64,000 nucleotides of DNA from Qipengyuania vesicularis (GTDB taxonomy: Bacteria; Pseudomonadota; Alphaproteobacteria; Sphingomonadales; Sphingomonadaceae): contig NZ_JAIGNJ010000002.1 of assembly GCF_019711415.1 (NCBI RefSeq), positions 620,001-684,000 on the forward strand, given 5' to 3'. The number at the start of each line of letters is the position of its first letter. Within the stretch, counting starts at the first letter, position 1. Position numbers and translations under genes: made by a program. The notes under the pieces are model-generated. The model was not told the DNA's origin, made no database searches, and saw only the letters and a list, made by a program, of their open reading frames with translations. Of the stretch, positions 1-64,000 are shown piece by piece.

Positions 1-687
1 GGCGATCGGCTGGAGGTCGGTCACGCGCCCGAGGATGTCGGGATATTGCACCACCACGCAGCTCGTGTCGCCGTCGATGCGGGAGATTAGTCCGGCAGTG
101 TCGGGAGCTGCTGTCATCGCCGGCTTGGCGTGGGCAATCTCGTCATCAGTGAACTTCGCCATGGTCTTCACGACCTCGGCATAATGCGGGTGCAGCGCGC
201 CCGAGAGCACGACCTTGCGCTTCTTGCCGCGGGCGATGCGGCTCGCCATTGCAACCGCTTCCCAGCAAGCGGTCGAGCCGTCGTACATCGAGGCATTGGC
301 CACCGCGCAGCCATAGAGATGTGCAACCTGGCTCTGGAACTCGAACAGCATCTGCAGCGTGCCCTGCGCGATTTCCGGCTGGTAGGGCGTGTAGGCGGTC
401 AGGAACTCGCCGCGCTGGATGATGTGGTCGACGCTCGCCGGGACATGGTGCTTGTACGCCCCCGCGCCGAGGAAAAAGGCCGCATCCGAAGCCGCGAGGT
501 TCTTCTTCGACAGAGTACGCATATGCTTCTCGACTGCCATTTCGCTGGCATGCATCGGCAGGCCTTGGATCGGCCCGTCGAGCCGTGCTTCCTCGGGCAC
601 ATCGACAAACAGCGCGTCCACATCGGGCGCACCGATTTTCTCAAGCATTGCCGAACGGTCGGCGTCAGTCAGGGGTAGGTAGCGCAT
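1..687 (-). CDS. gcvPA: Glycine dehydrogenase (decarboxylating) subunit 1, partial
   Basis: This is the N-terminal half of the two-subunit P protein of the glycine cleavage system, a PLP enzyme complex that decarboxylates glycine and passes the aminomethyl group to GcvH. The first 229 codons are present and the gene continues past the left edge. The start is the ATG at 687, giving [11 protein letters not shown]. Recognisable stretches include [12 protein letters not shown], the [13 protein letters not shown] block and [11 protein letters not shown], all typical of GcvPA. It follows a small lipoprotein gene by 23 bases and is the last visible gene of the riboswitch-controlled gcv operon. gcvPB should lie just outside the window. 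Identity is near certain; only the 3' part is missing. Confidence 0.95.
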
Positions 688-710
688 TGGAATGTTCAGC
701 TCACTACTGG

Positions 711-1085
711 TTAGTCGGCTCTGCCGAGGAGGATAGGGTTTGCAAGCGCATCCCCTCTGTCCGAACAAAGGGAGATGATGACATCGTATTCTAAGTCGAA
801 GCATCGCCCGGTGAAAACGGCTCGAATTATCACTTTTTGACCATCGAGCGTGGCGACTGACTTGTCGAATTCTGGCGAGGCTCCAATAGCTAATCCATCG
901 TCGCCTTCTGTTATCGCGCAGCCGCGCGGAAGACATCGTGTTAGCTCTCCGGTGACAGTGACCTCGCGTCCTATCAGCTCACGAGCATTCTCACGGACTT
1001 GGGAAACTGTCAGGGGGACGGTTGCGACTGGTCGAGCCACGCATCCGCAACTAAGGAGTGCAAGGGCTAAGACCAGAAACCGCAT
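711..1085 (-). CDS. Small lipoprotein of unknown function inside the gcv operon
   Basis: This 124-residue protein begins [15 protein letters not shown], a lipoprotein signal peptide ending in a lipobox with Cys at about residue 15, so it should be lipidated and face the periplasm. The mature part has an [11 protein letters not shown] stretch that looks like the start of a small OB-type beta barrel, and four further cysteines (RCLPRGC, GRCFD, SLC) that could form disulfides. Its ATG overlaps the gcvH stop in a TGATG arrangement and it ends 23 bases before gcvPA, so it is co-transcribed with glycine cleavage genes. I do not recognise a named family. A direct role in glycine cleavage is unlikely because that complex is cytoplasmic. 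Confidence 0.8.
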
Positions 1086-1456
1086 CAAAGCCCGTCGCAG
1101 AAGCTCTTGTAGGCCTTGTCGTCCATCAGTCCTTCGAGTTCGGACTTGTCGGAGACGGTCATCTTGAAGAACCAGCCGTCTTCCTCGGGCGAGGAATTGA
1201 CCAGTGCCGGGTCGTCCTCAAGGCCGTCGTTCACTTCGACCACTTCGCCCGAAAGCGGGGCGTAGACGTCGCTCGCGGCCTTGACGCTTTCGACCACGGC
1301 GGCGTCCTTGCCCTTTTCGACCATGGTGCCGACGTCGGGCAATTCGACGAAGACGATGTCGCCCAGCTGGCCTTGCGCGTAATCGGTAATGCCAACCGTG
1401 GCAGTATCGCCTTCGAGGTCGATCCATTCGTGTTCATCGGTGAAATAACGGGCCAT
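1085..1456 (-). CDS. gcvH: Glycine cleavage system H protein
   Basis: GcvH is the lipoyl-carrying shuttle that accepts the aminomethyl group from GcvP and presents it to GcvT. The 123-residue product starts [12 protein letters not shown], has the usual small size, and contains the lipoylation region [19 protein letters not shown], whose Lys in ESVKA is the attachment site. A longer open frame extends upstream into gcvT, but the ATG at 1456 matches the conserved family start and leaves 4 bases after the gcvT stop. The gene sits in the order gcvT-gcvH-lipoprotein-gcvPA under the glycine riboswitch. Confidence 0.97.
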
Positions 1457-1460
1457 CAGG

Positions 1461-2633
1461 TCACTTCCCTCTGTAGTAGCGGTTGGGGACGAAGGGCATC
1501 GTTGCGACCTTCGCAGACAGTCTCTTGTTACGAACCTCGACTTCGAGTTCGGTTCCCTCCTGGGTGAGCTCGGTATCGATATAAGCCATGGCGATCGGGC
1601 GCTCGAGCGTGGGCGAGAAGCCGCCGCTGGTGACGCGTCCGACTTGGCTGTCGCCCGAGTAGACGAGCGCGCCTTCGCGAGCCGGCATGCGGCCTTCGAT
1701 CTCAAGACCGACGCGCTTCTGCTTCGGGCCCTCGGCGAGAACCTTGGCGACCGCCTCATGACCCATCCAGCCGCCTTCCTCGCGGCGCTTCTTCGTCAGC
1801 GCGAACAGCAGGTCTGCGGAGACCGGGTCGGTCGCCTCGGTGATGTCGTGGCCGTAGAGAGGTAGCCCAGCTTCGAGGCGCAGGCTGTCGCGTGCGCCGA
1901 GGCCGATGGGGCGCACTTCGATTTCGGCGCACAGCCTGTCGGCGAGGCTCTCTGCGTGTTCCGCGGGCACCGAAATCTCGAACCCGTCTTCGCCGGTATA
2001 GCCAGAGCGGGTGATGCGCAGTGGCCATTCGCCGAAGTCGTGGGTGACCGAGTCCATGAACACCATGTCGTCGATCACATTGCGCATCACGCGGTTGAGC
2101 GCCGTGGCCGCGTTCGGACCCTGCAAGGCGATCAGCGCGTGTTCGTCCATATGCGTGAGCGTGACATCGTCATCCAGATGCTCGCGCAGATGGCCGATAT
2201 CGTCCCATTTCATCGCCCCGTTGACGACGAGGTAGTAAGCCGGATCGCCCCAATGCCCTTCGGTGCCGGCCTCTTCATCTGCCTCGATCCATGGCGTGGC
2301 ATTGGTGACCATCAGGTCGTCGAGAATGCCGCCGTCCTCGGCCATCAGCAGCGAATAGCGCGTGCGGCCGGGTTTCAGCGAAGCGATGGCACCAGGAAGG
2401 AGCTTCTCGAGTTCCTCGGCCGCCTTGTCGCCGGTGACCATGAGCTGGCCCATATGGCTGACATCGAACAGGCCCGCCTGCTCGCGCGTCCAGTTGTGTT
2501 CGGCGACGATGCCTTCGTACTGGATCGGCATTTCATACCCCGCAAAGGGCACCATGCGCGCGCCCTTGCGGCGATGCCAGGCATCGAGCGGTAGCGTCTG
2601 GATCTCGTCGATGGTTTCGTTGTCTTCGCTCAA
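1461..2633 (-). CDS. gcvT: Aminomethyltransferase (glycine cleavage T protein)
   Basis: GcvT transfers the methylene group from lipoyl-GcvH to tetrahydrofolate and releases ammonia. The 390-residue product shows the family landmarks [22 protein letters not shown] near the N terminus, DVSHMGQ, ALQGP, and [12 protein letters not shown] chose the TTG at 2633 ([11 protein letters not shown]) because an AAGGA ribosome site lies about 8 bases upstream and no in-frame ATG exists before conserved sequence. The open frame continues upstream, but that part is the riboswitch and has no protein homology. It is the first gene of the gcv operon. Confidence 0.95.
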
Positions 2634-2687
2634 GTCCCGTCCTTCAAAAGCATGGGAGCGCCCGCAAGGCGCCAAACCAACCCATGC

Positions 2688-2874
2688 CCCCTCTGTCGGG
2701 AAACCTGAGAGACTGGCCTGCAGATGAGCAGGCTTACCCCTTCGGTGGTCACCCGGACGGGTAACGCTTTCCAGAGTGTCGATGGCAGCGCACGGTCCAT
2801 GTGCCTGAGAGTTTCCGGGGCGGTTGCTCCTTCGGCGTCGGGCGACTGTCACCGCCCGATCTCTCCCGTGCGCG
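2688..2874 (-). ncRNA. Tandem glycine riboswitch upstream of gcvT
   Basis: Read on the minus strand, two glycine aptamers lie in series. The first runs from about 2874 to 2789 and shows GGGAGAGA, GCCGAAGGAGCAA and ACTCTCAGGCACA. The second runs from about 2780 to 2688 and shows ACTCTGGAAAG, CACCGAAGGGGTAAG, GTCTCTCAGGTTTC and ACAGAGGGG. These are the conserved glycine-riboswitch core blocks. About 55 bases separate aptamer II from the gcvT start and hold the expression platform. In known cases glycine binding turns expression of gcv genes on. Confidence 0.95.
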
Positions 2875-2951
2875 CCTGCTGCAGAATCGCTCCTGCAGCC
2901 GACTTGCCTGCCCTGCGCGATCAAGCGGCGCGGGTCAATCGGGCAGATGGC

Positions 2952-3883
2952 TCAATTGGCGTTCAACCACAGCAAATAGAGCGCCGAGGCGATGATCCAC
3001 ACCCCACCGGCCGTCTTCAGGCGTCGCGCGCCGAGCCACAAGGCAATCGGGCGGGCGAGGAAGGCACCGAGCATCGCACCGGGTGCAGCGAGCAGGACCA
3101 CTTCCCATTGCACTGTCTGTGCGTCGATATGCCAGAGAAGTCCCGCGATGCAGCTTACAGCCGAGATCACGCAGGCCGTGCCGACGCACAGCACCATCGG
3201 GTAGTGCCGCAAGAACAGGTAGAACGCGACGAGCTCGCCTATGCCGACGGAAAAGAGCGCCGTGATGGCCCCGCCCGGAATGGCGATGAGCAGCAGTGCA
3301 GCGAGGTCCCCGCGTGCGAGGCACTGTTTCTCGGGCAATGACCGGTTGAAGGTCCATGTCGCCACAATCAGGGCGAGGCCGAGTGCGATCGAGAACATCT
3401 TGTAGCCCATCAGCACGGCCTGTCCGTCGAACGCGATCAGGCGCTGGGTCGCAAGCATTGCGGGCAGGGAAAGGGCCAGAACGGCGCCGCTGACTATCCA
3501 GTAATCTCGCGCGCGCACCCGCGCCTCCAGACTTGCCGGTTGGTGCTGGTGGTAGAGCCGGTCGGTCCAGCGCAGCGCACCCAGGCTCATCCCGAAGGCC
3601 TGGATGCCCATCGACACGGCGACCACCTGGAGCGGATCGAGCTGCATGATCTCGAGATCACGCAAGGCATTGAAGACCGGCACGAAGACGACACCGCCCC
3701 CCGTCCCGGAAGCGTTCGCAATGATCGCCCCGATCACCCCGACACCGGGCAGGAACAACAACTTGGTCATGAGTTCCGGATCGCTCGGCACGACAAGCCA
3801 GCAGGCAAGGTAGGCGAGGAGCAGGACTGCCCCGCCCGCGATCGCGAGCCGGGAGGTGTGGGCCAGCGTCGGCTGGACCGAAT

Positions 3884-3908
<25 letters not shown>
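2952..3908 (-). CDS. TauE/SafE-family membrane permease
   Basis: This 318-residue polytopic protein belongs to the TauE/SafE (DUF81) anion-permease family, often linked to export of sulfite, sulfoacetate or other sulfur anions. Hydrophobic segments run through the whole protein, with a short acidic and polar N terminus. The family glycine motif appears as [14 protein letters not shown] near residue 70, and a matching second half carries the [19 protein letters not shown] block. The start overlaps the end of metH by 25 bases, so it is co-transcribed with the methionine genes. A role with sulfur compounds is consistent with that position, but the actual substrate cannot be read from sequence. 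Confidence 0.85.
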
Positions 3909-6499
<2,591 letters not shown>

Positions 6500-6502
6500 G
6501 GA

Positions 6503-7549
6503 TCAGGCAGCAATCGTAAATGGTTCTAGGCCGGCAAGGCGCATGTCGGGTTCGATAGTGGGCAGCTTGCGCGGCGTAATGCCGTCAACTGCTCTGGCCA
6601 TCGCCGCGATGTGATCGGGAGTGGAGCCGCAGCAGCCGCCGAGAGCGTTGATCCGGCCATTGTCGGCCCAGACTTTCGTTAGCGCGGCGGTCGTGTCTGG
6701 CAACTCGTCATATTCGCCGAGATCGTTCGGTAAGCCTGCATTGGGATAGGCCATCAGGTATGTGTCTGCGATATCCGAGAGGATCTGGACATGCGGGCGC
6801 AGCTGCTCGGCACCGAAACTGCAATTAAGGCCCATCGTCAGCGGCTTGGCATGACGCACAGTATGCCAGAACGCCTCAACCGTATGCCCCGACAGGTTGC
6901 GGCCCGACAGGTCCGTCAACGTGAGCGAGATCATCAACGGAATGTCACGACCAAGCTCACGCTCCAGCTGCTTCACCGCCATGATCGCGGCCTTGCAATT
7001 GAGCGTATCGAAGACCGTCTCGATCAGGACGAAGTCTGCGCCGCCTTCGATCAGGCCGCGGGCCTGCTCGACATAGACGTCCACGATCTCGTCGAACGTC
7101 ACCTCGCGGAATCCAGGGTCCTCGACATCGGGCGACAGCGAAAGCGTCTTGTTGGTCGGCCCCATCGCGCCTGCAATAAAACGCGGCACGCCATCCTTGG
7201 CAGTCGCATCGTCCACCGCTTCGCGAATGATCTTCGCCGCCGAGACATTGATTTGGTGCACGAGGTGTTCAGCCGAATAGTCGGCCTGACTGATCCGGTT
7301 GGCGTTGAAGGTGTTGGTGGCCAGGATGTGCGCGCCTGCCGCGATATAACTGTCGCAAATTGCGCGAATGACCTGCGGCTGGGTCAGGTTGACGAGATCG
7401 TTATTGCCCTTCTGATCAGCCTCCAGCCCGGTATCGCCCGCATAGTCCTCTGGCGCCAGCTTGGCACGCTGGATCTCGGTGCCATAGGGCCCGTCCTTGA
7501 TGAGGATGCGCTTCGCGGCAGCGGCTTCGAATTCTTGGCGTTTCGACAT
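6503..7549 (-). CDS. Homocysteine S-methyltransferase module of split methionine synthase
   Basis: This 348-residue protein is the N-terminal homocysteine/zinc-binding module of MetH as a separate gene. It starts [17 protein letters not shown] and reads into GPYGTEIQ. The zinc cysteines are visible in GLNCSFG and in [11 protein letters not shown] near the C terminus. It lies 3 bases from metF upstream and 3 bases from the remaining metH part downstream, an arrangement that favours co-translation. Split MetH is known in sphingomonads, so this is a normal variant and not a frameshift: both parts have their own starts and stops. Confidence 0.93.
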
Positions 7550-7552
7550 GGG

Positions 7553-8473
7553 TCAGGCCTTCGGGCGCAGGCCGAGCATATGGCAGATCGCATAGCTCAG
7601 CTCGGCGCGGTTGAGGGTGTAGAAGTGGAACTGGCGGACACCACCAGCATAGAGGCGGCGGCACATTTCGGCAGCGATGGTCGCGCTGACCAGTTGGCGC
7701 GCTTCGGGGCGTTCATCGAGCCCGTCGAACAGGCCTTCCATCCAGTCGGGAATGGCCGTGCCGCACAGGCCCGACATGCGCTGGACGGCGGCAAAGCTCA
7801 TTACCGGCATGATGCCCGGCACGATCTCGCCTTCGATCCCCGCCGCGGCGGCCTTGTCACGGAAATCGAAGAAACATTCCGGTTCGAAAAAGAACTGCGT
7901 GATCGCCCGCGTTGCGCCTGCGTCGAACTTGCGTTTCAGGTTGTCGAGATCGGCCTGGCGATCAGGCGAATCCGGATGGACTTCAGGATATGCGGCGACC
8001 GAAATCTCGAAGTCGGCGATCTTCTTGAGGCCTGCGATGAGATCGGCGGCGTTCTCATAGCCCCCCGGATGCGGCGTATAGCTGCCGCTTCCATCGGGCG
8101 CGTCGCCACGCAGCGCGACAATATGGCGCACTCCTTCTTCCCAATATTCGCGCGCGACTTGGTCGACTTCCTCGCGCGTTGCCTGCACGCAGGTGAGGTG
8201 GGCCGCTGCGGGAATTCCGGTCTCGCTGACGATCCGCCGCACGGCCTCATGCGTACGCTCGCGGGTCGATCCCCCGGCACCATAAGTCACCGAGAGAAAG
8301 CGCGGGTCGAGCGGCTCGAGAGTTTTGACGCTCTGCCACAGGGTCTCGCCCATCTTCTCGGTCTTGGGCGGGAAGAATTCGAAGCTCACTTCGATATCAC
8401 CCGGGAGGCCCGAGAAGAGCGGCGATTCCAGCGCGCGCTGCGCTTCGCGCATCTGGTCGAGCGTGGGGCTCAT
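7553..8473 (-). CDS. metF: Methylenetetrahydrofolate reductase
   Basis: MetF reduces 5,10-methylene-THF to 5-methyl-THF with a flavin cofactor and supplies the methyl donor for the split MetH. The 306-residue product has VSFEFFPPKTEKM near residue 35, the SVTYGAGGSTRERT block, AHLTCVQA and ITQFFFEPECF, all characteristic of the family. The open frame extends a little further upstream, but the ATG at 8473 (MSPTLDQMREAQ) overlaps the stop of the upstream regulator gene by 4 bases in an ATGA arrangement and fits the family start. The next gene starts 3 bases after its stop. Confidence 0.96.
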   Translation of the reverse strand: MSPTLDQMREAQRALESPLFSGLPGDIEVSFEFFPPKTEKMGETLWQSVKTLEPLDPRFLSVTYGAGGSTRERTHEAVRRIVSETGIPAAAHLTCVQATREEVDQVAREYWEEGVRHIVALRGDAPDGSGSYTPHPGGYENAADLIAGLKKIADFEISVAAYPEVHPDSPDRQADLDNLKRKFDAGATRAITQFFFEPECFFDFRDKAAAAGIEGEIVPGIMPVMSFAAVQRMSGLCGTAIPDWMEGLFDGLDERPEARQLVSATIAAEMCRRLYAGGVRQFHFYTLNRAELSYAICHMLGLRPKA

Positions 8474-9441
8474 GCAAAAGTCCTTTCTGCTGCGCGGCGC
8501 CTCTGCGCCACCCAAATCTTGATGCCGATCTCGCCATCGTCGAGCGAAATCGGTGCCGTCGGTTCGAAGCCCGCATCTTCGAGGAGGTCACGCATGTGCC
8601 CGTCAGCAAATCCGAGCCGCGCATGGGCGTGCTTCTCGCGCAGTTCCTCGCGCTGGTGTGCGGCAAAATCGACGATCGCTATCCGCCCGCCGGGGCTTGT
8701 CACCCGTGCCGCTTCGTAGAGCGCGGCCGCGGGGCTGTTGGCGAAATGCAGGACCTGGTGGAACAGGACGGTGTCGAAACTGTCGGGCGAAAAGGGCAAG
8801 CTCGTGAAGTCGCCCTGGACGACCTCTACGCGGTCGGCAGATATGTGTTGCAACTTGGCCCGCGCGACGCGCAGCATGGCAAGGCTCTTGTCGAGCGCGA
8901 CGATGTGATCGGCCTTTTCCGCGAACAGTTCCGCCATGCGGCCGGTGCCGGTGCCGATATCGAGCAGACGCCCGAGGCGCCCCTCGCCCAGCGCTTCGGC
9001 GAGCGCCGATTCGACGTTTTCATCCGAGGAATGGAGGCGGCGCAGTTCGTCCCAGTCATGCGCATGCTCGGCAAAATACTCCTGTGCCTGGAGTTCACGC
9101 GCGGCCCGGATTTCAGCAAGCTTCTGGCGATCGGCCTCGCATTGTTCGGCGAAACCGGGGTCGATCGTCTCCGTTCGTGCCAGGAGCCGCGCGATGTCGG
9201 AGCGTACCGGCGCCATGCCCTGCGGATCGGAGGCAGCTCGAAGGAAGATCCAGCTGCCCTCACGGCGCCGCTCGGCCAGTTCAGCGTCGCACAGGATGCC
9301 GATGTGGCGCGAGACACGCGGCTGGCTTTGGCCGAGCACCTGCGCGATCTCGCCCACCGCCAGCTCCATCGAGCCTAGCAGCCGCATGATCCTGAGGCGC
9401 GTGGGGTCGGCCAGCGCGCGAAAGAGTGCCTCGGTACGCAT
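8470..9441 (-). CDS. ArsR-family regulator fused to a SAM-dependent methyltransferase domain
   Basis: This 323-residue protein has an ArsR/SmtB winged-helix domain at residues 1-75 (LADPTRLRIMRLL, then QSQPRVSRHI as the recognition helix). A class I methyltransferase fold follows, with the SAM motif DIGTGTG at 161-167. No metal-binding cysteine cluster of classical ArsR is seen. It heads the metF-metH operon. Fused regulators of this kind fit the SahR model, where S-adenosylhomocysteine is sensed in the methyltransferase fold and methionine-cycle genes are controlled. That function is inferred from family and context. A palindrome lies directly upstream of its start. Confidence 0.88.
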   Translation of the reverse strand: MRTEALFRALADPTRLRIMRLLGSMELAVGEIAQVLGQSQPRVSRHIGILCDAELAERRREGSWIFLRAASDPQGMAPVRSDIARLLARTETIDPGFAEQCEADRQKLAEIRAARELQAQEYFAEHAHDWDELRRLHSSDENVESALAEALGEGRLGRLLDIGTGTGRMAELFAEKADHIVALDKSLAMLRVARAKLQHISADRVEVVQGDFTSLPFSPDSFDTVLFHQVLHFANSPAAALYEAARVTSPGGRIAIVDFAAHQREELREKHAHARLGFADGHMRDLLEDAGFEPTAPISLDDGEIGIKIWVAQRRRAAERTFA

Positions 9442-9450
9442 CAGGGCTAC

Positions 9451-9470
9451 ATATAAAGATATTTTTATAT
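9451..9470. promoter_or_regulatory. Palindromic operator at the start of the ArsR/met operon
   Basis: A perfect inverted repeat with 7-base arms, ATATAAA and TTTATAT separated by 6 bases, lies 9 bases upstream of the regulator ATG at 9441. AT-rich palindromes of this type are typical ArsR-family sites. Its position implies that binding blocks transcription or translation initiation and that the regulator controls its own operon. Confidence 0.65.
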
Positions 9471-9715
9471 CCGTAAATCGTCGCGGGAAAAACTTTGTCT
9501 TGGCCCGCCAAGCGCCGAATTTGCGCGGCTGCTTACCGGATATTCACCATTTTTCGCCACCACGAGACCCGGGCCAGCAGGTGCCCTGCCGCTGTTTCCG
9601 GGCTGTCCGGACGCGCGGCCACCCACCTGCGGGATTTGGGAATGGGCGCAATCATGCACGGCAGCAGAGCAACGCACGACCGCTCCAGCGCCACTTACGG
9701 CGGGCGAGATCCTGC
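9471..9715. other. Divergent intergenic region with nested inverted repeats
   Basis: This 245-base gap separates the met operon (minus) from the GH3-like gene (plus) and must hold both promoters. It contains nested complementary segments: GCAGGTG (9577-9583) with CACCTGC (9624-9630), GCCGC with GCGGC inside, and a central TCCGG/CCGGA hairpin. This could be a structured leader or small RNA on either strand. I could not match it to the SAM-II, SAH, cobalamin or 6S consensus by eye. Confidence 0.35.
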
Positions 9716-11719
9716 ATGAGCCAAATCGTCACCGATACCGAACGCGAGCGCGTCGTATCGGACCTGCTCGCGATAATGAGTCCGCTGGAAAAGGCAGGGC
9801 AGCTTGCGATCCAGCAGGCGCCGCGACCCGACGATCGCGACGGCATGGATCTCCTTGCCCGCGATCTGCGAGATGGTCGTATCGGCACGGTCAGCGGCAT
9901 TGCCAGCCGTGAACAGGCCGAGTTTCTCCAGCTCGTGGCGCAAAACGAAAGCCGCCTCGGGATCCCCCTGCTCTTCCCCGCAGAAACCGGAACCGGCTTT
10001 GACACCATCTTTCCCACACCCTTTGCGTCGAGCGCGAGCTGGGACATGGATGCGTTGGCCGCCGCCGAGGCAGTGGTCGCCCATGAAGGGGAGACCAAGG
10101 GCTTCAACTGGGCACTGTCCCCCGAGATCGCCCTGACTTCCTCCCTGGACGAAACGCTCGCGCAGAGCTGCGGGGAGGAAGTATTTCTGGCAGCGCGGAT
10201 CGCGGCCGCGCGCGTACGTGGATTGCAGTCTAACGAAGCCCAGCCGACCCTGGCTTGCCTCGAACTGACCGACGGCACAGCCGAAGCCCGGGCACAACTT
10301 GCCATTGCCATGGCGGCGATCAGCAGCGCCAAGGTCGGATCCATAGCCTTCGATGGAATCGCTGCAGAAGCCCGCTCGCGGATCGAGAAAGCCTTCAGCT
10401 TCCTAAAGGGGCCCGGAGGGTACGACGGCATCTTGCTGTCGGAGTGGCAGGCCATCGTCCACGACCTCGTGGGAGAAGGTCTCAAGGCGGACCGTCGCGG
10501 TGTGCCTGTCGACCTGCTGGTCGATGCATTGAGATCGCAGCGTATCGATAGAGAACGCGTCGACAATGCAGTTGCCCGCGTCTTGCGCGCCAAGTTCCGC
10601 CTGGGACTGCTGAGCGCCGCTCATGCTTCGCCGTTCGGCCGCCAGGCGAGTGCCCTTCCAACACCGGTACATAATCGCGAAGTTGCACTCGACGTGGCGA
10701 AACGCTGCGCGGTCCTGTTGCGAAACGAGCCGGACCTACTTCCTCTGGGAATCGATTCCGGGGACCTGCTGCTGGTCGGATCGGCCGCCGGCGATCGGCG
10801 CATACCCTTGGCCGGTCGCGATGGTATTGCGGCAAGCGTCATCGATGGTCTCGAACAGCTCGGCATCCCGCATCGCTACGTGCCCGGCCTCGCCCTTCGC
10901 GACAATGGCGACAGCTCCGACCGCATGATCACGGCCGACAGCATGGCGATCGGCATGGCGAGCGAGGCGGCGAAGCGCGCCGGGACGATCGTCATGGTCC
11001 TCGCGGGCAATGAGCGCGGCGACATCGGCGAGGCGAATGAAAAACTGCTTTCGGCGCTCTTTTCGGCCAATCCCAAGCTGGTCCTACTTACACTTGGTCC
11101 GAAGCCGATCGATCCGCTGGTCAATGGGAAACATCTCCCGAGCATTTTGCACGCCGGTCAGTTGGGCACGATGAGCGGGCATGCTCTTGCCGAACTCATC
11201 ACCGGCGAGGCCGCGCCTTCGGGCAAGCTGCCGATCGCCCTACCCGGGCCCGATGGAGGGCCAGGAATACCGTTCGGTCACGGCCTCACCTATTCCGATT
11301 TCGCACTCACCAACCTGACGTACGAGGTCGGTCGCGACCGCATCTATGCCTATGCCGACCTTCGCAACCTGAGCGAGAGGGAAGGCGTCGAAACGGTTCA
11401 ACTCTACCTGCGCCGCTTGGCCCAACCGGGAGAGAGGCCCGCAGCAGGCCGCATGCCCTTGGCAGATTTCCAGCGTGTCCGGCTGCGACCAGGCGAGCGC
11501 GAGATGCTGACCTTCGAAATCGGTCGCGACGAGATCGGCGAATACTCCGGAGACGGCCGCTTCCATGTCGAAGCGGGCGATTTCGAGCTATTCCTGGGCC
11601 TCAGCAGCCAGCGCGGGCTTGCCTGCGAGTTCGAGCTTCCCGCCGAGGTCGCGCGCGCCATGGCCGGCGTCGGCGTCCACCCCGGAACGCTGACAGGACT
11701 CTTCGGCACCGGCGGCTAG
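9716..11719 (+). CDS. GH3-like protein, probably catalytically altered
   Basis: The 667-residue product follows the glycoside hydrolase family 3 plan: a TIM-barrel part with SRLGIPLLFPAETG, a GH3 C-terminal domain with SGKLPIALPG and FGHGLTYSDF, and a fibronectin-III-like tail. The ATG at 9716 (MSQIVTDTERE) is used; the open frame further upstream only shadows the divergent gene. Several family residues are missing. The nucleophile Asp of the usual SDW motif is Glu243 in LSEWQA. The substrate-binding Asp and HG are replaced at Glu90 in AETGTG. The KHF region is replaced by LACLELTDG near 179-187. No signal peptide is seen. It may be an inactive or re-purposed homologue. Confidence 0.85.
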   Translation: MSQIVTDTERERVVSDLLAIMSPLEKAGQLAIQQAPRPDDRDGMDLLARDLRDGRIGTVSGIASREQAEFLQLVAQNESRLGIPLLFPAETGTGFDTIFPTPFASSASWDMDALAAAEAVVAHEGETKGFNWALSPEIALTSSLDETLAQSCGEEVFLAARIAAARVRGLQSNEAQPTLACLELTDGTAEARAQLAIAMAAISSAKVGSIAFDGIAAEARSRIEKAFSFLKGPGGYDGILLSEWQAIVHDLVGEGLKADRRGVPVDLLVDALRSQRIDRERVDNAVARVLRAKFRLGLLSAAHASPFGRQASALPTPVHNREVALDVAKRCAVLLRNEPDLLPLGIDSGDLLLVGSAAGDRRIPLAGRDGIAASVIDGLEQLGIPHRYVPGLALRDNGDSSDRMITADSMAIGMASEAAKRAGTIVMVLAGNERGDIGEANEKLLSALFSANPKLVLLTLGPKPIDPLVNGKHLPSILHAGQLGTMSGHALAELITGEAAPSGKLPIALPGPDGGPGIPFGHGLTYSDFALTNLTYEVGRDRIYAYADLRNLSEREGVETVQLYLRRLAQPGERPAAGRMPLADFQRVRLRPGEREMLTFEIGRDEIGEYSGDGRFHVEAGDFELFLGLSSQRGLACEFELPAEVARAMAGVGVHPGTLTGLFGTGG

Positions 11720-11730
11720 AAAGCCGCCGG
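11709..11730. terminator. Hairpin between convergent GH3-like and aldehyde dehydrogenase genes
   Basis: A perfect 9-bp stem, CCGGCGGCT with AGCCGCCGG, closes a 4-base loop. The stop codon of the GH3-like gene falls at the loop. It sits between two convergent genes and probably stops transcription from both sides, although no T-run follows on either strand. Confidence 0.6.
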
Positions 11731-11738
11731 CCCCATAA

Positions 11739-13163
11739 TCAGACCTCTGCGTTGCGCTTGACGGTGATCACCTGCGGATAGGTGAATTCCTTGAGGCCAT
11801 CGATCCCGTACTCGGCACCGAAGCCCGACTGCTTGTGACCGCCGAAGGGCGCGAGCGGCGAAATGTGCAGGAACTCGTTGATCCAGACGGTGCCGGTCTC
11901 AAGCTGTTCGGCAATCTCCACGCCCTTGTCGGTGTCCTTGGTCCAGACAGCCCCGGCAAGGCCGTATTCTGAATTGTTCGCGCGCTCGATGGCTTCTTCG
12001 ACGCTGCCGAATTTCATCAGCGGCATGACGGGTCCGAACTGCTCCTCAGCCACGATGCGCGCGTCTTCGGGCGGATTGTCGAGGATAGTGATCGGCACGT
12101 AATAGCCCGTGCCTGAGGGATCGACATCGCCGCCGGTCAGGAACTGATAGCCATTGTCCTTGGCGTCCTGGATCAGCTCACACACGCGCTCGAACTGCTT
12201 CTTGTTCTGGATCGGACCGACGCCGGTGCCCTGCTGTGAGCCGTCACCCACGACCACACCCTTGGCGTATTCAGCGATGGCCTTGGACAGGTCGTCGTAG
12301 ATGTCTTCATGGATGTAGATGCGCTTCGCCGCGACGCAGATCTGGCCTGCATTCGAAAAGCTCGACCAGAACAGCTGTTCGGCGACCTTCTCGACATCGG
12401 CATCGGGCAGGACGATCGAAGCGTCGTTACCGCCCAGCTCCAGCGTGATGCGTTTCAGATCACCTGCCGCACCTTCCATGATCTTCTTCCCCGTCGCGGT
12501 CGAGCCGGTGAAGGTGATCTTGTCGATATCGGGATGCTCGGTGATCAGCGGGCCGAGCTCGTCGGGACCGGTGATGATATTGACCGTGCCCTTGGGAACG
12601 ACGTCCTTGACCAGTTCGGCGATGCGCAGCGTCGTGAGCGGGGTGAAGGGCGAAGGCTTGAGGACGATGGTGCAGCCCGAGATGAGCGCGGGCACGATCT
12701 TCTGGATCGCCATCATGACGGGGAAGTTCCACGGCACGATGCCGCCGACCACGCCCACCGGAACACGGCGGGTGCGCGAGAGGCGCGTGTCGTCATCCTG
12801 GTTGATGACGTCGTCCAGCGTCAGGCCCGACTGCGCTGCAGCCAGACCCGCCGCACCGAAGATCTCCATCTGGGCTTGTGCGTGCGGCTTGCCCTGTTCG
12901 GTCGTGAGCAGGCGGAAAAGCTCGTCGGCGTTTTCCTTGATCGCCGCGGCGATGCCGCGCACGACCTGCTGGCGCTCCTCTGCGCTGGTCTTGCGCCATG
13001 TCTTGAACGCCGCGCGGGCAGCAGCCACCGCGCGGTCCAGCTCTTCCTTGCCGCAGGAGGGGACAAGGCCGACCACCTCTTCATTGGCCGGATTGACGAC
13101 TTCGAGCGTGTTGCTCGTCGTCACCATCTCGCCGTCGATCAGGTTCGCATAGGTCTTGGTCAT
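11739..13163 (-). CDS. NAD(P)-dependent aldehyde dehydrogenase
   Basis: This 474-residue enzyme of the aldehyde dehydrogenase superfamily oxidises an aldehyde to the carboxylate. The catalytic Glu242 lies in ELGGN and the nucleophile Cys276 in GQICVAAKR, with the usual spacing of 34. The cofactor segment FTGSTATG precedes them, and PWNFPVMM lies at about 154-161. A GAGGAGAGAG ribosome site precedes the ATG. It is monocistronic, convergent with the GH3-like gene. The sequence resembles the broad aldehyde/betaine aldehyde type; the substrate cannot be assigned from sequence or neighbours. Confidence 0.93.
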   Translation of the reverse strand: MTKTYANLIDGEMVTTSNTLEVVNPANEEVVGLVPSCGKEELDRAVAAARAAFKTWRKTSAEERQQVVRGIAAAIKENADELFRLLTTEQGKPHAQAQMEIFGAAGLAAAQSGLTLDDVINQDDDTRLSRTRRVPVGVVGGIVPWNFPVMMAIQKIVPALISGCTIVLKPSPFTPLTTLRIAELVKDVVPKGTVNIITGPDELGPLITEHPDIDKITFTGSTATGKKIMEGAAGDLKRITLELGGNDASIVLPDADVEKVAEQLFWSSFSNAGQICVAAKRIYIHEDIYDDLSKAIAEYAKGVVVGDGSQQGTGVGPIQNKKQFERVCELIQDAKDNGYQFLTGGDVDPSGTGYYVPITILDNPPEDARIVAEEQFGPVMPLMKFGSVEEAIERANNSEYGLAGAVWTKDTDKGVEIAEQLETGTVWINEFLHISPLAPFGGHKQSGFGAEYGIDGLKEFTYPQVITVKRNAEV

Positions 13164-13257
13164 GGCTCTCTCCTCAAGCGCAGAATCGGTTGCTTAGAGA
13201 GACCTTATATGCCGCGGGCCCGCGCGACAATGAGATTGGGAGGCAGGCTTGTCAGGC

Positions 13258-14808
13258 TCAGACGGCGTGCTGGTCTGTCGGCGGGGCGAGCGCAGGTCGC
13301 CAGCGTATCACAACGGCGATCATGGCGAAGAGCGGGACCAGCCAGATCAGGCGGCTGATGTAGCGCCACTGCGGCTCAACCACCGCGCCCCCGAAACCCG
13401 AAATCAGGATCATTGCGGATAGAGTCAGGAGCGCCCAGTTCCGCAGCGTGCGCCAGCGGTGGTCCGGATCGGATCGACGCTGGAAAAGACAAACCAGGAG
13501 CATCAGCAAGGACGCGACTACGGTGAGTTTCAGCACCGTGTCCATCAGCGCTTCGGGCCAGGCCTCCCTGTCGGCCAGCGTCGCCTTCATGTCCTCTCCC
13601 ACCGATTGCGGGATCGCATCCCAGCAATAGGCCCTTGCCGAGCATGCCCGGTTCAATCCTGTGTACTGGACCCAGGTCAATTGCCGGAACGTGTTTCGTA
13701 CGATGGCCATGCCCTGCCCGATCGGGTCGTGCAGCATGACGGCGATGGCGAAAGCTGTGTCTTCCTCTCCCATTGTCCGGCGCTCTTCAGGAGTGGCAAG
13801 CAGGTAGGTCCCCACGCCCGGCGTAGGGTTGGAAAGGATCGCCGAAGCATGGCTGGTATCGTTCAGTTCGACCCGGCAGATCTGGAAGCGGTTTCCATCG
13901 CAGCCACTGTCGATGAAGGATTTTCCCGGACCATCGGCAATGAAGCGGGCCGTCATCAGTGGCAGCATCTGCGGCTTCTTCCCGATCGCCGCCTCGGTCG
14001 CGAGCGCTGTGACCTGGAGCGAGGCGAAGCCGATGGCTAGCCCCGCGATACCGGCGATCCAACCCCGGCGTGGAACGTCGGGCGCCCATTTGACGAGACG
14101 CAATGCCAGCAACGCAGCCAGCATCCCTGCGATCATCACGATGTGGGTCATATGCGAGACGACTGCGGTAACGATCGTCATGAACAGGACGAAGACCTCG
14201 AATTTCGTCAGCTTCCCGGGCGTCGCTAGCAGGAGGAAGGCAACTATGCCGAAGGCCCCGAACCCATCGGCCAGGAGCATGCCGTTGTAGAAGGGCAGTG
14301 TCGTCAGCGCGGCCAGCAACAGCACGATGCCGGTGGTCGCAATCGGATCGGAAATGCCGAACCGCCGCAGGGCCAGGCGAATAAGAAAATAGGCGAGCCA
14401 GGCCTGGAATAGAATGAACAGCCAGAAATTGCTGGTGACATACCCCACCCACATCAGCGCGCCCATGTAGGGCGATCGCCCGGTCATCACGAGGCCTGAA
14501 GAAATGTCGTTATGCGTCCGAAACGCCGGATCCTCTGCCGGTTTCTCCGCGTCGGGTTCGCTGTCGCCAGAACCGGCTGGAAGCTTCTCGGTATAGCGTT
14601 CGCTCCAGTCGGTCGTGAATGTCTTGCCCGAAGCCATGTGGGCCGCCATGTCTGCGGCACGGATGTAGTTCGTCGTATCGTCGAAGAAGAAGGCAAAGCC
14701 GTTTGCCAGCGGCGTCCACATAAGGGCGAGGACACAGAGAATATGGAGCGCCCAATCGCGTATTGGGCTTGCGCCAGATGCCCGCTGCTGCTCGGCTTCG
14801 CTTGTCAT
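13258..14808 (-). CDS. Polytopic membrane protein of unknown function in sugar-lipid operon
   Basis: This 516-residue protein has about ten hydrophobic segments. An early periplasmic loop contains the acidic FFDDTTNYIRAADMA stretch, followed by a polar region around 70-100. Acidic residues in the first loop after a membrane helix are typical of GT-C glycosyltransferases that use polyprenyl-phosphate sugars, so such a role is possible. I do not recognise the family. It is the last gene of an operon that begins with a GtrB-like glycosyltransferase and starts 23 bases after the FAD oxidoreductase stop. In that setting it may transfer the lipid-linked sugar on the periplasmic side. Confidence 0.8.
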   Translation of the reverse strand: MTSEAEQQRASGASPIRDWALHILCVLALMWTPLANGFAFFFDDTTNYIRAADMAAHMASGKTFTTDWSERYTEKLPAGSGDSEPDAEKPAEDPAFRTHNDISSGLVMTGRSPYMGALMWVGYVTSNFWLFILFQAWLAYFLIRLALRRFGISDPIATTGIVLLLAALTTLPFYNGMLLADGFGAFGIVAFLLLATPGKLTKFEVFVLFMTIVTAVVSHMTHIVMIAGMLAALLALRLVKWAPDVPRRGWIAGIAGLAIGFASLQVTALATEAAIGKKPQMLPLMTARFIADGPGKSFIDSGCDGNRFQICRVELNDTSHASAILSNPTPGVGTYLLATPEERRTMGEEDTAFAIAVMLHDPIGQGMAIVRNTFRQLTWVQYTGLNRACSARAYCWDAIPQSVGEDMKATLADREAWPEALMDTVLKLTVVASLLMLLVCLFQRRSDPDHRWRTLRNWALLTLSAMILISGFGGAVVEPQWRYISRLIWLVPLFAMIAVVIRWRPALAPPTDQHAV

Positions 14809-14831
14809 CGCCCTACCCCCTCACGAACAGC

Positions 14832-16151
14832 TTAACCCGTCTCCCCGACGATCCTGGCGGCCAGTCGCCGACCCTCGCGGATAGCATAATTGGTCCCTCG
14901 ATCCTCGGGATATACCTGCGCCATGGAGCAGATGTAGAGCCCTTTGCGCGGGCCGTCCTCATCCGGGATAAGCTGCGAATAGTGCTGTTCTACCACGGGC
15001 TGCGACCAGCGCGCCTTCCAGACGTGTGAGCGCTGGATCCAGCCCGGTTCGAATTCCGGAAACATCTTCTGGAGGTGAGGCACCGAGAAATCGAGCACCT
15101 CTTCTTCGCTCATCCCATAGAGCGCGTCGGTGTGCGGGAGGTATTTCGAGAGGTAGACGATATGCCTGCCACCATAGCTCTCGGCATTCTCGAAATTGGT
15201 ATGCTCGATCACGCCGACATAGGGAAAATCTGGGTCGTTGACGTTGAGCCAGTAGGTTGAACTCAGGGGGCGGTCGAGTTCCAGCACCAGGCACACGTTA
15301 GCGAGATAATCGATCCGCCGAAGCGAACTCAGATAGTCCTCGTCTGCCCATCCGCTTACGAGATCCGCAATCAGCGGCAGTGCGGGTGTGGCGATGACGA
15401 TGTCGCTTTCGAACCGACGTCCTCCCGCTTCGACGACCCAGCGGTCCCCCTCTATCGGCGTGATCGCTGAGGCCGGCGTGCCGGTGTGAACTTCGCCTCG
15501 ATTCTCTCGGATCGCGTCCGCCGCCGCTTCGGCGAGCCGCGCAAAGGAGCCCTTGAAGTAAGCGAGCCTTTCTTCGCCCTTGGCCCCGCGCGATCCGCCG
15601 CGAAGCTTGAGCTTGTTCCAGAACCAGACTGCGGAGACCTTGTCGGCATAGGGGCCGAACTTGCCGGCAAGAAGCGGCTCCCACATCACCTTGAAAACCC
15701 GCTCCCCGCCCAGTTCGCGAAGCCATTGGGCCGCCGTCTTTCCTTCGAGGCTCTTCCAGTCCTTTACCCCGCGCGCACGCAAGGTCAGCACGCCGAGGCG
15801 GATTCGGTCGAGGAACGGTAGCGGCGAGAAGCGAAGCAGGTCGAGCGGTGTCGACAGCTTGAAAACCGAGCGGTTGTAATAGACGCCGGTGTTGGTCGGA
15901 TTGGTGACCACCTGGTCCGATAGCCCCAGATCGTCGATCAGGCCCATGACCTCCAGATCATTGGTGAACCAGTGGTGGTAGAAGCGGTCGATCCGTTCGC
16001 CCTCGCCTTCGAACGCCCCGGCCAGGCCGCCGACGAAATCGTCTGCCTCAAGCAAGGTCACCTTGTGGCCCGCGCGCGAAAGGTCGTAGGCGGCTGAAAG
16101 TCCGCTGAAACCTCCGCCGATGACGGTGATTGTTTTCTTGCTGGCCGTCAT
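14832..16151 (-). CDS. FAD-dependent NAD(P)-binding oxidoreductase (amine-oxidase/UGM-like)
   Basis: The 439-residue protein begins with a dinucleotide-binding motif, VIGGGFSGLSAAYDL, followed by the acidic strand end LLEADDFVGGLAG. It belongs to the broad group containing protoporphyrinogen oxidase, amine oxidases and UDP-galactopyranose-mutase-like enzymes. The C-terminal FAD motif appears as YPEDRGTNYAIREGRR. Its ATG overlaps the stop of the flippase gene by 4 bases, so translation is coupled. Because its neighbours handle polyprenyl-linked sugars, it may modify the sugar or the lipid carrier. The reaction is not known. Confidence 0.85.
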   Translation of the reverse strand: MTASKKTITVIGGGFSGLSAAYDLSRAGHKVTLLEADDFVGGLAGAFEGEGERIDRFYHHWFTNDLEVMGLIDDLGLSDQVVTNPTNTGVYYNRSVFKLSTPLDLLRFSPLPFLDRIRLGVLTLRARGVKDWKSLEGKTAAQWLRELGGERVFKVMWEPLLAGKFGPYADKVSAVWFWNKLKLRGGSRGAKGEERLAYFKGSFARLAEAAADAIRENRGEVHTGTPASAITPIEGDRWVVEAGGRRFESDIVIATPALPLIADLVSGWADEDYLSSLRRIDYLANVCLVLELDRPLSSTYWLNVNDPDFPYVGVIEHTNFENAESYGGRHIVYLSKYLPHTDALYGMSEEEVLDFSVPHLQKMFPEFEPGWIQRSHVWKARWSQPVVEQHYSQLIPDEDGPRKGLYICSMAQVYPEDRGTNYAIREGRRLAARIVGETG

Positions 16152-17167
16152 CCGATCCTGTCGCGTTCACTCGTTATTGCGGGTCTTCCGCGAAGGAACC
16201 ACAAGGCGATCCCGTAGCCGCCGATCAGCGTTGCAGGCAACCAGATGATGAGATGGACCAGCAGCGCGAATGCCGTGGCCGCAGCTGCCGGATTGCCCAC
16301 GCTCTGCGCTGCCTGCGCTGCAAAAAAGTCGAACGTGCCGACGTAACCCGGCGAGGACGGCAGGAGGGTCGCTAGCGTTGCGACAGGCATGGCCAGAATG
16401 CCGCCAACGGGCTCGACAAGTCCCGGAATTGCCTGGGCCGACACATAGAACACCGCCCACTCCAGCCCCCAGGCGACCGCAGACCAGCCGATGAGCACCG
16501 CCATTTTCGGACCCTTGGCGTGATGCCGCAAGGTCGTGAACAGATGGTCGAAGAAGCCCTCGAGCTTGATGGACGAGCCACGCCACAGCTTTCCTACAAG
16601 TCGAACCAGCATGCGGACCGGGAGTTCGACGAGCGCCGGAAACAGGAGCAGGAGAAGTACAGTCAGGGCCGCGAGCAACACGGCAATACGGCCGGTTTGG
16701 AAGACTGCTCCTCCCATCAGGCCCGAGAAATCGAATGCTAGAAGACAAATGCCGAGGATGACCAGCAGGCTGAGAATGTCGAGCAAGCGCTCCACAAGTA
16801 CGCTGGCGAGCAGCCCCGAACTCGGAACGCCGAGATGACCGGACAGGCCGTAAACACGAAGCACATCGCCGGCGCGGAATGGCAAAAGGTTATTGGCAGC
16901 AATCGAGCCCATGAAGGGCGTCACACAGGCGTTCCAGCTTAGGCCGGGGTTGTCGCTCAACAGCATGCTGCGCCAGCGCGCGATACGGCAGGCATAGCCC
17001 AGCAGGAAAATCCCGATCGCAAGCGCGATCCAGCCCGGCCGGGCCTGCGCGAGCGAGGCGATGAGCTGTTCCCCGTCGACATTGCGCGCAACCAGCCGCA
17101 GGAACACCACGGAAACCGCGATGCCGAACAGGAATTGTGCCACCCGTTTAGGCTGCAGACGGTTCAT
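16148..17167 (-). CDS. Lysylphosphatidylglycerol-synthase-TM/AglD-type flippase-like membrane protein
   Basis: This 339-residue protein has about eight transmembrane helices and belongs to the UPF0104 family, related to the flippase half of MprF and to AglD. The landmarks are FRAGDVLRVYGLSGHLG in the first half and LLPSSPGYVGTFDFFAAQAA near the C terminus. Members are thought to move or handle lipid substrates across the membrane. It overlaps both neighbours by 4 bases (GT2 upstream, FAD oxidoreductase downstream). The likely role is handling the polyprenyl-phosphate sugar produced by the upstream GT2. This is inference from context. Confidence 0.85.
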   Translation of the reverse strand: MNRLQPKRVAQFLFGIAVSVVFLRLVARNVDGEQLIASLAQARPGWIALAIGIFLLGYACRIARWRSMLLSDNPGLSWNACVTPFMGSIAANNLLPFRAGDVLRVYGLSGHLGVPSSGLLASVLVERLLDILSLLVILGICLLAFDFSGLMGGAVFQTGRIAVLLAALTVLLLLLFPALVELPVRMLVRLVGKLWRGSSIKLEGFFDHLFTTLRHHAKGPKMAVLIGWSAVAWGLEWAVFYVSAQAIPGLVEPVGGILAMPVATLATLLPSSPGYVGTFDFFAAQAAQSVGNPAAAATAFALLVHLIIWLPATLIGGYGIALWFLRGRPAITSERDRIG

Positions 17168-18168
17168 TCAGCAGCGCTCAAGCCGTGTTCCGTAGCAGAC
17201 GATGGATCCTTGTCCGATCCTTCGAAACCGATCTTCTCGCGCACGACATAGAGCGGGCGCTTCTTCACCTCGCTATAGGTCCGGCCGACATATTCGCCCA
17301 AAATTCCGAGGCAGAGTAGTTGGACCCCGCCGAGGAACAGCAAGGCGATCATGATGGCCGTCCAGCCTTCGACCCAGATCGACGTAAACAGGCGCAGCAC
17401 CAGGACGTAGACGATACCAAGCATAGCGAAAGCGGCTGCGACCATGCCCATGGTCGTCGCAAAACGCAGCGGCTTGGCCGAAAAGGACAGGATGCCGTCG
17501 GTCGCGAAACGCATCATCTTGCGCAGCGGGTACTTCGATGTGCCGGCGAAACGCTTGGCCCGTTCATAGGGAAGCGCCGTCTGATTGAAGCCCACCCATG
17601 ATACCATCCCGCGCACGAAACGGTCGCGTTCGGGCATGGCCTTGAGCACTTCGACGACATTGCGCCCCATCAGGCGAAAGTCGCCCGTGTCGAGGGGGAT
17701 CGGCACTTCGGACAGGCCGTTGAGGACCCTGTAGAACCCCCGCGCTGTCATCAGTTTGAAGCGGCTTTCCCCCGGGCGTGAGGTGCGCGTGCCGTAGACC
17801 ACGTCATAACCCTCGCGCCATTTCGCGATCATCTCGACCACGGTTTCGGGCGGGTCCTGAAGATCGGCGTCGATCAGCACCACCGCATCGCCTTTCGCGG
17901 CATCGATGCCCGCGGTAACGGCGATCTGGTGCCCGAAATTGCGTGCAAAGCTGAGGACCTTTACCCTTGCGTCTTGCGCTGCGGCTTCGCGCAGCAGGTG
18001 GAGCGTCCGGTCCTGCGATCCGTCATCGACGAAGACCAGCTCGAAATCATAGGCAGGCGCGGTGTCGCAGAGGCGCGAGAGCTGGCTCAGCGTTTCGCCG
18101 ATCACCTCTTCCTCGTTGTAGCAAGGCACGACGACCGAGATCAGCTGTCTGTCATTCTGGCTCGTCAT
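17164..18168 (-). CDS. GtrB/DPM-like family 2 glycosyltransferase
   Basis: The 334-residue enzyme has an N-terminal GT2 domain (VVVPCYNEEEVIGETL, LVFVDDGSQDRT, DADLQDPPE) and two C-terminal transmembrane helices around 230-300. This is the layout of enzymes that move a hexose from a nucleotide sugar to polyprenyl phosphate, such as GtrB and ArnC relatives. The DDGS and DAD motifs carry the metal-binding aspartates. I chose the ATG at 18168 (MTSQNDRQ) instead of the longer open frame because GT2 similarity starts just after it. It is the first gene of the four-gene operon and should provide its lipid-linked sugar. Confidence 0.9.
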   Translation of the reverse strand: MTSQNDRQLISVVVPCYNEEEVIGETLSQLSRLCDTAPAYDFELVFVDDGSQDRTLHLLREAAAQDARVKVLSFARNFGHQIAVTAGIDAAKGDAVVLIDADLQDPPETVVEMIAKWREGYDVVYGTRTSRPGESRFKLMTARGFYRVLNGLSEVPIPLDTGDFRLMGRNVVEVLKAMPERDRFVRGMVSWVGFNQTALPYERAKRFAGTSKYPLRKMMRFATDGILSFSAKPLRFATTMGMVAAAFAMLGIVYVLVLRLFTSIWVEGWTAIMIALLFLGGVQLLCLGILGEYVGRTYSEVKKRPLYVVREKIGFEGSDKDPSSATEHGLSAAE

Positions 18169-18327
18169 TGCTGAAGACCCCTGCCTCTCCGTTCCCGGTG
18201 CACTACCCCGTCCGCAGCGCACCCCAGCCCCTTCGGCCGGAAAGGGTTATGCGGAATTCCCCGCCGTGCCGCAATGGCATGGAGCCGGCGAATTGTGCGG
18301 CTGTTTTGGATTGAGGCAGATGCGACG

Positions 18328-20196
18328 TCAGCTTTCCACCGTCGACCAGGAGGCTTGTCCGGTCAGGTAATCGAATTCGAACCGGTTGTTCCCACGGCGA
18401 CGCCGCCTGCGTCCTTCGGGCAAGGGTTCATGGGGTAGACCCGCATCTCTTGCGGCGCGTCGAACGGCTTCGCACAGGACCGAACCCTCGGGCCAGACCG
18501 CCAAGAGTCGCGCCTTGTCCTTCCGCCACAGGACGACACGCCCATCCTTCGCGGTCATCTCTGCATCGGCAGACCCTTCGAAATGGTCGAACCAGCCTCC
18601 CCCACTCCAGCCGTCGCCTTCGATTGTCACGCCGGAACGCAGGCTTTCCGAGAGGGTGATGGTGCCGCCTGCCATCCCTTCGAGCGGTCCGGGCGGCAAG
18701 TTTTCCGGGATGGCGAAATCGGTGGTCCTGCTGCCGGTCCGCGGACCGATGATGATCTGCCCGTCGATGTTCTCAAGCGAACGCGCGAGCGCGTCCGGTA
18801 CGATGGGAAGGCAGGGCACGACCACCAGCCGGTACCCGGCAAGATCGGCGCCGGGCGGCAAGATATCGATATCGAGACCCAGTTCGCGCATAGCCGAATA
18901 GGCCGAAAACGCCGCCCAGAGCCCCGACCGTCCCTCCCCCTGCGGCTGGATCTGCGTGATCCATTCGGACTCATATGAGAAAACCAGTGCAGCCTGCTTC
19001 GGTGTAGGCGCATCGCTCTCGATCTCCCCAATGCAGTCGGCCACCGCGCGCGCCTCGGCCAAGGCGGGTGCCGGGTTGCCATCGGGCCGCAGGAGCCCCG
19101 CGTGCATCTGCTCCTGCGCCTTGGGGAACTGCCGCCAGCGGAAATAGCTCACCATCTCCGCGCCATGTGCGAAGGCCTCCAGCGTCCAGAGCTTTACCAT
19201 GCCCGGCAGCGGCGCAGGATTGTAACGCGCCCAGTTCACCGGTCCCGGCTGCTGTTCGAGAACCGACCAGCGCCCGTCCTTCGCGCAGCCGCGATAAAGG
19301 TCGTGGTGGAATGCAGCGATATCGGGATGGCCCTGCCGCGCGTAGGCGCGCTTCTCCTCTTCGGAAAAGCAGAACATCTCGAGGAAGCCGAGCGGGTAGC
19401 TATCCCACCCAAGAACGTCGACCTCTGCCCCCAAATCATGGTGATCGTAGCCGGTGTAGAAGCCCATCGCGTTATGGGTGATATCGCGCCCCGGCGAATG
19501 CTCGCGCAGGATTTCGACCTGTCCTCGGTTGAAGGCGATGACCTGGTCCGAGGAAAAGCGCCGGAAAGCCAGCCAGTGCGCCGGGTTCGCCTCGGTCACG
19601 GTAAGGTTGGGCAGGTCGATCTCGTCGAACGAGCGGTACTCCATCGACCAGAAGACATTGCCCCACGCCTCGTTCAGCGCCTCGATGCTCCCGTAACGGT
19701 TCGCAAGCCAACGCCGGAATGCATCGCGAGCGGCGGGCGAGAAGCTCTGCACCGTATCGTGGCAGCCATACTCATTGTCGGTCTGCCAGCTGACGACGCC
19801 GGGGTGTTCGCCGTAACGCTCCGCCACCACGCGAGTGATACGCTGGGCTTCCTCCCGATAGCCCATGTGGCTGAAACAATAGTGCCGCCGCGATCCGAAG
19901 CCGCGCGGCCTGCCTTCGCGATCGATCGCAACCATGTCGGGCATGCGATCGACCAGCCACTTGGGCGGCGTGGCAGTGGGCGTGCCCATGATGATACCGA
20001 GGCCTGCCTCGTGCAGCACCTCCACAGCCCGGTCGAGCCAGCCCCAGTCGAACCGGCCCGGTTCGGGCTCGATCCTGCTCCAGGCAAATTCGCCGATACG
20101 CACACGGGTGAGGCCCGTCTCGCGCATCAGGCGCGCGTCTTCGGCCCAACGCTCTTCGGGCCAGTGTTCGGGATAGTAGCAAACGCCGAGGTGCAT
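18328..20196 (-). CDS. GH42 beta-galactosidase
   Basis: This 622-residue enzyme starts MHLGVCYYPEHWPEERW, the canonical GH42 opening. The acid/base is Glu142 in QTDNEYG, and the likely nucleophile is Glu314 in LEQQPGPVNW, both at the usual family positions. A trimerisation-like middle domain and a short C-terminal domain follow. The ATG at 20196 is preferred over an upstream extension that lacks homology. There is no signal peptide, so it acts on galactosides already imported. It diverges from an SSS symporter 60 bases away, and the neighbouring genes for alpha-galactosidase and the Leloir pathway support galactose release and use. Confidence 0.94.
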   Translation of the reverse strand: MHLGVCYYPEHWPEERWAEDARLMRETGLTRVRIGEFAWSRIEPEPGRFDWGWLDRAVEVLHEAGLGIIMGTPTATPPKWLVDRMPDMVAIDREGRPRGFGSRRHYCFSHMGYREEAQRITRVVAERYGEHPGVVSWQTDNEYGCHDTVQSFSPAARDAFRRWLANRYGSIEALNEAWGNVFWSMEYRSFDEIDLPNLTVTEANPAHWLAFRRFSSDQVIAFNRGQVEILREHSPGRDITHNAMGFYTGYDHHDLGAEVDVLGWDSYPLGFLEMFCFSEEEKRAYARQGHPDIAAFHHDLYRGCAKDGRWSVLEQQPGPVNWARYNPAPLPGMVKLWTLEAFAHGAEMVSYFRWRQFPKAQEQMHAGLLRPDGNPAPALAEARAVADCIGEIESDAPTPKQAALVFSYESEWITQIQPQGEGRSGLWAAFSAYSAMRELGLDIDILPPGADLAGYRLVVVPCLPIVPDALARSLENIDGQIIIGPRTGSRTTDFAIPENLPPGPLEGMAGGTITLSESLRSGVTIEGDGWSGGGWFDHFEGSADAEMTAKDGRVVLWRKDKARLLAVWPEGSVLCEAVRRAARDAGLPHEPLPEGRRRRRRGNNRFEFDYLTGQASWSTVES

Positions 20197-20255
20197 GGTC
20201 TTGCGTCTATCCCCGTTTCTGCGATGGATGCCAGCGGGATTTTGGGAGAGCATGC

Positions 20256-21746
20256 TTGTTCGGGGATACGGCAGATTTCGCAAATGCGGGCCAGTTGGCG
20301 GTGTTCATCGGCCTGACGGCCCTGGTCGGCCTGCTGACCTGGTGGAAAGTCCGCAGCGCCAAGCATGATGGGTCGGAGCAGGACGTCTTCCTTGCGGGCA
20401 AGGGACTGAGCTGGATCTTCGTTGCCGGTGCGATCACCCTGACCAACCTTTCGACCGACCAGTTGGTGGGCATGAACGGCAACCAGATGCTGCTGCTCGC
20501 CTGGTGGGAGATTGCAGGCTTCGTCGGCCTGATGACCTTGGCCTTCATCTTCGTGCCGCTCTACTATCGCTACAATTGCACGACGGTCACCGAACTGCTC
20601 GAACGGCGGTATGACGGTCGTTCGATCCGAACGCTGATTTCGGCCATCTTCATCGCCGGGAACCTGCTGATCTATTTGCCCGCCGCGCTCTATTCGGGCG
20701 GGCTGTTCCTGCAGTCGCTGTTTGGGGCGCAGGTGCCACTGATCTACTTCTCGGTCGGCCTCGCCCTGATTGGCGCGGCCTACACTGTCTTCGGCGGCCT
20801 GCGCGCGGTCGCGGTGATGGATACCTTCTCCGGCATCGGCATTCTGGCGCTGGCCCTGCTGATCGTGTTCCTCGCGCTGGCAGCTGTCGATTTCGACATC
20901 GTCACAGGAGTGCCCGCCGAACGGCTGAGCATGGTCGGCGCGGCGGACAGTCCGATCCCCTTCCACACGCTGTTTACCGGCATGGCCTTCATCCAGATCT
21001 TCTACTGGTCGACCAACCAGAACATCACCCAGAAGGCGATGGCCGCGCCGACGGTGAAGGAAGCGCAGAAGGGGGTGTTCGCCGCTGCCGCCGTGCGTAT
21101 CCTGGTCGTCCCGCCGATCGTCGTGATCCCGGGCGTGGTGGCCTACAAACTGTTCGGCGATGTGGGGGATGCCGCCTATGGCAGGCTCGTCGCCGAAGTG
21201 CTGCCGAGCTGGTTGTCGGGAGCCTTTGCCGCGATGGTCGCCGCCGCCGTGATCACTACCTTCAGCGCTGTGCTGAATTCCACGGTCGCGCTCTATTCGG
21301 TCGACTTCCACGAGCAATTCGTGGGAGAGGTGAAGAACCACTGGAAGCTGGGTGCGGTAATGAGCGTATTCGCCACCGTGCTCGCCATTGTTATGGTGCC
21401 GGTGTTCATGAACGCGGAGAGCATCATCAACCTGCTGCAGCAGTTGAACGGGTTGTCTTCGATGCCGATCCTCTCTGCCTTCATCGTCGGCCTCTTGTTC
21501 CGCAATGTCGCGGCGCGCTCGGCGATTGCGGGCGTGGTCTGGGGCATCGGCCTCTACGCGCTATTCACCTTCAACGAGGGCTTCGCGGCCTCGGTGGGTA
21601 TCCACTATATCGACTTCATGGTGGTCACGCTGTTCACCTCGGTGGCGGCGGCCTTGGCATTCAACCGCCTCGCGCTCGGGCGGCGCGCAGAATGGATCGG
21701 CTTCGAGCTGTTCCGCGGCAAGGGCGAGGAAGGCACGGCTGCGTGA
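20256..21746 (+). CDS. Sodium/solute symporter (SGLT-type), galactoside locus
   Basis: This 496-residue polytopic protein of the SSS family opens a galactoside operon. SGLT-like landmarks are VFLAGKGLSWIFVAGAITLTN and the TNQNITQKAMAA block; about 13-14 helices are expected. The start is a TTG at 20256, supported by GGGAGAG located 5 bases upstream; the ATG at 20252 is out of frame. It overlaps the GH36 gene by 4 bases. Sodium-coupled uptake of galactose or a small galactoside is the simplest role given galT and galK downstream. The exact sugar is inferred. Confidence 0.9.
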   Translation: MFGDTADFANAGQLAVFIGLTALVGLLTWWKVRSAKHDGSEQDVFLAGKGLSWIFVAGAITLTNLSTDQLVGMNGNQMLLLAWWEIAGFVGLMTLAFIFVPLYYRYNCTTVTELLERRYDGRSIRTLISAIFIAGNLLIYLPAALYSGGLFLQSLFGAQVPLIYFSVGLALIGAAYTVFGGLRAVAVMDTFSGIGILALALLIVFLALAAVDFDIVTGVPAERLSMVGAADSPIPFHTLFTGMAFIQIFYWSTNQNITQKAMAAPTVKEAQKGVFAAAAVRILVVPPIVVIPGVVAYKLFGDVGDAAYGRLVAEVLPSWLSGAFAAMVAAAVITTFSAVLNSTVALYSVDFHEQFVGEVKNHWKLGAVMSVFATVLAIVMVPVFMNAESIINLLQQLNGLSSMPILSAFIVGLLFRNVAARSAIAGVVWGIGLYALFTFNEGFAASVGIHYIDFMVVTLFTSVAAALAFNRLALGRRAEWIGFELFRGKGEEGTAA

Positions 21747-23851
21747 GCGAGCCCGCGGAGCTCTACGCGCTTCACGGCGCGCAATGGAGCTGTGTGCTCG
21801 AACGGCAGGCCAATGGCGCGATAGTCTGGCGCCACCTCGGAGCGCGCGTCGAACCCGGTGACTTGCCTCCACTCGCGGACTTGCGCGGCTGGACGACCTT
21901 CTCGATTGAGGGCGAACCGCCGATGGGCATCATGTCCGTGGGCGGAGCTGGTTGGTTTGGCCCGTCGGCGGCGGAACTGCGAAATTCTGCGGGTGACGGT
22001 ATCGATCCACGGTTCGACAGGTCGAAGGTGTTCGCTTCGTCCACCGACCTGACGGTGCGGCTTGAAGATCGCGCGAATGGCGTGGTGCTGACCGTGGATT
22101 TCCTGCCATTCGGGTCCGACGGCTTGTTGGCCCAGACGCATCTCGCGAATGTCGGATCAGATCCGATCACGGTGGACCGGCTCGCCAGCGTGCAGCTCCC
22201 TTTGCCTCCTTCGGCGAGCGAGATCATCTCGCGCCGCGGACGCCATGCAGGCGAATTCTTCGAATGCCGCGAAGCGATGCCTGCACAGGGTTGGGAGCGT
22301 GTTACCCGGCAAGGCATGACCGGCCACGGCGGACCGCCTGCGCTCGAAGTGCTGTGCGGCAATGCCGACCGGCACTCGGGTCTCACACTCTCGGCACAGC
22401 TGGCCTGGTCGGGCGATAGCCGAATTTCGGTCGAACAGACCGACGAGGGCTTTGCGGTCCTCCAGGCCGAGGCGCTGATTGCAGCGGGCGAGATGCGGCT
22501 TGAACCGGGCGAGACCTTCACTGCCCCACGCGCCTATCTTGCGATCAGCACGGCAGGACGGAATGGCGCGATGGCGCAGCAACACTCGATGGTGCGCGAG
22601 GTCGTCAAATGGCCCGGCGGCACGATGAAACCGTGCCCCGTGCATCTCAACAGCTGGGAAGCGGTCTACTTCGGTCATGACGAGGTGAAAATCGAAGCGC
22701 TGGCGGCATCGGCTGCTGCAATCGGTGCTGAACGCTTCGTACTCGACGATGGCTGGTTCAAGGGGCGTGGCAACGACCGGGCTGGGCTTGGCGACTGGAC
22801 ACCCGACCCGCTCAAATATCCTCAGGGCCTCGCCCCAATCGCCAACAAGGTTCGCGAACTCGGCATGGAGTTCGGTCTCTGGGTCGAGCCGGAGATGGTC
22901 AATCCCGACAGCGATCTCTACCGCGCGCACCCGGACTGGGTGCTTGGCGGGCCAGACGACACTCTCCCCCTGTCGCGCAACCAGCTGGTGCTCGACATGC
23001 GTCGCGAGGAAGTACGAGACTATCTCTTCGAGCAACTCGATGCTCTGCTGACGGATGTTCCGATTTCCTATCTCAAATGGGACCACAACCGCGCGCATGC
23101 GCCATCGGGGGGTGCGGCTCAGGTGAAAGGCACTTACAATCTCCTCGCAAGGCTGCGCGAAGCCCACCCCGATGTGGAGATCGAAAGCTGCGCAGCGGGC
23201 GGTGGGCGGATCGATGCAGGTATCGCGCAATTCACGCACCGTTTCTGGACCAGCGACAACATCGATGCGCTCTCGCGCGTGGAAATGCAGCGAGGCTTCC
23301 TTGCCTTCATGCCGCCGGAATTGATGGGCGCACATGTCGGGGCGAGCCCCAGCCATGCGACAGGACGCACGCAATCACTCGATTTCCGTGCTGCGATCGC
23401 CTGCCAGGGGCATTTCGGCGTTGAACTCGATCCTGAAGCTTTGGACGAAAGAGAACGCGCGCGGCTGGCTCACTGGATCGGCTTCTACAAGCAGTGGCGA
23501 CAGCTCATCCATGGCGGCGCCGTGCATCTTGGCGAGGCGCCGAATGGCCTCGCATGGCAAGCACAGGGTGACGGCGACAGCTTCTTGCTTTGGGTCATTC
23601 GCAACACCCCCACACATGATCGGCGCGACGCACCGCTGGCCTTGCCCTTCGCGGTGGGGCGCGACTGGCGCGTGCGCCTGCTCGAGAAGGCGGGCCATCC
23701 CCATGTCCTCGCGGCTCAGGATGGTTCGGCCTATCAAGCGCAGAGCAAGGATGGCATGACATTTACAGGTGACTGGCTTGCGCATGCCGGCCTGCCTTTA
23801 CCCGCACTTGCCGCCGAGACGGCGGCAATCTTCCATCTCGAGGCCCGATGA
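21743..23851 (+). CDS. GH36 alpha-galactosidase
   Basis: This 702-residue GH36 enzyme releases galactose from alpha-galactosides. The nucleophile is Asp447 in LKWDHNR and the acid/base Asp505 in WTSDNIDA, both invariant family motifs. The N-terminal beta-sandwich and VLDDGWFKGR, GLWVEPEMVNPDS are also typical. It starts with GTG at 21743, overlapping the stop of the symporter gene as GTGA; the longer frame upstream is inside that gene. There is no signal peptide, so it is cytoplasmic and acts on imported sugar. It is followed directly by galT. Confidence 0.95.
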   Translation: MSEPAELYALHGAQWSCVLERQANGAIVWRHLGARVEPGDLPPLADLRGWTTFSIEGEPPMGIMSVGGAGWFGPSAAELRNSAGDGIDPRFDRSKVFASSTDLTVRLEDRANGVVLTVDFLPFGSDGLLAQTHLANVGSDPITVDRLASVQLPLPPSASEIISRRGRHAGEFFECREAMPAQGWERVTRQGMTGHGGPPALEVLCGNADRHSGLTLSAQLAWSGDSRISVEQTDEGFAVLQAEALIAAGEMRLEPGETFTAPRAYLAISTAGRNGAMAQQHSMVREVVKWPGGTMKPCPVHLNSWEAVYFGHDEVKIEALAASAAAIGAERFVLDDGWFKGRGNDRAGLGDWTPDPLKYPQGLAPIANKVRELGMEFGLWVEPEMVNPDSDLYRAHPDWVLGGPDDTLPLSRNQLVLDMRREEVRDYLFEQLDALLTDVPISYLKWDHNRAHAPSGGAAQVKGTYNLLARLREAHPDVEIESCAAGGGRIDAGIAQFTHRFWTSDNIDALSRVEMQRGFLAFMPPELMGAHVGASPSHATGRTQSLDFRAAIACQGHFGVELDPEALDERERARLAHWIGFYKQWRQLIHGGAVHLGEAPNGLAWQAQGDGDSFLLWVIRNTPTHDRRDAPLALPFAVGRDWRVRLLEKAGHPHVLAAQDGSAYQAQSKDGMTFTGDWLAHAGLPLPALAAETAAIFHLEAR

Positions 23852-24855
23852 CCAGCGACCTTCCCCACCGACGCAAGAACCTGCTGACGGGTGATTGGGT
23901 ACTCGTCTCGCCGCAGCGCATGAAGCGGCCGTGGCAGGGCGAGGTCAAGATGGCCCAACCGGCCAGCCGCCCTGCACACGATCCATCCTGCTATCTCTGC
24001 CCGGGCAACGAGCGCAGCGGGGGCGTGACGAACCCGCATTACGACGGTACCTTCGTCTTTCCCAACGACTTCCCGGCACTTCTCTCGGAGAGCGAAAGCG
24101 CCTCGACCGGTAAACTCTTCGAAGAGCAGCCAGCTCGGGGAGAGGCGCGGGTGATCTGTTACTCGCCCGATCATTCGATGACTATGGCGCGGATGGACGA
24201 CGCGGCGCGGCGCATGGTCGTTCAAAGCTGGTGCGAACTCTCTGCTGAACTCGGCGCGCGCTGGGCGCATGTCGAGCTGTTCGAAAACAAGGGCGCGATG
24301 ATGGGCGCTTCCTCGCCGCATCCCCACGGGCAGGTCTGGGCGGGCGATTTCGTGCCGACCATCGTCGAACGTGAGGATGTGCAGCAGCGTGCCCAATTCG
24401 CTGCTGGCGGAAGCCCTCTGCTTGGCGATGTCATCGCTGCCGAAATCGCTTCGGGCGAGCGTGTGGTCGTTAAGAACGAACACTGGCTCGTCATCGTCCC
24501 CCATTGGGCGGCCTGGCCGTTCGAAACGCTCGTTCTGGCGCGTACACCCGTGGCACGGCTCGAGAATCTCGATGTGGAAGCACGCGAGGGGCTTGCGAGT
24601 GTCCTCGGCAAGCTTCTTTGCGCCTATGACGCGCTGTTCGACACCGACTTCCCCTATTCGATGGGCTGGCACGGCGCGCCGCATGGCGCCGGTGACGACA
24701 CCGGGCACTGGCGGCTCCACGCACATTTCTATCCGCCCCTGCTGCGGTCTGCCGAAATCCGCAAGCACATGGTCGGTTTCGAACTGCTGGCGGAAACCCA
24801 GCGCGATCTGACGCCCGAAGCTGCAGCTGAGCGTCTGAGGGAGCTGGTGAAATGA
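23848..24855 (+). CDS. galT: Galactose-1-phosphate uridylyltransferase
   Basis: GalT exchanges UDP between UDP-glucose and galactose-1-phosphate in the Leloir pathway. The 335-residue product has the active-site SPHPHGQ at 156-162, where His160 is the nucleophile that becomes uridylylated. Metal-binding cysteines are seen in CYLCPGN (Cys48, Cys51). It overlaps GH36 by ATGA at its start and galK by ATGA at its end, indicating tight translational coupling of galactose release and phosphorylation. No galE is visible in the window, so UDP-glucose 4-epimerase must be encoded elsewhere. Confidence 0.97.
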   Translation: MTSDLPHRRKNLLTGDWVLVSPQRMKRPWQGEVKMAQPASRPAHDPSCYLCPGNERSGGVTNPHYDGTFVFPNDFPALLSESESASTGKLFEEQPARGEARVICYSPDHSMTMARMDDAARRMVVQSWCELSAELGARWAHVELFENKGAMMGASSPHPHGQVWAGDFVPTIVEREDVQQRAQFAAGGSPLLGDVIAAEIASGERVVVKNEHWLVIVPHWAAWPFETLVLARTPVARLENLDVEAREGLASVLGKLLCAYDALFDTDFPYSMGWHGAPHGAGDDTGHWRLHAHFYPPLLRSAEIRKHMVGFELLAETQRDLTPEAAAERLRELVK

Positions 24856-25931
24856 GCGATGCACGGGTCGCCAAGGCGCGCGAGCTTTTTCGCGAGCATT
24901 TCGGGCGCGACTGCGATGGCGTGTCTTTCGCCCCGGGGCGGGTGAACCTGATCGGCGAACATGTGGACTACAACGACGGGCTGGTCCTTCCCATGCCCGT
25001 TGCCGCTGGAACCGCCGTAGCCTGGGCAGTCCACGATGACGCCGACACGCAAGTGACCGCAGCCGATTTCGGCGAAGAAGACCGCTTCGATCCGGCAAAA
25101 CCAGCCAAGCCATCGAACGAGAGCTGGCGATCCTATGTGCGCGGCATAGCGGCGCAGTGGGGAGGCGATCTTCCACCCATGCAACTGCTGATTACCGGAG
25201 ATCTGCCGCGCGGCAGCGGCCTTTCTTCCTCGGCCTCGCTGTGCATTGCCCTCGGTCGCGCGTTTGTCGATGCGACTGGTGATCCGGTGGACGCCACCAC
25301 TCTTGCGCGCCGCGCCCAGCAGACCGAGCATGATTTTGCCGGGGTGGCCTGCGGCATCATGGACCAGATGGCAGCGGCGGCAGGCGAACCGGGACACGCA
25401 ATGCTGCTCGATTGCCGCGATCTTGGCTATCGGCAGGTTGCCATCCCGAAGGACTGGGCCGTCCTGGTGGTGGATTCCGGTGTGACGCGCGGTCTTGTGG
25501 ACGGCGAATACAATGCCCGGCGACGCCAATGCGAAGCGGCTGCGGCGGCCCTTGGCATCACCAGCCTACGCGATGCGAGCATGGACGATCTCACCGCGCA
25601 AGACCTGCCGGACCCGGAAGCACGCCGCGCCCGCCATGTCGTGGGCGAGATCGCTCGCGTCGGTGAGGCGACTGCCGCAATTGAACAGGGCGATTTGCAA
25701 GCGTTCGGCCGGATCCTGTCAGAAGGTCATGCCTCATTGCGCGACCAGTTCGAAGTCTCGCATCCCACGGTCGACGCGCTGGTCGAGCGCCTGCAAAAGA
25801 TGATCGGAACACAGGGCGGCGCGCGCATGACCGGGGCCGGGTTCGGCGGTTCGGTCGTGGTTGTCACCTCGCCCGACCGCGCCCGGGAAATTGAAAGCGA
25901 GTTCAGCGAGGCAAGCTCGCGTGTGGCCTAG
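24852..25931 (+). CDS. galK: Galactokinase
   Basis: GalK phosphorylates alpha-D-galactose at C1 with ATP. The 359-residue GHMP kinase has the galactokinase signature PGRVNLIGEHVDYNDG at 28-43 and the ATP loop PRGSGLSSSASL. The third GHMP motif appears as RMTGAGFGGSVVVV near the C terminus. It overlaps galT by 4 bases. At its 3' end it overlaps the convergent epimerase gene by the shared CTAG, so there is no space for a terminator between them. Confidence 0.97.
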   Translation: MSDARVAKARELFREHFGRDCDGVSFAPGRVNLIGEHVDYNDGLVLPMPVAAGTAVAWAVHDDADTQVTAADFGEEDRFDPAKPAKPSNESWRSYVRGIAAQWGGDLPPMQLLITGDLPRGSGLSSSASLCIALGRAFVDATGDPVDATTLARRAQQTEHDFAGVACGIMDQMAAAAGEPGHAMLLDCRDLGYRQVAIPKDWAVLVVDSGVTRGLVDGEYNARRRQCEAAAAALGITSLRDASMDDLTAQDLPDPEARRARHVVGEIARVGEATAAIEQGDLQAFGRILSEGHASLRDQFEVSHPTVDALVERLQKMIGTQGGARMTGAGFGGSVVVVTSPDRAREIESEFSEASSRVA

Positions 25932-26806
25932 AGCGAGAAGGCGGTGACGCGCATCGAAACGCTCCAGTCTTCGCCCGGCCCTAGCACCCTCAATCCGCTG
26001 TCCTGACGCTCGCAATTGAAGGCATTGGTCATGTTGCTGACCGGCTCGACGCAGAAGAAATCCTCTCCTTCAGGCACATAGACCACCGTGAACGGGAGGT
26101 CGGCAGAGGGTTCGATGCGCACGCCCATCCCGCGATCTGGCCAGCGCACGGTCAACGGCCCCTGCCTTTGCGTATAGGCCGTGTCGACGTTGCGCGTTGC
26201 CACCGGCTGGCCCTGCCACCAATCGACGGCCTCCGGACGTTCCTCGAGCCGCATCGGAATGCATCCCGCATCGTTCTGCCACTCGCCGCGATGAAGGCCT
26301 TCGTAGAGCGTTGTGTCGCTGCGCGGGAAATAGGGGTGGAATCCCAGGCCGACGGGCATCGGATCAGCGGCCAGGTTCGTAATGCCGAGATCGATAGCGA
26401 ATCCTCCGCCGAAGACCCGGATCGTTTGCGTGGCCTCGAACGTCCAAGGCCACTTTCCCGCCTCATGCCGATATACGAGCCGCGCCTCTCGCTCGTCCAT
26501 TCGTTCGACCGACCACTCGCCCAGCCAGCCGAAGCCGTGGAGGACAGGGCTCGATGGATCGCCGGGATGATTGGGCTCGAGCTCGATCTCCCGCCCGGCG
26601 AAGTGGAAGCGCGAACCGGCAATCCGGTTCGAGAACGGGACCAGAGGAAAGCATCCCGCACCAAGAACCGATCCGGCCTCACGGAAGTGGAGGATATCCA
26701 GACCGCGCCAGCGCGCGCTACTGATCGAACCGCCGCATCGGGCATCGAGGGCAAGTTCGAAATCGTCGCTGGCCAGAATGCCGGTCATCGGGGGTGCGAA
26801 CTCCAT
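25928..26806 (-). CDS. Aldose 1-epimerase (galactose mutarotase-like)
   Basis: This 292-residue protein belongs to the GalM/YeaD beta-sandwich family, which interconverts alpha and beta anomers of aldoses and feeds the alpha form to galactokinase. Family features are HGFGWLGEWSVE with the first His, a second His in GLGFHPYFPR, and a C-terminal acidic FFCVEPVSNMTNAF with the likely catalytic Glu. The ATG at 26806 (MEFAPPMTGI) is chosen because homology starts there. It is convergent with galK, overlapping by 4 bases, and divergent from the Gfo/Idh gene 101 bases away. Confidence 0.88.
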   Translation of the reverse strand: MEFAPPMTGILASDDFELALDARCGGSISSARWRGLDILHFREAGSVLGAGCFPLVPFSNRIAGSRFHFAGREIELEPNHPGDPSSPVLHGFGWLGEWSVERMDEREARLVYRHEAGKWPWTFEATQTIRVFGGGFAIDLGITNLAADPMPVGLGFHPYFPRSDTTLYEGLHRGEWQNDAGCIPMRLEERPEAVDWWQGQPVATRNVDTAYTQRQGPLTVRWPDRGMGVRIEPSADLPFTVVYVPEGEDFFCVEPVSNMTNAFNCERQDSGLRVLGPGEDWSVSMRVTAFSL

Positions 26807-26907
26807 AGTGAAAGAGGGTTGTGCCTGTCTGTCGCGGACGATCGCTATTCGCAAATGCATTTTCCGCCTTGGCTGCACGGAGCTAATCCACCAAAGAAAG
26901 TCTCAGG

Positions 26908-27993
26908 ATGTCCGGCGTTTCTATCGCGATAATCGGCTGCGGGATGATGGGCCGCGAACACATGCGCAATATCGCGCTGGTAGAGCAACTCGAACTCGTC
27001 GCGATTGCCGATCCCGACGCCGGATCGCGCGATGCGGCTCGGCAGCTTTCCGGCTCATTGGGACAAGACCCCGAATTTTTCGAGGACATCTCTGATCTGA
27101 TGGCGGCGATCAAGCCCGATGCGGTGATTTTCGCCTCGCCCAACTACACCCACTTCGCGGTCCTGCACGAGATCATGCCGTACCGACCTGCCATCCTAGT
27201 CGAGAAACCGCTCTGCACCACGGTGGAGCATGCGCGCGAGATCGCGCGGCTCGCCGAAGGCTATCCGGCGCTGTTCTGGGTCGGCCTCGAATATCGCTAC
27301 ATGCCGCCTGTCAGCCGGTTCATCGAACGGGTCCACGGAGGCGAAACTGGAGCAGTGCGGATGATGTACGTCCGCGAACACCGCTTCCCTTTCCTGCCCA
27401 AGGTCGGCGACTGGAACCGTTTCAATGCCAATACGGGCGGCACTCTGGTCGAGAAATGCTGCCATTTCTTCGACCTCATGCGACACACTTTGCGCGACGA
27501 GCCGGTGCGCATTTTCGCCAGTGGCGGGCAGGATGAAAACCATCTTGACGAGCGATACGATGGCAAGGTGCCCGACATTCTCGACAACGCATTCGTGACG
27601 ATCGACTTCGCCGGTGGCGCACGCGCAGTTCTGGATCTAAGCATGTTCGCCGAGGGTGCAGAACAGCAGGAAGAAATCTACGCGCTCGGCGGCAAGGGCA
27701 GGCTCGATGTTGCCATCCCCGCTGCAAAAGTCACCTGGTCGCCGCGCGACCGTAGCGGCCCCATTGTTGAAACCGTCGACACCCCTGCCGAAGCGCTGGC
27801 CGCGGGCGACCACCACGGCGCGACCTATTTCCAGCTCCGCCGGTTCTGTGACGCCTTGAACGAGGGCAGCCCGCCCGAAGTGAGCGCGCAAGACGGTTAT
27901 CGATCGGTCGTCATGGGCGCGGCGGCCCAGCAATCCATCTCCACCGGACTGCCGGTCACAATCGACTTCACCAAGGAGCAACCCTTTGCCTGA
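26908..27993 (+). CDS. Gfo/Idh/MocA-family oxidoreductase
   Basis: The 361-residue protein has an N-terminal Rossmann fold, with IAIIGCGMMGREHMRNIALVE at the start and AIADPDAGSRD after it. The family Lys motif is EKPLCTT near residue 95 and a C-terminal alpha/beta domain follows. Such enzymes oxidise or reduce sugars, inositols or amino sugars with NAD(P). The ATG at 26908 follows a weak CAGG site. It overlaps the aldo-keto reductase gene by 8 bases and forms a three-gene unit with it and the TauD gene. Substrate is unknown; the galactoside setting suggests a sugar or polyol. Confidence 0.88.
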   Translation: MSGVSIAIIGCGMMGREHMRNIALVEQLELVAIADPDAGSRDAARQLSGSLGQDPEFFEDISDLMAAIKPDAVIFASPNYTHFAVLHEIMPYRPAILVEKPLCTTVEHAREIARLAEGYPALFWVGLEYRYMPPVSRFIERVHGGETGAVRMMYVREHRFPFLPKVGDWNRFNANTGGTLVEKCCHFFDLMRHTLRDEPVRIFASGGQDENHLDERYDGKVPDILDNAFVTIDFAGGARAVLDLSMFAEGAEQQEEIYALGGKGRLDVAIPAAKVTWSPRDRSGPIVETVDTPAEALAAGDHHGATYFQLRRFCDALNEGSPPEVSAQDGYRSVVMGAAAQQSISTGLPVTIDFTKEQPFA

Positions 27994-28942
27994 TTCCATC
28001 CCCGCCATCGGTTTCGGATTCTGGAAAGTCGCCCGCGAAAAGGCTGCCGACATCGCCTATGAAGCAATCGCTGCGGGATACCGCCACCTCGATTGCGCAG
28101 CGGATTACGGCAACGAGGCAGAAGTTGGCGAAGGGATTGCGCGTGCCATCGCCGATGGGCTGGTGACCCGCGAGGATTTATGGATCACCTCGAAGCTGTG
28201 GAACACCTTCCACGCTCCCGAGCATGTCGAGGAAGGATGTCGCAAGTCGCTCGCCGATCTCGGTCTCGACTATCTCGACCTATACCTCGTGCACTTTCCC
28301 ATCGCGCTCGAATATTTACCGATCGACGCGCGCTACCCGCCCGAATGGATCCACGATCCTTCGGCCAGCAATCCGTCAATGAAGCGGGCGCGCGTTCCCC
28401 TGCACAGGACCTGGGGAGCTATGGAAGAGCTGGTCGGAAAAGGTCTCGTCCGGCGGATCGGTGTGTGTAATTACAACAGCGGATTGCTCCACGATTTGAT
28501 GAGCTACGCGCAGATCGGACCCTATGCCCTCCAGATCGAGGCGCATCCCTATCTCGTGCAGCCCAAGCTGATCCGCCTCGCGCGAGACTATGGCCTCGAG
28601 GTAACCGCGTTCTCCCCGCTCGGCGCCCTTTCCTACGTGGAGCTGGACATGGCCGGCAAGAGCGACAGCGTCTTGACCGAACCCGTGGTCCAGCAGGCAG
28701 CCAGTGCGCACGGCAAGTCGCCTGCGCAGATCGTCCTTCGCTGGGGTGTCCAGCGCGGGACATCGATTATTCCGAAGACATCGAAGCCGGAGCGCATGCG
28801 CGAGAATCTGGACCTGTTCGATTTCGAGCTCAGCGCGGATGAAATGGACGCGATCTCGGCGCTCGACCAGGGCCGACGCTTCAACGACCCCGGCGTGTTC
28901 ACCGAAGCCGCATTCGGCACCTTCCACCCCATCTACGATTAG
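27986..28942 (+). CDS. Aldo-keto reductase (aldose/xylose reductase type)
   Basis: This 318-residue TIM-barrel enzyme carries the full AKR tetrad: Asp36, Tyr41, Lys70 and His103, in the contexts HLDCAADYG, ITSKLW and LVHFP. The C-terminal IIPKTSKPERMRENL is the NADPH 2'-phosphate-binding segment. It resembles fungal-type xylose/aldose reductases, which reduce aldoses to polyols. The start is TTG at 27986, with AAGGAG 8 bases upstream, and it overlaps the end of the Gfo/Idh gene. The enzyme class is certain; the substrate is inferred from neighbours only. Confidence 0.92.
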   Translation: MPDSIPAIGFGFWKVAREKAADIAYEAIAAGYRHLDCAADYGNEAEVGEGIARAIADGLVTREDLWITSKLWNTFHAPEHVEEGCRKSLADLGLDYLDLYLVHFPIALEYLPIDARYPPEWIHDPSASNPSMKRARVPLHRTWGAMEELVGKGLVRRIGVCNYNSGLLHDLMSYAQIGPYALQIEAHPYLVQPKLIRLARDYGLEVTAFSPLGALSYVELDMAGKSDSVLTEPVVQQAASAHGKSPAQIVLRWGVQRGTSIIPKTSKPERMRENLDLFDFELSADEMDAISALDQGRRFNDPGVFTEAAFGTFHPIYD

Positions 28943-28952
28943 GCGCAGCGCT

Positions 28953-29861
28953 ATGGACAGCATTCCGGGAGTGATCGGGGGTTCGGGCCGGCTCGACCAC
29001 TGGCTCGCAGACCACAAGCAGGACGTTGACGCGCTGCTTCAGGACAAGGGTGCCGTGCTCATGCGCGGGTTCGACGTTCCCGATCCTCAAGCCTTCGACG
29101 CGGCGGTCGAGGCCTATGGCGAGGCTGGTTTCACCTATTCGGAATCGCTCAGCAACGCGGTCCGCGTCAATGTGACCGAGCGTGTCTTCACGGCCAACGA
29201 GGCCCCGCCGAGCACCGAGATATACCTCCATCATGAGATGGCGCAGACCCCGCTCTACCCATCGAAGCTGTTCTTTTACTGCGAGATTGCGCCCCATGAA
29301 GGCGGGGCCACACCGCTTTGCCGATCCGACCTGCTTTATTCCCGGATGAAGGATGCCGATGCAGCCCAGGCAGAAGCCTTCGCGGCGCGCGGCGTGCGGT
29401 ATTCCAATGTTATGCCAGACGAGAATGACGCCGGTTCGGGGCAAGGCCGCAGCTGGCGTAGCACTCTGGGTGTCGACACACGCGAAGCGGCCGAGGCGCG
29501 GCTTGCGTCGCTTGGCTATGACTGGGAATGGCGCGACGACGATAGCCTGCGCGCCACCACACCCGTGCTTCCTGCGGTTCGCACCTTGCTTGATGGGAGG
29601 GAGACCTTCTTCAATCAGCTCATCGCGGCCTTTCGCGGCTGGTCCGATGCGCGCAACGATCCCGCAAGGGCGATAACCTTCGGCGATGGCGAGCCTATCC
29701 TCGCCGAACACATGCGTAGTGTGATCCAGCTCTCCGATGAATTGGCCCACGATCACCAATGGCAGGCTGGTGACGTGGTGCTGGTCGACAATTTCGCGGT
29801 GATGCACGGACGGCGCCCCTTTTCGGGGAAACGCCGCGTACTCGCTTCGCTCGTCAGCTAG
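28953..29861 (+). CDS. TauD/TfdA-family Fe(II)/2-oxoglutarate dioxygenase
   Basis: The 302-residue protein is a TauD/TfdA-type oxygenase of the clavaminate-synthase-like group. The iron ligands are the HHEMAQ motif (His-X-Glu) near residue 92 and the distal His in NFAVMHGRRPF near the C terminus, followed by the Arg that holds 2-oxoglutarate. The ATG at 28953 starts 10 bases after the aldo-keto reductase stop; the longer open frame upstream lies inside that gene. It overlaps the end of the convergent SSS symporter by 8 bases. The substrate is unknown, and its pairing with two sugar-type oxidoreductases is unusual. Confidence 0.88.
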   Translation: MDSIPGVIGGSGRLDHWLADHKQDVDALLQDKGAVLMRGFDVPDPQAFDAAVEAYGEAGFTYSESLSNAVRVNVTERVFTANEAPPSTEIYLHHEMAQTPLYPSKLFFYCEIAPHEGGATPLCRSDLLYSRMKDADAAQAEAFAARGVRYSNVMPDENDAGSGQGRSWRSTLGVDTREAAEARLASLGYDWEWRDDDSLRATTPVLPAVRTLLDGRETFFNQLIAAFRGWSDARNDPARAITFGDGEPILAEHMRSVIQLSDELAHDHQWQAGDVVLVDNFAVMHGRRPFSGKRRVLASLVS

Positions 29862-31557
29862 TGCGGGGGCGCCGAAGCGCGAATATCCAGACGACGAGAT
29901 TGGCCGCGAGAAGCGATAGCATCGCAACAGTGAAGGCCATGCCGGACGAGCCAGAGTTCGCAAGGCCGATCTTCGAGAACAAGACGTAGAGACCCACCAC
30001 GCAGGACAGCAGTGTAAAGGCGACAGGGCGGCCGAGGCGCCAAGGCGTCATGTCGACCTTCTCCTTGCTCGGCGGGACATAGGGGACTGCCCTGGGGCGC
30101 CACGCACCGGCGGCCAGCATGATCCCCACTTCGATCACGAATAGCACGGCGTACTGGTGGATGAAGTGCAGCGTCACGACATCATCGAATACGAAGCGCA
30201 GCAGCCCATATGCCGTCACGTGAAAGACGATCACCAGCTTCGCGCCGAGCGCCGGGACCCGGCGGGTGAACAGCCCCATGATCACGATCACCACGGTCGG
30301 GATGTTGTAGAAGCCGGTGAAGACACGCACGACCTGCCACAGGCCTTCCTCCGCGAAGTACAGCAGCGGGGCAACCGCGAAGGAGAACAGGGCGATTACC
30401 ACGCTGGCAATCTTGGCCACCCTCACCAGATGCGCGTCACTCGGCTCGGCGCGCCGCAACGGGGCATAGATATCGAGCGTGAAAAGCGTTGCCGCGCTGT
30501 TGAGCAGGGAGTTGAATGAGCTGAACACCGCGCCCAGCAGGACTGCAAGGAACAGGCCGGCGAGATAGGGCGGAAGCACATCCTCGACCAGCCGCGGATA
30601 GGCCTCGTCAATCGTCCCGAAACCGGGCCCGTAGAGGTGGAAGGCGATAATGCCGGGGATCATCATCATGAAGGGCACCATCAGCTTGAAGAAGCCCGAT
30701 GCCAGTACGCCCTTCTGTCCCTCGGCGAGCGAACGTGCGCCCAGCGTCCGCTGGATCACATACTGGTTCGTGCACCAGTAGAAGAGATTGGCGAAGATCA
30801 TGCCGGTGAAAATCGTGCCGAAAGGCGTCGGGTCGCCTGCCGCCCCTATGGCATCGAGCTTATCCGGATGCTCGCCCAGCAGGCGCTCCATGCCGCCGGT
30901 AAAGCTGCCATCGCCCAAGAGTAAGACGCCTAGTATCGGCACGAGCAGGCCGATGAAGAGCAGGCCGATGCCGTTCAACGTGTCCGACACAGCAACCGCC
31001 CTGAGACCGCCGAAGACCGCATAGGCGGCTCCGATCACTCCGATAGTGACCACCGTGACGACCAGCGCCGGAAAAGTGTCGAGGCCGCTCATTTGCGGCA
31101 CGTCGAAGAACTGCATCACCGCAAGCGATCCGGAGTAGAGCACGGAAGGGATCGTCACGAGGCCGTAGCCGAGCATGAACAGCAGGACCGACATCCGCCT
31201 CACCGTCTGGTCGAACCGCTCGGCAAGGAATTCGGGCAAGGTCGTGAAGGCTCCGGCGAGGTATCGCGGCAGGAACAGGAAGGCCATCGCCACGGTCGCG
31301 ACCGCTGCAGTCACTTCCCACGCCATGCTCGACATGTTGTAACCGTAGGCCGAGCCGTTGAGGCCGATCAGCTGTTCAGCGGACAGGTTGGTCAGCAGGA
31401 GGGATCCGGCGATGAACCCCGCGGTCAGCCCGCGTCCGGCAAGGAAATAGCCTTCCCGCGTTTCGACCGAGCCACGCGTCTTGCGCCAGCTGACCCAGGC
31501 CACGAGCGCCATGACCGCGATACAGCTGACAATAGTGAGACCGAGCGATCCGTCCAT
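29854..31557 (-). CDS. Sodium/solute symporter, alginate locus
   Basis: This 567-residue SSS-family transporter has about 14-15 hydrophobic helices and the family segments FLAGRGLTAGFIAGSLLLTN and TNQYVIQRTLGA. It lies downstream of the KDG kinase in the same orientation, separated by 161 bases, and its 3' end overlaps the convergent oxygenase gene. Alginate loci of marine Gammaproteobacteria use SSS symporters (ToaA/B/C) for alginate monomers or oligomers, so uptake of DEH or short oligouronates is plausible here. An independent promoter in the gap is possible. Substrate assignment is by context. Confidence 0.87.
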   Translation of the reverse strand: MDGSLGLTIVSCIAVMALVAWVSWRKTRGSVETREGYFLAGRGLTAGFIAGSLLLTNLSAEQLIGLNGSAYGYNMSSMAWEVTAAVATVAMAFLFLPRYLAGAFTTLPEFLAERFDQTVRRMSVLLFMLGYGLVTIPSVLYSGSLAVMQFFDVPQMSGLDTFPALVVTVVTIGVIGAAYAVFGGLRAVAVSDTLNGIGLLFIGLLVPILGVLLLGDGSFTGGMERLLGEHPDKLDAIGAAGDPTPFGTIFTGMIFANLFYWCTNQYVIQRTLGARSLAEGQKGVLASGFFKLMVPFMMMIPGIIAFHLYGPGFGTIDEAYPRLVEDVLPPYLAGLFLAVLLGAVFSSFNSLLNSAATLFTLDIYAPLRRAEPSDAHLVRVAKIASVVIALFSFAVAPLLYFAEEGLWQVVRVFTGFYNIPTVVIVIMGLFTRRVPALGAKLVIVFHVTAYGLLRFVFDDVVTLHFIHQYAVLFVIEVGIMLAAGAWRPRAVPYVPPSKEKVDMTPWRLGRPVAFTLLSCVVGLYVLFSKIGLANSGSSGMAFTVAMLSLLAANLVVWIFALRRPRTS

Positions 31558-31718
31558 CGATCCAGTGCTAACCGCTCGCGGACAATTGACCAGCGCTTAT
31601 TTTCCGAGAGACGATTGTGCCCATCGCGACAGCCGCCAGGACTGGTGCACTGTGGGGAAAGCCGGTGGCGGTGCTGTCAGTCGGATCGCAACTAGTCTCA
31701 GTCGAGGGCGAGCACCGT

Positions 31719-32606
31719 CTAAAGTTTGATCGCGCCCTGATGACCGAGCGTAGCGCGGGCCAATGCCTGACCATCCTCAACGCACGCATCCAGGGACCTG
31801 TCTTCGAGCCAACCGCCAAGAAATCCGGCGTTAAAGCCATCGCCTGCCCCACTTGAGTCCACGACATTGGTGGGCATTGCATCGAGCAGATACGGTACCT
31901 TTGTTTGAGAGGTGCCTACCACACAGCCTTTTTCGGCCGCCTTGACCGCAACAGCCTCCTGCCCTGCAGAAAGCCAGCGCTTTGCGATCTCGATCTCACC
32001 ATCCTCGAACCCCCAAAGCTCGCGCTCATCGGAGTTTGTCGGAAGTCCGATCGTCGCTGCTTCCATTGCTTGTCGGGATACTGTCCGGGCTTCCTCGAGA
32101 TCAGACCAGAGAGCTGGACGGAAGTTACTATCGTAGGCGACGGCTCGTCCGGCTGCCTTCCGCTTCCTCGCAAGATCGAAGAGGCTGCTACGCCCCGACT
32201 CGTCGACGATGGCGAGCGAGATATGGCTGAAATATACGAGCCGGGCATCAGCGGCGTCAGTCAGTGCCATTTCCATTCCGGGCAGTTCGAACATCTCCCT
32301 CGCAGCGCTGCGATCGCGCCAATAGAGGAAGCTTCGTTCGCCATGCTCGTCGAGATGGATTGCATAGATACCTGGGTTGAGGTGGGGGTGACGCAATACA
32401 TGACGCGTATCCACGCCTTCGCCCTTCCACGCTTCCACCAGTGCATCGCTAATCGGATCGGTCCCGACAGCAGTCACGTAGGAGACTTCGTGACCGGCTC
32501 TTGCAAGATGGATCGCTGTATTGAGAGTATCGCCGCCATATCGAAGACCCTCCCCTCCATGCGTGTGATACTCCAGCATCGCTTCGCCGAAGATGAAGGT
32601 AGTCAT
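31719..32606 (-). CDS. kdgK: 2-keto-3-deoxygluconate kinase (PfkB family), alginate locus
   Basis: KdgK phosphorylates 2-keto-3-deoxygluconate to KDPG, the entry to Entner-Doudoroff cleavage. The 295-residue PfkB protein starts MTTFIFGEAMLEYH and has the KDG kinase blocks RYGGDTLNTAIHLAR, YWRDRSAAREMF and the anion-hole/catalytic VDSSGAGDGFNAGF. The ATG at 32606 matches the start of its paralogue at 58043, which shares most of these blocks. It follows the DEH reductase gene by 28 bases. KDPG aldolase is not in the window. Confidence 0.93.
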   Translation of the reverse strand: MTTFIFGEAMLEYHTHGGEGLRYGGDTLNTAIHLARAGHEVSYVTAVGTDPISDALVEAWKGEGVDTRHVLRHPHLNPGIYAIHLDEHGERSFLYWRDRSAAREMFELPGMEMALTDAADARLVYFSHISLAIVDESGRSSLFDLARKRKAAGRAVAYDSNFRPALWSDLEEARTVSRQAMEAATIGLPTNSDERELWGFEDGEIEIAKRWLSAGQEAVAVKAAEKGCVVGTSQTKVPYLLDAMPTNVVDSSGAGDGFNAGFLGGWLEDRSLDACVEDGQALARATLGHQGAIKL

Positions 32607-32634
32607 AGCTAATGCCCGCTCGAAGTTGATCTCA

Positions 32635-33390
32635 TCAAGAGAAGGCAAGACCGCCGTTGATGTCCAGATTCACTCCGGTGAGGAAGGATGCCTCGTCAGA
32701 TGCAAGATAGGCGACAGTAGCGGCGCATTCCGCGGCACGGCCTTCACGACGCAACGGTGTCGAATTTGCGACATTCTTGCGCGCCTCGTCCTTGGTGAAG
32801 TCATCGTGGAATTTCGTGGCGATCATTCCGGGACAGAGCGAGTTCACGCGGATACCCTTGGGGCCCAGTTCCTTGGCCATGGCGCGCGTCCAGGTCATGA
32901 CTGCGCCCTTGGAGGATGCGTAGGCGCTTGCACCGGGGCCCCCACCATCGCGCCCGGCAAGCGAAGCGAAATTCACGATGGCCGATCCTTCGGGCATGTG
33001 CGGGACGGCGGCTTTCGTCATCAGGAAGGTCGATGTCATGTTGAGCTGCATGAGAAAGTTGAAGAACTCTTCGTCCATCTCATCCAGCGTCTTGCGCGCC
33101 ACTAGCCCACCGACGACGTTCGCAAGGATGTGAATCTCACTGCCGAAGGCTTCGCGGGCCGCGGCCACAAGCGCCTGTGCTGAAGCGCCCTTGGTCATGT
33201 CGCCATGGACCTTGATGGCCCTGCCGCCTCCCGCAGCTTCGATTTCGGCAACCGTTGCGTCCGCATCGGATTCGCTATCAAACCAATTGACGACGACATT
33301 CGCGCCCTCGCTTGCCAGTTTGACCGAAATCGCGCGACCGATGTCCCTGCTGCCCCCGGTGACGATGGCGGTTTTGCCCTTGAGTTTCAT
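32635..33390 (-). CDS. SDR oxidoreductase, probable DEH reductase
   Basis: This 251-residue classical short-chain dehydrogenase shows VTGGSRDIGRAI as the cofactor motif, the catalytic Ser in NFASLAG and Tyr/Lys in YASSKGAV, and a C-terminal GVNLDINGGLAFS. Between KdgF and KdgK in an alginate locus, the fitting role is reduction of 4-deoxy-L-erythro-5-hexoseulose uronate (DEH) to KDG, as for the SDR enzymes of alginate-assimilating Sphingomonas. The ATG at 33390 (MKLKGKTAIV) is used; the open frame upstream lacks homology and enters the MFS gene. NADH versus NADPH preference cannot be judged reliably. Confidence 0.88.
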   Translation of the reverse strand: MKLKGKTAIVTGGSRDIGRAISVKLASEGANVVVNWFDSESDADATVAEIEAAGGGRAIKVHGDMTKGASAQALVAAAREAFGSEIHILANVVGGLVARKTLDEMDEEFFNFLMQLNMTSTFLMTKAAVPHMPEGSAIVNFASLAGRDGGGPGASAYASSKGAVMTWTRAMAKELGPKGIRVNSLCPGMIATKFHDDFTKDEARKNVANSTPLRREGRAAECAATVAYLASDEASFLTGVNLDINGGLAFS

Positions 33391-33425
33391 GTGTAGGTCC
33401 CCGTCTGTAAAGAGAGTGAGCCGCC

Positions 33426-34727
33426 TCAGGCGGCTTTGGGTTTCAATGGTTTGATCTCGCCGCACAGCAACCAGACGGCCGCGATCGCGGTAATGGCTAG
33501 GCCGGCACCCAGTACGAAAACCGAAAAGTAGTTTGCCCCTGCTGTCATGATCGGCACGAGGTATGTAAGCGCGGCTGCGCTCAGTTTGGCGGCCATCCCT
33601 GAGATGCCCGAGAGAGTGCCGACGGTGCCTTTGCCGTATAGATCGCTGGGGAGAGTCTGCACGTTGCCGATCGCAGTCTGGAAGCCAAAAAGGATGGTAA
33701 ACATTAGCCACAGTGCAGCCCACGGTGTTGTGGCGGCCGACAGTGCCAACAGCGCTGGCAGCATGATCAGGCAGCCCAGAGTAATGGTGAGCTTGCGAGT
33801 AGCATTGACGCTCCAACCCGACTTCAATCGGTTCTGTGCAAGCAGTCCACCGAACCAGGCGCCCAGCATGGCACCGACGAATGGCAACCATCCCGAAGCC
33901 GCAATGTCCTTCACGTTGAAGTTGTGCACCTCGACCAGATAGGTTGGGATCCAGATGATGAAGAGCCACCAGATCGGGTCGATCGCCGCCGAAGCGATGA
34001 TGACGCCCCAGCTTTCCTTGCGCTTCAGAAGTTCTCCGGTCGGCGGGTTGTAGCCGTCGTCATCGTCACTCGCGGCATCAGGGGCCTTCTGACCGGTTAG
34101 GATGTACTCGCGCTCCTCATCGGTGAGCCAGTCGTGCGACTGCGGCGGAGCCTTGACGATAAACCACCAGGGTACGAGCCAAAGCAGGCCGACCAGACCG
34201 ACGATCACGAAGATGATTTTCCAGTCGAGGAACACGGCCATGTAGCCGATCAGCGGAATCGAAATGATGCCGCCAATGGCGGCGCCGGAGTTGAAAATAC
34301 CCTGAGCGAGCGCGCGCTCCTTTGTCGGGAACCACTCCGCGTTGGCCTTTGTCGCGCCAGGCCAGTTCCCGGCTTCTGCCACACCCAAGACAGCTCGGAA
34401 GACGCTGAAGCTCAGCACGCCTTGCGCCAGCGCATGCGCGGCGGTGGCGAGCGACCATATGCCAATGGACAGCACGAAACCCATACGGGTGCCGACCCAG
34501 TCGAATATCTTGCCGAAGATCGCTTGCCCTGCCGCATAGGCAAAGATGAAGACCGTGCTGATGACGCCGAGAATGTATTTGTGCCCGTCCGCGTCCATGT
34601 CCGGGAACAGCTCGGGCGCGATGTTCTCCGGCCACAGTACGTTGATCGTCTGGCGATCGATGTAGTTGATAATCGTGGCGAGAGCGACGAGCCCAACAAC
34701 CCACCAGCGCAATCCTTGCATCTTCAT
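33426..34727 (-). CDS. MFS transporter, hexuronate (ACS/ExuT) type
   Basis: The 433-residue MFS protein has 12 predicted helices and an anion:cation symporter look. It shows NYIDRQTINVL in helix 1, RAVLGVAEAGNWPGATKANAEW around the helix 4-5 region, and a central acidic loop. It resembles ExuT-like uronate permeases. Its ATG overlaps the kdgF stop by 4 bases, and the DEH reductase follows 35 bases later. Uptake of unsaturated uronate monomers or DEH into the cytoplasm is the expected role in this alginate locus. Confidence 0.9.
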   Translation of the reverse strand: MKMQGLRWWVVGLVALATIINYIDRQTINVLWPENIAPELFPDMDADGHKYILGVISTVFIFAYAAGQAIFGKIFDWVGTRMGFVLSIGIWSLATAAHALAQGVLSFSVFRAVLGVAEAGNWPGATKANAEWFPTKERALAQGIFNSGAAIGGIISIPLIGYMAVFLDWKIIFVIVGLVGLLWLVPWWFIVKAPPQSHDWLTDEEREYILTGQKAPDAASDDDDGYNPPTGELLKRKESWGVIIASAAIDPIWWLFIIWIPTYLVEVHNFNVKDIAASGWLPFVGAMLGAWFGGLLAQNRLKSGWSVNATRKLTITLGCLIMLPALLALSAATTPWAALWLMFTILFGFQTAIGNVQTLPSDLYGKGTVGTLSGISGMAAKLSAAALTYLVPIMTAGANYFSVFVLGAGLAITAIAAVWLLCGEIKPLKPKAA

Positions 34728-35092
34728 GAGCAGGCTCCCTCACCCAAGAAATCCTCGCGCGCGGGGCTGAATGTATCGATCAGCACGCCCGGCTCGAGAC
34801 AGACGGCCCCGTGGTCCAGATGCGGAGCGACGTAGAACCCGTCGCCCGCGCCCAGCACCCTCTTCTCGCCATCAATGAACACCTCGAACTTGCCGCTTTC
34901 GACATAGGTCGACTGGCTGTGCGGATGTGCGTGGACCTCGCCAACTGCGCCTTCCTCAAACCAAACGCGCACTACCATCAGGTCGGGGCTGTAGCCGAGG
35001 ATCTGGCGCGAGATCCCCCCGCAGAGATCTTCCTTGGTGACTGCTCGGGCTTCCAGGAAGGCGGGGCTATGATCTCTTACAAGGCTGTCCAT
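34724..35092 (-). CDS. kdgF: KdgF-type cupin, uronate ring-opening enzyme
   Basis: KdgF converts 4,5-unsaturated monouronates, the end products of lyases, into linear ketonised sugars such as DEH. The 122-residue single-domain cupin has the metal motif VHAHPHSQSTYVESGKFEV and the second cupin half APHLDHGAVCLEPG. The ATG at 35092 is preferred because AGGA lies 6 bases upstream; a TTG 15 bases earlier is less likely. It begins 11 bases after the PL17 stop and overlaps the transporter gene by 4 bases. Its place just after the oligoalginate lyase supports the role. Confidence 0.92.
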   Translation of the reverse strand: MDSLVRDHSPAFLEARAVTKEDLCGGISRQILGYSPDLMVVRVWFEEGAVGEVHAHPHSQSTYVESGKFEVFIDGEKRVLGAGDGFYVAPHLDHGAVCLEPGVLIDTFSPAREDFLGEGACS

Positions 35093-35103
35093 CTCTCGTC
35101 CTC

Positions 35104-37269
35104 TCAATCCAGCGCGATCCGGGCTGCAAAACCTGTCCAGCGCACTTCGCGGCCATCGATCATCGCTGTGTGGGTCTGAGCGGGATCGTCCGAATAGGAC
35201 ATGGCGAGCGCGGTCCTCCTGCCGCTCTTGGTCTCGACAATTACCAGATCGTAGCCGTTCGCAACTTCGTGCCGCAGCGAGGCAATCTGGCTGCGGCTGC
35301 CGACAGTCTGCTCTGCTGCCCCGTCGTAAAGCCCGTGGCTTTCCAGCAGGCTCACGAAGTGTGCACTGCTGTGGCCGTCGACCCGCTGGATCACCAGTGG
35401 CTCGCGGCGCAAGTTGAAGTCGGGATCGTTCGCGCCGCTCTCGCCGAGAATGACCTCGCCGCCCAGCTGCGGGACGAAACGGTAAGTGTAGAAGCGCCCA
35501 TCAAGGATCCAGGTCAGGAAGCCCGTATCGCCCGAAGGCGATGCCGCCCCGTCAACCCAGATGTGCTGGTAGCCATCGTCAGTGCCCAGCACCGGGCGCC
35601 CGGCAAGATTACGGGCGACCTCGAAGCCGGTTTCCATGATGTGACCCGAATAATGAAGTGGCAGGTCGAAACGGTGGTCGCCCTCCCCACTCGCTTTCAG
35701 CACATCGACAATAATGGGGGCGTCCAGCCCGTCGACGTCGAGCAAGGCCAGCGTGCGCAGCATGGTAATGCTTTTCTCGGGATAGGCACTGTCGATCCGT
35801 GCGCTCGTGACCTGCAGGTCTTGCGCGTCGGAGAAGTAGAGCTGGGTTGGAACGGATGTGTCAGCCAATCGTCGATCGCCGCCAAAGTGGCTGGTTTCGT
35901 CGACCACGAGCGCGTTGTGGGCGATCGTCTGTTTCGCCCAGCTCTCGTTCTCGGGCAGGTAGCGCCCGCCTGCCTTGGCCACGATATTCAGGAAGCGCGC
36001 CGCGCCATAGTCGCGCACGATCTCGTTGCCATTGTCGTAGAGCTGCCAACTGAGCTTGTCGAAGTGCCCATGCCCCATGCCTTGCGAGGCGTTCTTGGCG
36101 ACGAGCGCCGTATGATTGGGGCCATCGCCATGTCGCAGGATAGCGACAGCCCCCCGGTCCCCGTCCGGCCCGTCAGAGAGAAGAAGCGAGCGGAAGGGGA
36201 ATGCGCGAGCCTTGCCCCCTGCAAGGTCACGCGAAAGTGCGAGACCGTCCTCGGTGAGGATCGTGCGGTCTTGCCAGTCGGCGATGGCCAGAAGGCCCGG
36301 ATCGCGCGTTTCGGCATAGGCGATGGCCACGCCGTGATAGAGCTCGTCGGTGTTGAGGCTCTTGTCGCGGATGGCGTCATTGAAGGGAAAGAAATAGCCG
36401 CCGTAGGTCAGCTGGATCGTCGTCTGCAGCGCCTTAAGGAGAATGCCGTCGCGGTGTTCGAAGATGCGACGCGCGGGATCGTTCTTCGCGATGGAATCCG
36501 CAAAGACCATGAATGGCATCAGCGCATAGCGCTGATAGTACGGCCCCTCGGTGTAGTAGCCATCGGGCGAGAAGAGCAGCTCGGTCTGGCGAAGGAATCC
36601 GGTCTCTCCGCTCTTGTCCGAACCAAGCAGCGCGCGATCGACCATATCGGTATCGTCGAGCAGGTAGCCGGTCATGCCGACGCCCGCGGTCGCCCAGGTC
36701 GCGTGGTTGTGGATCCGGTCGAAAGTCGCTTCCGATTCGACGGAAAGAAAGTGAGCGGCGCGGCGGAAGACCTGGTGGTCGATATGCTGACGCTCAGAGG
36801 CGGTCAGCGTGTCGCGGATATCGCCGTAACCCTGTATAGAATGGACCAGCCAGACCGCGTCATTGAGCACCTGCCAGAATAGACGACCGACATTCTGGTT
36901 CGCCTTAGCCGGATGATCTCCAAGCGTCGGATAGAGCTCCGCATAGGCGAGCAGCATATCACGCACATAGTCGCGGTATTTCGCTTCGCCGGTCACGCTG
37001 TAAAGCTGCCCGGCGAGGTAAATCGCGCGGTAATTGCGCTTGTGCTGTTCGTGAGTAAAGCCGCCGCCCGGGTCGCTCGGTACTGGGACGACTACGCCCT
37101 GCGCCATCATCCCGTCGACAAAGCTGCGCGCCCGTTCGACTTCCGCAGCGTAGAGCGGCGGCAGCTGCGCGGCTGGCACGGCAGCACTTACAGCCTCAAC
37201 GTGATGGTCCGCCAACGCGGGCGTACATCCAGCCAACGCGACCGAGGCGATGAGGACAGCGCGCATCAT
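35104..37269 (-). CDS. PL17 oligoalginate lyase, lipoprotein
   Basis: This 721-residue exolytic alginate lyase cleaves oligoalginates to unsaturated monomers. It has an alpha/alpha-barrel AlgLyase domain followed by a heparinase II/III-like beta-sheet domain (GMGHGHFDKLSWQLYDNG, with metal/active His). The catalytic pair fits Asn188-His189 in RIHNHA and Tyr245 in the GPYYQRY motif; the His-Tyr spacing equals that known in PL17. The N terminus has a lipobox VALAGC, so it is membrane-anchored in the periplasm. It overlaps the PL6 gene at its start (ATGATG). Confidence 0.95.
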   Translation of the reverse strand: MMRAVLIASVALAGCTPALADHHVEAVSAAVPAAQLPPLYAAEVERARSFVDGMMAQGVVVPVPSDPGGGFTHEQHKRNYRAIYLAGQLYSVTGEAKYRDYVRDMLLAYAELYPTLGDHPAKANQNVGRLFWQVLNDAVWLVHSIQGYGDIRDTLTASERQHIDHQVFRRAAHFLSVESEATFDRIHNHATWATAGVGMTGYLLDDTDMVDRALLGSDKSGETGFLRQTELLFSPDGYYTEGPYYQRYALMPFMVFADSIAKNDPARRIFEHRDGILLKALQTTIQLTYGGYFFPFNDAIRDKSLNTDELYHGVAIAYAETRDPGLLAIADWQDRTILTEDGLALSRDLAGGKARAFPFRSLLLSDGPDGDRGAVAILRHGDGPNHTALVAKNASQGMGHGHFDKLSWQLYDNGNEIVRDYGAARFLNIVAKAGGRYLPENESWAKQTIAHNALVVDETSHFGGDRRLADTSVPTQLYFSDAQDLQVTSARIDSAYPEKSITMLRTLALLDVDGLDAPIIVDVLKASGEGDHRFDLPLHYSGHIMETGFEVARNLAGRPVLGTDDGYQHIWVDGAASPSGDTGFLTWILDGRFYTYRFVPQLGGEVILGESGANDPDFNLRREPLVIQRVDGHSSAHFVSLLESHGLYDGAAEQTVGSRSQIASLRHEVANGYDLVIVETKSGRRTALAMSYSDDPAQTHTAMIDGREVRWTGFAARIALD

Positions 37270-39530
37270 TCGGCCTCCACCCCGTCCATTGTGTTGCCAC
37301 GCTCTTCCACCCGCGGTTCGCCTTCATAATGAAGCTCGGTGTAGACAGGCGGCGGAGTGGCGGAGAAGCTGTTCTCGATCACGGCGCTCACTGGCGTACC
37401 GACCGTGTGGACGATCCGCAAAGGGGCCGTGTCGGCAAAGGCGTTGCGCTCGATGCGGGCCGTCTGGACACCATGGAGCAGGATCGAGGCGGTATCCGCC
37501 CCGCCGCCCTTGCCCACCTCGGCAAGCGCATTGCCGGTTATCGTCACGAAGGGGCCGAAGGTGCTTTCATCGCGACCGCCGCGATAGACATCGGCGATGG
37601 CCCCTCGCACCTGGGCGAAGCTGCTGCCCACGATTTCCAGATACTCGACATTGTACTGGCCGTAGTCATCCGTCTCCGATGCGGCGGAAACGACCGTGCC
37701 GCTTATGTTCGTGAAGGCGCTGTTGCGAATGCTTACCCGGTCGGCGAGCGCACTCTTGCCCAGGGTAAGGACGTTGAACGAGCGGTTCACATTGAGATCG
37801 CGTACGGTGACGCGATCCATCTCGATCCTCATGTTCGACTGGATTGGGAAGATCGTCGTTCGAATGGCAGAATTCCCCACCGAATCCGGAGCGAGCTTCC
37901 CGTCGATCGCGATGTCTTCGAGCTGGAGGTTTCCTCCCTCGCCCAGTTCGACCAGCGCGGGGCGAGTGAAGAGGATGACGGTTTCCTCGCCTTCCTCGGC
38001 CACGGCACCGCGAATAGTCAGCGTCTTGTCGAGGGCGATGACCCGGTTCGCGATATGCTCGCCAGGGGCAAGCATCAGGATATCGCCGGGACCAGCGGCG
38101 GCCGCGGCGTCAACCAGCTCATCTTCTTCGGCAGCCACTTCGATCACCGTGCCGGAAGAGCCAAACAGCGCATCGTTGCCCGGCTTGGCGTACCACTTGG
38201 GACCGACCTGTTCGAGCGCGACCGGCGAAAGGTCGCGCGGCGCACCTATATTCGCAAGCGCGGGGTCGGCAGGATAGAGTAGGCCATTGTCTGCGCGTAC
38301 CATCTCGACCGTGGCCCGAGCGATATCATCGACTGCACTATGCGCTTTGCCTGCGACGAGCAGGTTACCTGAACGCTCGATGCCCGAGATATCGGCATCC
38401 ACTTCGAGGAAGGTCCCAACCTGTGTTCCGCCTAGCAAGTTGTTCGTGAAGGTCGTGTCGATGGGTGCGGCAGACCGCTCTTCGTCCGCGCCGGCACCCA
38501 GCGTGACGCGGCGGCTGTCGATTACCGTATTGTTAGCGATGGTCGCGTCCTGCACCTGAACGTAGCGATTGACCGGCGAGTTCGGTACGCCGTTCATCAC
38601 CGTCAGCGCGCTGGAGAAGCCGGTGCCGCGAAGACCTTCCATATAATTCCCGCGCACCGTCTGCCCGCGATTGATGACGCGGATACCTCCCGTGTAATCC
38701 TTACCGTTTCCGAGGAAGACATTGCGCTCGACAAGGTTGTTGTCGCCGTGGCGGAGGGTCAGGGTGCCGCGCGAATTCAGGAATACGTTGCCGCGAAAGA
38801 TATTGCCTCCCGATTTTGAGGAGATGATTTCCACCTCGCCATCGGTGCGGTCGAAGATGTTGTTCTCCACCAGCGTATTCGAGTTGAACATCGAATAGTG
38901 GCTGGTGCCGATCCTGAGCGTTTCCCCGCCGTTCGATCCCAGAACGGGGCGCGGGCCGAAATAGTTGTGATCGATGCGGTGTCCGTTCTCGCGGCTTTCC
39001 TCACTGTCGAGCCGGACCGCCATGGTGACGCCCTTGTTTGTTTTCCCGACGAGGTAGTTGTGGTCGAAACGGTTGTTCGAGCCATACATGCCGACCCAGT
39101 AGTCGCTGTCGTAGCGGTCAGGCTTGCTGAAACCGTCGATCACAACTTCGGTCACACGCGAATGACGAGCCTGGTCCTGCTTGTTGCGGCGAAAAGACAC
39201 GACTTCGCCGCGCGGGGAGTAACCATCCCTGAAGACGAGACCCGTAACGAGGATGTACTGACCACCAATCCGCAGGCTGGACTGTCCGGTCAGGAATACC
39301 TTACCCGCTTCTTCGGAGATCACCGTGATGGGCGCGTCTTTGCGTCCCTTGCCAGTGATGACCATTTCAAAGTCGCGCCACTCGCCATTGGCGAGGATGA
39401 TGATGTCGCCAGCCTCGATGTCTTTCAAGGCGTGGGCGTATTCGCTCTGGTTGCGGACGAAGAAATGCTCGGCGCTCGCGGGCGCAGCGAACAAAAATGT
39501 CATTGCCAACAACAGGCAATATCTCAGCAC
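37266..39530 (-). CDS. PL6 alginate lyase (chondroitinase-B fold)
   Basis: The 754-residue secreted lyase has a Sec signal peptide ending near FAAPASA, then a right-handed beta-helix typical of PL6. The family landmarks are NGGET at 200-204 and the catalytic Lys239 (KSGGN) and Arg260 (LRHG), spaced 21 apart as in chondroitinase B. A second beta-helix domain fills the C-terminal half, as in two-domain PL6 enzymes. It heads the lyase operon, downstream of GntR, and a palindromic region lies 70-110 bases upstream. It should depolymerise alginate or oligomannuronate in the periplasm or outside. Confidence 0.95.
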   Translation of the reverse strand: MLRYCLLLAMTFLFAAPASAEHFFVRNQSEYAHALKDIEAGDIIILANGEWRDFEMVITGKGRKDAPITVISEEAGKVFLTGQSSLRIGGQYILVTGLVFRDGYSPRGEVVSFRRNKQDQARHSRVTEVVIDGFSKPDRYDSDYWVGMYGSNNRFDHNYLVGKTNKGVTMAVRLDSEESRENGHRIDHNYFGPRPVLGSNGGETLRIGTSHYSMFNSNTLVENNIFDRTDGEVEIISSKSGGNIFRGNVFLNSRGTLTLRHGDNNLVERNVFLGNGKDYTGGIRVINRGQTVRGNYMEGLRGTGFSSALTVMNGVPNSPVNRYVQVQDATIANNTVIDSRRVTLGAGADEERSAAPIDTTFTNNLLGGTQVGTFLEVDADISGIERSGNLLVAGKAHSAVDDIARATVEMVRADNGLLYPADPALANIGAPRDLSPVALEQVGPKWYAKPGNDALFGSSGTVIEVAAEEDELVDAAAAAGPGDILMLAPGEHIANRVIALDKTLTIRGAVAEEGEETVILFTRPALVELGEGGNLQLEDIAIDGKLAPDSVGNSAIRTTIFPIQSNMRIEMDRVTVRDLNVNRSFNVLTLGKSALADRVSIRNSAFTNISGTVVSAASETDDYGQYNVEYLEIVGSSFAQVRGAIADVYRGGRDESTFGPFVTITGNALAEVGKGGGADTASILLHGVQTARIERNAFADTAPLRIVHTVGTPVSAVIENSFSATPPPVYTELHYEGEPRVEERGNTMDGVEAE

Positions 39531-39600
39531 AATCCCCTCCCGCCCATTGGCGTGTGAATGGGCAAGGAGCTAGCCGAGGAGCGGGTTAGGTGTCAATCAC

Positions 39601-39639
39601 TTTGGTATGCAAAATGACATCCCAAATGTCATACCAATT
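39601..39639. promoter_or_regulatory. Putative GntR operator upstream of PL6
   Basis: An imperfect inverted repeat has outer halves TTTGGTAT (39601-39608) and ATACCAATT (39631-39639), and inside it ATGACAT and ATGTCAT arms. The outer halves match half-sites of the UxuR/ExuR type (AATTGGTATACCAATT). It lies between the GntR stop and the PL6 start, so it likely controls the lyase operon. Similar half-sites occur near 40417, 43699 and 46961. Confidence 0.6.
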
Positions 39640-40379
39640 CAAGAGATGCGAGTAGCAGCGGCAAAGCGTTCGCGGCTCGCGCTTGCTTTTTGCTGGACCT
39701 CTTCCATCGCTTGACGTTCAGTCGCGTCGAGCATGGCATCGATAAGGCGGTGAAAATGTTCACGCATGGCGGCACGCGCACCGGCTGGGTCCCGCGCCTT
39801 GATTGCATCAAACACTGCCTTGTGTTCTTCGGTTCTGGACTGCGTGTCGTGAATACATACAGCCGCATAGGTTCGCTTCACTTCCGGTATTTGCTCGCGC
39901 ATCTGCCACAAGGATTTGACCGTATGGACCATTGCTGCGTTGTTCGAAGCTTCGGCAATGGTGAGATGGAACATCTCGTCTGCTTCGTTGGCCTCCTCCT
40001 CAGATCCGGATCGCATCGCTTCAACCAGTCCTTCGAGCTTCTCGATCCCAGCCTCGTCAATGTTATGCGCGGCCAATGCAGCCGTCTCTGATTCAATGAG
40101 AAGTCGCGCTTCCGTGACCTCGAATGCGCTGGCCGGAGGCATGGCCTGCCCCATCGCAGGAGGATTCTCGCTTACGTAGACACCCGAACCCGTCTTGATC
40201 TCGAGCCTGCCTATGGCCTGAAGCGCAATCTCCGCTTCACGGATCGTCACGCGGCTCACACCCAGCTTCTCGGCCAGTTCTCGTTCGCCGGGCAGCCGCG
40301 TACCGGGAGGATAAGCCCCCTCGTCGATCAGTGTGGCAATCTGTTCAGCTACAGATTGAAATAGTCGCTTTGAAGACAT
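39639..40379 (-). CDS. GntR/FadR-family regulator of the alginate locus
   Basis: This 246-residue regulator has an N-terminal winged helix-turn-helix (YPPGTRLPGERELAEKLGVSRVTIREA) and a C-terminal all-helical FCD ligand domain. The ligand domain carries metal-type His/Asp residues (ADEMFHLTIAEAS and EEHKAVFDAI). FadR-subfamily members such as UxuR, ExuR and KdgR-like proteins sense uronates or KDG. The ATG at 40379 gives MSSKRLFQSVAEQI, a usual start for the subfamily; the frame extends further upstream without homology. It sits between the TonB receptor and lyase genes and probably represses them through ATACCAATTT-type sites. Confidence 0.9.
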   Translation of the reverse strand: MSSKRLFQSVAEQIATLIDEGAYPPGTRLPGERELAEKLGVSRVTIREAEIALQAIGRLEIKTGSGVYVSENPPAMGQAMPPASAFEVTEARLLIESETAALAAHNIDEAGIEKLEGLVEAMRSGSEEEANEADEMFHLTIAEASNNAAMVHTVKSLWQMREQIPEVKRTYAAVCIHDTQSRTEEHKAVFDAIKARDPAGARAAMREHFHRLIDAMLDATERQAMEEVQQKASASRERFAAATRIS

Positions 40380-40416
40380 GGCGTTGAGCAGCTCCGCACT
40401 CGTCGTGATAAATCCT

Positions 40417-40426
40417 ATACCAATTT
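40417..40426. promoter_or_regulatory. ATACCAATTT half-site upstream of GntR gene
   Basis: A 10-base ATACCAATTT element lies 38 bases upstream of the GntR start codon. It is identical to the element at 43699-43708 and close to those at 39631 and 46961. This suggests autoregulation, though only one half-site is clear here. Confidence 0.45.
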
Positions 40427-40466
40427 CTCTAAGCAGGTTTGCGACGATAATTCCAGACAGCAAGTT

Positions 40467-40500
40467 GGCCGGTGCCACGGGAGAATTGGTGGCACCGGCC
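40467..40500 (-). terminator. Perfect hairpin after the second TonB receptor gene
   Basis: GGCCGGTGCCAC (40467-40478) pairs perfectly with GTGGCACCGGCC (40489-40500) around a 10-base loop. It lies 15 bases after the stop of the receptor gene and before the GntR gene. It probably ends or attenuates receptor transcription; a T-run is weak. Confidence 0.6.
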
Positions 40501-40514
40501 ATAGGCCAGCTGGC

Positions 40515-43500
40515 CTAGAACTTGAAGCGGACGCCCGCGAAATAGCGCGGTCCGTATGCGAGAACCTGTCCAAGATTGTCGTCCGTGCCGCGCCAATCGG
40601 TCCGCGGCTCGCCGAAGAGGTTCAAGCCCTCCAGCGTGAAGCGGATATTGTCGTTGATCTTGTACGACACACGTGCCTCAAAGACCGACACATCGTCAGT
40701 ATAGCGGATGCGGCCCGGAGTGGAGATGAACTGCTGGAAGTACTGGCTGCGGTACTTCCACACGCCCTGCAGGTCGAACCCGCCAAGCGAGTAATAGGCT
40801 TGGACGGACGCAACGTGCTTGGAGAAACCGAACAGATTTGCGGGCGGGATCAAGCCGGGCTGGGTCACAAAACTTCCATCGTCCTGAAGAACCGAGATGG
40901 CCCCCAAAGTGTCGTCCTCAAACTCGAAGCTTGTATCGGCATAGTTGTAGCTGATTTTGAAGCCCAGCCCGTCAAGTGGGGCAGGAAGATAGCTAAGACG
41001 GTGCGCCGCGGTGACCTCGATACCGACAATGTTCGAGTTGTCCTCGGTCGTCTGTGTCACGGCCACGAGAGCATCGACGGGGGCCCCGTCAACTACAAAG
41101 GACTCGATCTGGCCAGCTTGCTCGAAGCCGCCGCTAAAGTTCTTGTAATAGGCGTTGAAGGCCAGGATCGTATCTTGATTCGGATACCATTCGAGACCGG
41201 CATCCACATTCCATGACAGCAGTGGGTCTGTGAACGGATTACCGGTCGACGTCACGATACCCAGCGCATCCTGAATGGTCTGCGCATCACCATCGTCATT
41301 GGCCGAAGAGAAGTTGCGTCCGAACGTCAGGTCCGATGGGTCGGGTCTCGAAAGCGCGCGATACGCCGCGAAACGACCTAGGAGATCGGGCTGAAACTCG
41401 GCGACAAGATTCATGCTTGGCAACCATTCGGTGTAGCTGCCTCCACCGCGCACTTCGGTCGGCTCGCTGGAATCTTCCACCAATGTCACATCACCCGATA
41501 CCGGGTCCACGACCGAGGTGAGCTGGTTGCGGAAACCGCGAGAATCGACCTCGGTGTTGACCACTCGCACGCCGATATTGCCGCGGACCGGAAGCGATCC
41601 GAAATCGCTGTCAAAGTCCGCCTGCACATAGCCAGCCCAGCTGCGCTCAATGACGTCGGCCGCGCTCAGGAGCTGGAAGTTGCTTTCCGGAAACTCCGGA
41701 ACTCCGTTGGCGTTGAGCGTCAGGCCGCTGGGATCGTTAGCCTCCATGACCTGAGCAAGACAGATCGCGTTGAAGCTAGCGAAGCTATTCGCTGTTCCGA
41801 TGATGTTGCCGCTCGCATCAACATTGGTGACCAGCGGGTTGCCGCCAGATACCGATGAAAGGAATCCGCTTTCGGGAAAGTCAACGCGGCAAGTCTGGTT
41901 TGCAGCCGAAAGCGCGTCGCTGTCATATGTTGCCTCGTTTCGGGTTCCCGGCGCAGCGCGGTAGTCAAGTTCCTGGTACCGTACACCGGTCTGCAGAAGC
42001 GTGAAGAAACCGTCGGTTTCGTAGGCGACATCGCCCCGCGCACCGAAAACAGAATTGAAGCGGTTCTGATCCACATCGTAGCGTGCCCGGGCATCGCCAG
42101 CGAAGAGATCCGGATTTGTGACGTCAAAGTCCTGAACGACCACGTTGAAGATTTCCGAGCCGTTCTGGCGGATGAGAATCGCGGTTTCGACACGGTCATT
42201 TTGCGTGCTGCCATCGCTTTCCACGCCATCGGGCCACTGATCATCGTTCCCAAAGATGTCCAGAGTATCGCGCGTTCGCATGCGGATCTGGATCTGGTCT
42301 TCGAAGCGCGAGGTTTCCGAATGCGAGAAGTCCGCCGAAAGCGTAAGGCGATCGGTTGCAGCCCACTCGATCGAGGCCCCTGCGCCATAGTACTCTTCAC
42401 TCCGCGTGAGATCTTCGCTGACGCTTTCAATACGGCCTTCGTTCGTGAACTGCCGCAGGGCACCGCTGTCCGTATAGATCAGGTCAAAATCAAGCCGGTT
42501 GGGGTCGCCCGGCCCGTCGATACGACGGCCTTCCGAGAAAATGAGATCGCTTCTCAGCTCGCGGAACTCACGCTTCGAATACTGAAAATCGAAGTTGATA
42601 TCGAGGTTCGAGCTGGGCTGAAGCTGAAGGGCCGCGAAGAAGGAATCGCGCTTATCGTCCGTGCGGTTCTGACGGTAAAAATAGCTGTTGCGCGCAATGA
42701 TGAAATCATCGGTTACGCTGCCATCGCGCAGTCCGCTAATCGTACTCGAGCTGGTATCGCAATTGCCATCATCGAAGACGCCGTCGCTCGTAGTTGTGGG
42801 ATCAATCACACAGGCGCGGATCGTGTTGCTGACCCCGGCCTCCTGTTCCGGATTGGTGGTCCTGCTTCGAGCATATCCGAGTGAAATTCCCAATTCACCG
42901 CCGCCGAGCTGGAACTGGTCGATGTAGCTGATTGTACCGCGATAGCCGAGATCGCGCAGGCGCTGGTCTTCGGCAATGTCATAGTTGTCCGGGTTGTAAT
43001 TGACCTTGAAGTCACCCTGGATCCGGCTTTTGCCATAATCGATAGGCCGCACGGTCTCGAGGACGATCTGACCCGCAACCCCGCCTTCGATGTAGCTAGC
43101 AGCCTGGGTCTTGTAGATCCCGACCTTGTTGAAGAGTTCGGAGGGAAACTGGCTGAAATTGACCGAGCGATCCCCGCTACCATTAGTAGCGACACGCCCG
43201 TTGATCACAGTAGAACCAAGGAATGGGCCAAGACCGCGAATCGAGATCTCGGTCGCACCACCCTGCTCACGGTGAGAGCCAGCCCCGGTCAGCGTCTCCA
43301 GCGCTTCACCGATAGACAAGGCGGGCAAATCTCCGATTTCGTCAGCTGACAAGGCATCGAAGACTTCGACAGAAGCGCGCTTTTCTTCGATCGAGCCTTG
43401 GATAACTCCGCGGATGCCTTCCACCACGATCGTGGTGTCGGCATCCTCCGATTGGATCGCTACCGCCTCGGACTCGCTAGCATCGACTTTCGGATCTGCA

Positions 43501-43604
43501 TCCTGGGCGATCGCAGGCGCCGCAACGAGCGAAGTGGTTGCGAGCAGGCTACCGACAAATCGATTCAGCGAATTTCGCAGACACGTGGTCTTGGTTCTTG
43601 CCAT
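40515..43604 (-). CDS. TonB-dependent receptor, alginate locus (second)
   Basis: This 1029-residue outer-membrane receptor has a signal peptide ending near APAIAQ, a plug domain (IGDLPALSIGEALETLTG, then EISIRGLGPFLGSTVINGR) and a beta-barrel ending in the aromatic YFAGVRFKF. It should bind alginate or oligoalginate and import it with TonB energy. The ATG at 43604 is chosen because AGGGG lies 8 bases upstream and the signal peptide starts there. It is clearly paralogous to the receptor at 49009: the plug blocks FPSEL, YIEGGVAG and RPIDYGK recur in both. Confidence 0.93.
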   Translation of the reverse strand: MARTKTTCLRNSLNRFVGSLLATTSLVAAPAIAQDADPKVDASESEAVAIQSEDADTTIVVEGIRGVIQGSIEEKRASVEVFDALSADEIGDLPALSIGEALETLTGAGSHREQGGATEISIRGLGPFLGSTVINGRVATNGSGDRSVNFSQFPSELFNKVGIYKTQAASYIEGGVAGQIVLETVRPIDYGKSRIQGDFKVNYNPDNYDIAEDQRLRDLGYRGTISYIDQFQLGGGELGISLGYARSRTTNPEQEAGVSNTIRACVIDPTTTSDGVFDDGNCDTSSSTISGLRDGSVTDDFIIARNSYFYRQNRTDDKRDSFFAALQLQPSSNLDINFDFQYSKREFRELRSDLIFSEGRRIDGPGDPNRLDFDLIYTDSGALRQFTNEGRIESVSEDLTRSEEYYGAGASIEWAATDRLTLSADFSHSETSRFEDQIQIRMRTRDTLDIFGNDDQWPDGVESDGSTQNDRVETAILIRQNGSEIFNVVVQDFDVTNPDLFAGDARARYDVDQNRFNSVFGARGDVAYETDGFFTLLQTGVRYQELDYRAAPGTRNEATYDSDALSAANQTCRVDFPESGFLSSVSGGNPLVTNVDASGNIIGTANSFASFNAICLAQVMEANDPSGLTLNANGVPEFPESNFQLLSAADVIERSWAGYVQADFDSDFGSLPVRGNIGVRVVNTEVDSRGFRNQLTSVVDPVSGDVTLVEDSSEPTEVRGGGSYTEWLPSMNLVAEFQPDLLGRFAAYRALSRPDPSDLTFGRNFSSANDDGDAQTIQDALGIVTSTGNPFTDPLLSWNVDAGLEWYPNQDTILAFNAYYKNFSGGFEQAGQIESFVVDGAPVDALVAVTQTTEDNSNIVGIEVTAAHRLSYLPAPLDGLGFKISYNYADTSFEFEDDTLGAISVLQDDGSFVTQPGLIPPANLFGFSKHVASVQAYYSLGGFDLQGVWKYRSQYFQQFISTPGRIRYTDDVSVFEARVSYKINDNIRFTLEGLNLFGEPRTDWRGTDDNLGQVLAYGPRYFAGVRFKF

Positions 43605-43675
43605 GATTTTCCCCTCCCATATTCCTTGGGAGAGGGGCCTAACAATCATCCGCCACTTTTGTCAACCTAAGTCAA

Positions 43676-43708
43676 ATACCAAAATGTAATTGTTTGTAAT
43701 ACCAATTT
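43676..43708. promoter_or_regulatory. Repeated ATACCAA elements upstream of second TonB receptor
   Basis: ATACCAAAAT (43676-43685) and ATACCAATTT (43699-43708) are direct repeats 23 bases apart, 70-105 bases upstream of the receptor start. Around the second copy, AATTGTTTGTAATACCAATT forms an imperfect 20-base palindrome like UxuR-type sites. They are candidate GntR operators. Confidence 0.5.
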
Positions 43709-43734
43709 AGTGAATGGATTGGCTGGCTGCGAAA

Positions 43735-43766
43735 AAGATGAGGCGCCCCGCAAGCGGAGCGCCTCT
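43735..43766 (-). terminator. Intrinsic terminator after the first TonB receptor gene
   Basis: On the minus strand the arms GAGGCGC and GCGCCTC, extended by CCGC/GCGG, form a hairpin followed by a CATCTTTTTC tract. It begins about 27 bases after the receptor stop at 43793. It separates the two receptor transcripts. Confidence 0.75.
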
Positions 43767-43792
43767 TAAGGCTAGTTGTAGTTCGAGCCCGA

Positions 43793-46700
43793 TCAGAGTT
43801 GGAGCGTAACTCCGAATGTAATCCGTCGGTCGGGCAGGCCTTGGAAGCAAAACAGGCCGCCCTCGTTCACGCACGATTGAGTGATGTCAGACTTAGTGAG
43901 GTTTACGCCCTCAACACCTACAGACAGAAAGTCCGTGACATCATAGGTGACGCTAGCATTCAGCTGCCCACGCGCTTCAGTAACCACCGGGAAACCGAAG
44001 GTACTGTTCAAAGAAGCTCCCCCGGCTGTGTCCAGCGTACGGAAAGCATCGCGCCAGGTGTAGCGGGCACGAGCCGAGATGCCGTACTTCTCATAAAACA
44101 GGGTGACGTTGTAAGAGTGAGGCGAGAAATCGAGCAGACCCTGTACCGACGTGACCGGCACGAAATCCGCATCGTCGTAGATGCCATTGATTGCGTTAAA
44201 TATGTCGGTGCCGCGCGAGGCCGAGGTATTGGATGCTTCGCCGCCTCCAAACTCCTGATAAGTGTAGTTCGCCAAGACACCGAAACCAGAGGCGAATCCG
44301 AGAGTGTCCTCGAACTGCGATAGGTCGTACTGGAAAGCAACTTCGACACCTGTTTGGGTCGTGCTGGCGCTGTCGTTTATGGTCGTCACAATGTCGACGC
44401 AGATTCCGTCGCCAGGTATCGGCGATGAGATGTTTCGGTCTGCGACAGGGTTGAAGATGCCGCCGCCTTCGCATGGCGGGGTGATATCACCAAATCCATT
44501 ACCATCTCGGAATGCCTCCTCAAGCTGCCGCACGAAGAGATTTGTTCGATCCTTATGGAAGAAGGCCACGCTCAGAAGGGCAGAAGGCGCAAAATACCAA
44601 TCGAGCGACGCATCGTAGGATTGGACGGTCTCTGGAGCGAGATTCGGGTTACCAATCGCGACCGACGCCTGCGAACTTGTACCGAAGACGATCGACGTTG
44701 AGAGTGTATTGAAGTCCGGACGATTGATGTCCTCCGTATAGCTCGCCCGGAAAACAAGATCGTCAGTGATGTCGGCGATTACGTTCACGCGAGGCAACCA
44801 CTCAGTATACCCCCCCTTGGTCAGCACCTTTTCCACGTCGGAGCCAGTCACGTTATTGCCGATGGATTCGATGATTGTGTCGACATAGCGTACCCCGACA
44901 TTACCGCGCACCGGGCCGAATTCGAAATTCGCTTGGGCATAGGCCGCCAGGGTTTTCTCTTCGATGTCGTAGAAGCCTGTTAAGCTTGGAGTGGGATCGT
45001 CGATAGTGCGCATGCCAGGGACAGAAGCCAGCGCCGCTCTCAGGATTGCGAGAGTTCCTTCCGGATCGCTGAAAGCCAGATCTGGATCGACCAGGAGGAA
45101 ATCGCCGAAGAACAATGTGCGGCCATCGGCATCGCCATAATTGTCCGGTCCCGGCACCAGGAGTGAAGCAAACTCGGTCCCACGCGGGCTGTCAGCTAGC
45201 GCACTTAAGCCGAGATTTGACCCAATTTCCTGGAAGGTGCTCTTCCGAACATTGAATCGCGCCCCCGCATCGAGTGACGAAAGGAATGATGGGAGCGCGC
45301 CGCCAGCATAGGATAGATCCAACCGGATCGCGTGTTCCGAGTTGTTGGTTTCATCGGCACCAGTCCGTATAGCATCGAGCACCACATTTGCCGGATCCAG
45401 CAACTGCGCGACGGTGGGAGCAAACGGAGAATCGGCATCAATTCCGAATGCCAACCCGTCCCGCAAGTCGTATCGGAAGGGAACTGCGTTGTCGTTCCCT
45501 CCACCGCCGTCAAGAGGCGTATTCGGATTGATGAAGTTCAACGTCGTACTCAATTCCGGGTTGACCGTGTCGGCACTTGTAGTCGAAGCCTCGAAGCGGA
45601 TATCCATGCCGCCCAATTGCCACTCCGCCCCGATACGGTAGAGCTGGCTTTCGGTCAGGCGGGCGCCGGTGTCACTCGAAAAGCGAAGGTTCGGGTCGTC
45701 GTCATCGACTGAGAGGAATGGCTGGATCGTACCCGTCACGGCCGCTTGGATTGACCCCAAATTGACCCCGTCTAGGGAGCCGAAGTCGACCGTCTCGAAA
45801 CTATCGGGAACGTTGTAGTTAAGAACCGAGCTTACACCGGATCCCTGGACGCGCGAGCTGTCTTGCCGACGCTCTTGGTCGTTATAGAACGCGTCGAAAT
45901 AGATCCTCAGATTATCGTTCGGCGCCCATTCCAGCGAGCCCGCGACATTGATGGTGGTGTACTCGAAGTTCTCGAGCTCCTGATTGAGGAATTGAATCCC
46001 GAGGAAATCAAAATCCTGCGCGGCTGGACGACGGGTAGCCTGATCCTCAAGGTTGCCATTCCGGATAACATCAGCATTGATGTTCTCTACAAGGCCGCCA
46101 TCACGGTCCACGCGCGGACGGAATGAGGTGGCTTCCTGCTCCGTGTAGCTGCCAGCAATAACAATGCCGATATCTCCGATGCCGACACTCCAATTGTCGC
46201 CGAAGCTGGCAGCGATGCGAGGCGTGACACTGTCGGAAAGCTCACTGTATTCACCTTGCACCCTCAGCGTCGCCACGCGATCGACTATGTCAAGTGGACG
46301 GATTGTTCGCAGGTTGATGGTGCCACCGACCGAACCTTCGATCGTGTTCGCCTGAGGCGACTTGATTACCTCGACCGACGAGATGATGGCGGCGTTCACA
46401 TCTTCGAAGCTGATACCACCGCGACCCCTGCCCGAACTAACTGTCCCGACACCGTTGATCTCGGTACGGTTGTCGTTGGTTCCGCGAATCTGCACCCCGG
46501 TTCCCACCCCGGCATCCCTCGTAATCTGGATACCGGGAATATTCTCGAGAACTTCCGCGAGATTCTGGTCGGGGAGCTTGCCGATGTCCTCTGCCTGGAT
46601 AACCTCGACGAGACTGTCGGAAAGACGCTCCTCGTTGAGAGCGCTCTGAAGTGCGCTCCTGATGCCGGTGACCACGATCACCTCACCATCGTCAGTGCGG

Positions 46701-46867
46701 TTCACGAAGTCGCCGTCCTCGACCGCGTCGACTGCGCCTTCGTTTTCTTCCACTTCCTGCGCGCTTGCAAATGTCGGAAGGGCCAACACACCCATGGCAG
46801 CCCCCGACATCAGCAGGGTCAGGAGCCGATTGGAGTGTACGCGGTTACGATCAGAATCTTTTGCCAT
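43793..46867 (-). CDS. TonB-dependent receptor, alginate locus (first)
   Basis: The 1024-residue receptor has a signal peptide ending near TFASAQ and a TonB-box-like EVIVVTGIRSAL segment. The plug shows EDIGKLPDQNLAEVLENIPGIQI and GVQIRGTNDNRTEINGV; the barrel ends ITFGVTLQL. This is the TonB receptor class common in sphingomonads and Caulobacter for oligosaccharides. A GGGAGGGAAG ribosome site precedes the ATG at 46867. Upstream lie a TACCAATTTT element and a LacI-type operator at 47027, so it may respond to both local regulators. The exact ligand is inferred from context. Confidence 0.92.
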   Translation of the reverse strand: MAKDSDRNRVHSNRLLTLLMSGAAMGVLALPTFASAQEVEENEGAVDAVEDGDFVNRTDDGEVIVVTGIRSALQSALNEERLSDSLVEVIQAEDIGKLPDQNLAEVLENIPGIQITRDAGVGTGVQIRGTNDNRTEINGVGTVSSGRGRGGISFEDVNAAIISSVEVIKSPQANTIEGSVGGTINLRTIRPLDIVDRVATLRVQGEYSELSDSVTPRIAASFGDNWSVGIGDIGIVIAGSYTEQEATSFRPRVDRDGGLVENINADVIRNGNLEDQATRRPAAQDFDFLGIQFLNQELENFEYTTINVAGSLEWAPNDNLRIYFDAFYNDQERRQDSSRVQGSGVSSVLNYNVPDSFETVDFGSLDGVNLGSIQAAVTGTIQPFLSVDDDDPNLRFSSDTGARLTESQLYRIGAEWQLGGMDIRFEASTTSADTVNPELSTTLNFINPNTPLDGGGGNDNAVPFRYDLRDGLAFGIDADSPFAPTVAQLLDPANVVLDAIRTGADETNNSEHAIRLDLSYAGGALPSFLSSLDAGARFNVRKSTFQEIGSNLGLSALADSPRGTEFASLLVPGPDNYGDADGRTLFFGDFLLVDPDLAFSDPEGTLAILRAALASVPGMRTIDDPTPSLTGFYDIEEKTLAAYAQANFEFGPVRGNVGVRYVDTIIESIGNNVTGSDVEKVLTKGGYTEWLPRVNVIADITDDLVFRASYTEDINRPDFNTLSTSIVFGTSSQASVAIGNPNLAPETVQSYDASLDWYFAPSALLSVAFFHKDRTNLFVRQLEEAFRDGNGFGDITPPCEGGGIFNPVADRNISSPIPGDGICVDIVTTINDSASTTQTGVEVAFQYDLSQFEDTLGFASGFGVLANYTYQEFGGGEASNTSASRGTDIFNAINGIYDDADFVPVTSVQGLLDFSPHSYNVTLFYEKYGISARARYTWRDAFRTLDTAGGASLNSTFGFPVVTEARGQLNASVTYDVTDFLSVGVEGVNLTKSDITQSCVNEGGLFCFQGLPDRRITFGVTLQL

Positions 46868-47174
46868 CTTGTCTTCCCTCCCAAGGAACTTTGAAAGTGT
46901 TGTCCTACTCTAAACCATTTATGTCAACCACTTTGGTTTACCCATTAGTATATTCTGTCCTACCAATTTTGAGGATCATGTAGAGCTTCCGCACATCTCC
47001 GCGCGTCCGCGCACCGCCGATCGAAAGGTAACCGGTGTCATTTTGAGGCGACGAAGGGGCCCAATTGGTGCCATTCCGCGACGATCCTTTCTACATGCGG
47101 CGAACCGGTGGGTCCAATGCCCCGCCCTGGGGTCCAAACCATATCTTGCGCTGCTCGCCTCCATCGGCACCCTC
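46868..47174. other. Intergenic region with GntR-like and LacI-like sites
   Basis: This 307-base stretch contains no convincing gene. It holds TGTCAACCACTTTGGT (46923-46938), nearly the same as a segment at 39591-39606 before PL6, then TACCAATTTT (46961-46970), and the LacI-type operator at 47027-47040. It is the promoter region of the first TonB receptor and the 3' side of the beta-helix protein gene. Confidence 0.55.
47027..47040. promoter_or_regulatory. LacI-type operator near first TonB receptor
   Basis: GGTAACCGGTGTCA, identical to the copy at 48939-48952 and to the reverse complement of the one at 56526-56539. It lies 160 bases upstream of the first alginate-locus TonB receptor and beyond the end of the beta-helix gene, so it may bring that receptor under the LacI regulator. 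Confidence 0.65.
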
Positions 47175-48869
47175 TCACCTTGCTCTGGTTCGTTGCTGCA
47201 ACTGGTAATCGTAGAGCGATGGCGCGCCCTCGACCGGCCTGTTGAGCCATTCGACAAGTGGCTCCGGCCTGTGATCTAGGCGAAGGGGCCGGTTGCCGTG
47301 CATGCCAATAATCCGCGCTTCCGGACCCTCGGAAGCGGCAAGGATTGTTATGGGTCGGCCAGGTGTCACTCCGCCATCAACGAGGACATTGAGATTCCAA
47401 GTAGTGTTGTAGCGGGCATGGCCCGGCAGCCAGTATCCCGCCCCGCCTGCCTTGTAGAGGTCGAACTGCGGCGTTCCGTCATCGGCAACCTGGTCCGGGG
47501 TGAGATGGACCGTAACGTTGTCATAAAGATTTTGGTGGTTTGCGCCCGCATGCTGATCGAGACTGGGCCGCGACCAGACCACGGCATCCTTGTACACCGA
47601 CTTCGTCGCCATCGTGTTGAAACTCAGTGCGTGGATGGTTGGATTATAGACATGCAGGTCTTCGACCAGGACATTATGCACATTGCCGATATGGACGCTG
47701 TAGTGCGCCATATGATCGCCTTTCGTAACGACGTTCGCAATGGTTACGTTGCCGAGGTCGTCGGTCAGTATGCCACTGTCTGAATTGGCGATTGTGACAT
47801 TGCGGATCCAGCCGTCAAACACGCCGGTGAAATAGATACCGTTGTAACCGGCCTCATTATGATGACCGAAGAAGGGGTTCTCAGGAAAGGTGAGTGCAAG
47901 ATCCTGAATCCCGACGTTGGTCAGATGGTCCCAGTGAGCGAAATACGCGGGGACGTCTTCCCTGACCGGATGAAGCAAAGGATCGGAAATCGTCACGAGG
48001 TTTCCGTCGATACGCTCGATCCGCGTCGCTTGCCGGACCAGCGGCCGATCGGGCAATTCCCAATGACGCGACCCGATCTTCTCGTCCGTATCGCCGTACA
48101 TTTCCCTGATCAGCGGACCTTCCGAACCGGCGCGGTTGTGCCAGTGGATCTGGAAGACATCTCCCACCGCAAGCGCGGAGGGATTTGCCACGCGTAATTG
48201 CCTTTCGCCCCGGAGGCCGCTGGTAATCTCGACCACCTTCCGGATCGGTCGATCATGGCTCTCGAGGTAAGTTGCGTGCCGCCCCTCCGGATAGCGCACC
48301 CAGATGAAGCCCCCACTCCAGCTCCATGGTGAAAAGAGCACATCGAGATTGGCATCCTTCTGCCTCTCGCGTTTGTCGTTCTCGACCAGATAGGTGCGCA
48401 ACTCATCAAGGGCGCCGCCATCATCCACCTGGTCAAGTGGGCGCGGCATATAAAGTTCCGTCCCCTTCTCTCCGGCACCCATACCCGACAGCACGATGCC
48501 GCTCCTACTGATCCAGAGAATTTCGCTCACGAGGTAACGTCCGGCATCGAACTGCACCCGGACCGACCCAGTTCGTTCCGACGCCGCTTCGATAGCAGCC
48601 TTGATCGCCTTGGTATCGTCGATTGCATCATCCGGATTTGCGCCAAAATCGCGGACGAGGATTTCCTCCGCGACCTGCGGAATCTCACCTGTTCCCACCC
48701 TGAAGCCGGCGTAAGAGAAGTCTGGCAACCAGTCCGCACCATCTTCCGACGGGTTTTCGAGGATTGGAGGCAACCATTGGGCAGCTGCACTGGCAGGGGC
48801 CGCCATTGCCGCGATTGCAACGACACCGAGCCCCCCTGTTTTCAACGTGTTGGCAAAGCCGCGCGACAT
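47175..48869 (-). CDS. Secreted parallel beta-helix protein, probable polysaccharide lyase of unassigned family
   Basis: This 564-residue protein has a signal peptide (AIAAMAAPASAAAQ) and a pectate-lyase-3-like beginning, ILVRDFGANPDDAIDDTKAI. Repeated beta-helix rungs such as GIVLSGMG, NVTIANSDSGILTDDLGNV and NVLVEDLHVYNP follow. The region around 430-480 is rich in His and Asn (YSVHIGNVHN, SLDQHAGANHQN). The fold is clear, but it does not show the PL6 NGGET motif and I cannot assign a known CAZy family; PL31-like alginate/glucuronan lyases are one comparison to make. The ATG at 48869 follows a GGGAGAGG site. It is divergent from a TonB receptor, with two LacI operators between them. A lyase releasing unsaturated uronate fits the downstream isomerase and dehydrogenase genes. 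Confidence 0.75.
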   Translation of the reverse strand: MSRGFANTLKTGGLGVVAIAAMAAPASAAAQWLPPILENPSEDGADWLPDFSYAGFRVGTGEIPQVAEEILVRDFGANPDDAIDDTKAIKAAIEAASERTGSVRVQFDAGRYLVSEILWISRSGIVLSGMGAGEKGTELYMPRPLDQVDDGGALDELRTYLVENDKRERQKDANLDVLFSPWSWSGGFIWVRYPEGRHATYLESHDRPIRKVVEITSGLRGERQLRVANPSALAVGDVFQIHWHNRAGSEGPLIREMYGDTDEKIGSRHWELPDRPLVRQATRIERIDGNLVTISDPLLHPVREDVPAYFAHWDHLTNVGIQDLALTFPENPFFGHHNEAGYNGIYFTGVFDGWIRNVTIANSDSGILTDDLGNVTIANVVTKGDHMAHYSVHIGNVHNVLVEDLHVYNPTIHALSFNTMATKSVYKDAVVWSRPSLDQHAGANHQNLYDNVTVHLTPDQVADDGTPQFDLYKAGGAGYWLPGHARYNTTWNLNVLVDGGVTPGRPITILAASEGPEARIIGMHGNRPLRLDHRPEPLVEWLNRPVEGAPSLYDYQLQQRTRAR

Positions 48870-48916
48870 ATTAGCCTCTCCCAAGCGTCTCTCGCAAATT
48901 GGTTATTGACGCGCAA

Positions 48917-48930
48917 TGGCACCGGTGTCA
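48917..48930. promoter_or_regulatory. LacI-type operator A, divergent promoter region
   Basis: TGGCACCGGTGTCA is a near-perfect palindrome centred on the central CG, a typical LacI-family site. It lies between the beta-helix gene and the TonB receptor gene and so can control both directions. Its centre is 22 bases from operator B. Confidence 0.75.
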
Positions 48931-48938
48931 ATAAATAA

Positions 48939-48952
48939 GGTAACCGGTGTCA
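48939..48952. promoter_or_regulatory. LacI-type operator B, divergent promoter region
   Basis: GGTAACCGGTGTCA shares the ACCGGTGTCA core with operator A. The 22-base centre-to-centre distance is about two helical turns, so two regulator dimers could bind the same face of the DNA. Confidence 0.75.
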
Positions 48953-49008
48953 ATTAGGCACCAATGTCGCGCAACGACGCAACGACCAATTGGGGAGGGA
49001 GACACCCG

Positions 49009-51876
49009 ATGTTCATTTCCGCCAAGGGCCAGCCGTGTGCATTCGGCAACCGCAAGCTGCTACTGAAATATGCCCTGCTTGCCTCTGCCATGCTTGCGAC
49101 CCCATCGATCGCATCTGCGCAGGCTGCACCTCCGGACGACGATTCCGATGTCGTCGAGGAAACACGGCAGGACGACACGACAATCGTGGTCCGCGGCGAA
49201 ATTGCGCGCACAATCGAGAACTCGCTGGAAACAAAGCGCCAGCTCGACGTCATCGGCGACGCAATCGTTGGTGAGGATGTCGGCGACCTGCCCGACCTTT
49301 CGGTAGCGGAAACACTCGAGCGCATTGTTGGCGTCACGTCCGACCGCTTCAAGGGCGGTGCTTCCGAGCTCTCGGTTCGCGGGCTTGGGGCCTTCCTTGG
49401 CTCGTCCGTACTCAATGGGCGCGAGGTTTCGTCGGGCAGTGACGGAAGAGACGTAAATTATGGCCAGTTCCCCAGCGAACTGATCAATGGTGCGATCATC
49501 TACAAGTCTCAGCAGGCCAGCTTCATCGAAGGCGGTGTCTCGGGTATTATCGAATTGCAAACCTTGCGCCCCATCGATTACGGCAAACAGCGACTACAGG
49601 TGCAAGGGCTGGTCGGCTACAGCCCCTACCAGGACCGGGTGGTCGGCAGCGGCGGGCTGAACACCCGCCTGACGGCCTCCTATATCGACCAGTTCGAACT
49701 CGGCGACGGCGAGTTCGGGATCGCTATTGGCGGACAAATCCGCAACGACAATGCGCCTGAGGATATCTACACGTCGAGTTCCACCTACCGCCCGTGCAAC
49801 ACGATTGAGGGGCTGGGTCAGAGCAATAACTGCGACTTCGAATTCGACGATTCTGGCAATCCCACAGGTGCAGCCGGCGCGGATTTCTACTTTGTATCCA
49901 ACCAGTACATTTACCGCGCTCAGGCTACCGATGCCGATCGCGACGCAATCATGGGGGCAATCCAGTGGCAGCCCTCACCCAGCCTCGATATCAATGTCGA
50001 CGCCCAGTATTCTTACCGCGACGACATTGAAGAGCGCGCCAACCTGGTGATTGCGGACGGTCGCCGAGATATCGTGCCGCTTGAAGTCTCAGACACCGGC
50101 GCGTTGCTCTATTGGAGCGGTGAGACCCGCCTCGAAAACCAAACTGTGTGGCGCCAACGGACAGAAGAATACCTAGGCCTGGGCGGCAATGTCGCATGGA
50201 CCAACGGCCGCTTTGTCTTGACGGCCGACGCGGGGTATTCCGAAACGAAACGCCGCCAAGACGAAAAGGACATGCGTATTCGCACCAGCGATCGGGTGCT
50301 CTACGAACTCGACAAGCGCGGATACGACATCCCCAACCTTATCCTGACCGATGTCTCTGACGTCGAAGACGATACAGGTCTGGCGTTCGATCTCGACAAT
50401 CATGATCTCTACGACAATGGAGCGCGGGCTCGCCGACGCCTCGAAAACGTCGACGACAGCATCCTCGCATTCCGCCTCGACGGCCTTTACGAGATGGATG
50501 GGTTCTTCAACTCCTTTCAGGCCGGTGTGCGTTGGGCTGAGCGCAAACGCTTCCACGATGACGGGATCGATGAGACCGTCGGCCTTGTGAATGGTTACGA
50601 CAGTCCGGAAGCAATCGCTGCGCGCCGTGGAAATTTCCTGGTACGCGATCTTTACGCCGGCTCGAACGGCCCGATGCGAGGTCTCACTTTCGCAGCATGG
50701 AATGCCGAGGAACTATTTGCGGCCTTAACCGGCAGCGACGATGCGGGCTTGCCCACAGGGTCTACCCTATCGCCACAAGACACCGACGTGACCGAAGAGA
50801 CTTGGGCCGGCTACGTCCAAGCCAACTTCGACTCCGAAATGTTTGGAGTTCCGGCCCGCGGAAATCTCGGATTGCGTGCAATTCGGACCGAGATCACTTC
50901 GGTCGGGATCAGCAGCGCGGTTCAGACGTCTCCCGGTTCCGAACCGGGCACGGTGGTCGTGACCCCGATTGGCGATCCCATCGTTAACACGGAAACCAAC
51001 GATTTCTGGAACTTCCTGCCAAGCGGCAACCTCATTCTCGAAGTCAATCCGGACATGCTGCTGCGCCTTGCCGCATATCGTGCCATTGCAAGGCCCGACC
51101 AGGAGGCAATGTCGGCCGCGCTCACGTTCAGCGATGACGATTTCGAGGACGTAGGGCGGGCGATTACGGCGACTGGCAACCCATTCCTCGAGCCATTGGA
51201 GTCGTGGAATGGCGATATATCGTTCGAATGGTACGCCTCGCCTACGACGTCGCTCGCAGTCGCGGGCTACTACAAGAGCTTGCAAACCGGGTTCGAGACC
51301 GACGTAACAGGGCTGAGCCTGCTGGTAGACGGTGTTGCGACACCGGTGACGATAGCCCGCACTGTCAACTCCGATGACAAGAGCGACCTCTATGGTTTCG
51401 AAGTAACTGTGCAGCACAAGTTCGACTTCGGATTAGGATTCCTCGCCAGCTACAATTGGGCTGATTCGAACTTCGAGTTCCCCGATCCGACCACGGTCCC
51501 AATCCGCATCGATGGTTCTGCCGGTGAGGTGCCGCTGGCAAACTATGTCCAGCCGGCGAATATCCCTGGCTATTCGAAGCACAGCCTCAATGGCACGGTG
51601 TTCTTTGAGACTGGCCCCTTCTCGGCCCGCCTCGCGTACAAGTGGCGTTCGGAGTACTTCAAGCCGTTCCGCAGCGATGCGAACCGCTATACCGAAGATC
51701 AGGGTTTCCTGGACTTCTCTGCCAGCATGGACCTGATGGACGGTATCCAGCTGCGTTTCCAGGCACTGAATATCCTCGATGAACCAAACGTATTCTATCG
51801 GCCGACACCCGACAGTCTGGCCCAGGCAGACTATTCCGGCGCGCGATACTTCATCGGTGTCCGGGGCAGGTTCTGA
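49009..51876 (+). CDS. TonB-dependent receptor of the second uronate locus
   Basis: The 955-residue receptor has a signal peptide ending near ATPSIASAQ, a plug domain with DLPDLSVAETLERIVG and ELSVRGLGAFLGSSVLNGR, and a C-terminal barrel ending YFIGVRGRF. The ATG at 49009 is chosen because GGGGAGGGAGA lies about 9 bases upstream and the signal peptide starts there; the frame runs back to 48964. It is a paralogue of the alginate receptor at 40515-43604 (shared FPSEL, IEGGVSG, RPIDYGK). It leads an operon with the hydratase and TRAP genes and should import the oligosaccharide product of this locus. Confidence 0.93.
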   Translation: MFISAKGQPCAFGNRKLLLKYALLASAMLATPSIASAQAAPPDDDSDVVEETRQDDTTIVVRGEIARTIENSLETKRQLDVIGDAIVGEDVGDLPDLSVAETLERIVGVTSDRFKGGASELSVRGLGAFLGSSVLNGREVSSGSDGRDVNYGQFPSELINGAIIYKSQQASFIEGGVSGIIELQTLRPIDYGKQRLQVQGLVGYSPYQDRVVGSGGLNTRLTASYIDQFELGDGEFGIAIGGQIRNDNAPEDIYTSSSTYRPCNTIEGLGQSNNCDFEFDDSGNPTGAAGADFYFVSNQYIYRAQATDADRDAIMGAIQWQPSPSLDINVDAQYSYRDDIEERANLVIADGRRDIVPLEVSDTGALLYWSGETRLENQTVWRQRTEEYLGLGGNVAWTNGRFVLTADAGYSETKRRQDEKDMRIRTSDRVLYELDKRGYDIPNLILTDVSDVEDDTGLAFDLDNHDLYDNGARARRRLENVDDSILAFRLDGLYEMDGFFNSFQAGVRWAERKRFHDDGIDETVGLVNGYDSPEAIAARRGNFLVRDLYAGSNGPMRGLTFAAWNAEELFAALTGSDDAGLPTGSTLSPQDTDVTEETWAGYVQANFDSEMFGVPARGNLGLRAIRTEITSVGISSAVQTSPGSEPGTVVVTPIGDPIVNTETNDFWNFLPSGNLILEVNPDMLLRLAAYRAIARPDQEAMSAALTFSDDDFEDVGRAITATGNPFLEPLESWNGDISFEWYASPTTSLAVAGYYKSLQTGFETDVTGLSLLVDGVATPVTIARTVNSDDKSDLYGFEVTVQHKFDFGLGFLASYNWADSNFEFPDPTTVPIRIDGSAGEVPLANYVQPANIPGYSKHSLNGTVFFETGPFSARLAYKWRSEYFKPFRSDANRYTEDQGFLDFSASMDLMDGIQLRFQALNILDEPNVFYRPTPDSLAQADYSGARYFIGVRGRF

Positions 51877-51898
51877 AACCCCTCGTGGGAGCGGGGCG

Positions 51899-52678
51899 AT
51901 GAGACGCGAAGGATCGATCCTCCCGGCTGAGGCACGAGACGTCTCGGCCATCCTGGTCCGGGCAAGGCTGGCAGCTTCAGCCCTGCCCGGACCTCCCCCT
52001 GGATTGCCTGATGATCTCGGTACCGCTTACGGCATCCAGCACCATTCGATCGACCGCTGGCCCGACGCCGTGGCGGGCTGGAAGGTTGGGGGCGTTCCGT
52101 CCGACTATGTCGAGCGCTTCAATGAGACGAGGCTGGCTGGTCCGATCTTCAGTCAGACGGTCGTTCACGCAACGGAATCGTGCACGGCCAGCATGCCGGT
52201 ATTTGCGGGCGGGTTCGCAGCGATCGAACCTGAGTTCGTCTTGCGGCTTGGCCGGACAAGAGACGAAGACCGTCTGTATATCGGGGCGGAAATCGCCAGC
52301 AGCCCGATCCCATCCATCAACGATTACGGTCCGATCGCTGTCATTTCCGACTTCGGCAACAACAACGGCTTGCTGGTCGGACCGGAGATCGAGGGGTGGC
52401 GAAAGGAGCGCCAACCCGTCACGGTCGTTTGCGAAATCGATGGCGAGCAAATTGCGTCACGCGACATTCCGGTTCTGGGTGAGAATGTCGAAGCAGCGAG
52501 GGAATTTCTTTCTGCGCTTTCCGACAACCTGAGTTTCGACCTTCCCGAGGGCAGCCTCGTCTCATCGGGTGCAATCACTGGTGTCCACGAAGCCCAAATT
52601 GGCGCCCGTTCGAAACTCGACTTCGGCAGGTTCGGGGTATTGCATCTCGAACTGACGGAAGCGAAACCCTTGGTATGA
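51899..52678 (+). CDS. 2-keto-4-pentenoate hydratase/FAH-family enzyme
   Basis: This 259-residue protein belongs to the MhpD/fumarylacetoacetate hydrolase superfamily, metal-dependent enzymes acting on 2-oxo acids or their enols. Landmarks are GWKVGG near residue 60, the acidic metal segment AAIEPEFVLRLG near 110 and LVSSGAITGVHEA near the C terminus. The ATG at 51899 lies 22 bases after the receptor stop, after a GGGAGCGGGG stretch. It overlaps the TRAP binding-protein gene by 4 bases. In a uronate locus without its own KdgF it may process an unsaturated or enol uronate, but this is a hypothesis; the substrate is unknown. Confidence 0.82.
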   Translation: MRREGSILPAEARDVSAILVRARLAASALPGPPPGLPDDLGTAYGIQHHSIDRWPDAVAGWKVGGVPSDYVERFNETRLAGPIFSQTVVHATESCTASMPVFAGGFAAIEPEFVLRLGRTRDEDRLYIGAEIASSPIPSINDYGPIAVISDFGNNNGLLVGPEIEGWRKERQPVTVVCEIDGEQIASRDIPVLGENVEAAREFLSALSDNLSFDLPEGSLVSSGAITGVHEAQIGARSKLDFGRFGVLHLELTEAKPLV

Positions 52679-53685
52679 ACGACCTCCTCGCCTCGCTGCA
52701 GGTATCCCGTCGCACCATCTTGGCGGGGGGTGCGGCTGCACTGGCAGCAGGGTGTTCACGCGGGCTGGGCCCCGGAGTACTGACCGCAACCGACACGCAC
52801 GTAAACGACTATCCGACCGTGCAGGCGGTCATCCGGTTCGGCAAAATGCTGGAACGGGCGACTAGCGGCAGGCTCTCTCTGCGCATGTATCCTGGCGGAC
52901 AACTGGGCAACGAACGCGACACGCTGGAAATCACCACCTTCGGGGGGCTGGATTTCAACCGTGTAAACCTTGCCCCGCTCAATTCAATCGAGCCGCTGAC
53001 GACCGTAGCGGCGCTGCCATTCCTGTTCACCTCGATCGAGCACATGCGCAGCACCCTCGATGGTCCGATCGGCGACGAGATCCTCGCCTCGCTCGAACCG
53101 CATGGGCTCATCGGCCTGTGCTTCTACGACTCCGGTGCGCGCAGCTTCTATAACACACGCGGTCCCATCAGGACCCCCGACGATATGCGCGGGCTCAAAT
53201 TGCGTGTTCCGGGATCGGATCTCTACATTGCCATGGTCCAGTCACTTGGTGCCGATGCCGTTCCCATGCCGCTCGACGAGGTCTACCAGAGCCTCGCCCA
53301 AGGCGTGATCGACGGGGCGGAAAACAACTGGCCCAGCTTCGAGAGCGGGCGACACTTCGAGGTCGCGCGTTTTTACAGCCTGACACGTCATTTGCTCGCG
53401 CCGGAAGTCTTCGTCATGTCGAAGCGCCGCTGGGACACCCTGTCCGCCGACGATCAGTCGTTGATCCGTCGCTCGGCCAAGCAGAGCGTGCCGTATATGC
53501 GCGAGCTGTGGGATGACCAGGTCGAGAAGAGCAAGGCCATCATCATGAATTCCGGCGTCGAGGTAAACGAGATCGACCCGGCACCCTTTGCCGAGCGGAT
53601 GCGCGGGGTGTGGGACGAATTCCTGACCACGCCCGAGCAACGCGACCTAGCGAGGCGCATCGTGGAAGTGGGAGAACCATCCTGA
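52675..53685 (+). CDS. TRAP transporter substrate-binding protein (DctP family), lipoprotein
   Basis: The 336-residue binding protein starts with a twin-arginine-like SRRTILAGG (Arg12, Arg13) and a lipobox LAAGC with Cys27, so it is probably a lipoprotein. DctP features include YPGGQLGNERD, SFYNTRGPIRTPDDMRGLKLRVP, with the Arg that binds the substrate carboxylate, and GVIDGAENNWPSF. Many DctP proteins of this type bind hexuronates. It overlaps the hydratase gene by ATGA and the DctQ gene by TGATG, so the operon is tightly coupled. Confidence 0.93.
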   Translation: MNDLLASLQVSRRTILAGGAAALAAGCSRGLGPGVLTATDTHVNDYPTVQAVIRFGKMLERATSGRLSLRMYPGGQLGNERDTLEITTFGGLDFNRVNLAPLNSIEPLTTVAALPFLFTSIEHMRSTLDGPIGDEILASLEPHGLIGLCFYDSGARSFYNTRGPIRTPDDMRGLKLRVPGSDLYIAMVQSLGADAVPMPLDEVYQSLAQGVIDGAENNWPSFESGRHFEVARFYSLTRHLLAPEVFVMSKRRWDTLSADDQSLIRRSAKQSVPYMRELWDDQVEKSKAIIMNSGVEVNEIDPAPFAERMRGVWDEFLTTPEQRDLARRIVEVGEPS

Positions 53686-54140
53686 TGGACAGGCTTGCAA
53701 GCGCGTGCGTCAAAATTGGCGCGCTGGGGCTGATGCTCATGACCCTTATCGTGGGTTGGCAGGTGTTCGGACGCTTCATCCTACAGAGCAGTCCTTCGTG
53801 GTCGGAACAGGCTGCGCTCATCCTGATGATCTGGTATGTCTTCCTCGCTGCGGGCACAGGCGTGTGGGAGCGCTTCCACATCCGGATAGAAATTCTCGAA
53901 CAGCGCCTCGAAGCCGGCAGCCGCAAGCGCCTGAGGATCGCCATCCACGCACTCATCGCAGCAATGGGACTGATCCTTCTCGTGTTCGGGGTGCAATTGG
54001 TATGGCTCGTGAGCGAGCATGTTATCCCCTCGCTGGGGATCAGCCGGGCCTTCGCCTACCTGCCCATCCCCGCCACCGGCGCTCTCATCACGCTATTCTC
54101 GCTGGGCCGTATCCGCGTGCGTCTGGCGGAGACAGACTGA
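53685..54140 (+). CDS. TRAP transporter small membrane subunit (DctQ)
   Basis: This 151-residue protein has four transmembrane helices, as is usual for DctQ, with the family segments WQVFGRFILQSSPSWSEQAA and WYVFLAAGTGVWERFHI. It pairs with DctM and DctP to drive sodium-coupled uptake of an organic acid across the inner membrane. The ATG at 53685 overlaps the DctP stop by one base (TGATG); the open frame upstream lies inside DctP. It overlaps DctM in the same way. Confidence 0.93.
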   Translation: MDRLASACVKIGALGLMLMTLIVGWQVFGRFILQSSPSWSEQAALILMIWYVFLAAGTGVWERFHIRIEILEQRLEAGSRKRLRIAIHALIAAMGLILLVFGVQLVWLVSEHVIPSLGISRAFAYLPIPATGALITLFSLGRIRVRLAETD

Positions 54141-55417
54141 TGGAGATATTCGTTCTCTTCGGCACATTGTTCGTGCTTCTCGCGCTTGGAGTGCCGGTAG
54201 CATTCGCCTTGTTCGGCGCGGCGCTAGCCACTTTCGCGGTTATCGATATCCCCCTCATCGTAGCGGTCCAGCGCATGGCCGCGGGCATCAGCGTTTTCAC
54301 CCTGATGGCGATCCCGTTCTTCATCTTCGCCGGCGACCTTATGTATCGTGCCGGAATTGCGGAGCGGCTTGTCCGGGTGGCCGACGCTGCCCTTGGCCGG
54401 GTGCGGGGCGGCCTGGGCCTTGTCAATGTCGGCGCAAGCATGATGTTCGGTGCGGTCTCCGGCTCAGCGATTGCCAGCGCCTCCGCCATCGGATCGGCCA
54501 TGGTGCCCTTGATGGACGAAAAGGGATACGACCGAGACTATTCGGTCAATGTCACGGTGACCGCTGCCATAGTCGGTCTCCTGATCCCGCCGTCACACAA
54601 CATGATCATCTATGCCGCCGCATCGGGTATCGGCGTTTCCATCGGTGACCTGTTCCTGGCCGGAGTGATCCCGGGCATCCTCACCGGTGGCCTGCTGATG
54701 CTGACCGCATGGGTGGTGGCGCGCAAACGCAACCTGCCCAAGGGCACTTTCCCCGGCTGGCGCAGCTTCTTGCGAGCGGCGCTTTATGCCGTGCCCGGGC
54801 TGATGACCGGCGTAATCATCATGGGCGGCATCCTGTCGGGTATTTTCACGCCAACCGAAAGCTCGGCGATTGCCGTGCTGTACACCATCGTCATCGGAAC
54901 GCTGGTCTATCGAAACCTCGGGCTGGAAGGAACGTGGGAAGCAGCGCAGAAATCGGTCCGAACGGCGGCCATGGTACTCTTCGTGATCGCCGCGGCCACG
55001 GCATTCGGCTTTGCGCTTGCCCTGCTCGAAGTACCTGCTGCGCTCGCCAGCCTGATCGGCGTCATGACAGACAATCCGCTGCTGACCCTGCTCATTATCA
55101 ACGTAATGCTGCTTTTGCTCGGCACGTTCATGGACATGGCTCCCCTCATTGTCATCACCACGCCAATCTTCCTGCCCGTAGCAATGGCGAGCGGCGTGGA
55201 TCCGGTCCATTTCGGCATTATCCTCATGCTGAACCTGGGCATCGGGCTGGTCACGCCGCCGGTCGGCTCCGTGCTGTTCGTCGGCTCCGCGGTGGGCAAG
55301 ATATCGATCGCCGAAATGGTCCGCAGCATCTGGCCGTTCTATCTCACGCTCATCGCTGCGCTGGCCGTTATAAGCTTCGTCCCCACCCTTTCCCTGTGGC
55401 TTCCGGGAGCCTTTTAG
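54140..55417 (+). CDS. TRAP transporter large membrane subunit (DctM)
   Basis: The 425-residue permease has about 12 hydrophobic helices and the DctM signatures IPFFIFAGDLMYRAG, GAVSGSAIASASAIGS and IGLVTPPVGSVLFVGSAVG. It forms the transport channel of the TRAP system. The ATG at 54140 overlaps the DctQ stop (TGATG). It ends 45 bases before the LacI regulator gene. Together with the uronate-type binding protein, it probably imports the unsaturated monomer or oligomer produced by the beta-helix protein. Confidence 0.95.
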   Translation: MEIFVLFGTLFVLLALGVPVAFALFGAALATFAVIDIPLIVAVQRMAAGISVFTLMAIPFFIFAGDLMYRAGIAERLVRVADAALGRVRGGLGLVNVGASMMFGAVSGSAIASASAIGSAMVPLMDEKGYDRDYSVNVTVTAAIVGLLIPPSHNMIIYAAASGIGVSIGDLFLAGVIPGILTGGLLMLTAWVVARKRNLPKGTFPGWRSFLRAALYAVPGLMTGVIIMGGILSGIFTPTESSAIAVLYTIVIGTLVYRNLGLEGTWEAAQKSVRTAAMVLFVIAAATAFGFALALLEVPAALASLIGVMTDNPLLTLLIINVMLLLLGTFMDMAPLIVITTPIFLPVAMASGVDPVHFGIILMLNLGIGLVTPPVGSVLFVGSAVGKISIAEMVRSIWPFYLTLIAALAVISFVPTLSLWLPGAF

Positions 55418-55462
55418 TCCCGGGGTACTTGGCCAGCGCCGTTCATTTAAATATGGGAAGCT

Positions 55463-56482
55463 ATGGCCAGCGACAGCAAACCGACGATCAATGACGTGGC
55501 GCGCATCGCCGAGGTTTCCAAGAAGACCGTAAGCCGCGTCATCAACAAGTCGCCACTGCTGAGCGAGAAAACACGCAAACGCGTCGAAAATGTCATCGCC
55601 GACATCGGATATGTGCCCAATCCGCAGGCACGCGCACTGGCATTGCGGCGCAACTTCGTGATCGCTGCCATTCACGATAATCCGAATGCCCAGTTCCTCG
55701 TAAACGTGCAGCAGGGTGTACTCGACGGTCTGGCGGGCAGCGATTTCAACCTGATGGTCAAGCCGGTGGATCGCAAATCCCCAAACATAACGGAGGACAT
55801 TCGGGACTTCCTCGAGCGACAGCGGCCCTATGGCGTAGTCCTGCTTCCCCCGATATCCGAGAACGACGAGATCGCCCGCCTGTGCGACGATCTGGGCTGT
55901 CGGTACGTAAGGATGGGTTCGGTAAAGCTTGATGAAGCCGAACATACCGTCAGTTCCAACGATCGCGAAGCAGTCCGAGAGGCGGTCAGCTACCTAATCA
56001 AAAAGGGCCATCGGCGGATTGCCCTGATCGAAGGACCGAGCGGATTTACCTCACCCCAAGAACGCCGGGCCGGCTTCGAGGAGGCGATGGCAGCAGCCGG
56101 ACTGGAAGTGGACGAAGCCCTGGTACGTCCTGGCAGCTATACCTTCGAATCGGGTGTGTCTGCGGGACAGGCCCTGGTGGAGCTCGAAAATCGTCCAACC
56201 GCCATCTTTGCCTGCAATGACGAAATGGCTATCGGAGCGATGATCGCCGCACGCCGAAGCGGCCTCCTCATCCCCGAGGACGTTTCTATCGTGGGCTTCG
56301 ACGACACGCCCTTGTCGAGCCATGTCTGGCCTTCGCTGACCACGGTACGTTGGCCGATTGTCGACATGGCACGCACTGCGGCCAAGAAGCTGATCTCACC
56401 GGAGGATGCGGAAGCCAATGCGACCTGGCTGCTTCCCTCGGCCTTGATCGAGCGGTCGTCGGTCGTCCCACCAACCGTCTGA
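55463..56482 (+). CDS. LacI-family transcriptional regulator of the second uronate locus
   Basis: This 339-residue LacI/PurR-type repressor has an N-terminal helix-turn-helix at about 8-42 (TINDVARIAEVSKKTVSRVI) and a periplasmic-binding-protein-like sensor domain (FACNDEMAIGAM, SIVGFDDTPLSSHVWPSLTTV). It lies between the TRAP genes and the isomerase gene. Palindromes with an ACCGGTGTCA or TGACACCGGT core are found between the beta-helix and receptor genes, before the isomerase gene and upstream of the first TonB receptor. They are very likely its operators. The inducer is probably a uronate catabolic intermediate. Confidence 0.93.
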   Translation: MASDSKPTINDVARIAEVSKKTVSRVINKSPLLSEKTRKRVENVIADIGYVPNPQARALALRRNFVIAAIHDNPNAQFLVNVQQGVLDGLAGSDFNLMVKPVDRKSPNITEDIRDFLERQRPYGVVLLPPISENDEIARLCDDLGCRYVRMGSVKLDEAEHTVSSNDREAVREAVSYLIKKGHRRIALIEGPSGFTSPQERRAGFEEAMAAAGLEVDEALVRPGSYTFESGVSAGQALVELENRPTAIFACNDEMAIGAMIAARRSGLLIPEDVSIVGFDDTPLSSHVWPSLTTVRWPIVDMARTAAKKLISPEDAEANATWLLPSALIERSSVVPPTV

Positions 56483-56525
56483 AACCGACTGGACCTGAGC
56501 ATCGAATATCGCTTGCACCTCTTTA

Positions 56526-56539
56526 TGACACCGGTTACC
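56526..56539. promoter_or_regulatory. LacI-type operator upstream of the isomerase gene
   Basis: TGACACCGGTTACC is the reverse complement of the operators at 47027 and 48939. It lies 55 bases upstream of the isomerase ATG and 44 bases after the LacI stop, so it controls the isomerase-dehydrogenase-kinase operon. Confidence 0.75.
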
Positions 56540-56593
56540 TAAATGTACGAAGAGCGAGCCTTCCGGCCACGCGGGACAAGAAAGCGAGCACCA

Positions 56594-57226
56594 ATGAAAA
56601 TTGCCCTTATCAATGAGAACAGCCAGGCCGCGAAGAATTGCATCGTCCACGATGCCCTGACGGCCGTCGTCGAACCGCTGGGGCATGAAGTGCATAATTA
56701 CGGCATGTATGCCGCCGACGACGAGGCGCAGCTGACATATCCGATGGTGGGCCTGCTCACCGGCATCCTTCTCAATTCGGGGGCTGCCGATTTCGTCGTT
56801 ACAGGTTGCGGTACGGGGACGGGTTCGATGCTTGCCTCGAACGCCATGCCGGGCGTGTTCTGCGGTCTGGTAATCGATCCGACCGACGCGTTCCTGTTTG
56901 CCCAGATCAACGACGGAAACGCAGTTGCCATGCCCTATGCCAAGGGCTTCGGATGGGCTGCGGAACTCAATCTGCAGGACTGCTATCGCAAGTTGTTCGA
57001 GGGTGAAAGCGGCGTCGGATATCCCAAGGAGCGCGCCGCGATCATGAAGAAGAACCGCGGCGTCCTGGCCGATTTGAAGGCCAAGACCTGCCACGACATG
57101 CTGACCGTCCTGAAGACCGTAGATCAGGACCTGCTCAAAAGCGCGATTGCCGGGGAAAAGTTCTCCGAACTATTCTATGCCAATTCGAAGGACGAGGCGA
57201 TCAGCGAATATCTTCGCGGTCTGTAA
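56594..57226 (+). CDS. RpiB/LacAB-family sugar isomerase, probable DhuI-type ketol-isomerase
   Basis: The 210-residue protein has the RpiB/LacA/LacB fold signature CGTGTGSMLASNAMPG, with Cys72 as the likely catalytic base, and a longer C terminus (about 60 residues) than ribose-5-phosphate isomerase B. In streptococcal hyaluronan catabolism an RpiB-type enzyme (DhuI) isomerises 4-deoxy-L-threo-5-hexosulose uronate. The gene here is directly followed by a KduD-type dehydrogenase and KdgK, so the same step is expected. The ATG at 56594 (MKIALINENS) fits the family; the frame continues upstream without homology. A LacI operator precedes it. Confidence 0.85.
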   Translation: MKIALINENSQAAKNCIVHDALTAVVEPLGHEVHNYGMYAADDEAQLTYPMVGLLTGILLNSGAADFVVTGCGTGTGSMLASNAMPGVFCGLVIDPTDAFLFAQINDGNAVAMPYAKGFGWAAELNLQDCYRKLFEGESGVGYPKERAAIMKKNRGVLADLKAKTCHDMLTVLKTVDQDLLKSAIAGEKFSELFYANSKDEAISEYLRGL

Positions 57227-57250
57227 CACAAGCCGCAGGGAGGTAAGGCG

Positions 57251-58024
57251 ATGAGCGGGAATCCATTCGACCTTTCGGGCAGAGTTGCGCTCGTGACTGG
57301 CGCGAACACGGGCATCGGCCAAGGGATTGCCGTTGCGCTCGCCAGGGCAGGTGCCGACGTCGCCCTTGTCGCGCGGCGTGATCCGGCCGAGACCCGCAAA
57401 TTGGTCGAAGCGGAAGGTCGCAAGGCCCTTGTCATAATGGCTGACTTTTCGTCGATCGAGCCGTGCGAGCGAATAGTCGGCGAATGCGTCGCCGAACTCG
57501 GGCGTCTCGACATCCTCGTCAACAATGCCGGCATCATCCGCCGCGAGGATGCGCTGGAATTCTCGGAAGAGGATTGGGACGCAGTGATGGATGTGAACCT
57601 GAAGGTTCTCTTTTTCCTGAGCCAGGCCGCGGCTAGGCATATGATCGGGTGGACCTCGCAAGACCGGCGTCGCGGCAAGATCGTCAACATTGCGAGCATG
57701 CTGACCTTTCAGGGCGGGATTCGCGTGCCGAGCTATACCGCCTCCAAAAGCGGCGTAGGTGGCCTAACAAAGCTGATGGCCAATGAGTGGGCAGCCAAGG
57801 GCATCAATGTGAACGCTATTGCCCCCGGCTACATCGCGACCAACAACACTGCCGCGCTCCAGGCGGACGAAACGCGCAATCGCCAGATACTGGAGCGTAT
57901 CCCTGAAGGGCGCTGGGGTGATCCGGCCGACATTGGCGGTGCCGCCGTATTCCTTTCTAGCAGCGCCTCCGATTATGTGCAGGGCCATATCCTCGCCGTT
58001 GATGGCGGGTGGCTGGCACGGTAG
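57251..58024 (+). CDS. kduD: KduD-type 2-dehydro-3-deoxy-D-gluconate 5-dehydrogenase (SDR)
   Basis: KduD reduces 3-deoxy-D-glycero-2,5-hexodiulosonate, the isomerase product, to KDG. The 257-residue classical SDR shows VTGANTGIGQG at 15-25, NNAG at 91-94, Ser149 and YTASK with Tyr162 and Lys166. The C-terminal VDGGWLAR is typical for KduD and DhuD proteins. A GGGAGGT ribosome site precedes the ATG and the gene lies 24 bases after the isomerase stop. It differs clearly from the DEH reductase of the alginate locus. Confidence 0.88.
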   Translation: MSGNPFDLSGRVALVTGANTGIGQGIAVALARAGADVALVARRDPAETRKLVEAEGRKALVIMADFSSIEPCERIVGECVAELGRLDILVNNAGIIRREDALEFSEEDWDAVMDVNLKVLFFLSQAAARHMIGWTSQDRRRGKIVNIASMLTFQGGIRVPSYTASKSGVGGLTKLMANEWAAKGINVNAIAPGYIATNNTAALQADETRNRQILERIPEGRWGDPADIGGAAVFLSSSASDYVQGHILAVDGGWLAR

Positions 58025-58042
58025 CCCGACGGACCACTTGCG

Positions 58043-58927
58043 GTGACCGTCTTCATCTTCGGCGAGGCCATGCTGGAATACCACAGCAAGGGCAGTACTG
58101 GCCTGCGCTATGGCGGCGATACGCTGAACACCGCTATTCACCTCGCCCGCGCGGGCCACGAAGTCGCTTATGTGACAGCTGTCGGGACCGATCCAATAAG
58201 CGATGCGCTGGTCGCATCATGGGCCGCCGAAGGCATCGACACACGCTTCGTCCTGCGCCATCCGACCCGCAACCCCGGCATCTACGCCATCCATCTCGAC
58301 GAGCATGGCGAGCGAAGCTTTCTCTACTGGCGCGACCGAAGCGCCGCGCGGGAAATGTTTGCCTTGGAAGGAATGGCAGAGGCTTTGTCTGCGGCCATGG
58401 ACGCGAGCTTGCTCTACTTCAGCCTCATTACCCTAGCCGTAGTAGGTGATGAGGGGCGCGATCGCTTGCTCGGCTTGGCTGCCAGAAGGCGCGAGGCCGG
58501 GAGCCCGGTCGCCTATGACAGCAATTTTCGCCCTGCCCTCTGGAACAGCCTCGCAGACGCACAAGACGCATCGAGACATGCAGTAGAAACATGTTCGATC
58601 GGGTTGCCGACCAATACGGACGAGCGGGAGCTTTGGGACACCTCTGAGTCCGACGCCGATATCGTACGGAAATGGGCAGACAATGGGCGACTGATAGCCC
58701 TTAAAGCGGCAGATAAGGGGTGCCTGCTCATGCAAGGCCAGCGAGCCGAACCGGATTTGCTACCCGCGACAAAGATCGAGGTGATCGACACCAGCGGAGC
58801 CGGCGATGCGTTCAATGCCGGGTTCCTTTCAGCATACCTACTTGGAGAGTGCCCGCTGAAATGCGCGGAATCCGGCCAAAATCTGGCGCGAAGGGTAATC
58901 GGGCAGATGGGTGCCATTCCGTCTTAA
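58043..58927 (+). CDS. kdgK: 2-keto-3-deoxygluconate kinase (PfkB family), second uronate locus
   Basis: The 294-residue kinase phosphorylates KDG to KDPG. It begins with GTG at 58043 (TVFIFGEAMLEYH after the start), 18 bases after the kduD stop, and has RYGGDTLNTAIHLAR, YWRDRSAAREMF and DTSGAGDAFNAGF. It is a close paralogue of the kinase at 31719-32606; long blocks of the N-terminal half are identical. Each uronate locus thus carries its own copy. No aldolase follows, so KDPG must be cleaved by an Eda encoded elsewhere. Confidence 0.93.
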   Translation: MTVFIFGEAMLEYHSKGSTGLRYGGDTLNTAIHLARAGHEVAYVTAVGTDPISDALVASWAAEGIDTRFVLRHPTRNPGIYAIHLDEHGERSFLYWRDRSAAREMFALEGMAEALSAAMDASLLYFSLITLAVVGDEGRDRLLGLAARRREAGSPVAYDSNFRPALWNSLADAQDASRHAVETCSIGLPTNTDERELWDTSESDADIVRKWADNGRLIALKAADKGCLLMQGQRAEPDLLPATKIEVIDTSGAGDAFNAGFLSAYLLGECPLKCAESGQNLARRVIGQMGAIPS

Positions 58928-59090
58928 ATTTGGTGGCACCGTAACGGACCAACCCGGCTCGTACTGAGCAAATGGCTGTTATCGGGCCGCAAGCTGACAG
59001 TCAGCTTCTCGGCGTTTGACCAACGGAACCGGACAGTCTCCTTACCGCTATTTACCGCGAACCAACGAAGCCTTAGCGCGTCTTCCCAAG

Positions 59091-59321
59091 ATGCACGAGG
59101 AACGCGACTCAATCCATCATGCCCAAATCGCTTGCAAGGCACGCCAGCTTGCCGCAGGTCACTCCGATCCTGCGGTGCGGCGGCACCTTCGCGAGATGGC
59201 GGTCAAGCATGATCGCAAGGCCAGAGAACTCGCAAGATCGGAAGCCTTCAATATCACCCCGCCCTCCCAACGCATAGCGCAGAAGGTGGCGAAGCTCTTG
59301 GGCTTGCGTCCTCGCCGCTGA
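59091..59321 (+). CDS. Small helical protein of unknown function
   Basis: This open frame of 76 codons starts MHEERDSIHHAQIACKARQLAAG and ends in LLGLRPRR. The pattern of Ala-, Arg- and Glu-rich helices (DPAVRRHLREMAVKHDRKARELA) is like small alphaproteobacterial proteins of unknown function with repeated heptad-like helices. No function can be given. It is isolated, 163 bases after the kinase, and the start could also be an in-frame ATG at 59016. Confidence 0.5.
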   Translation: MHEERDSIHHAQIACKARQLAAGHSDPAVRRHLREMAVKHDRKARELARSEAFNITPPSQRIAQKVAKLLGLRPRR

Positions 59322-59333
59322 GAGCCTCCGCCC

Positions 59334-59492
59334 TTATTCTTCTTGAACTAGCGCCCTTCGTGCTACGACCTCGGCACAGGCTAGGAAATTGCCCAGCGCG
59401 TGGCCGATTTTAGTAGCGTCATTGCTCTGGCGAGCTTCCTCCAGCTTTCGATGCGAGTTGCGTAGCTCCCAAAGCATCTCGTTTTGACCCAT
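59334..59492 (-). CDS. Possible small hypothetical protein
   Basis: A 52-codon frame begins MGQNEMLWELRNSHRKLEEAR and ends VARRALVQEE. It looks like a short helical protein and lies tail-to-tail with the 59091 gene. No homologue is recognised; a slightly longer frame starts at 59540. Confidence 0.4.
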   Translation of the reverse strand: MGQNEMLWELRNSHRKLEEARQSNDATKIGHALGNFLACAEVVARRALVQEE

Positions 59493-59642
59493 GGCACGTC
59501 CCCTCACCCAGAAGGCTAAGCGGGGAGTGTCCGGAGTCAATTATCATATGATGGACTTTGAGGTTCGCCTCAGCGCTTTGCGATGCACGTGATGCGGAAC
59601 CATATCGAGCGACTACAATTGGTCCGCTGAAGGGTTCGCAAA

Positions 59643-59798
59643 ATGATTAGCACAAAGTTCTCAGAAAAGAGGCTGAGGGATCGCGCCGATCGGGAAACCG
59701 ACCCGTTCTACTCAGCCTATCTGCATTCCATCGCCGATACACGGAGGCCAGCCGTGCCAAGGTCGGTTTCAGTGGCACCCGCCACTGCCGGGCCCTGA
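59643..59798 (+). CDS. Weak small open frame
   Basis: A 51-codon frame starts MISTKFSEKRLRDRAD. No clear ribosome site and no recognised family are seen. It is listed only because the stretch is otherwise without genes. Confidence 0.2.
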   Translation: MISTKFSEKRLRDRADRETDPFYSAYLHSIADTRRPAVPRSVSVAPATAGP

Positions 59799-59827
59799 GT
59801 GCACTACGAGCCTCTGAAGGGGTCGTA

Positions 59828-59971
59828 GTGGATTTAGGCACCATCCTATTTGGAGCAATGCTGCTCTTGGTCCTTGTCGCCATCGCTGTTATTGCATTTC
59901 GGGACTATCGAAGGTGGCGGCGACGTAGAGATGAAATGCGCGCAAGGTGGAGGGGCAAGTCGCGAGACTGA
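59828..59971 (+). CDS. Small single-pass membrane protein
   Basis: A 47-codon frame with GTG start has one hydrophobic helix (TILFGAMLLLVLVAIAVIAF) followed by a strongly basic tail (RDYRRWRRRRDEMRARWRG). This gives N-out/C-in topology by the positive-inside rule. The composition is unlikely by chance, so a real small membrane protein is plausible. A hairpin terminator follows 48 bases after the stop. Function is unknown. Confidence 0.4.
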   Translation: MDLGTILFGAMLLLVLVAIAVIAFRDYRRWRRRRDEMRARWRGKSRD

Positions 59972-60018
59972 CGCTCAAGGCACCTCAAAAGCGCGAAGGC
60001 CAAAAACAATCTAAGGAA

Positions 60019-60049
60019 AACCCCCGCCAGTCGAAACTGGTCGGGGGTT
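60019..60049 (-). terminator. Hairpin terminator
   Basis: AACCCCCGCCAG and CTGGTCGGGGGTT pair with one bulge around a 6-base loop. On the minus strand the stem is followed by TTTTCCTTAGATTG and later TTTTTG, so it fits as terminator for the hydrolase transcript (60324-61799). The remaining part of 59972-60323 shows no convincing gene. Confidence 0.7.
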
Positions 60050-60323
60050 ACTGCTTGGCGGCCAGAAGACATAAAGCCATCTCCCCGATCATTCGTTGCC
60101 CTGTGGCAGGGAGTAGCCAAGGACGATCTGTCTAGCCGATACCGCGCTAGCGCTGAATCGGTCCCGTTCAATTGCTTGGGTTGTCAGTTCGAGATGCTCG
60201 CCAGAAGTGTATAGATTGGCAATGGCGTGACGCAAATTGGGCCGAAAACCGACCGTCTGGTTTCCCACCCAATTGCGGACGTTTTTCACTTTTCTCATCG
60301 AACTGCTGCCCACCAAAGGACGC

Positions 60324-61799
60324 TCAGCCCCCCAGGTCTGGCAGTTTTGCAAAGTCCGGGGCTTCGACGACAATCCGGTTCGACTTGGCCGGTTCGCCGC
60401 GCATGAAATTGTGCATTGCCTCGCCAACTTCCGGGGAGGTCATGAACAGATTGTGGCCCGCATTCTCGACTATGATCTGCTCGACATTACTCAAGCCTGC
60501 GGTCGCTTCGGCATGCCCCTCGGGATAGGTTCTGCCGTCCAAAGTTCCGGTCAGCATCAGCACCGGCGTGTCGCCAAATGGGCCATCGCGAAAATCGGGA
60601 CCCGCGTCGATTTCTGGCAGTTCGGCGAGGATCTGCGGCATGGGAAAGTTCAGAAAGGCACCGACGGGAGAGGCCGCGGCCTGCTGTTCAAATGCCTTGA
60701 GCCGGGCGGGCGTGATGCCCGATGCGCGGTCCATCGCCATTGACATGGCCGACAGAGTAATCGGCTCATCCGGGGTCCAGAACCGCTGCAGGATAAAGGT
60801 GATCAATGTCGGGTCGCCCATGTCGATTTGCCTGTACATCATCAGCATCACAGCCGCGTACTGCGGATCGGAAATCAGTCCGCCCATGAATTGCTGCAAA
60901 TGCCGCTTCTGCAGCAGCAGGTTATGGGTCGTGCCATCACGCATCGGCACGGTGACCGTCATCGGTTCGGCATCGAGTTTCGCGTGAACTCGGCTGATCA
61001 CGCCCAATATGTCGGGATAGAGCTGCGCTGCTTCAGGCTGCTGATCGACGGCGGCCTGCAAGCGTTCAAAATAGCTGAGCGTGCGAGATGGCAGTTTCAC
61101 CGTCTGATCAAGGCCCTCGGTCGCCGCCATGATCACGCGGTCGAGCTCGTCCGGAATTGCGGCGAGTGCGGCCAGCGCCAAGTGGCTGCCATAGGAAATC
61201 GACCACAGTGAAATTTGATCCGCCCCAAGATGCTGGCGAAGGTCGGAGAGGTCCTGCGCGCTTTCGGCGGTTGTGAAACCGCGCAGGTCCACTCCGTCCG
61301 CCTGCCACTTAGCCGCGCATTCGCGCACCGCCAGCCGGTAACGCATCGCATGCTCGGCATCGCTGATCCGCTCCATTTTGCCGATCGTGACGCTGGACGT
61401 GCAGCGCTCTGGCTGCTGAGATTGGCCGGTGCCGCGCTGGTCAAATGCGATCACATCGCCGTGCTGGCGCATCGCCATGAACAGCGGGAAGCGCGGCCCT
61501 TTCGCAGTGCCAATTCCAGAACCGCCGGGGCCGCCTGACAGATAGACGATCGGATTACCGGGCGTGTCTGTCGTGGCCGGGAAGCGGACATAGGCGAGCT
61601 CTGTCGTCCCGCTGGCCGGATCGTTGCGGTTCATCGGCACGGTCAACGTGCCTTGAAAAGCCTCCACACTCTCGCCGCTGCGCGCCTCAAAGGTGATGGC
61701 TTCTTCATTGGGCGTAGCATGCACCATGCTGGACGCGAAAGTGAGGGCAGGGGCAGCCAAGACTAGGGCAAGCGCGCTGATCAGATGTGGCTTTTTCAT
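60324..61799 (-). CDS. Secreted alpha/beta hydrolase (tripeptidyl/proline aminopeptidase-like)
   Basis: The 491-residue hydrolase has a signal peptide (ISALALVLAAPALTFASS) and an alpha/beta fold of the prolyl/tripeptidyl aminopeptidase group. The oxyanion motif is SGGPGGSG, followed by DQRGTGQS. The nucleophile Ser lies in WSISYGSH, the Asp in LTGTLDGRTYPEG and the His in ENAGHNLF. It should act in the periplasm on peptides or esters. It is divergent from the LytTR gene with a 100-base gap, which suggests that the pair may be functionally linked. The true substrate is unknown. Confidence 0.9.
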   Translation of the reverse strand: MKKPHLISALALVLAAPALTFASSMVHATPNEEAITFEARSGESVEAFQGTLTVPMNRNDPASGTTELAYVRFPATTDTPGNPIVYLSGGPGGSGIGTAKGPRFPLFMAMRQHGDVIAFDQRGTGQSQQPERCTSSVTIGKMERISDAEHAMRYRLAVRECAAKWQADGVDLRGFTTAESAQDLSDLRQHLGADQISLWSISYGSHLALAALAAIPDELDRVIMAATEGLDQTVKLPSRTLSYFERLQAAVDQQPEAAQLYPDILGVISRVHAKLDAEPMTVTVPMRDGTTHNLLLQKRHLQQFMGGLISDPQYAAVMLMMYRQIDMGDPTLITFILQRFWTPDEPITLSAMSMAMDRASGITPARLKAFEQQAAASPVGAFLNFPMPQILAELPEIDAGPDFRDGPFGDTPVLMLTGTLDGRTYPEGHAEATAGLSNVEQIIVENAGHNLFMTSPEVGEAMHNFMRGEPAKSNRIVVEAPDFAKLPDLGG

Positions 61800-61899
61800 G
61801 ACGAGTTTCTTCCGATTGGTTGATCATGGATTGAGCCTGAGACTGGCGGAAACCGGGGCTTTGAACAGGGACTGATCTGTTAACGGGGGTTTCTAATCG

Positions 61900-63408
61900 G
61901 TGAGCGGGGGGACTTCCCGCTTTTCGGAAGCTATAGAAATTGCAGTGCTGCGTTTTGCGATCTTCTTCCTGTCATTTCTGACCTTTTCGGCTGCCGCTCT
62001 TGCGCGGGATTATCAGAGCTTTTTCGATTCCCCCGCGCGGGTTTGTGATGCCGATACGGCCTCTGATACGGCTCCGGATTTCGCGGGCACGAATTGCCGG
62101 TCTCTTTTGTTTTATCAGGTTGACCCACAGGACCGGATGCTGTGGGCGGAGATCAGGTTTCAGGCAGAGCCTACCTTGCTTGAAGACGGCCGCCCGCTCG
62201 GCCTGTTTGTGAGCGCAAAGGGCTCTAGCGAGGCGTTCCTCAACGGGGTGCCGATTGGAACAAATGGCAGACCCGGCCCCAATCACAGCAGCGAAGAACC
62301 CGGTGATATGGACGCGGTGTTCTTTGTGCCAGAAGGCACGCTGAGACCGGGTGAGAATCGGCTGGTCTTGCGGCTGTCCTCGATGAATGGCGGCATCACG
62401 CTCAATTCGCCGATCCACAATATCGCCCTCGCGCCCTATCGCGATCCGCGCCAACCGGGGCCTGCGACATGGTTTGCGCTAATCACTTTGGGTCTGTTTG
62501 TTGCGGGCTTTGTGTTTTTTGGCGTGCGGTCGCTGCGCGGATATGATCGAGAGGACTCCGCGCTGATCGCCGCGTTCTCGCTCGCCGCTGCTTTGCAGCT
62601 CGCGGCTGAGGTGGCGCGCGATGTCATGCCTTATCCTTATCCTTTGCATGATTTGCGTCTGTCGCTGATCCTGACCTTTGCGATTGGCCTGGGGCTTAGC
62701 TTTGCCGCTTATGTGCTGCTGAGGCTGTTTAGAGCATATCCGCGGCGACGCCTGCTGGCCTTGGCGGCTCTGTTCGCTGTCATGCTGACGATCGGCGTGT
62801 TTCAACCCGGTTTTGACCTTAAGACCATCTTTGTCCTTATCGCCGCTTTACTTGGGACAGGAATTGCCGGGGCACTCGCGTATTTTAGACAAAGCAATCG
62901 CGGTGCCTTGTGGCTCGCGGTGGCCAGCGCGGCATTGGCGGCGGCGATCTATTGGCTTGGCGGGTTCTTTCTCGACACCATCCTTTATCTGATGGTCGCG
63001 GTGTGCCTGCTGTGGCTGTTTTTCAAGCAAGCGCGCGGCGGCAATCTGACTGAAGGCCCGGTGGCCGATGACAGCGCGCCGAAACGCATAGAGCTCACGA
63101 GCAATGGCAAAGTCGAATTTGTCAATGCGGCCGATATCGTGCGGTTCAGCGGGGCGGGCGATTATGTCGAGGTGTTATTAAGCAGCGGGCGCAGCGCCTT
63201 ATACAATGCCAGCCTCGCAGCGCTGGAGCGAGAGCTGTCGGACGGCTTTATTCGGGTGCACCGCTCCCACATAGTCAATGCAGCCTTCGTCAGATCCCTG
63301 ACCCGCGAGAGCGCTGGCACAGGAAATCTGGAAATGTCCGATGGCAGCACGGTGCCCGTGAGCCGCCGCAATATGGCGAGCGTGCGGGACGCGTTGACGA
63401 AGGCGTAG
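61900..63408 (+). CDS. Membrane-bound LytTR transcriptional regulator
   Basis: This protein of about 502 residues has a signal/anchor helix, then an extracytoplasmic beta-sandwich-like domain (about 40-180, with SSEAFLNGVPIGTNG). About seven transmembrane helices follow (190-380), and a C-terminal LytTR DNA-binding domain (about 405-500, VEFVNAADIVRFSGAGDYVEV and FIRVHRSHIVNAAFV). This is a one-protein sensor and regulator layout. The GTG at 61900 is the first possible start; a GTG about 14 codons later is also possible since the hydrophobic segment begins just after it. It is divergent from the hydrolase gene. The signal sensed is unknown. Confidence 0.85.
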   Translation: MSGGTSRFSEAIEIAVLRFAIFFLSFLTFSAAALARDYQSFFDSPARVCDADTASDTAPDFAGTNCRSLLFYQVDPQDRMLWAEIRFQAEPTLLEDGRPLGLFVSAKGSSEAFLNGVPIGTNGRPGPNHSSEEPGDMDAVFFVPEGTLRPGENRLVLRLSSMNGGITLNSPIHNIALAPYRDPRQPGPATWFALITLGLFVAGFVFFGVRSLRGYDREDSALIAAFSLAAALQLAAEVARDVMPYPYPLHDLRLSLILTFAIGLGLSFAAYVLLRLFRAYPRRRLLALAALFAVMLTIGVFQPGFDLKTIFVLIAALLGTGIAGALAYFRQSNRGALWLAVASAALAAAIYWLGGFFLDTILYLMVAVCLLWLFFKQARGGNLTEGPVADDSAPKRIELTSNGKVEFVNAADIVRFSGAGDYVEVLLSSGRSALYNASLAALERELSDGFIRVHRSHIVNAAFVRSLTRESAGTGNLEMSDGSTVPVSRRNMASVRDALTKA

Positions 63409-63513
63409 GTGTAGAATTCGGCGATCATTCGCTAGCTGCATCTGAACGCGGATTTGCTAACCTGTTTTATCCCTCACAACGTATCGTCAAAGGTTACACG
63501 GGTTGAGATTTGG

Positions 63514-63540
63514 GCCGGAAGCGGACTATCCGCTTCCGGC
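63514..63540. terminator. Perfect hairpin between convergent genes
   Basis: GCCGGAAGCGGA and TCCGCTTCCGGC form a perfect 12-bp stem with a 3-base loop, 7 bases after the rtcA stop. It lies between the convergent LytTR and rtcA genes and is probably a bidirectional terminator, without a clear T-run. Confidence 0.65.
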
Positions 63541-63546
63541 GTGAGA

Positions 63547-64000
63547 TTAGACAATCCGGACGCAATGGCCCTTGTCGCCCGCTTCCTCAAAATGAGCCCG
63601 GCGGCCCGTGAAGAGCGAAATGATGTCAGCTGCCGTGCGCGTGTGCTGGCTGATTTTCACCGTGGTGAAGGTGCCTCCACCCGCAAGCGCCATCGGCAGT
63701 ATGAGCTGGTCTTGCAGGTAAGGTCCGGCAAAGGCTTTCGACGCTTCGTAGCCCGCCATGCGCTTGCCGGCCGTATTGCCGATCCGCTCTGCCGACAGGC
63801 CGAGCTTGCCGAAGCCTGAAACGACCTCGGTCACATTGGCGTACGAAGCCTCAAGCGATAGCGCGATGCCCGGTCCCTGGTCTGCGGGAAGGTCGCGGAT
63901 GGCGATCATCTCCTCGCCCCACTCGGGCAGGGCTTTCAGCGCAGCCTTGCGGATCCGGTTCGGGATCTTGTTCGCTCCTAGCGAGGAGAACACGATCATG
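63547..64000 (-). CDS. rtcA: RNA 3'-terminal phosphate cyclase, partial
   Basis: RtcA converts RNA 3'-phosphate ends to 2',3'-cyclic phosphates with ATP through an enzyme-AMP intermediate. The window holds about 150 C-terminal residues, with DQLILPMALAGGGTFTT and the active-site His in SQHTRTAADI. The family is about 340 residues, so the gene enters from beyond the right edge; the ATG at 63999 is internal. No rtcB is visible. Confidence 0.9.
   Translation of the reverse strand, partial: MIVFSSLGANKIPNRIRKAALKALPEWGEEMIAIRDLPADQGPGIALSLEASYANVTEVVSGFGKLGLSAERIGNTAGKRMAGYEASKAFAGPYLQDQLILPMALAGGGTFTTVKISQHTRTAADIISLFTGRRAHFEEAGDKGHCVRIV

Follow-up and report, generated by a model that had tools for sequence, protein, structure and literature searches.

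Beside the alginate cluster of Qipengyuania vesicularis lies a second set of uronate genes, and the question it raises is which polymer it serves and by what route. We examined it within a stretch of 64,000 nucleotides (the window; contig NZ_JAIGNJ010000002.1, positions 620,001–684,000), together with the 2.71-Mb genome and the genomes of relatives. Our answer, drawn from sequence comparison, is that LacI controls a regulon here for the use of a glucuronate polymer with beta linkages, beta-1,4-glucuronan or its oligomers being the likeliest candidate; as a whole this explanation is a serious possibility that falls just short of probable.

Organization of the locus

Profile searches place ten genes at 47175–58927, among them every gene that an earlier note on this DNA had named. 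BH, a secreted parallel beta-helix protein (47175–48869; PF12708) and candidate glucuronate-polymer lyase, is transcribed leftwards. The rightwards-transcribed genes code for a TonB-dependent receptor (48964–51876; TIGR01782, 499 bits, cut-off 310), the MhpD/NahK-superfamily enzyme HYD (51899–52678), a TRAP solute-binding protein (DctP, 52675–53685; PF03480) with its small permease (DctQ, 53682–54140; PF04290) and large permease (DctM, 54137–55417; PF06808, TIGR00786), a LacI-family regulator (55463–56482; PF00356, PF13377), a DhuI-type isomerase (56594–57226), KduD (57251–58024) and a KdgK-like PfkB kinase (58043–58927). The starts of BH (48869), HYD (51899) and the isomerase (56594) are corrected from our own reading of the frames. 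The tight packing seen before takes the form of four-base overlaps at the HYD–DctP, DctP–DctQ and DctQ–DctM junctions. The solved chains nearest to DctP are 4n8y, 4ovr, 4mij and 4x8r, which we take to be glucuronate/galacturonate binders.

The block at 47175–58927 stands as described earlier, but its limits were drawn too small, and a second TonB-dependent receptor, TBDT43 (43793–46867, transcribed leftwards; TIGR01782), should join it. TBDT43 has an operator 160 bp upstream, and its homologues adjoin BH or HYD in relatives (e.g. loci L043, L084, L106, L107 and L109, by tblastn); it is probably part of the locus and co-regulated with it.

Operators and regulation

A pattern scan yields putative LacI-type operators upstream of TBDT43 (GGTAACCGGTGTCA, 47027–47040), between BH and the neighboring receptor (TGGCACCGGTGTCA, 48917–48930, and a further GGTAACCGGTGTCA, 48939–48952), and upstream of the isomerase (TGACACCGGTTACC, 56526–56539). 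Across the 2.71-Mb genome the pattern KGNNACCGGTGTCA occurs four times, always at the uronate locus and once ahead of TBDT43, and read backwards it occurs nowhere in that genome; the operators reported earlier are indeed common to the locus. With up to three mismatches, TGACACCGGTGTCA matches six times in the window against 2.09 expected, a number reached by one of 100 shuffled windows, and two of the six matches fall within genes. The locus is probably a regulon switched jointly under LacI control by a presumed inducer. The position of TBDT43 under the same operator is new relative to the earlier note, as is the tight co-occurrence of HYD and isomerase described below.

A probable pathway from unsaturated uronate to KDPG

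The accepted end steps of unsaturated-uronate breakdown are catalyzed by KduI or DhuI, KduD and KdgK, with ring opening either spontaneous or by KdgF. The isomerase, with an RpiB/LacAB fold, a DUF3666 tail and 4-deoxy-5-keto-uronate as predicted substrate, matches PF12408 and PF02502, scores above cut-off with NF006753 and matches 3c5y and, over residues 3–211 with 271 bits, 4u8e, a solved streptococcal protein that is presumably DhuI. KduD (2-dehydro-3-deoxy-D-gluconate 5-dehydrogenase) exceeds its TIGR01832 cut-off (404.9 bits; 338.85 required). The kinase matches PF00294 and falls below cut-off with the KdgK model NF052444 (1.1e-70, 238 bits; cut-off 400), though this is still its best hit. 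These families (DhuI, KduD, PfkB) give good support to the proposal that an unsaturated uronate is processed by isomerase, KduD and KdgK, and a pathway ending in KDPG is very likely. A published system has the same adjacent isomerase and reductase pair in the same bacterial families; the parts of its description covered here regard ring opening in most strains as a non-enzymatic step and contain no reference to an MhpD-type gene, to BH or to a LacI operator.

The beta-helix protein and the polymer

The PL29 model NF058554 (BT3328) matches BH at 2.4e-14, with 52.5 bits well below the cut-off of 1100; two BH relatives match more strongly, at 104 and 117 bits, in locus L133 (7.6e-30, residues 47–560) and in L121 (8.4e-34, split over two stretches). 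HHalign aligns the BH family with one PL29-like protein, itself scoring 219 bits against the same cut-off of 1100, over 484 columns (99.95 %, E 8.3e-38). Identity is about 26–29 %, 40 of the 73 invariant BH columns are identical in the PL29-like protein, and the columns in common include H335, H336, N342, H388, H412, D437, H439 and H483. By these alignments BH and PL29 have a homologous catalytic beta-helix domain, a kinship of superfamily and not of family membership. Like the PL29 lyases, whose founder is BT3328 of Bacteroides thetaiotaomicron, BH aligns along the whole length of the domain and has the His-rich invariant columns, but it differs in its low identity, its distance from the family cut-off and its gene partners. 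The comparisons point to BH as a new branch of a known lyase family, and we consider it reasonably likely to be a lyase acting on glucuronate bonds; the lyase role proposed earlier thus gains a relative in PL29, with the action itself predicted from that kinship. We also considered whether BH is simply a pectate lyase or a GH28 enzyme and rejected this, Pfam models and solved structures matching chiefly its N-terminal signature.

The earlier note reported that the locus has no sulfatase, GH88 or GH105 gene. This holds, and GH88 and GH105 are missing from the whole genome, with two sulfatase hits elsewhere (one over cut-off, one under), which strengthens the proposal that the lyase itself would have to release monomers. 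The only PF05426 hit in the genome is the PL17 of the alginate cluster, so the first cuts in the polymer would have to come from BH or from a PL17 of broad specificity; PL17 is described as including a glucuronan lyase (PMC5966431). Among the substrates suggested before, glucuronan fits best, while ulvan and glycosaminoglycan-like polymers are a poor match for this strain, since their disaccharides require GH88 or GH105. Glucuronan as the substrate is plausible, and we assign it tentatively.

An unlikely alternative is that BH lyases an alternating polymer (ulvan, a hyaluronan- or chondroitin-like chain, or another glucuronate heteropolymer), of which the strain uses the releasable part or scavenges pieces from its neighbors. 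The PL29 founder acts on chondroitin sulfate and hyaluronan (PMC6994673), and in some relatives BH lies within ulvan-type loci with sulfatase, GH3, GH105 and rhamnose genes, and with BNR_4 proteins in the flanks. Q. vesicularis could not open unsaturated disaccharides without GH88 or GH105, however, and no rhamnose or amino-sugar genes are present in the locus.

The loci of relatives also bear on this alternative. PF05426 neighbors of BH, PL38-like in type, occur in 14 of the 80 named BH loci. The nearest solved chains to the PF05426 proteins of L054 and L136 are 3nfv and 8bdq, the latter presumably B. ovatus BoPL38, and a 'PL5-type' label for these neighbors was dropped. Six alphaproteobacterial named loci (L083, L096, L098, L100, L102 and L128) pair BH with PF05426 and have no GH105 or GH88-like hit, which argues against an alternating polymer; a GH88-like gene is present in each of the eight named loci that have PF05426 but are not of the alphaproteobacterial type (L133, L134, L136, L143, L145, L148, L149 and L150). 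PL38 glucuronan lyases (CUL-I, TpPL38A) have PL38-like counterparts beside BH in some relatives, but the sole PF05426 hit in Q. vesicularis is a PL17. Gene order in relatives is taken from tblastn with references all from the window or genomes of its order, so that Bacteroidota partners are under-counted; the 80 named loci coincide with loci from the surveyed genomes (the G loci) in at least 13 cases, so neither set is independent of the other.

HYD and its possible role in ring opening

HYD has no listed Pfam match up to E 10, in searches where HMMER filters drop most matches above 0.1. Its family profile matches NahK and MhpD structures (5d2i, 2wqt and 1sv6; E 1e-12 to 3e-11), confirming the earlier hydratase-family label, and the AlphaFold2 model has a mean pLDDT of 95.4. 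E111, E113 and E132 are invariant and are presumably metal ligands. Profile similarity and these acidic residues together place HYD in the MhpD-type hydratase superfamily; the relationship to 2-keto-4-pentenoate hydratase (MhpD) and 4-oxalocrotonate decarboxylase (NahK) is remote, with the Glu-x-Glu and the further Glu aligned, and HYD is distinguished by its occurrence in uronate gene clusters. HYD may well be a ring-opening hydratase for unsaturated uronate, a reading that we stop short of calling probable. It would then have the reaction and pathway place of KdgF, a cupin that linearizes unsaturated uronates, but the two are unrelated: profile comparison places HYD outside the cupin sequence family and with MhpD/NahK instead. 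A full-text search finds the name '2-keto-4-pentenoate hydratase' unused in the KduI/KduD literature as far as it was covered.

We surveyed 396 genomes of the order, scoring a DhuI- or KduI-family match as an isomerase. HYD is present in 113, of which 108 have an isomerase, compared with 11 of the 283 genomes lacking HYD, and it is thus found in 108 of the 119 isomerase genomes; Fisher values for these counts take genomes as independent, ignoring relatedness. PF04962 takes in IolB as well, and the isomerase matches in four of the 11 exceptions (G141, G159, G271 and G285, all below 1e-104) are probably IolB. HYD and an isomerase are both present in each of the 30 genomes whose BH match is strong; a BH hit of any kind occurs in 40 genomes, and the other ten, with short matches (best E 3e-9 to 6e-4), were excluded from the strong set. 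In 25 of 29 fetched G loci no more than 10 kb separates HYD from BH; in G056 the two are distant. Among named BH loci, HYD is lacking from eight of the 47 with an isomerase, just one of which has KdgF, and an isomerase hit is lacking from six of the 45 with HYD. No HYD is seen in L105, where a KdgF cupin lies inside the same 21.7-kb locus, and a secreted, weakly KdgF-like cupin is present in at least five of 20 HYD loci without BH (a non-random draw of 20 from 83, mostly the best-scoring). The co-occurrence with isomerases points to HYD as an unrecognized helper enzyme accompanying the uronate pathway in dozens of related genomes.

HYD could instead be a glucuronate dehydratase, with BH freeing saturated glucuronate, by hydrolysis or otherwise, that is converted directly to 5-keto-4-deoxyuronate as a new entry to the Kdu route. 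In favor, the Q. vesicularis genome has neither UxaC nor UxuA, and DctP is nearest to the uronate binders named above. In Flavobacteriaceae locus L136, BH is accompanied by UxaC, UxuA, a UxuB-like SDR, GH2 and a GH88-like gene, company that points in that locus to a heteropolymer or to saturated glucuronate; by eye, L134 and L138 resemble it. Across the order UxaC is found in 80 of 113 genomes with HYD and 26 of 283 without. Within genera, however, HYD tracks the isomerases and not UxaC: the same four genomes of genus g1 and the same five of g4 have HYD and isomerase, and UxaC follows another set (seven genomes in g4, three shared with HYD). As the kin of BH are lyases as well, we regard a saturated route as improbable.

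More improbable still is a role for BH as an oligosaccharide dehydratase of the P29_PDnc or BcGDH kind, which would convert a saturated glucuronate at the end of the chain to its unsaturated form. Such enzymes are present in ulvan and chondroitin loci, as BH is in ulvan-type loci, but in the published accounts they hand on to a GH88 or GH105 partner (PMC8511951; PMC12269599), which is absent here; that K165 is the single invariant BH lysine is a weak further argument against. A second alginate module is very unlikely, for although the locus adjoins the alginate cluster and PL6/PL17 hits lie near BH in eight of the 80 named loci and in L052, the alginate cluster is already supplied with an SDR, a kinase and a KdgF, and DhuI and KduI act on the L-threo product that glucuronate or galacturonate yields and not on alginate's L-erythro product.

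Proposed mechanism and its implications

In the preferred glucuronate-polymer reading, the secreted BH, as a divergent PL29-superfamily lyase, would cleave by beta-elimination until 4,5-unsaturated glucuronate is left, an exo action that would make GH88 and GH105 unnecessary. The two TonB receptors would import polymer fragments, and the TRAP system would take up unsaturated monomer. HYD would bind the carboxylate and ring oxygen at its metal and hydrate the C4=C5 bond, whereupon the ring would open to 5-keto-4-deoxyuronate, the job of KdgF; DhuI would then isomerize this, KduD reduce it to KDG, and the kinase yield KDPG. Also in favor of the reading are the genome-wide lack of GH88, GH105, UxaC and UxuA, the confinement of the operator pattern to the locus, the PL38-like neighbors of BH in relatives, and the KdgF of L105, where HYD is not seen. 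Points against BH in this role are its distance below the PL29 cut-off, the substrates of the PL29 founder, its presence in ulvan-type loci and beside UxaC, UxuA and GH88-like genes in relatives, and the lack here of any PF05426 lyase but the PL17. Points against HYD are the KdgF already in the alginate cluster, the named loci in which HYD or the isomerase is seen singly, the KdgF-like cupins in HYD loci without BH, and the association of HYD with UxaC too.

A broader version, in which HYD is a novel type of enzyme that replaces KdgF across the pectin and glucuronate-polymer pathways of the Sphingomonadales and BH founds a new family of glucuronan lyases that release monomers without GH88 or GH105, is rather doubtful. 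The presence of HYD in most isomerase genomes makes the assumed completeness of the accepted pathway directly testable. If the proposal is true, a lyase able to release monomers from glucuronate chains unaided would be of use on the cell walls of green seaweeds; it would also account for the use of these walls by bacteria with small genomes and so few genes for the task.

Genome organization of the locus

ORF listing and family scans of the block at 47175–58927 recovered the gene inventory proposed in the earlier note. The gene for the secreted beta-helix protein (BH), which matches PF12708 only near its N-terminus, is on the minus strand, and divergent from it are, in order, genes for a TonB receptor (TIGR01782), the MhpD/NahK-type enzyme (HYD), the TRAP transporter proteins DctP, DctQ and DctM (PF03480, PF04290, PF06808), a LacI regulator (PF00356), the isomerase DhuI (PF02502 and PF12408), KduD and a PfkB kinase. 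The tight overlaps described previously are of four bases (HYD-DctP, DctP-DctQ and DctQ-DctM). KduD exceeds the TIGR01832 cut-off; for the kinase KdgK is the nearest family, with a score under the curated cut-off.

There are no matches in the same genome to PF07470 (GH88/GH105), PF02614 (UxaC) or PF03786 (UxuA), and the sulfatase matches, one above the cut-off and one under it, both lie outside the locus, in keeping with the earlier statement that it has no sulfatase, GH88 or GH105 gene. The genome's only PF05426 match is the PL17 of an adjoining alginate cluster (29854–43649), which also includes a symporter, a PfkB kinase (31719–32648), an SDR, an MFS transporter, PL6, GntR, a TonB receptor and a KdgF-like cupin (34742–35068; 49% identity to a Flavobacterium cupin). 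A galactoside-type cluster (18328–29861) with GH42, GH36, galactokinase, Gfo/Idh/MocA oxidoreductase and aldo-keto reductase genes ends with a TauD-family dioxygenase; long open frames at 13258–14808, 20127–21341 and 6791–8719 have no Pfam match, and some are perhaps not genes.

Operators and regulation

With as many as three mismatches allowed, the palindrome TGACACCGGTGTCA is present at 48917 and 48939 in the gap between the BH and receptor genes, at 56526 ahead of the isomerase gene, and at 47027 upstream of a further TonB receptor gene (43793–46867, minus strand), which is probably a member of the LacI regulon; two more matches (45661 and 51338) are intragenic, and the six matches in the window were equalled by one of 100 shuffles. 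The pattern KGNNACCGGTGTCA, whose genome count reports specificity and not discovery as it was modelled on the window's own sites, has only the four intergenic sites as matches across the 2,714,485-base genome, and none when reversed, which upholds the shared operators noted earlier. Both tandem operators are kept in an alignment of the window with nine relatives, while the rest of the spacer drifts.

In a survey of BH loci (at most two mismatches, no more than 300 bp from a gene of the locus), the operator was found in 32 of the 40 loci from species genomes with a LacI match and 9 of the 40 without, and in 20/23 loci from the order's 396 genomes with a LacI match and 6/6 without; the counts for five control palindromes were 0 or 1. 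Because the operator also occurs, at one mismatch or fewer, in 10 of 20 HYD loci without BH (mostly the best-scoring among 83; controls, 0), this LacI-type family probably regulates uronate use in general.

The beta-helix protein

The NCBIfam model BT3328 (PL29) matches BH weakly (2.4e-14); it covers residues 47–560 of the BH relative in locus L133 and two stretches of that in L121. In Reichenbachiella agariperforans (L137:7311–11626), BH stands in tandem with a PL29-like DUF4955 protein that carries a secretion tail and matches BT3328 at 8.5e-65, a natural pair for specificity comparison. This single PL29-like sequence aligns with BH by BLASTP (26% over 574 columns, E 2e-23) and with the BH profile by HHalign (E 8.3e-38), and shares 40 of the 73 columns invariant across 33 BH proteins, six histidines among them. 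With a weak BT3328 match and an alignable L137 protein, BH is best regarded as divergent kin of PL29 and not as a member. NCBIfam names PL29 an endo-lyase, and its founder is described as a surface lyase of chondroitin sulfate and hyaluronan requiring a minimum of eight sugars (PMC6994673). The BH signal peptide, by eye, has no lipobox.

BH matches are present in 40 of the 396 genomes of the order, 30 of them strong, and a species-genome scan turned up 266 relatives. The 80 retained from these belong, judging by record titles, to Erythrobacteraceae, Caulobacterales-type bacteria, gammaproteobacteria and Bacteroidota. By tblastn synteny, the alpha- and gammaproteobacterial form comprises BH, receptor, HYD, TRAP, LacI, DhuI or KduI, and KduD, and is incomplete in many loci. 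The 80 loci include HYD in 45, isomerase in 47, KduD in 52, DctM in 32, LacI in 40, a PF05426 lyase in 14, rhamnose genes in 7 and GH105 in 5, counts that may miss distant homologues, above all in Bacteroidota. L105 and L129 are alike in gene order, but HYD and LacI, both present in L129, gave no match in L105, which carries a KdgF cupin.

Four loci of the order (L034–L037) are of an ulvan type with BH and HYD; all four have PF07470-protein homologues and, in their 20-kb flanks, a BNR_4 homologue. By Pfam, L034 encodes a sulfatase, GH3, PF07470, an FGGY kinase, an aldolase-SDR fusion and a xylose-isomerase-like protein, 'rhamnose genes' being our own label and not Pfam's. In Flavobacteriaceae locus L136 the neighbours of BH are UxaC, UxuA, SDR, GH2, a GH88-like protein and a PL38-like lyase, and L133 additionally has a PL7-type (PF08787) gene. 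The GH88-like protein (L136:13844–15016; PF07470 at only 7e-11) accompanies BH in several Bacteroidota-type loci, with near full-length copies of 50–85% identity in eight other loci.

The MhpD/NahK-type enzyme

No Pfam family is listed for HYD even with E values up to 10, but a profile built from 28 HYD proteins finds the structures of NahK and MhpD, substantiating the earlier 'hydratase-family' label; E111, E113 and E132 are invariant, and the AlphaFold2 model has a mean pLDDT of 95.4. HYD would open the ring of the unsaturated monomer, the one step between importer and isomerase.

Among the 396 genomes, HYD is in 113, DhuI (PF12408) in 57, KduI (PF04962) in 69 and UxaC in 106. HYD is in all 30 strong-BH genomes and 83/366 others, and an isomerase-family match is in 108/113 HYD genomes and 11/283 others. 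UxaC too goes with HYD order-wide (80/113 versus 26/283; 12/30 BH genomes), which weakens the contrast between the two associations. Within the two genera inspected for exact agreement, HYD and isomerase are in the identical four genomes of at least 24 in one, where UxaC is in three (two shared with HYD), and in the identical five in the other, where UxaC is in seven (three shared).

In the 20 HYD loci without BH, KduI or DhuI is present in 15, or 16 within 10 kb with a KduI placed by coordinates at L203, and HYD often adjoins an MFS or TRAP transporter. These loci look like pectin/galacturonate clusters, because 7 stretches contain UxaC (by coordinates) and 11 a PelZ-like protein homologue. 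That HYD tracks isomerase and importer fits a putative ring-opening role. One published survey describes KdgF in less than half of strains, in every cluster type except E, and infers non-enzymatic opening (PMC12838403).

Several observations stand against this role. The genome already has KdgF; weakly KdgF-like secreted cupins are in at least five of the 20 loci (L189, L192, L194, L202, L203); and in the 80 BH loci, 8/47 with isomerase are without HYD and 6/45 with HYD are without an isomerase match. The small cupins at L189:5336–5740 and L192:3339–3716 adjoin the PelZ-like pectate lyase homologues.

Substrate and novelty

DhuI and KduI take as substrate the L-threo product formed from glucuronate or galacturonate. 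An exo-lyase acting on a homopolymer would convert each residue to unsaturated monomer, whereas from an alternating polymer there would remain unsaturated disaccharides that the cell could not use, since GH88/GH105 is absent. Glucuronan is the leading, though tentative, candidate. An engineered exolytic glucuronan lyase was termed the first in 2016 (PMC4765187), and because PL17 includes a glucuronan lyase (PMC5966431), the neighbouring PL17 may be a helper on the polymer.

The literature searched, mostly outside subscription journals, yielded no paper that describes BH acting as a glucuronan enzyme or places an MhpD-type gene in this pathway; the dhuI-kduD pair is reported as confined to Sphingomonadaceae and Erythrobacteraceae (PMC12838403). 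The pathway itself is known, and BH would represent a new lyase branch, with HYD a probable new helper enzyme of the pathway.
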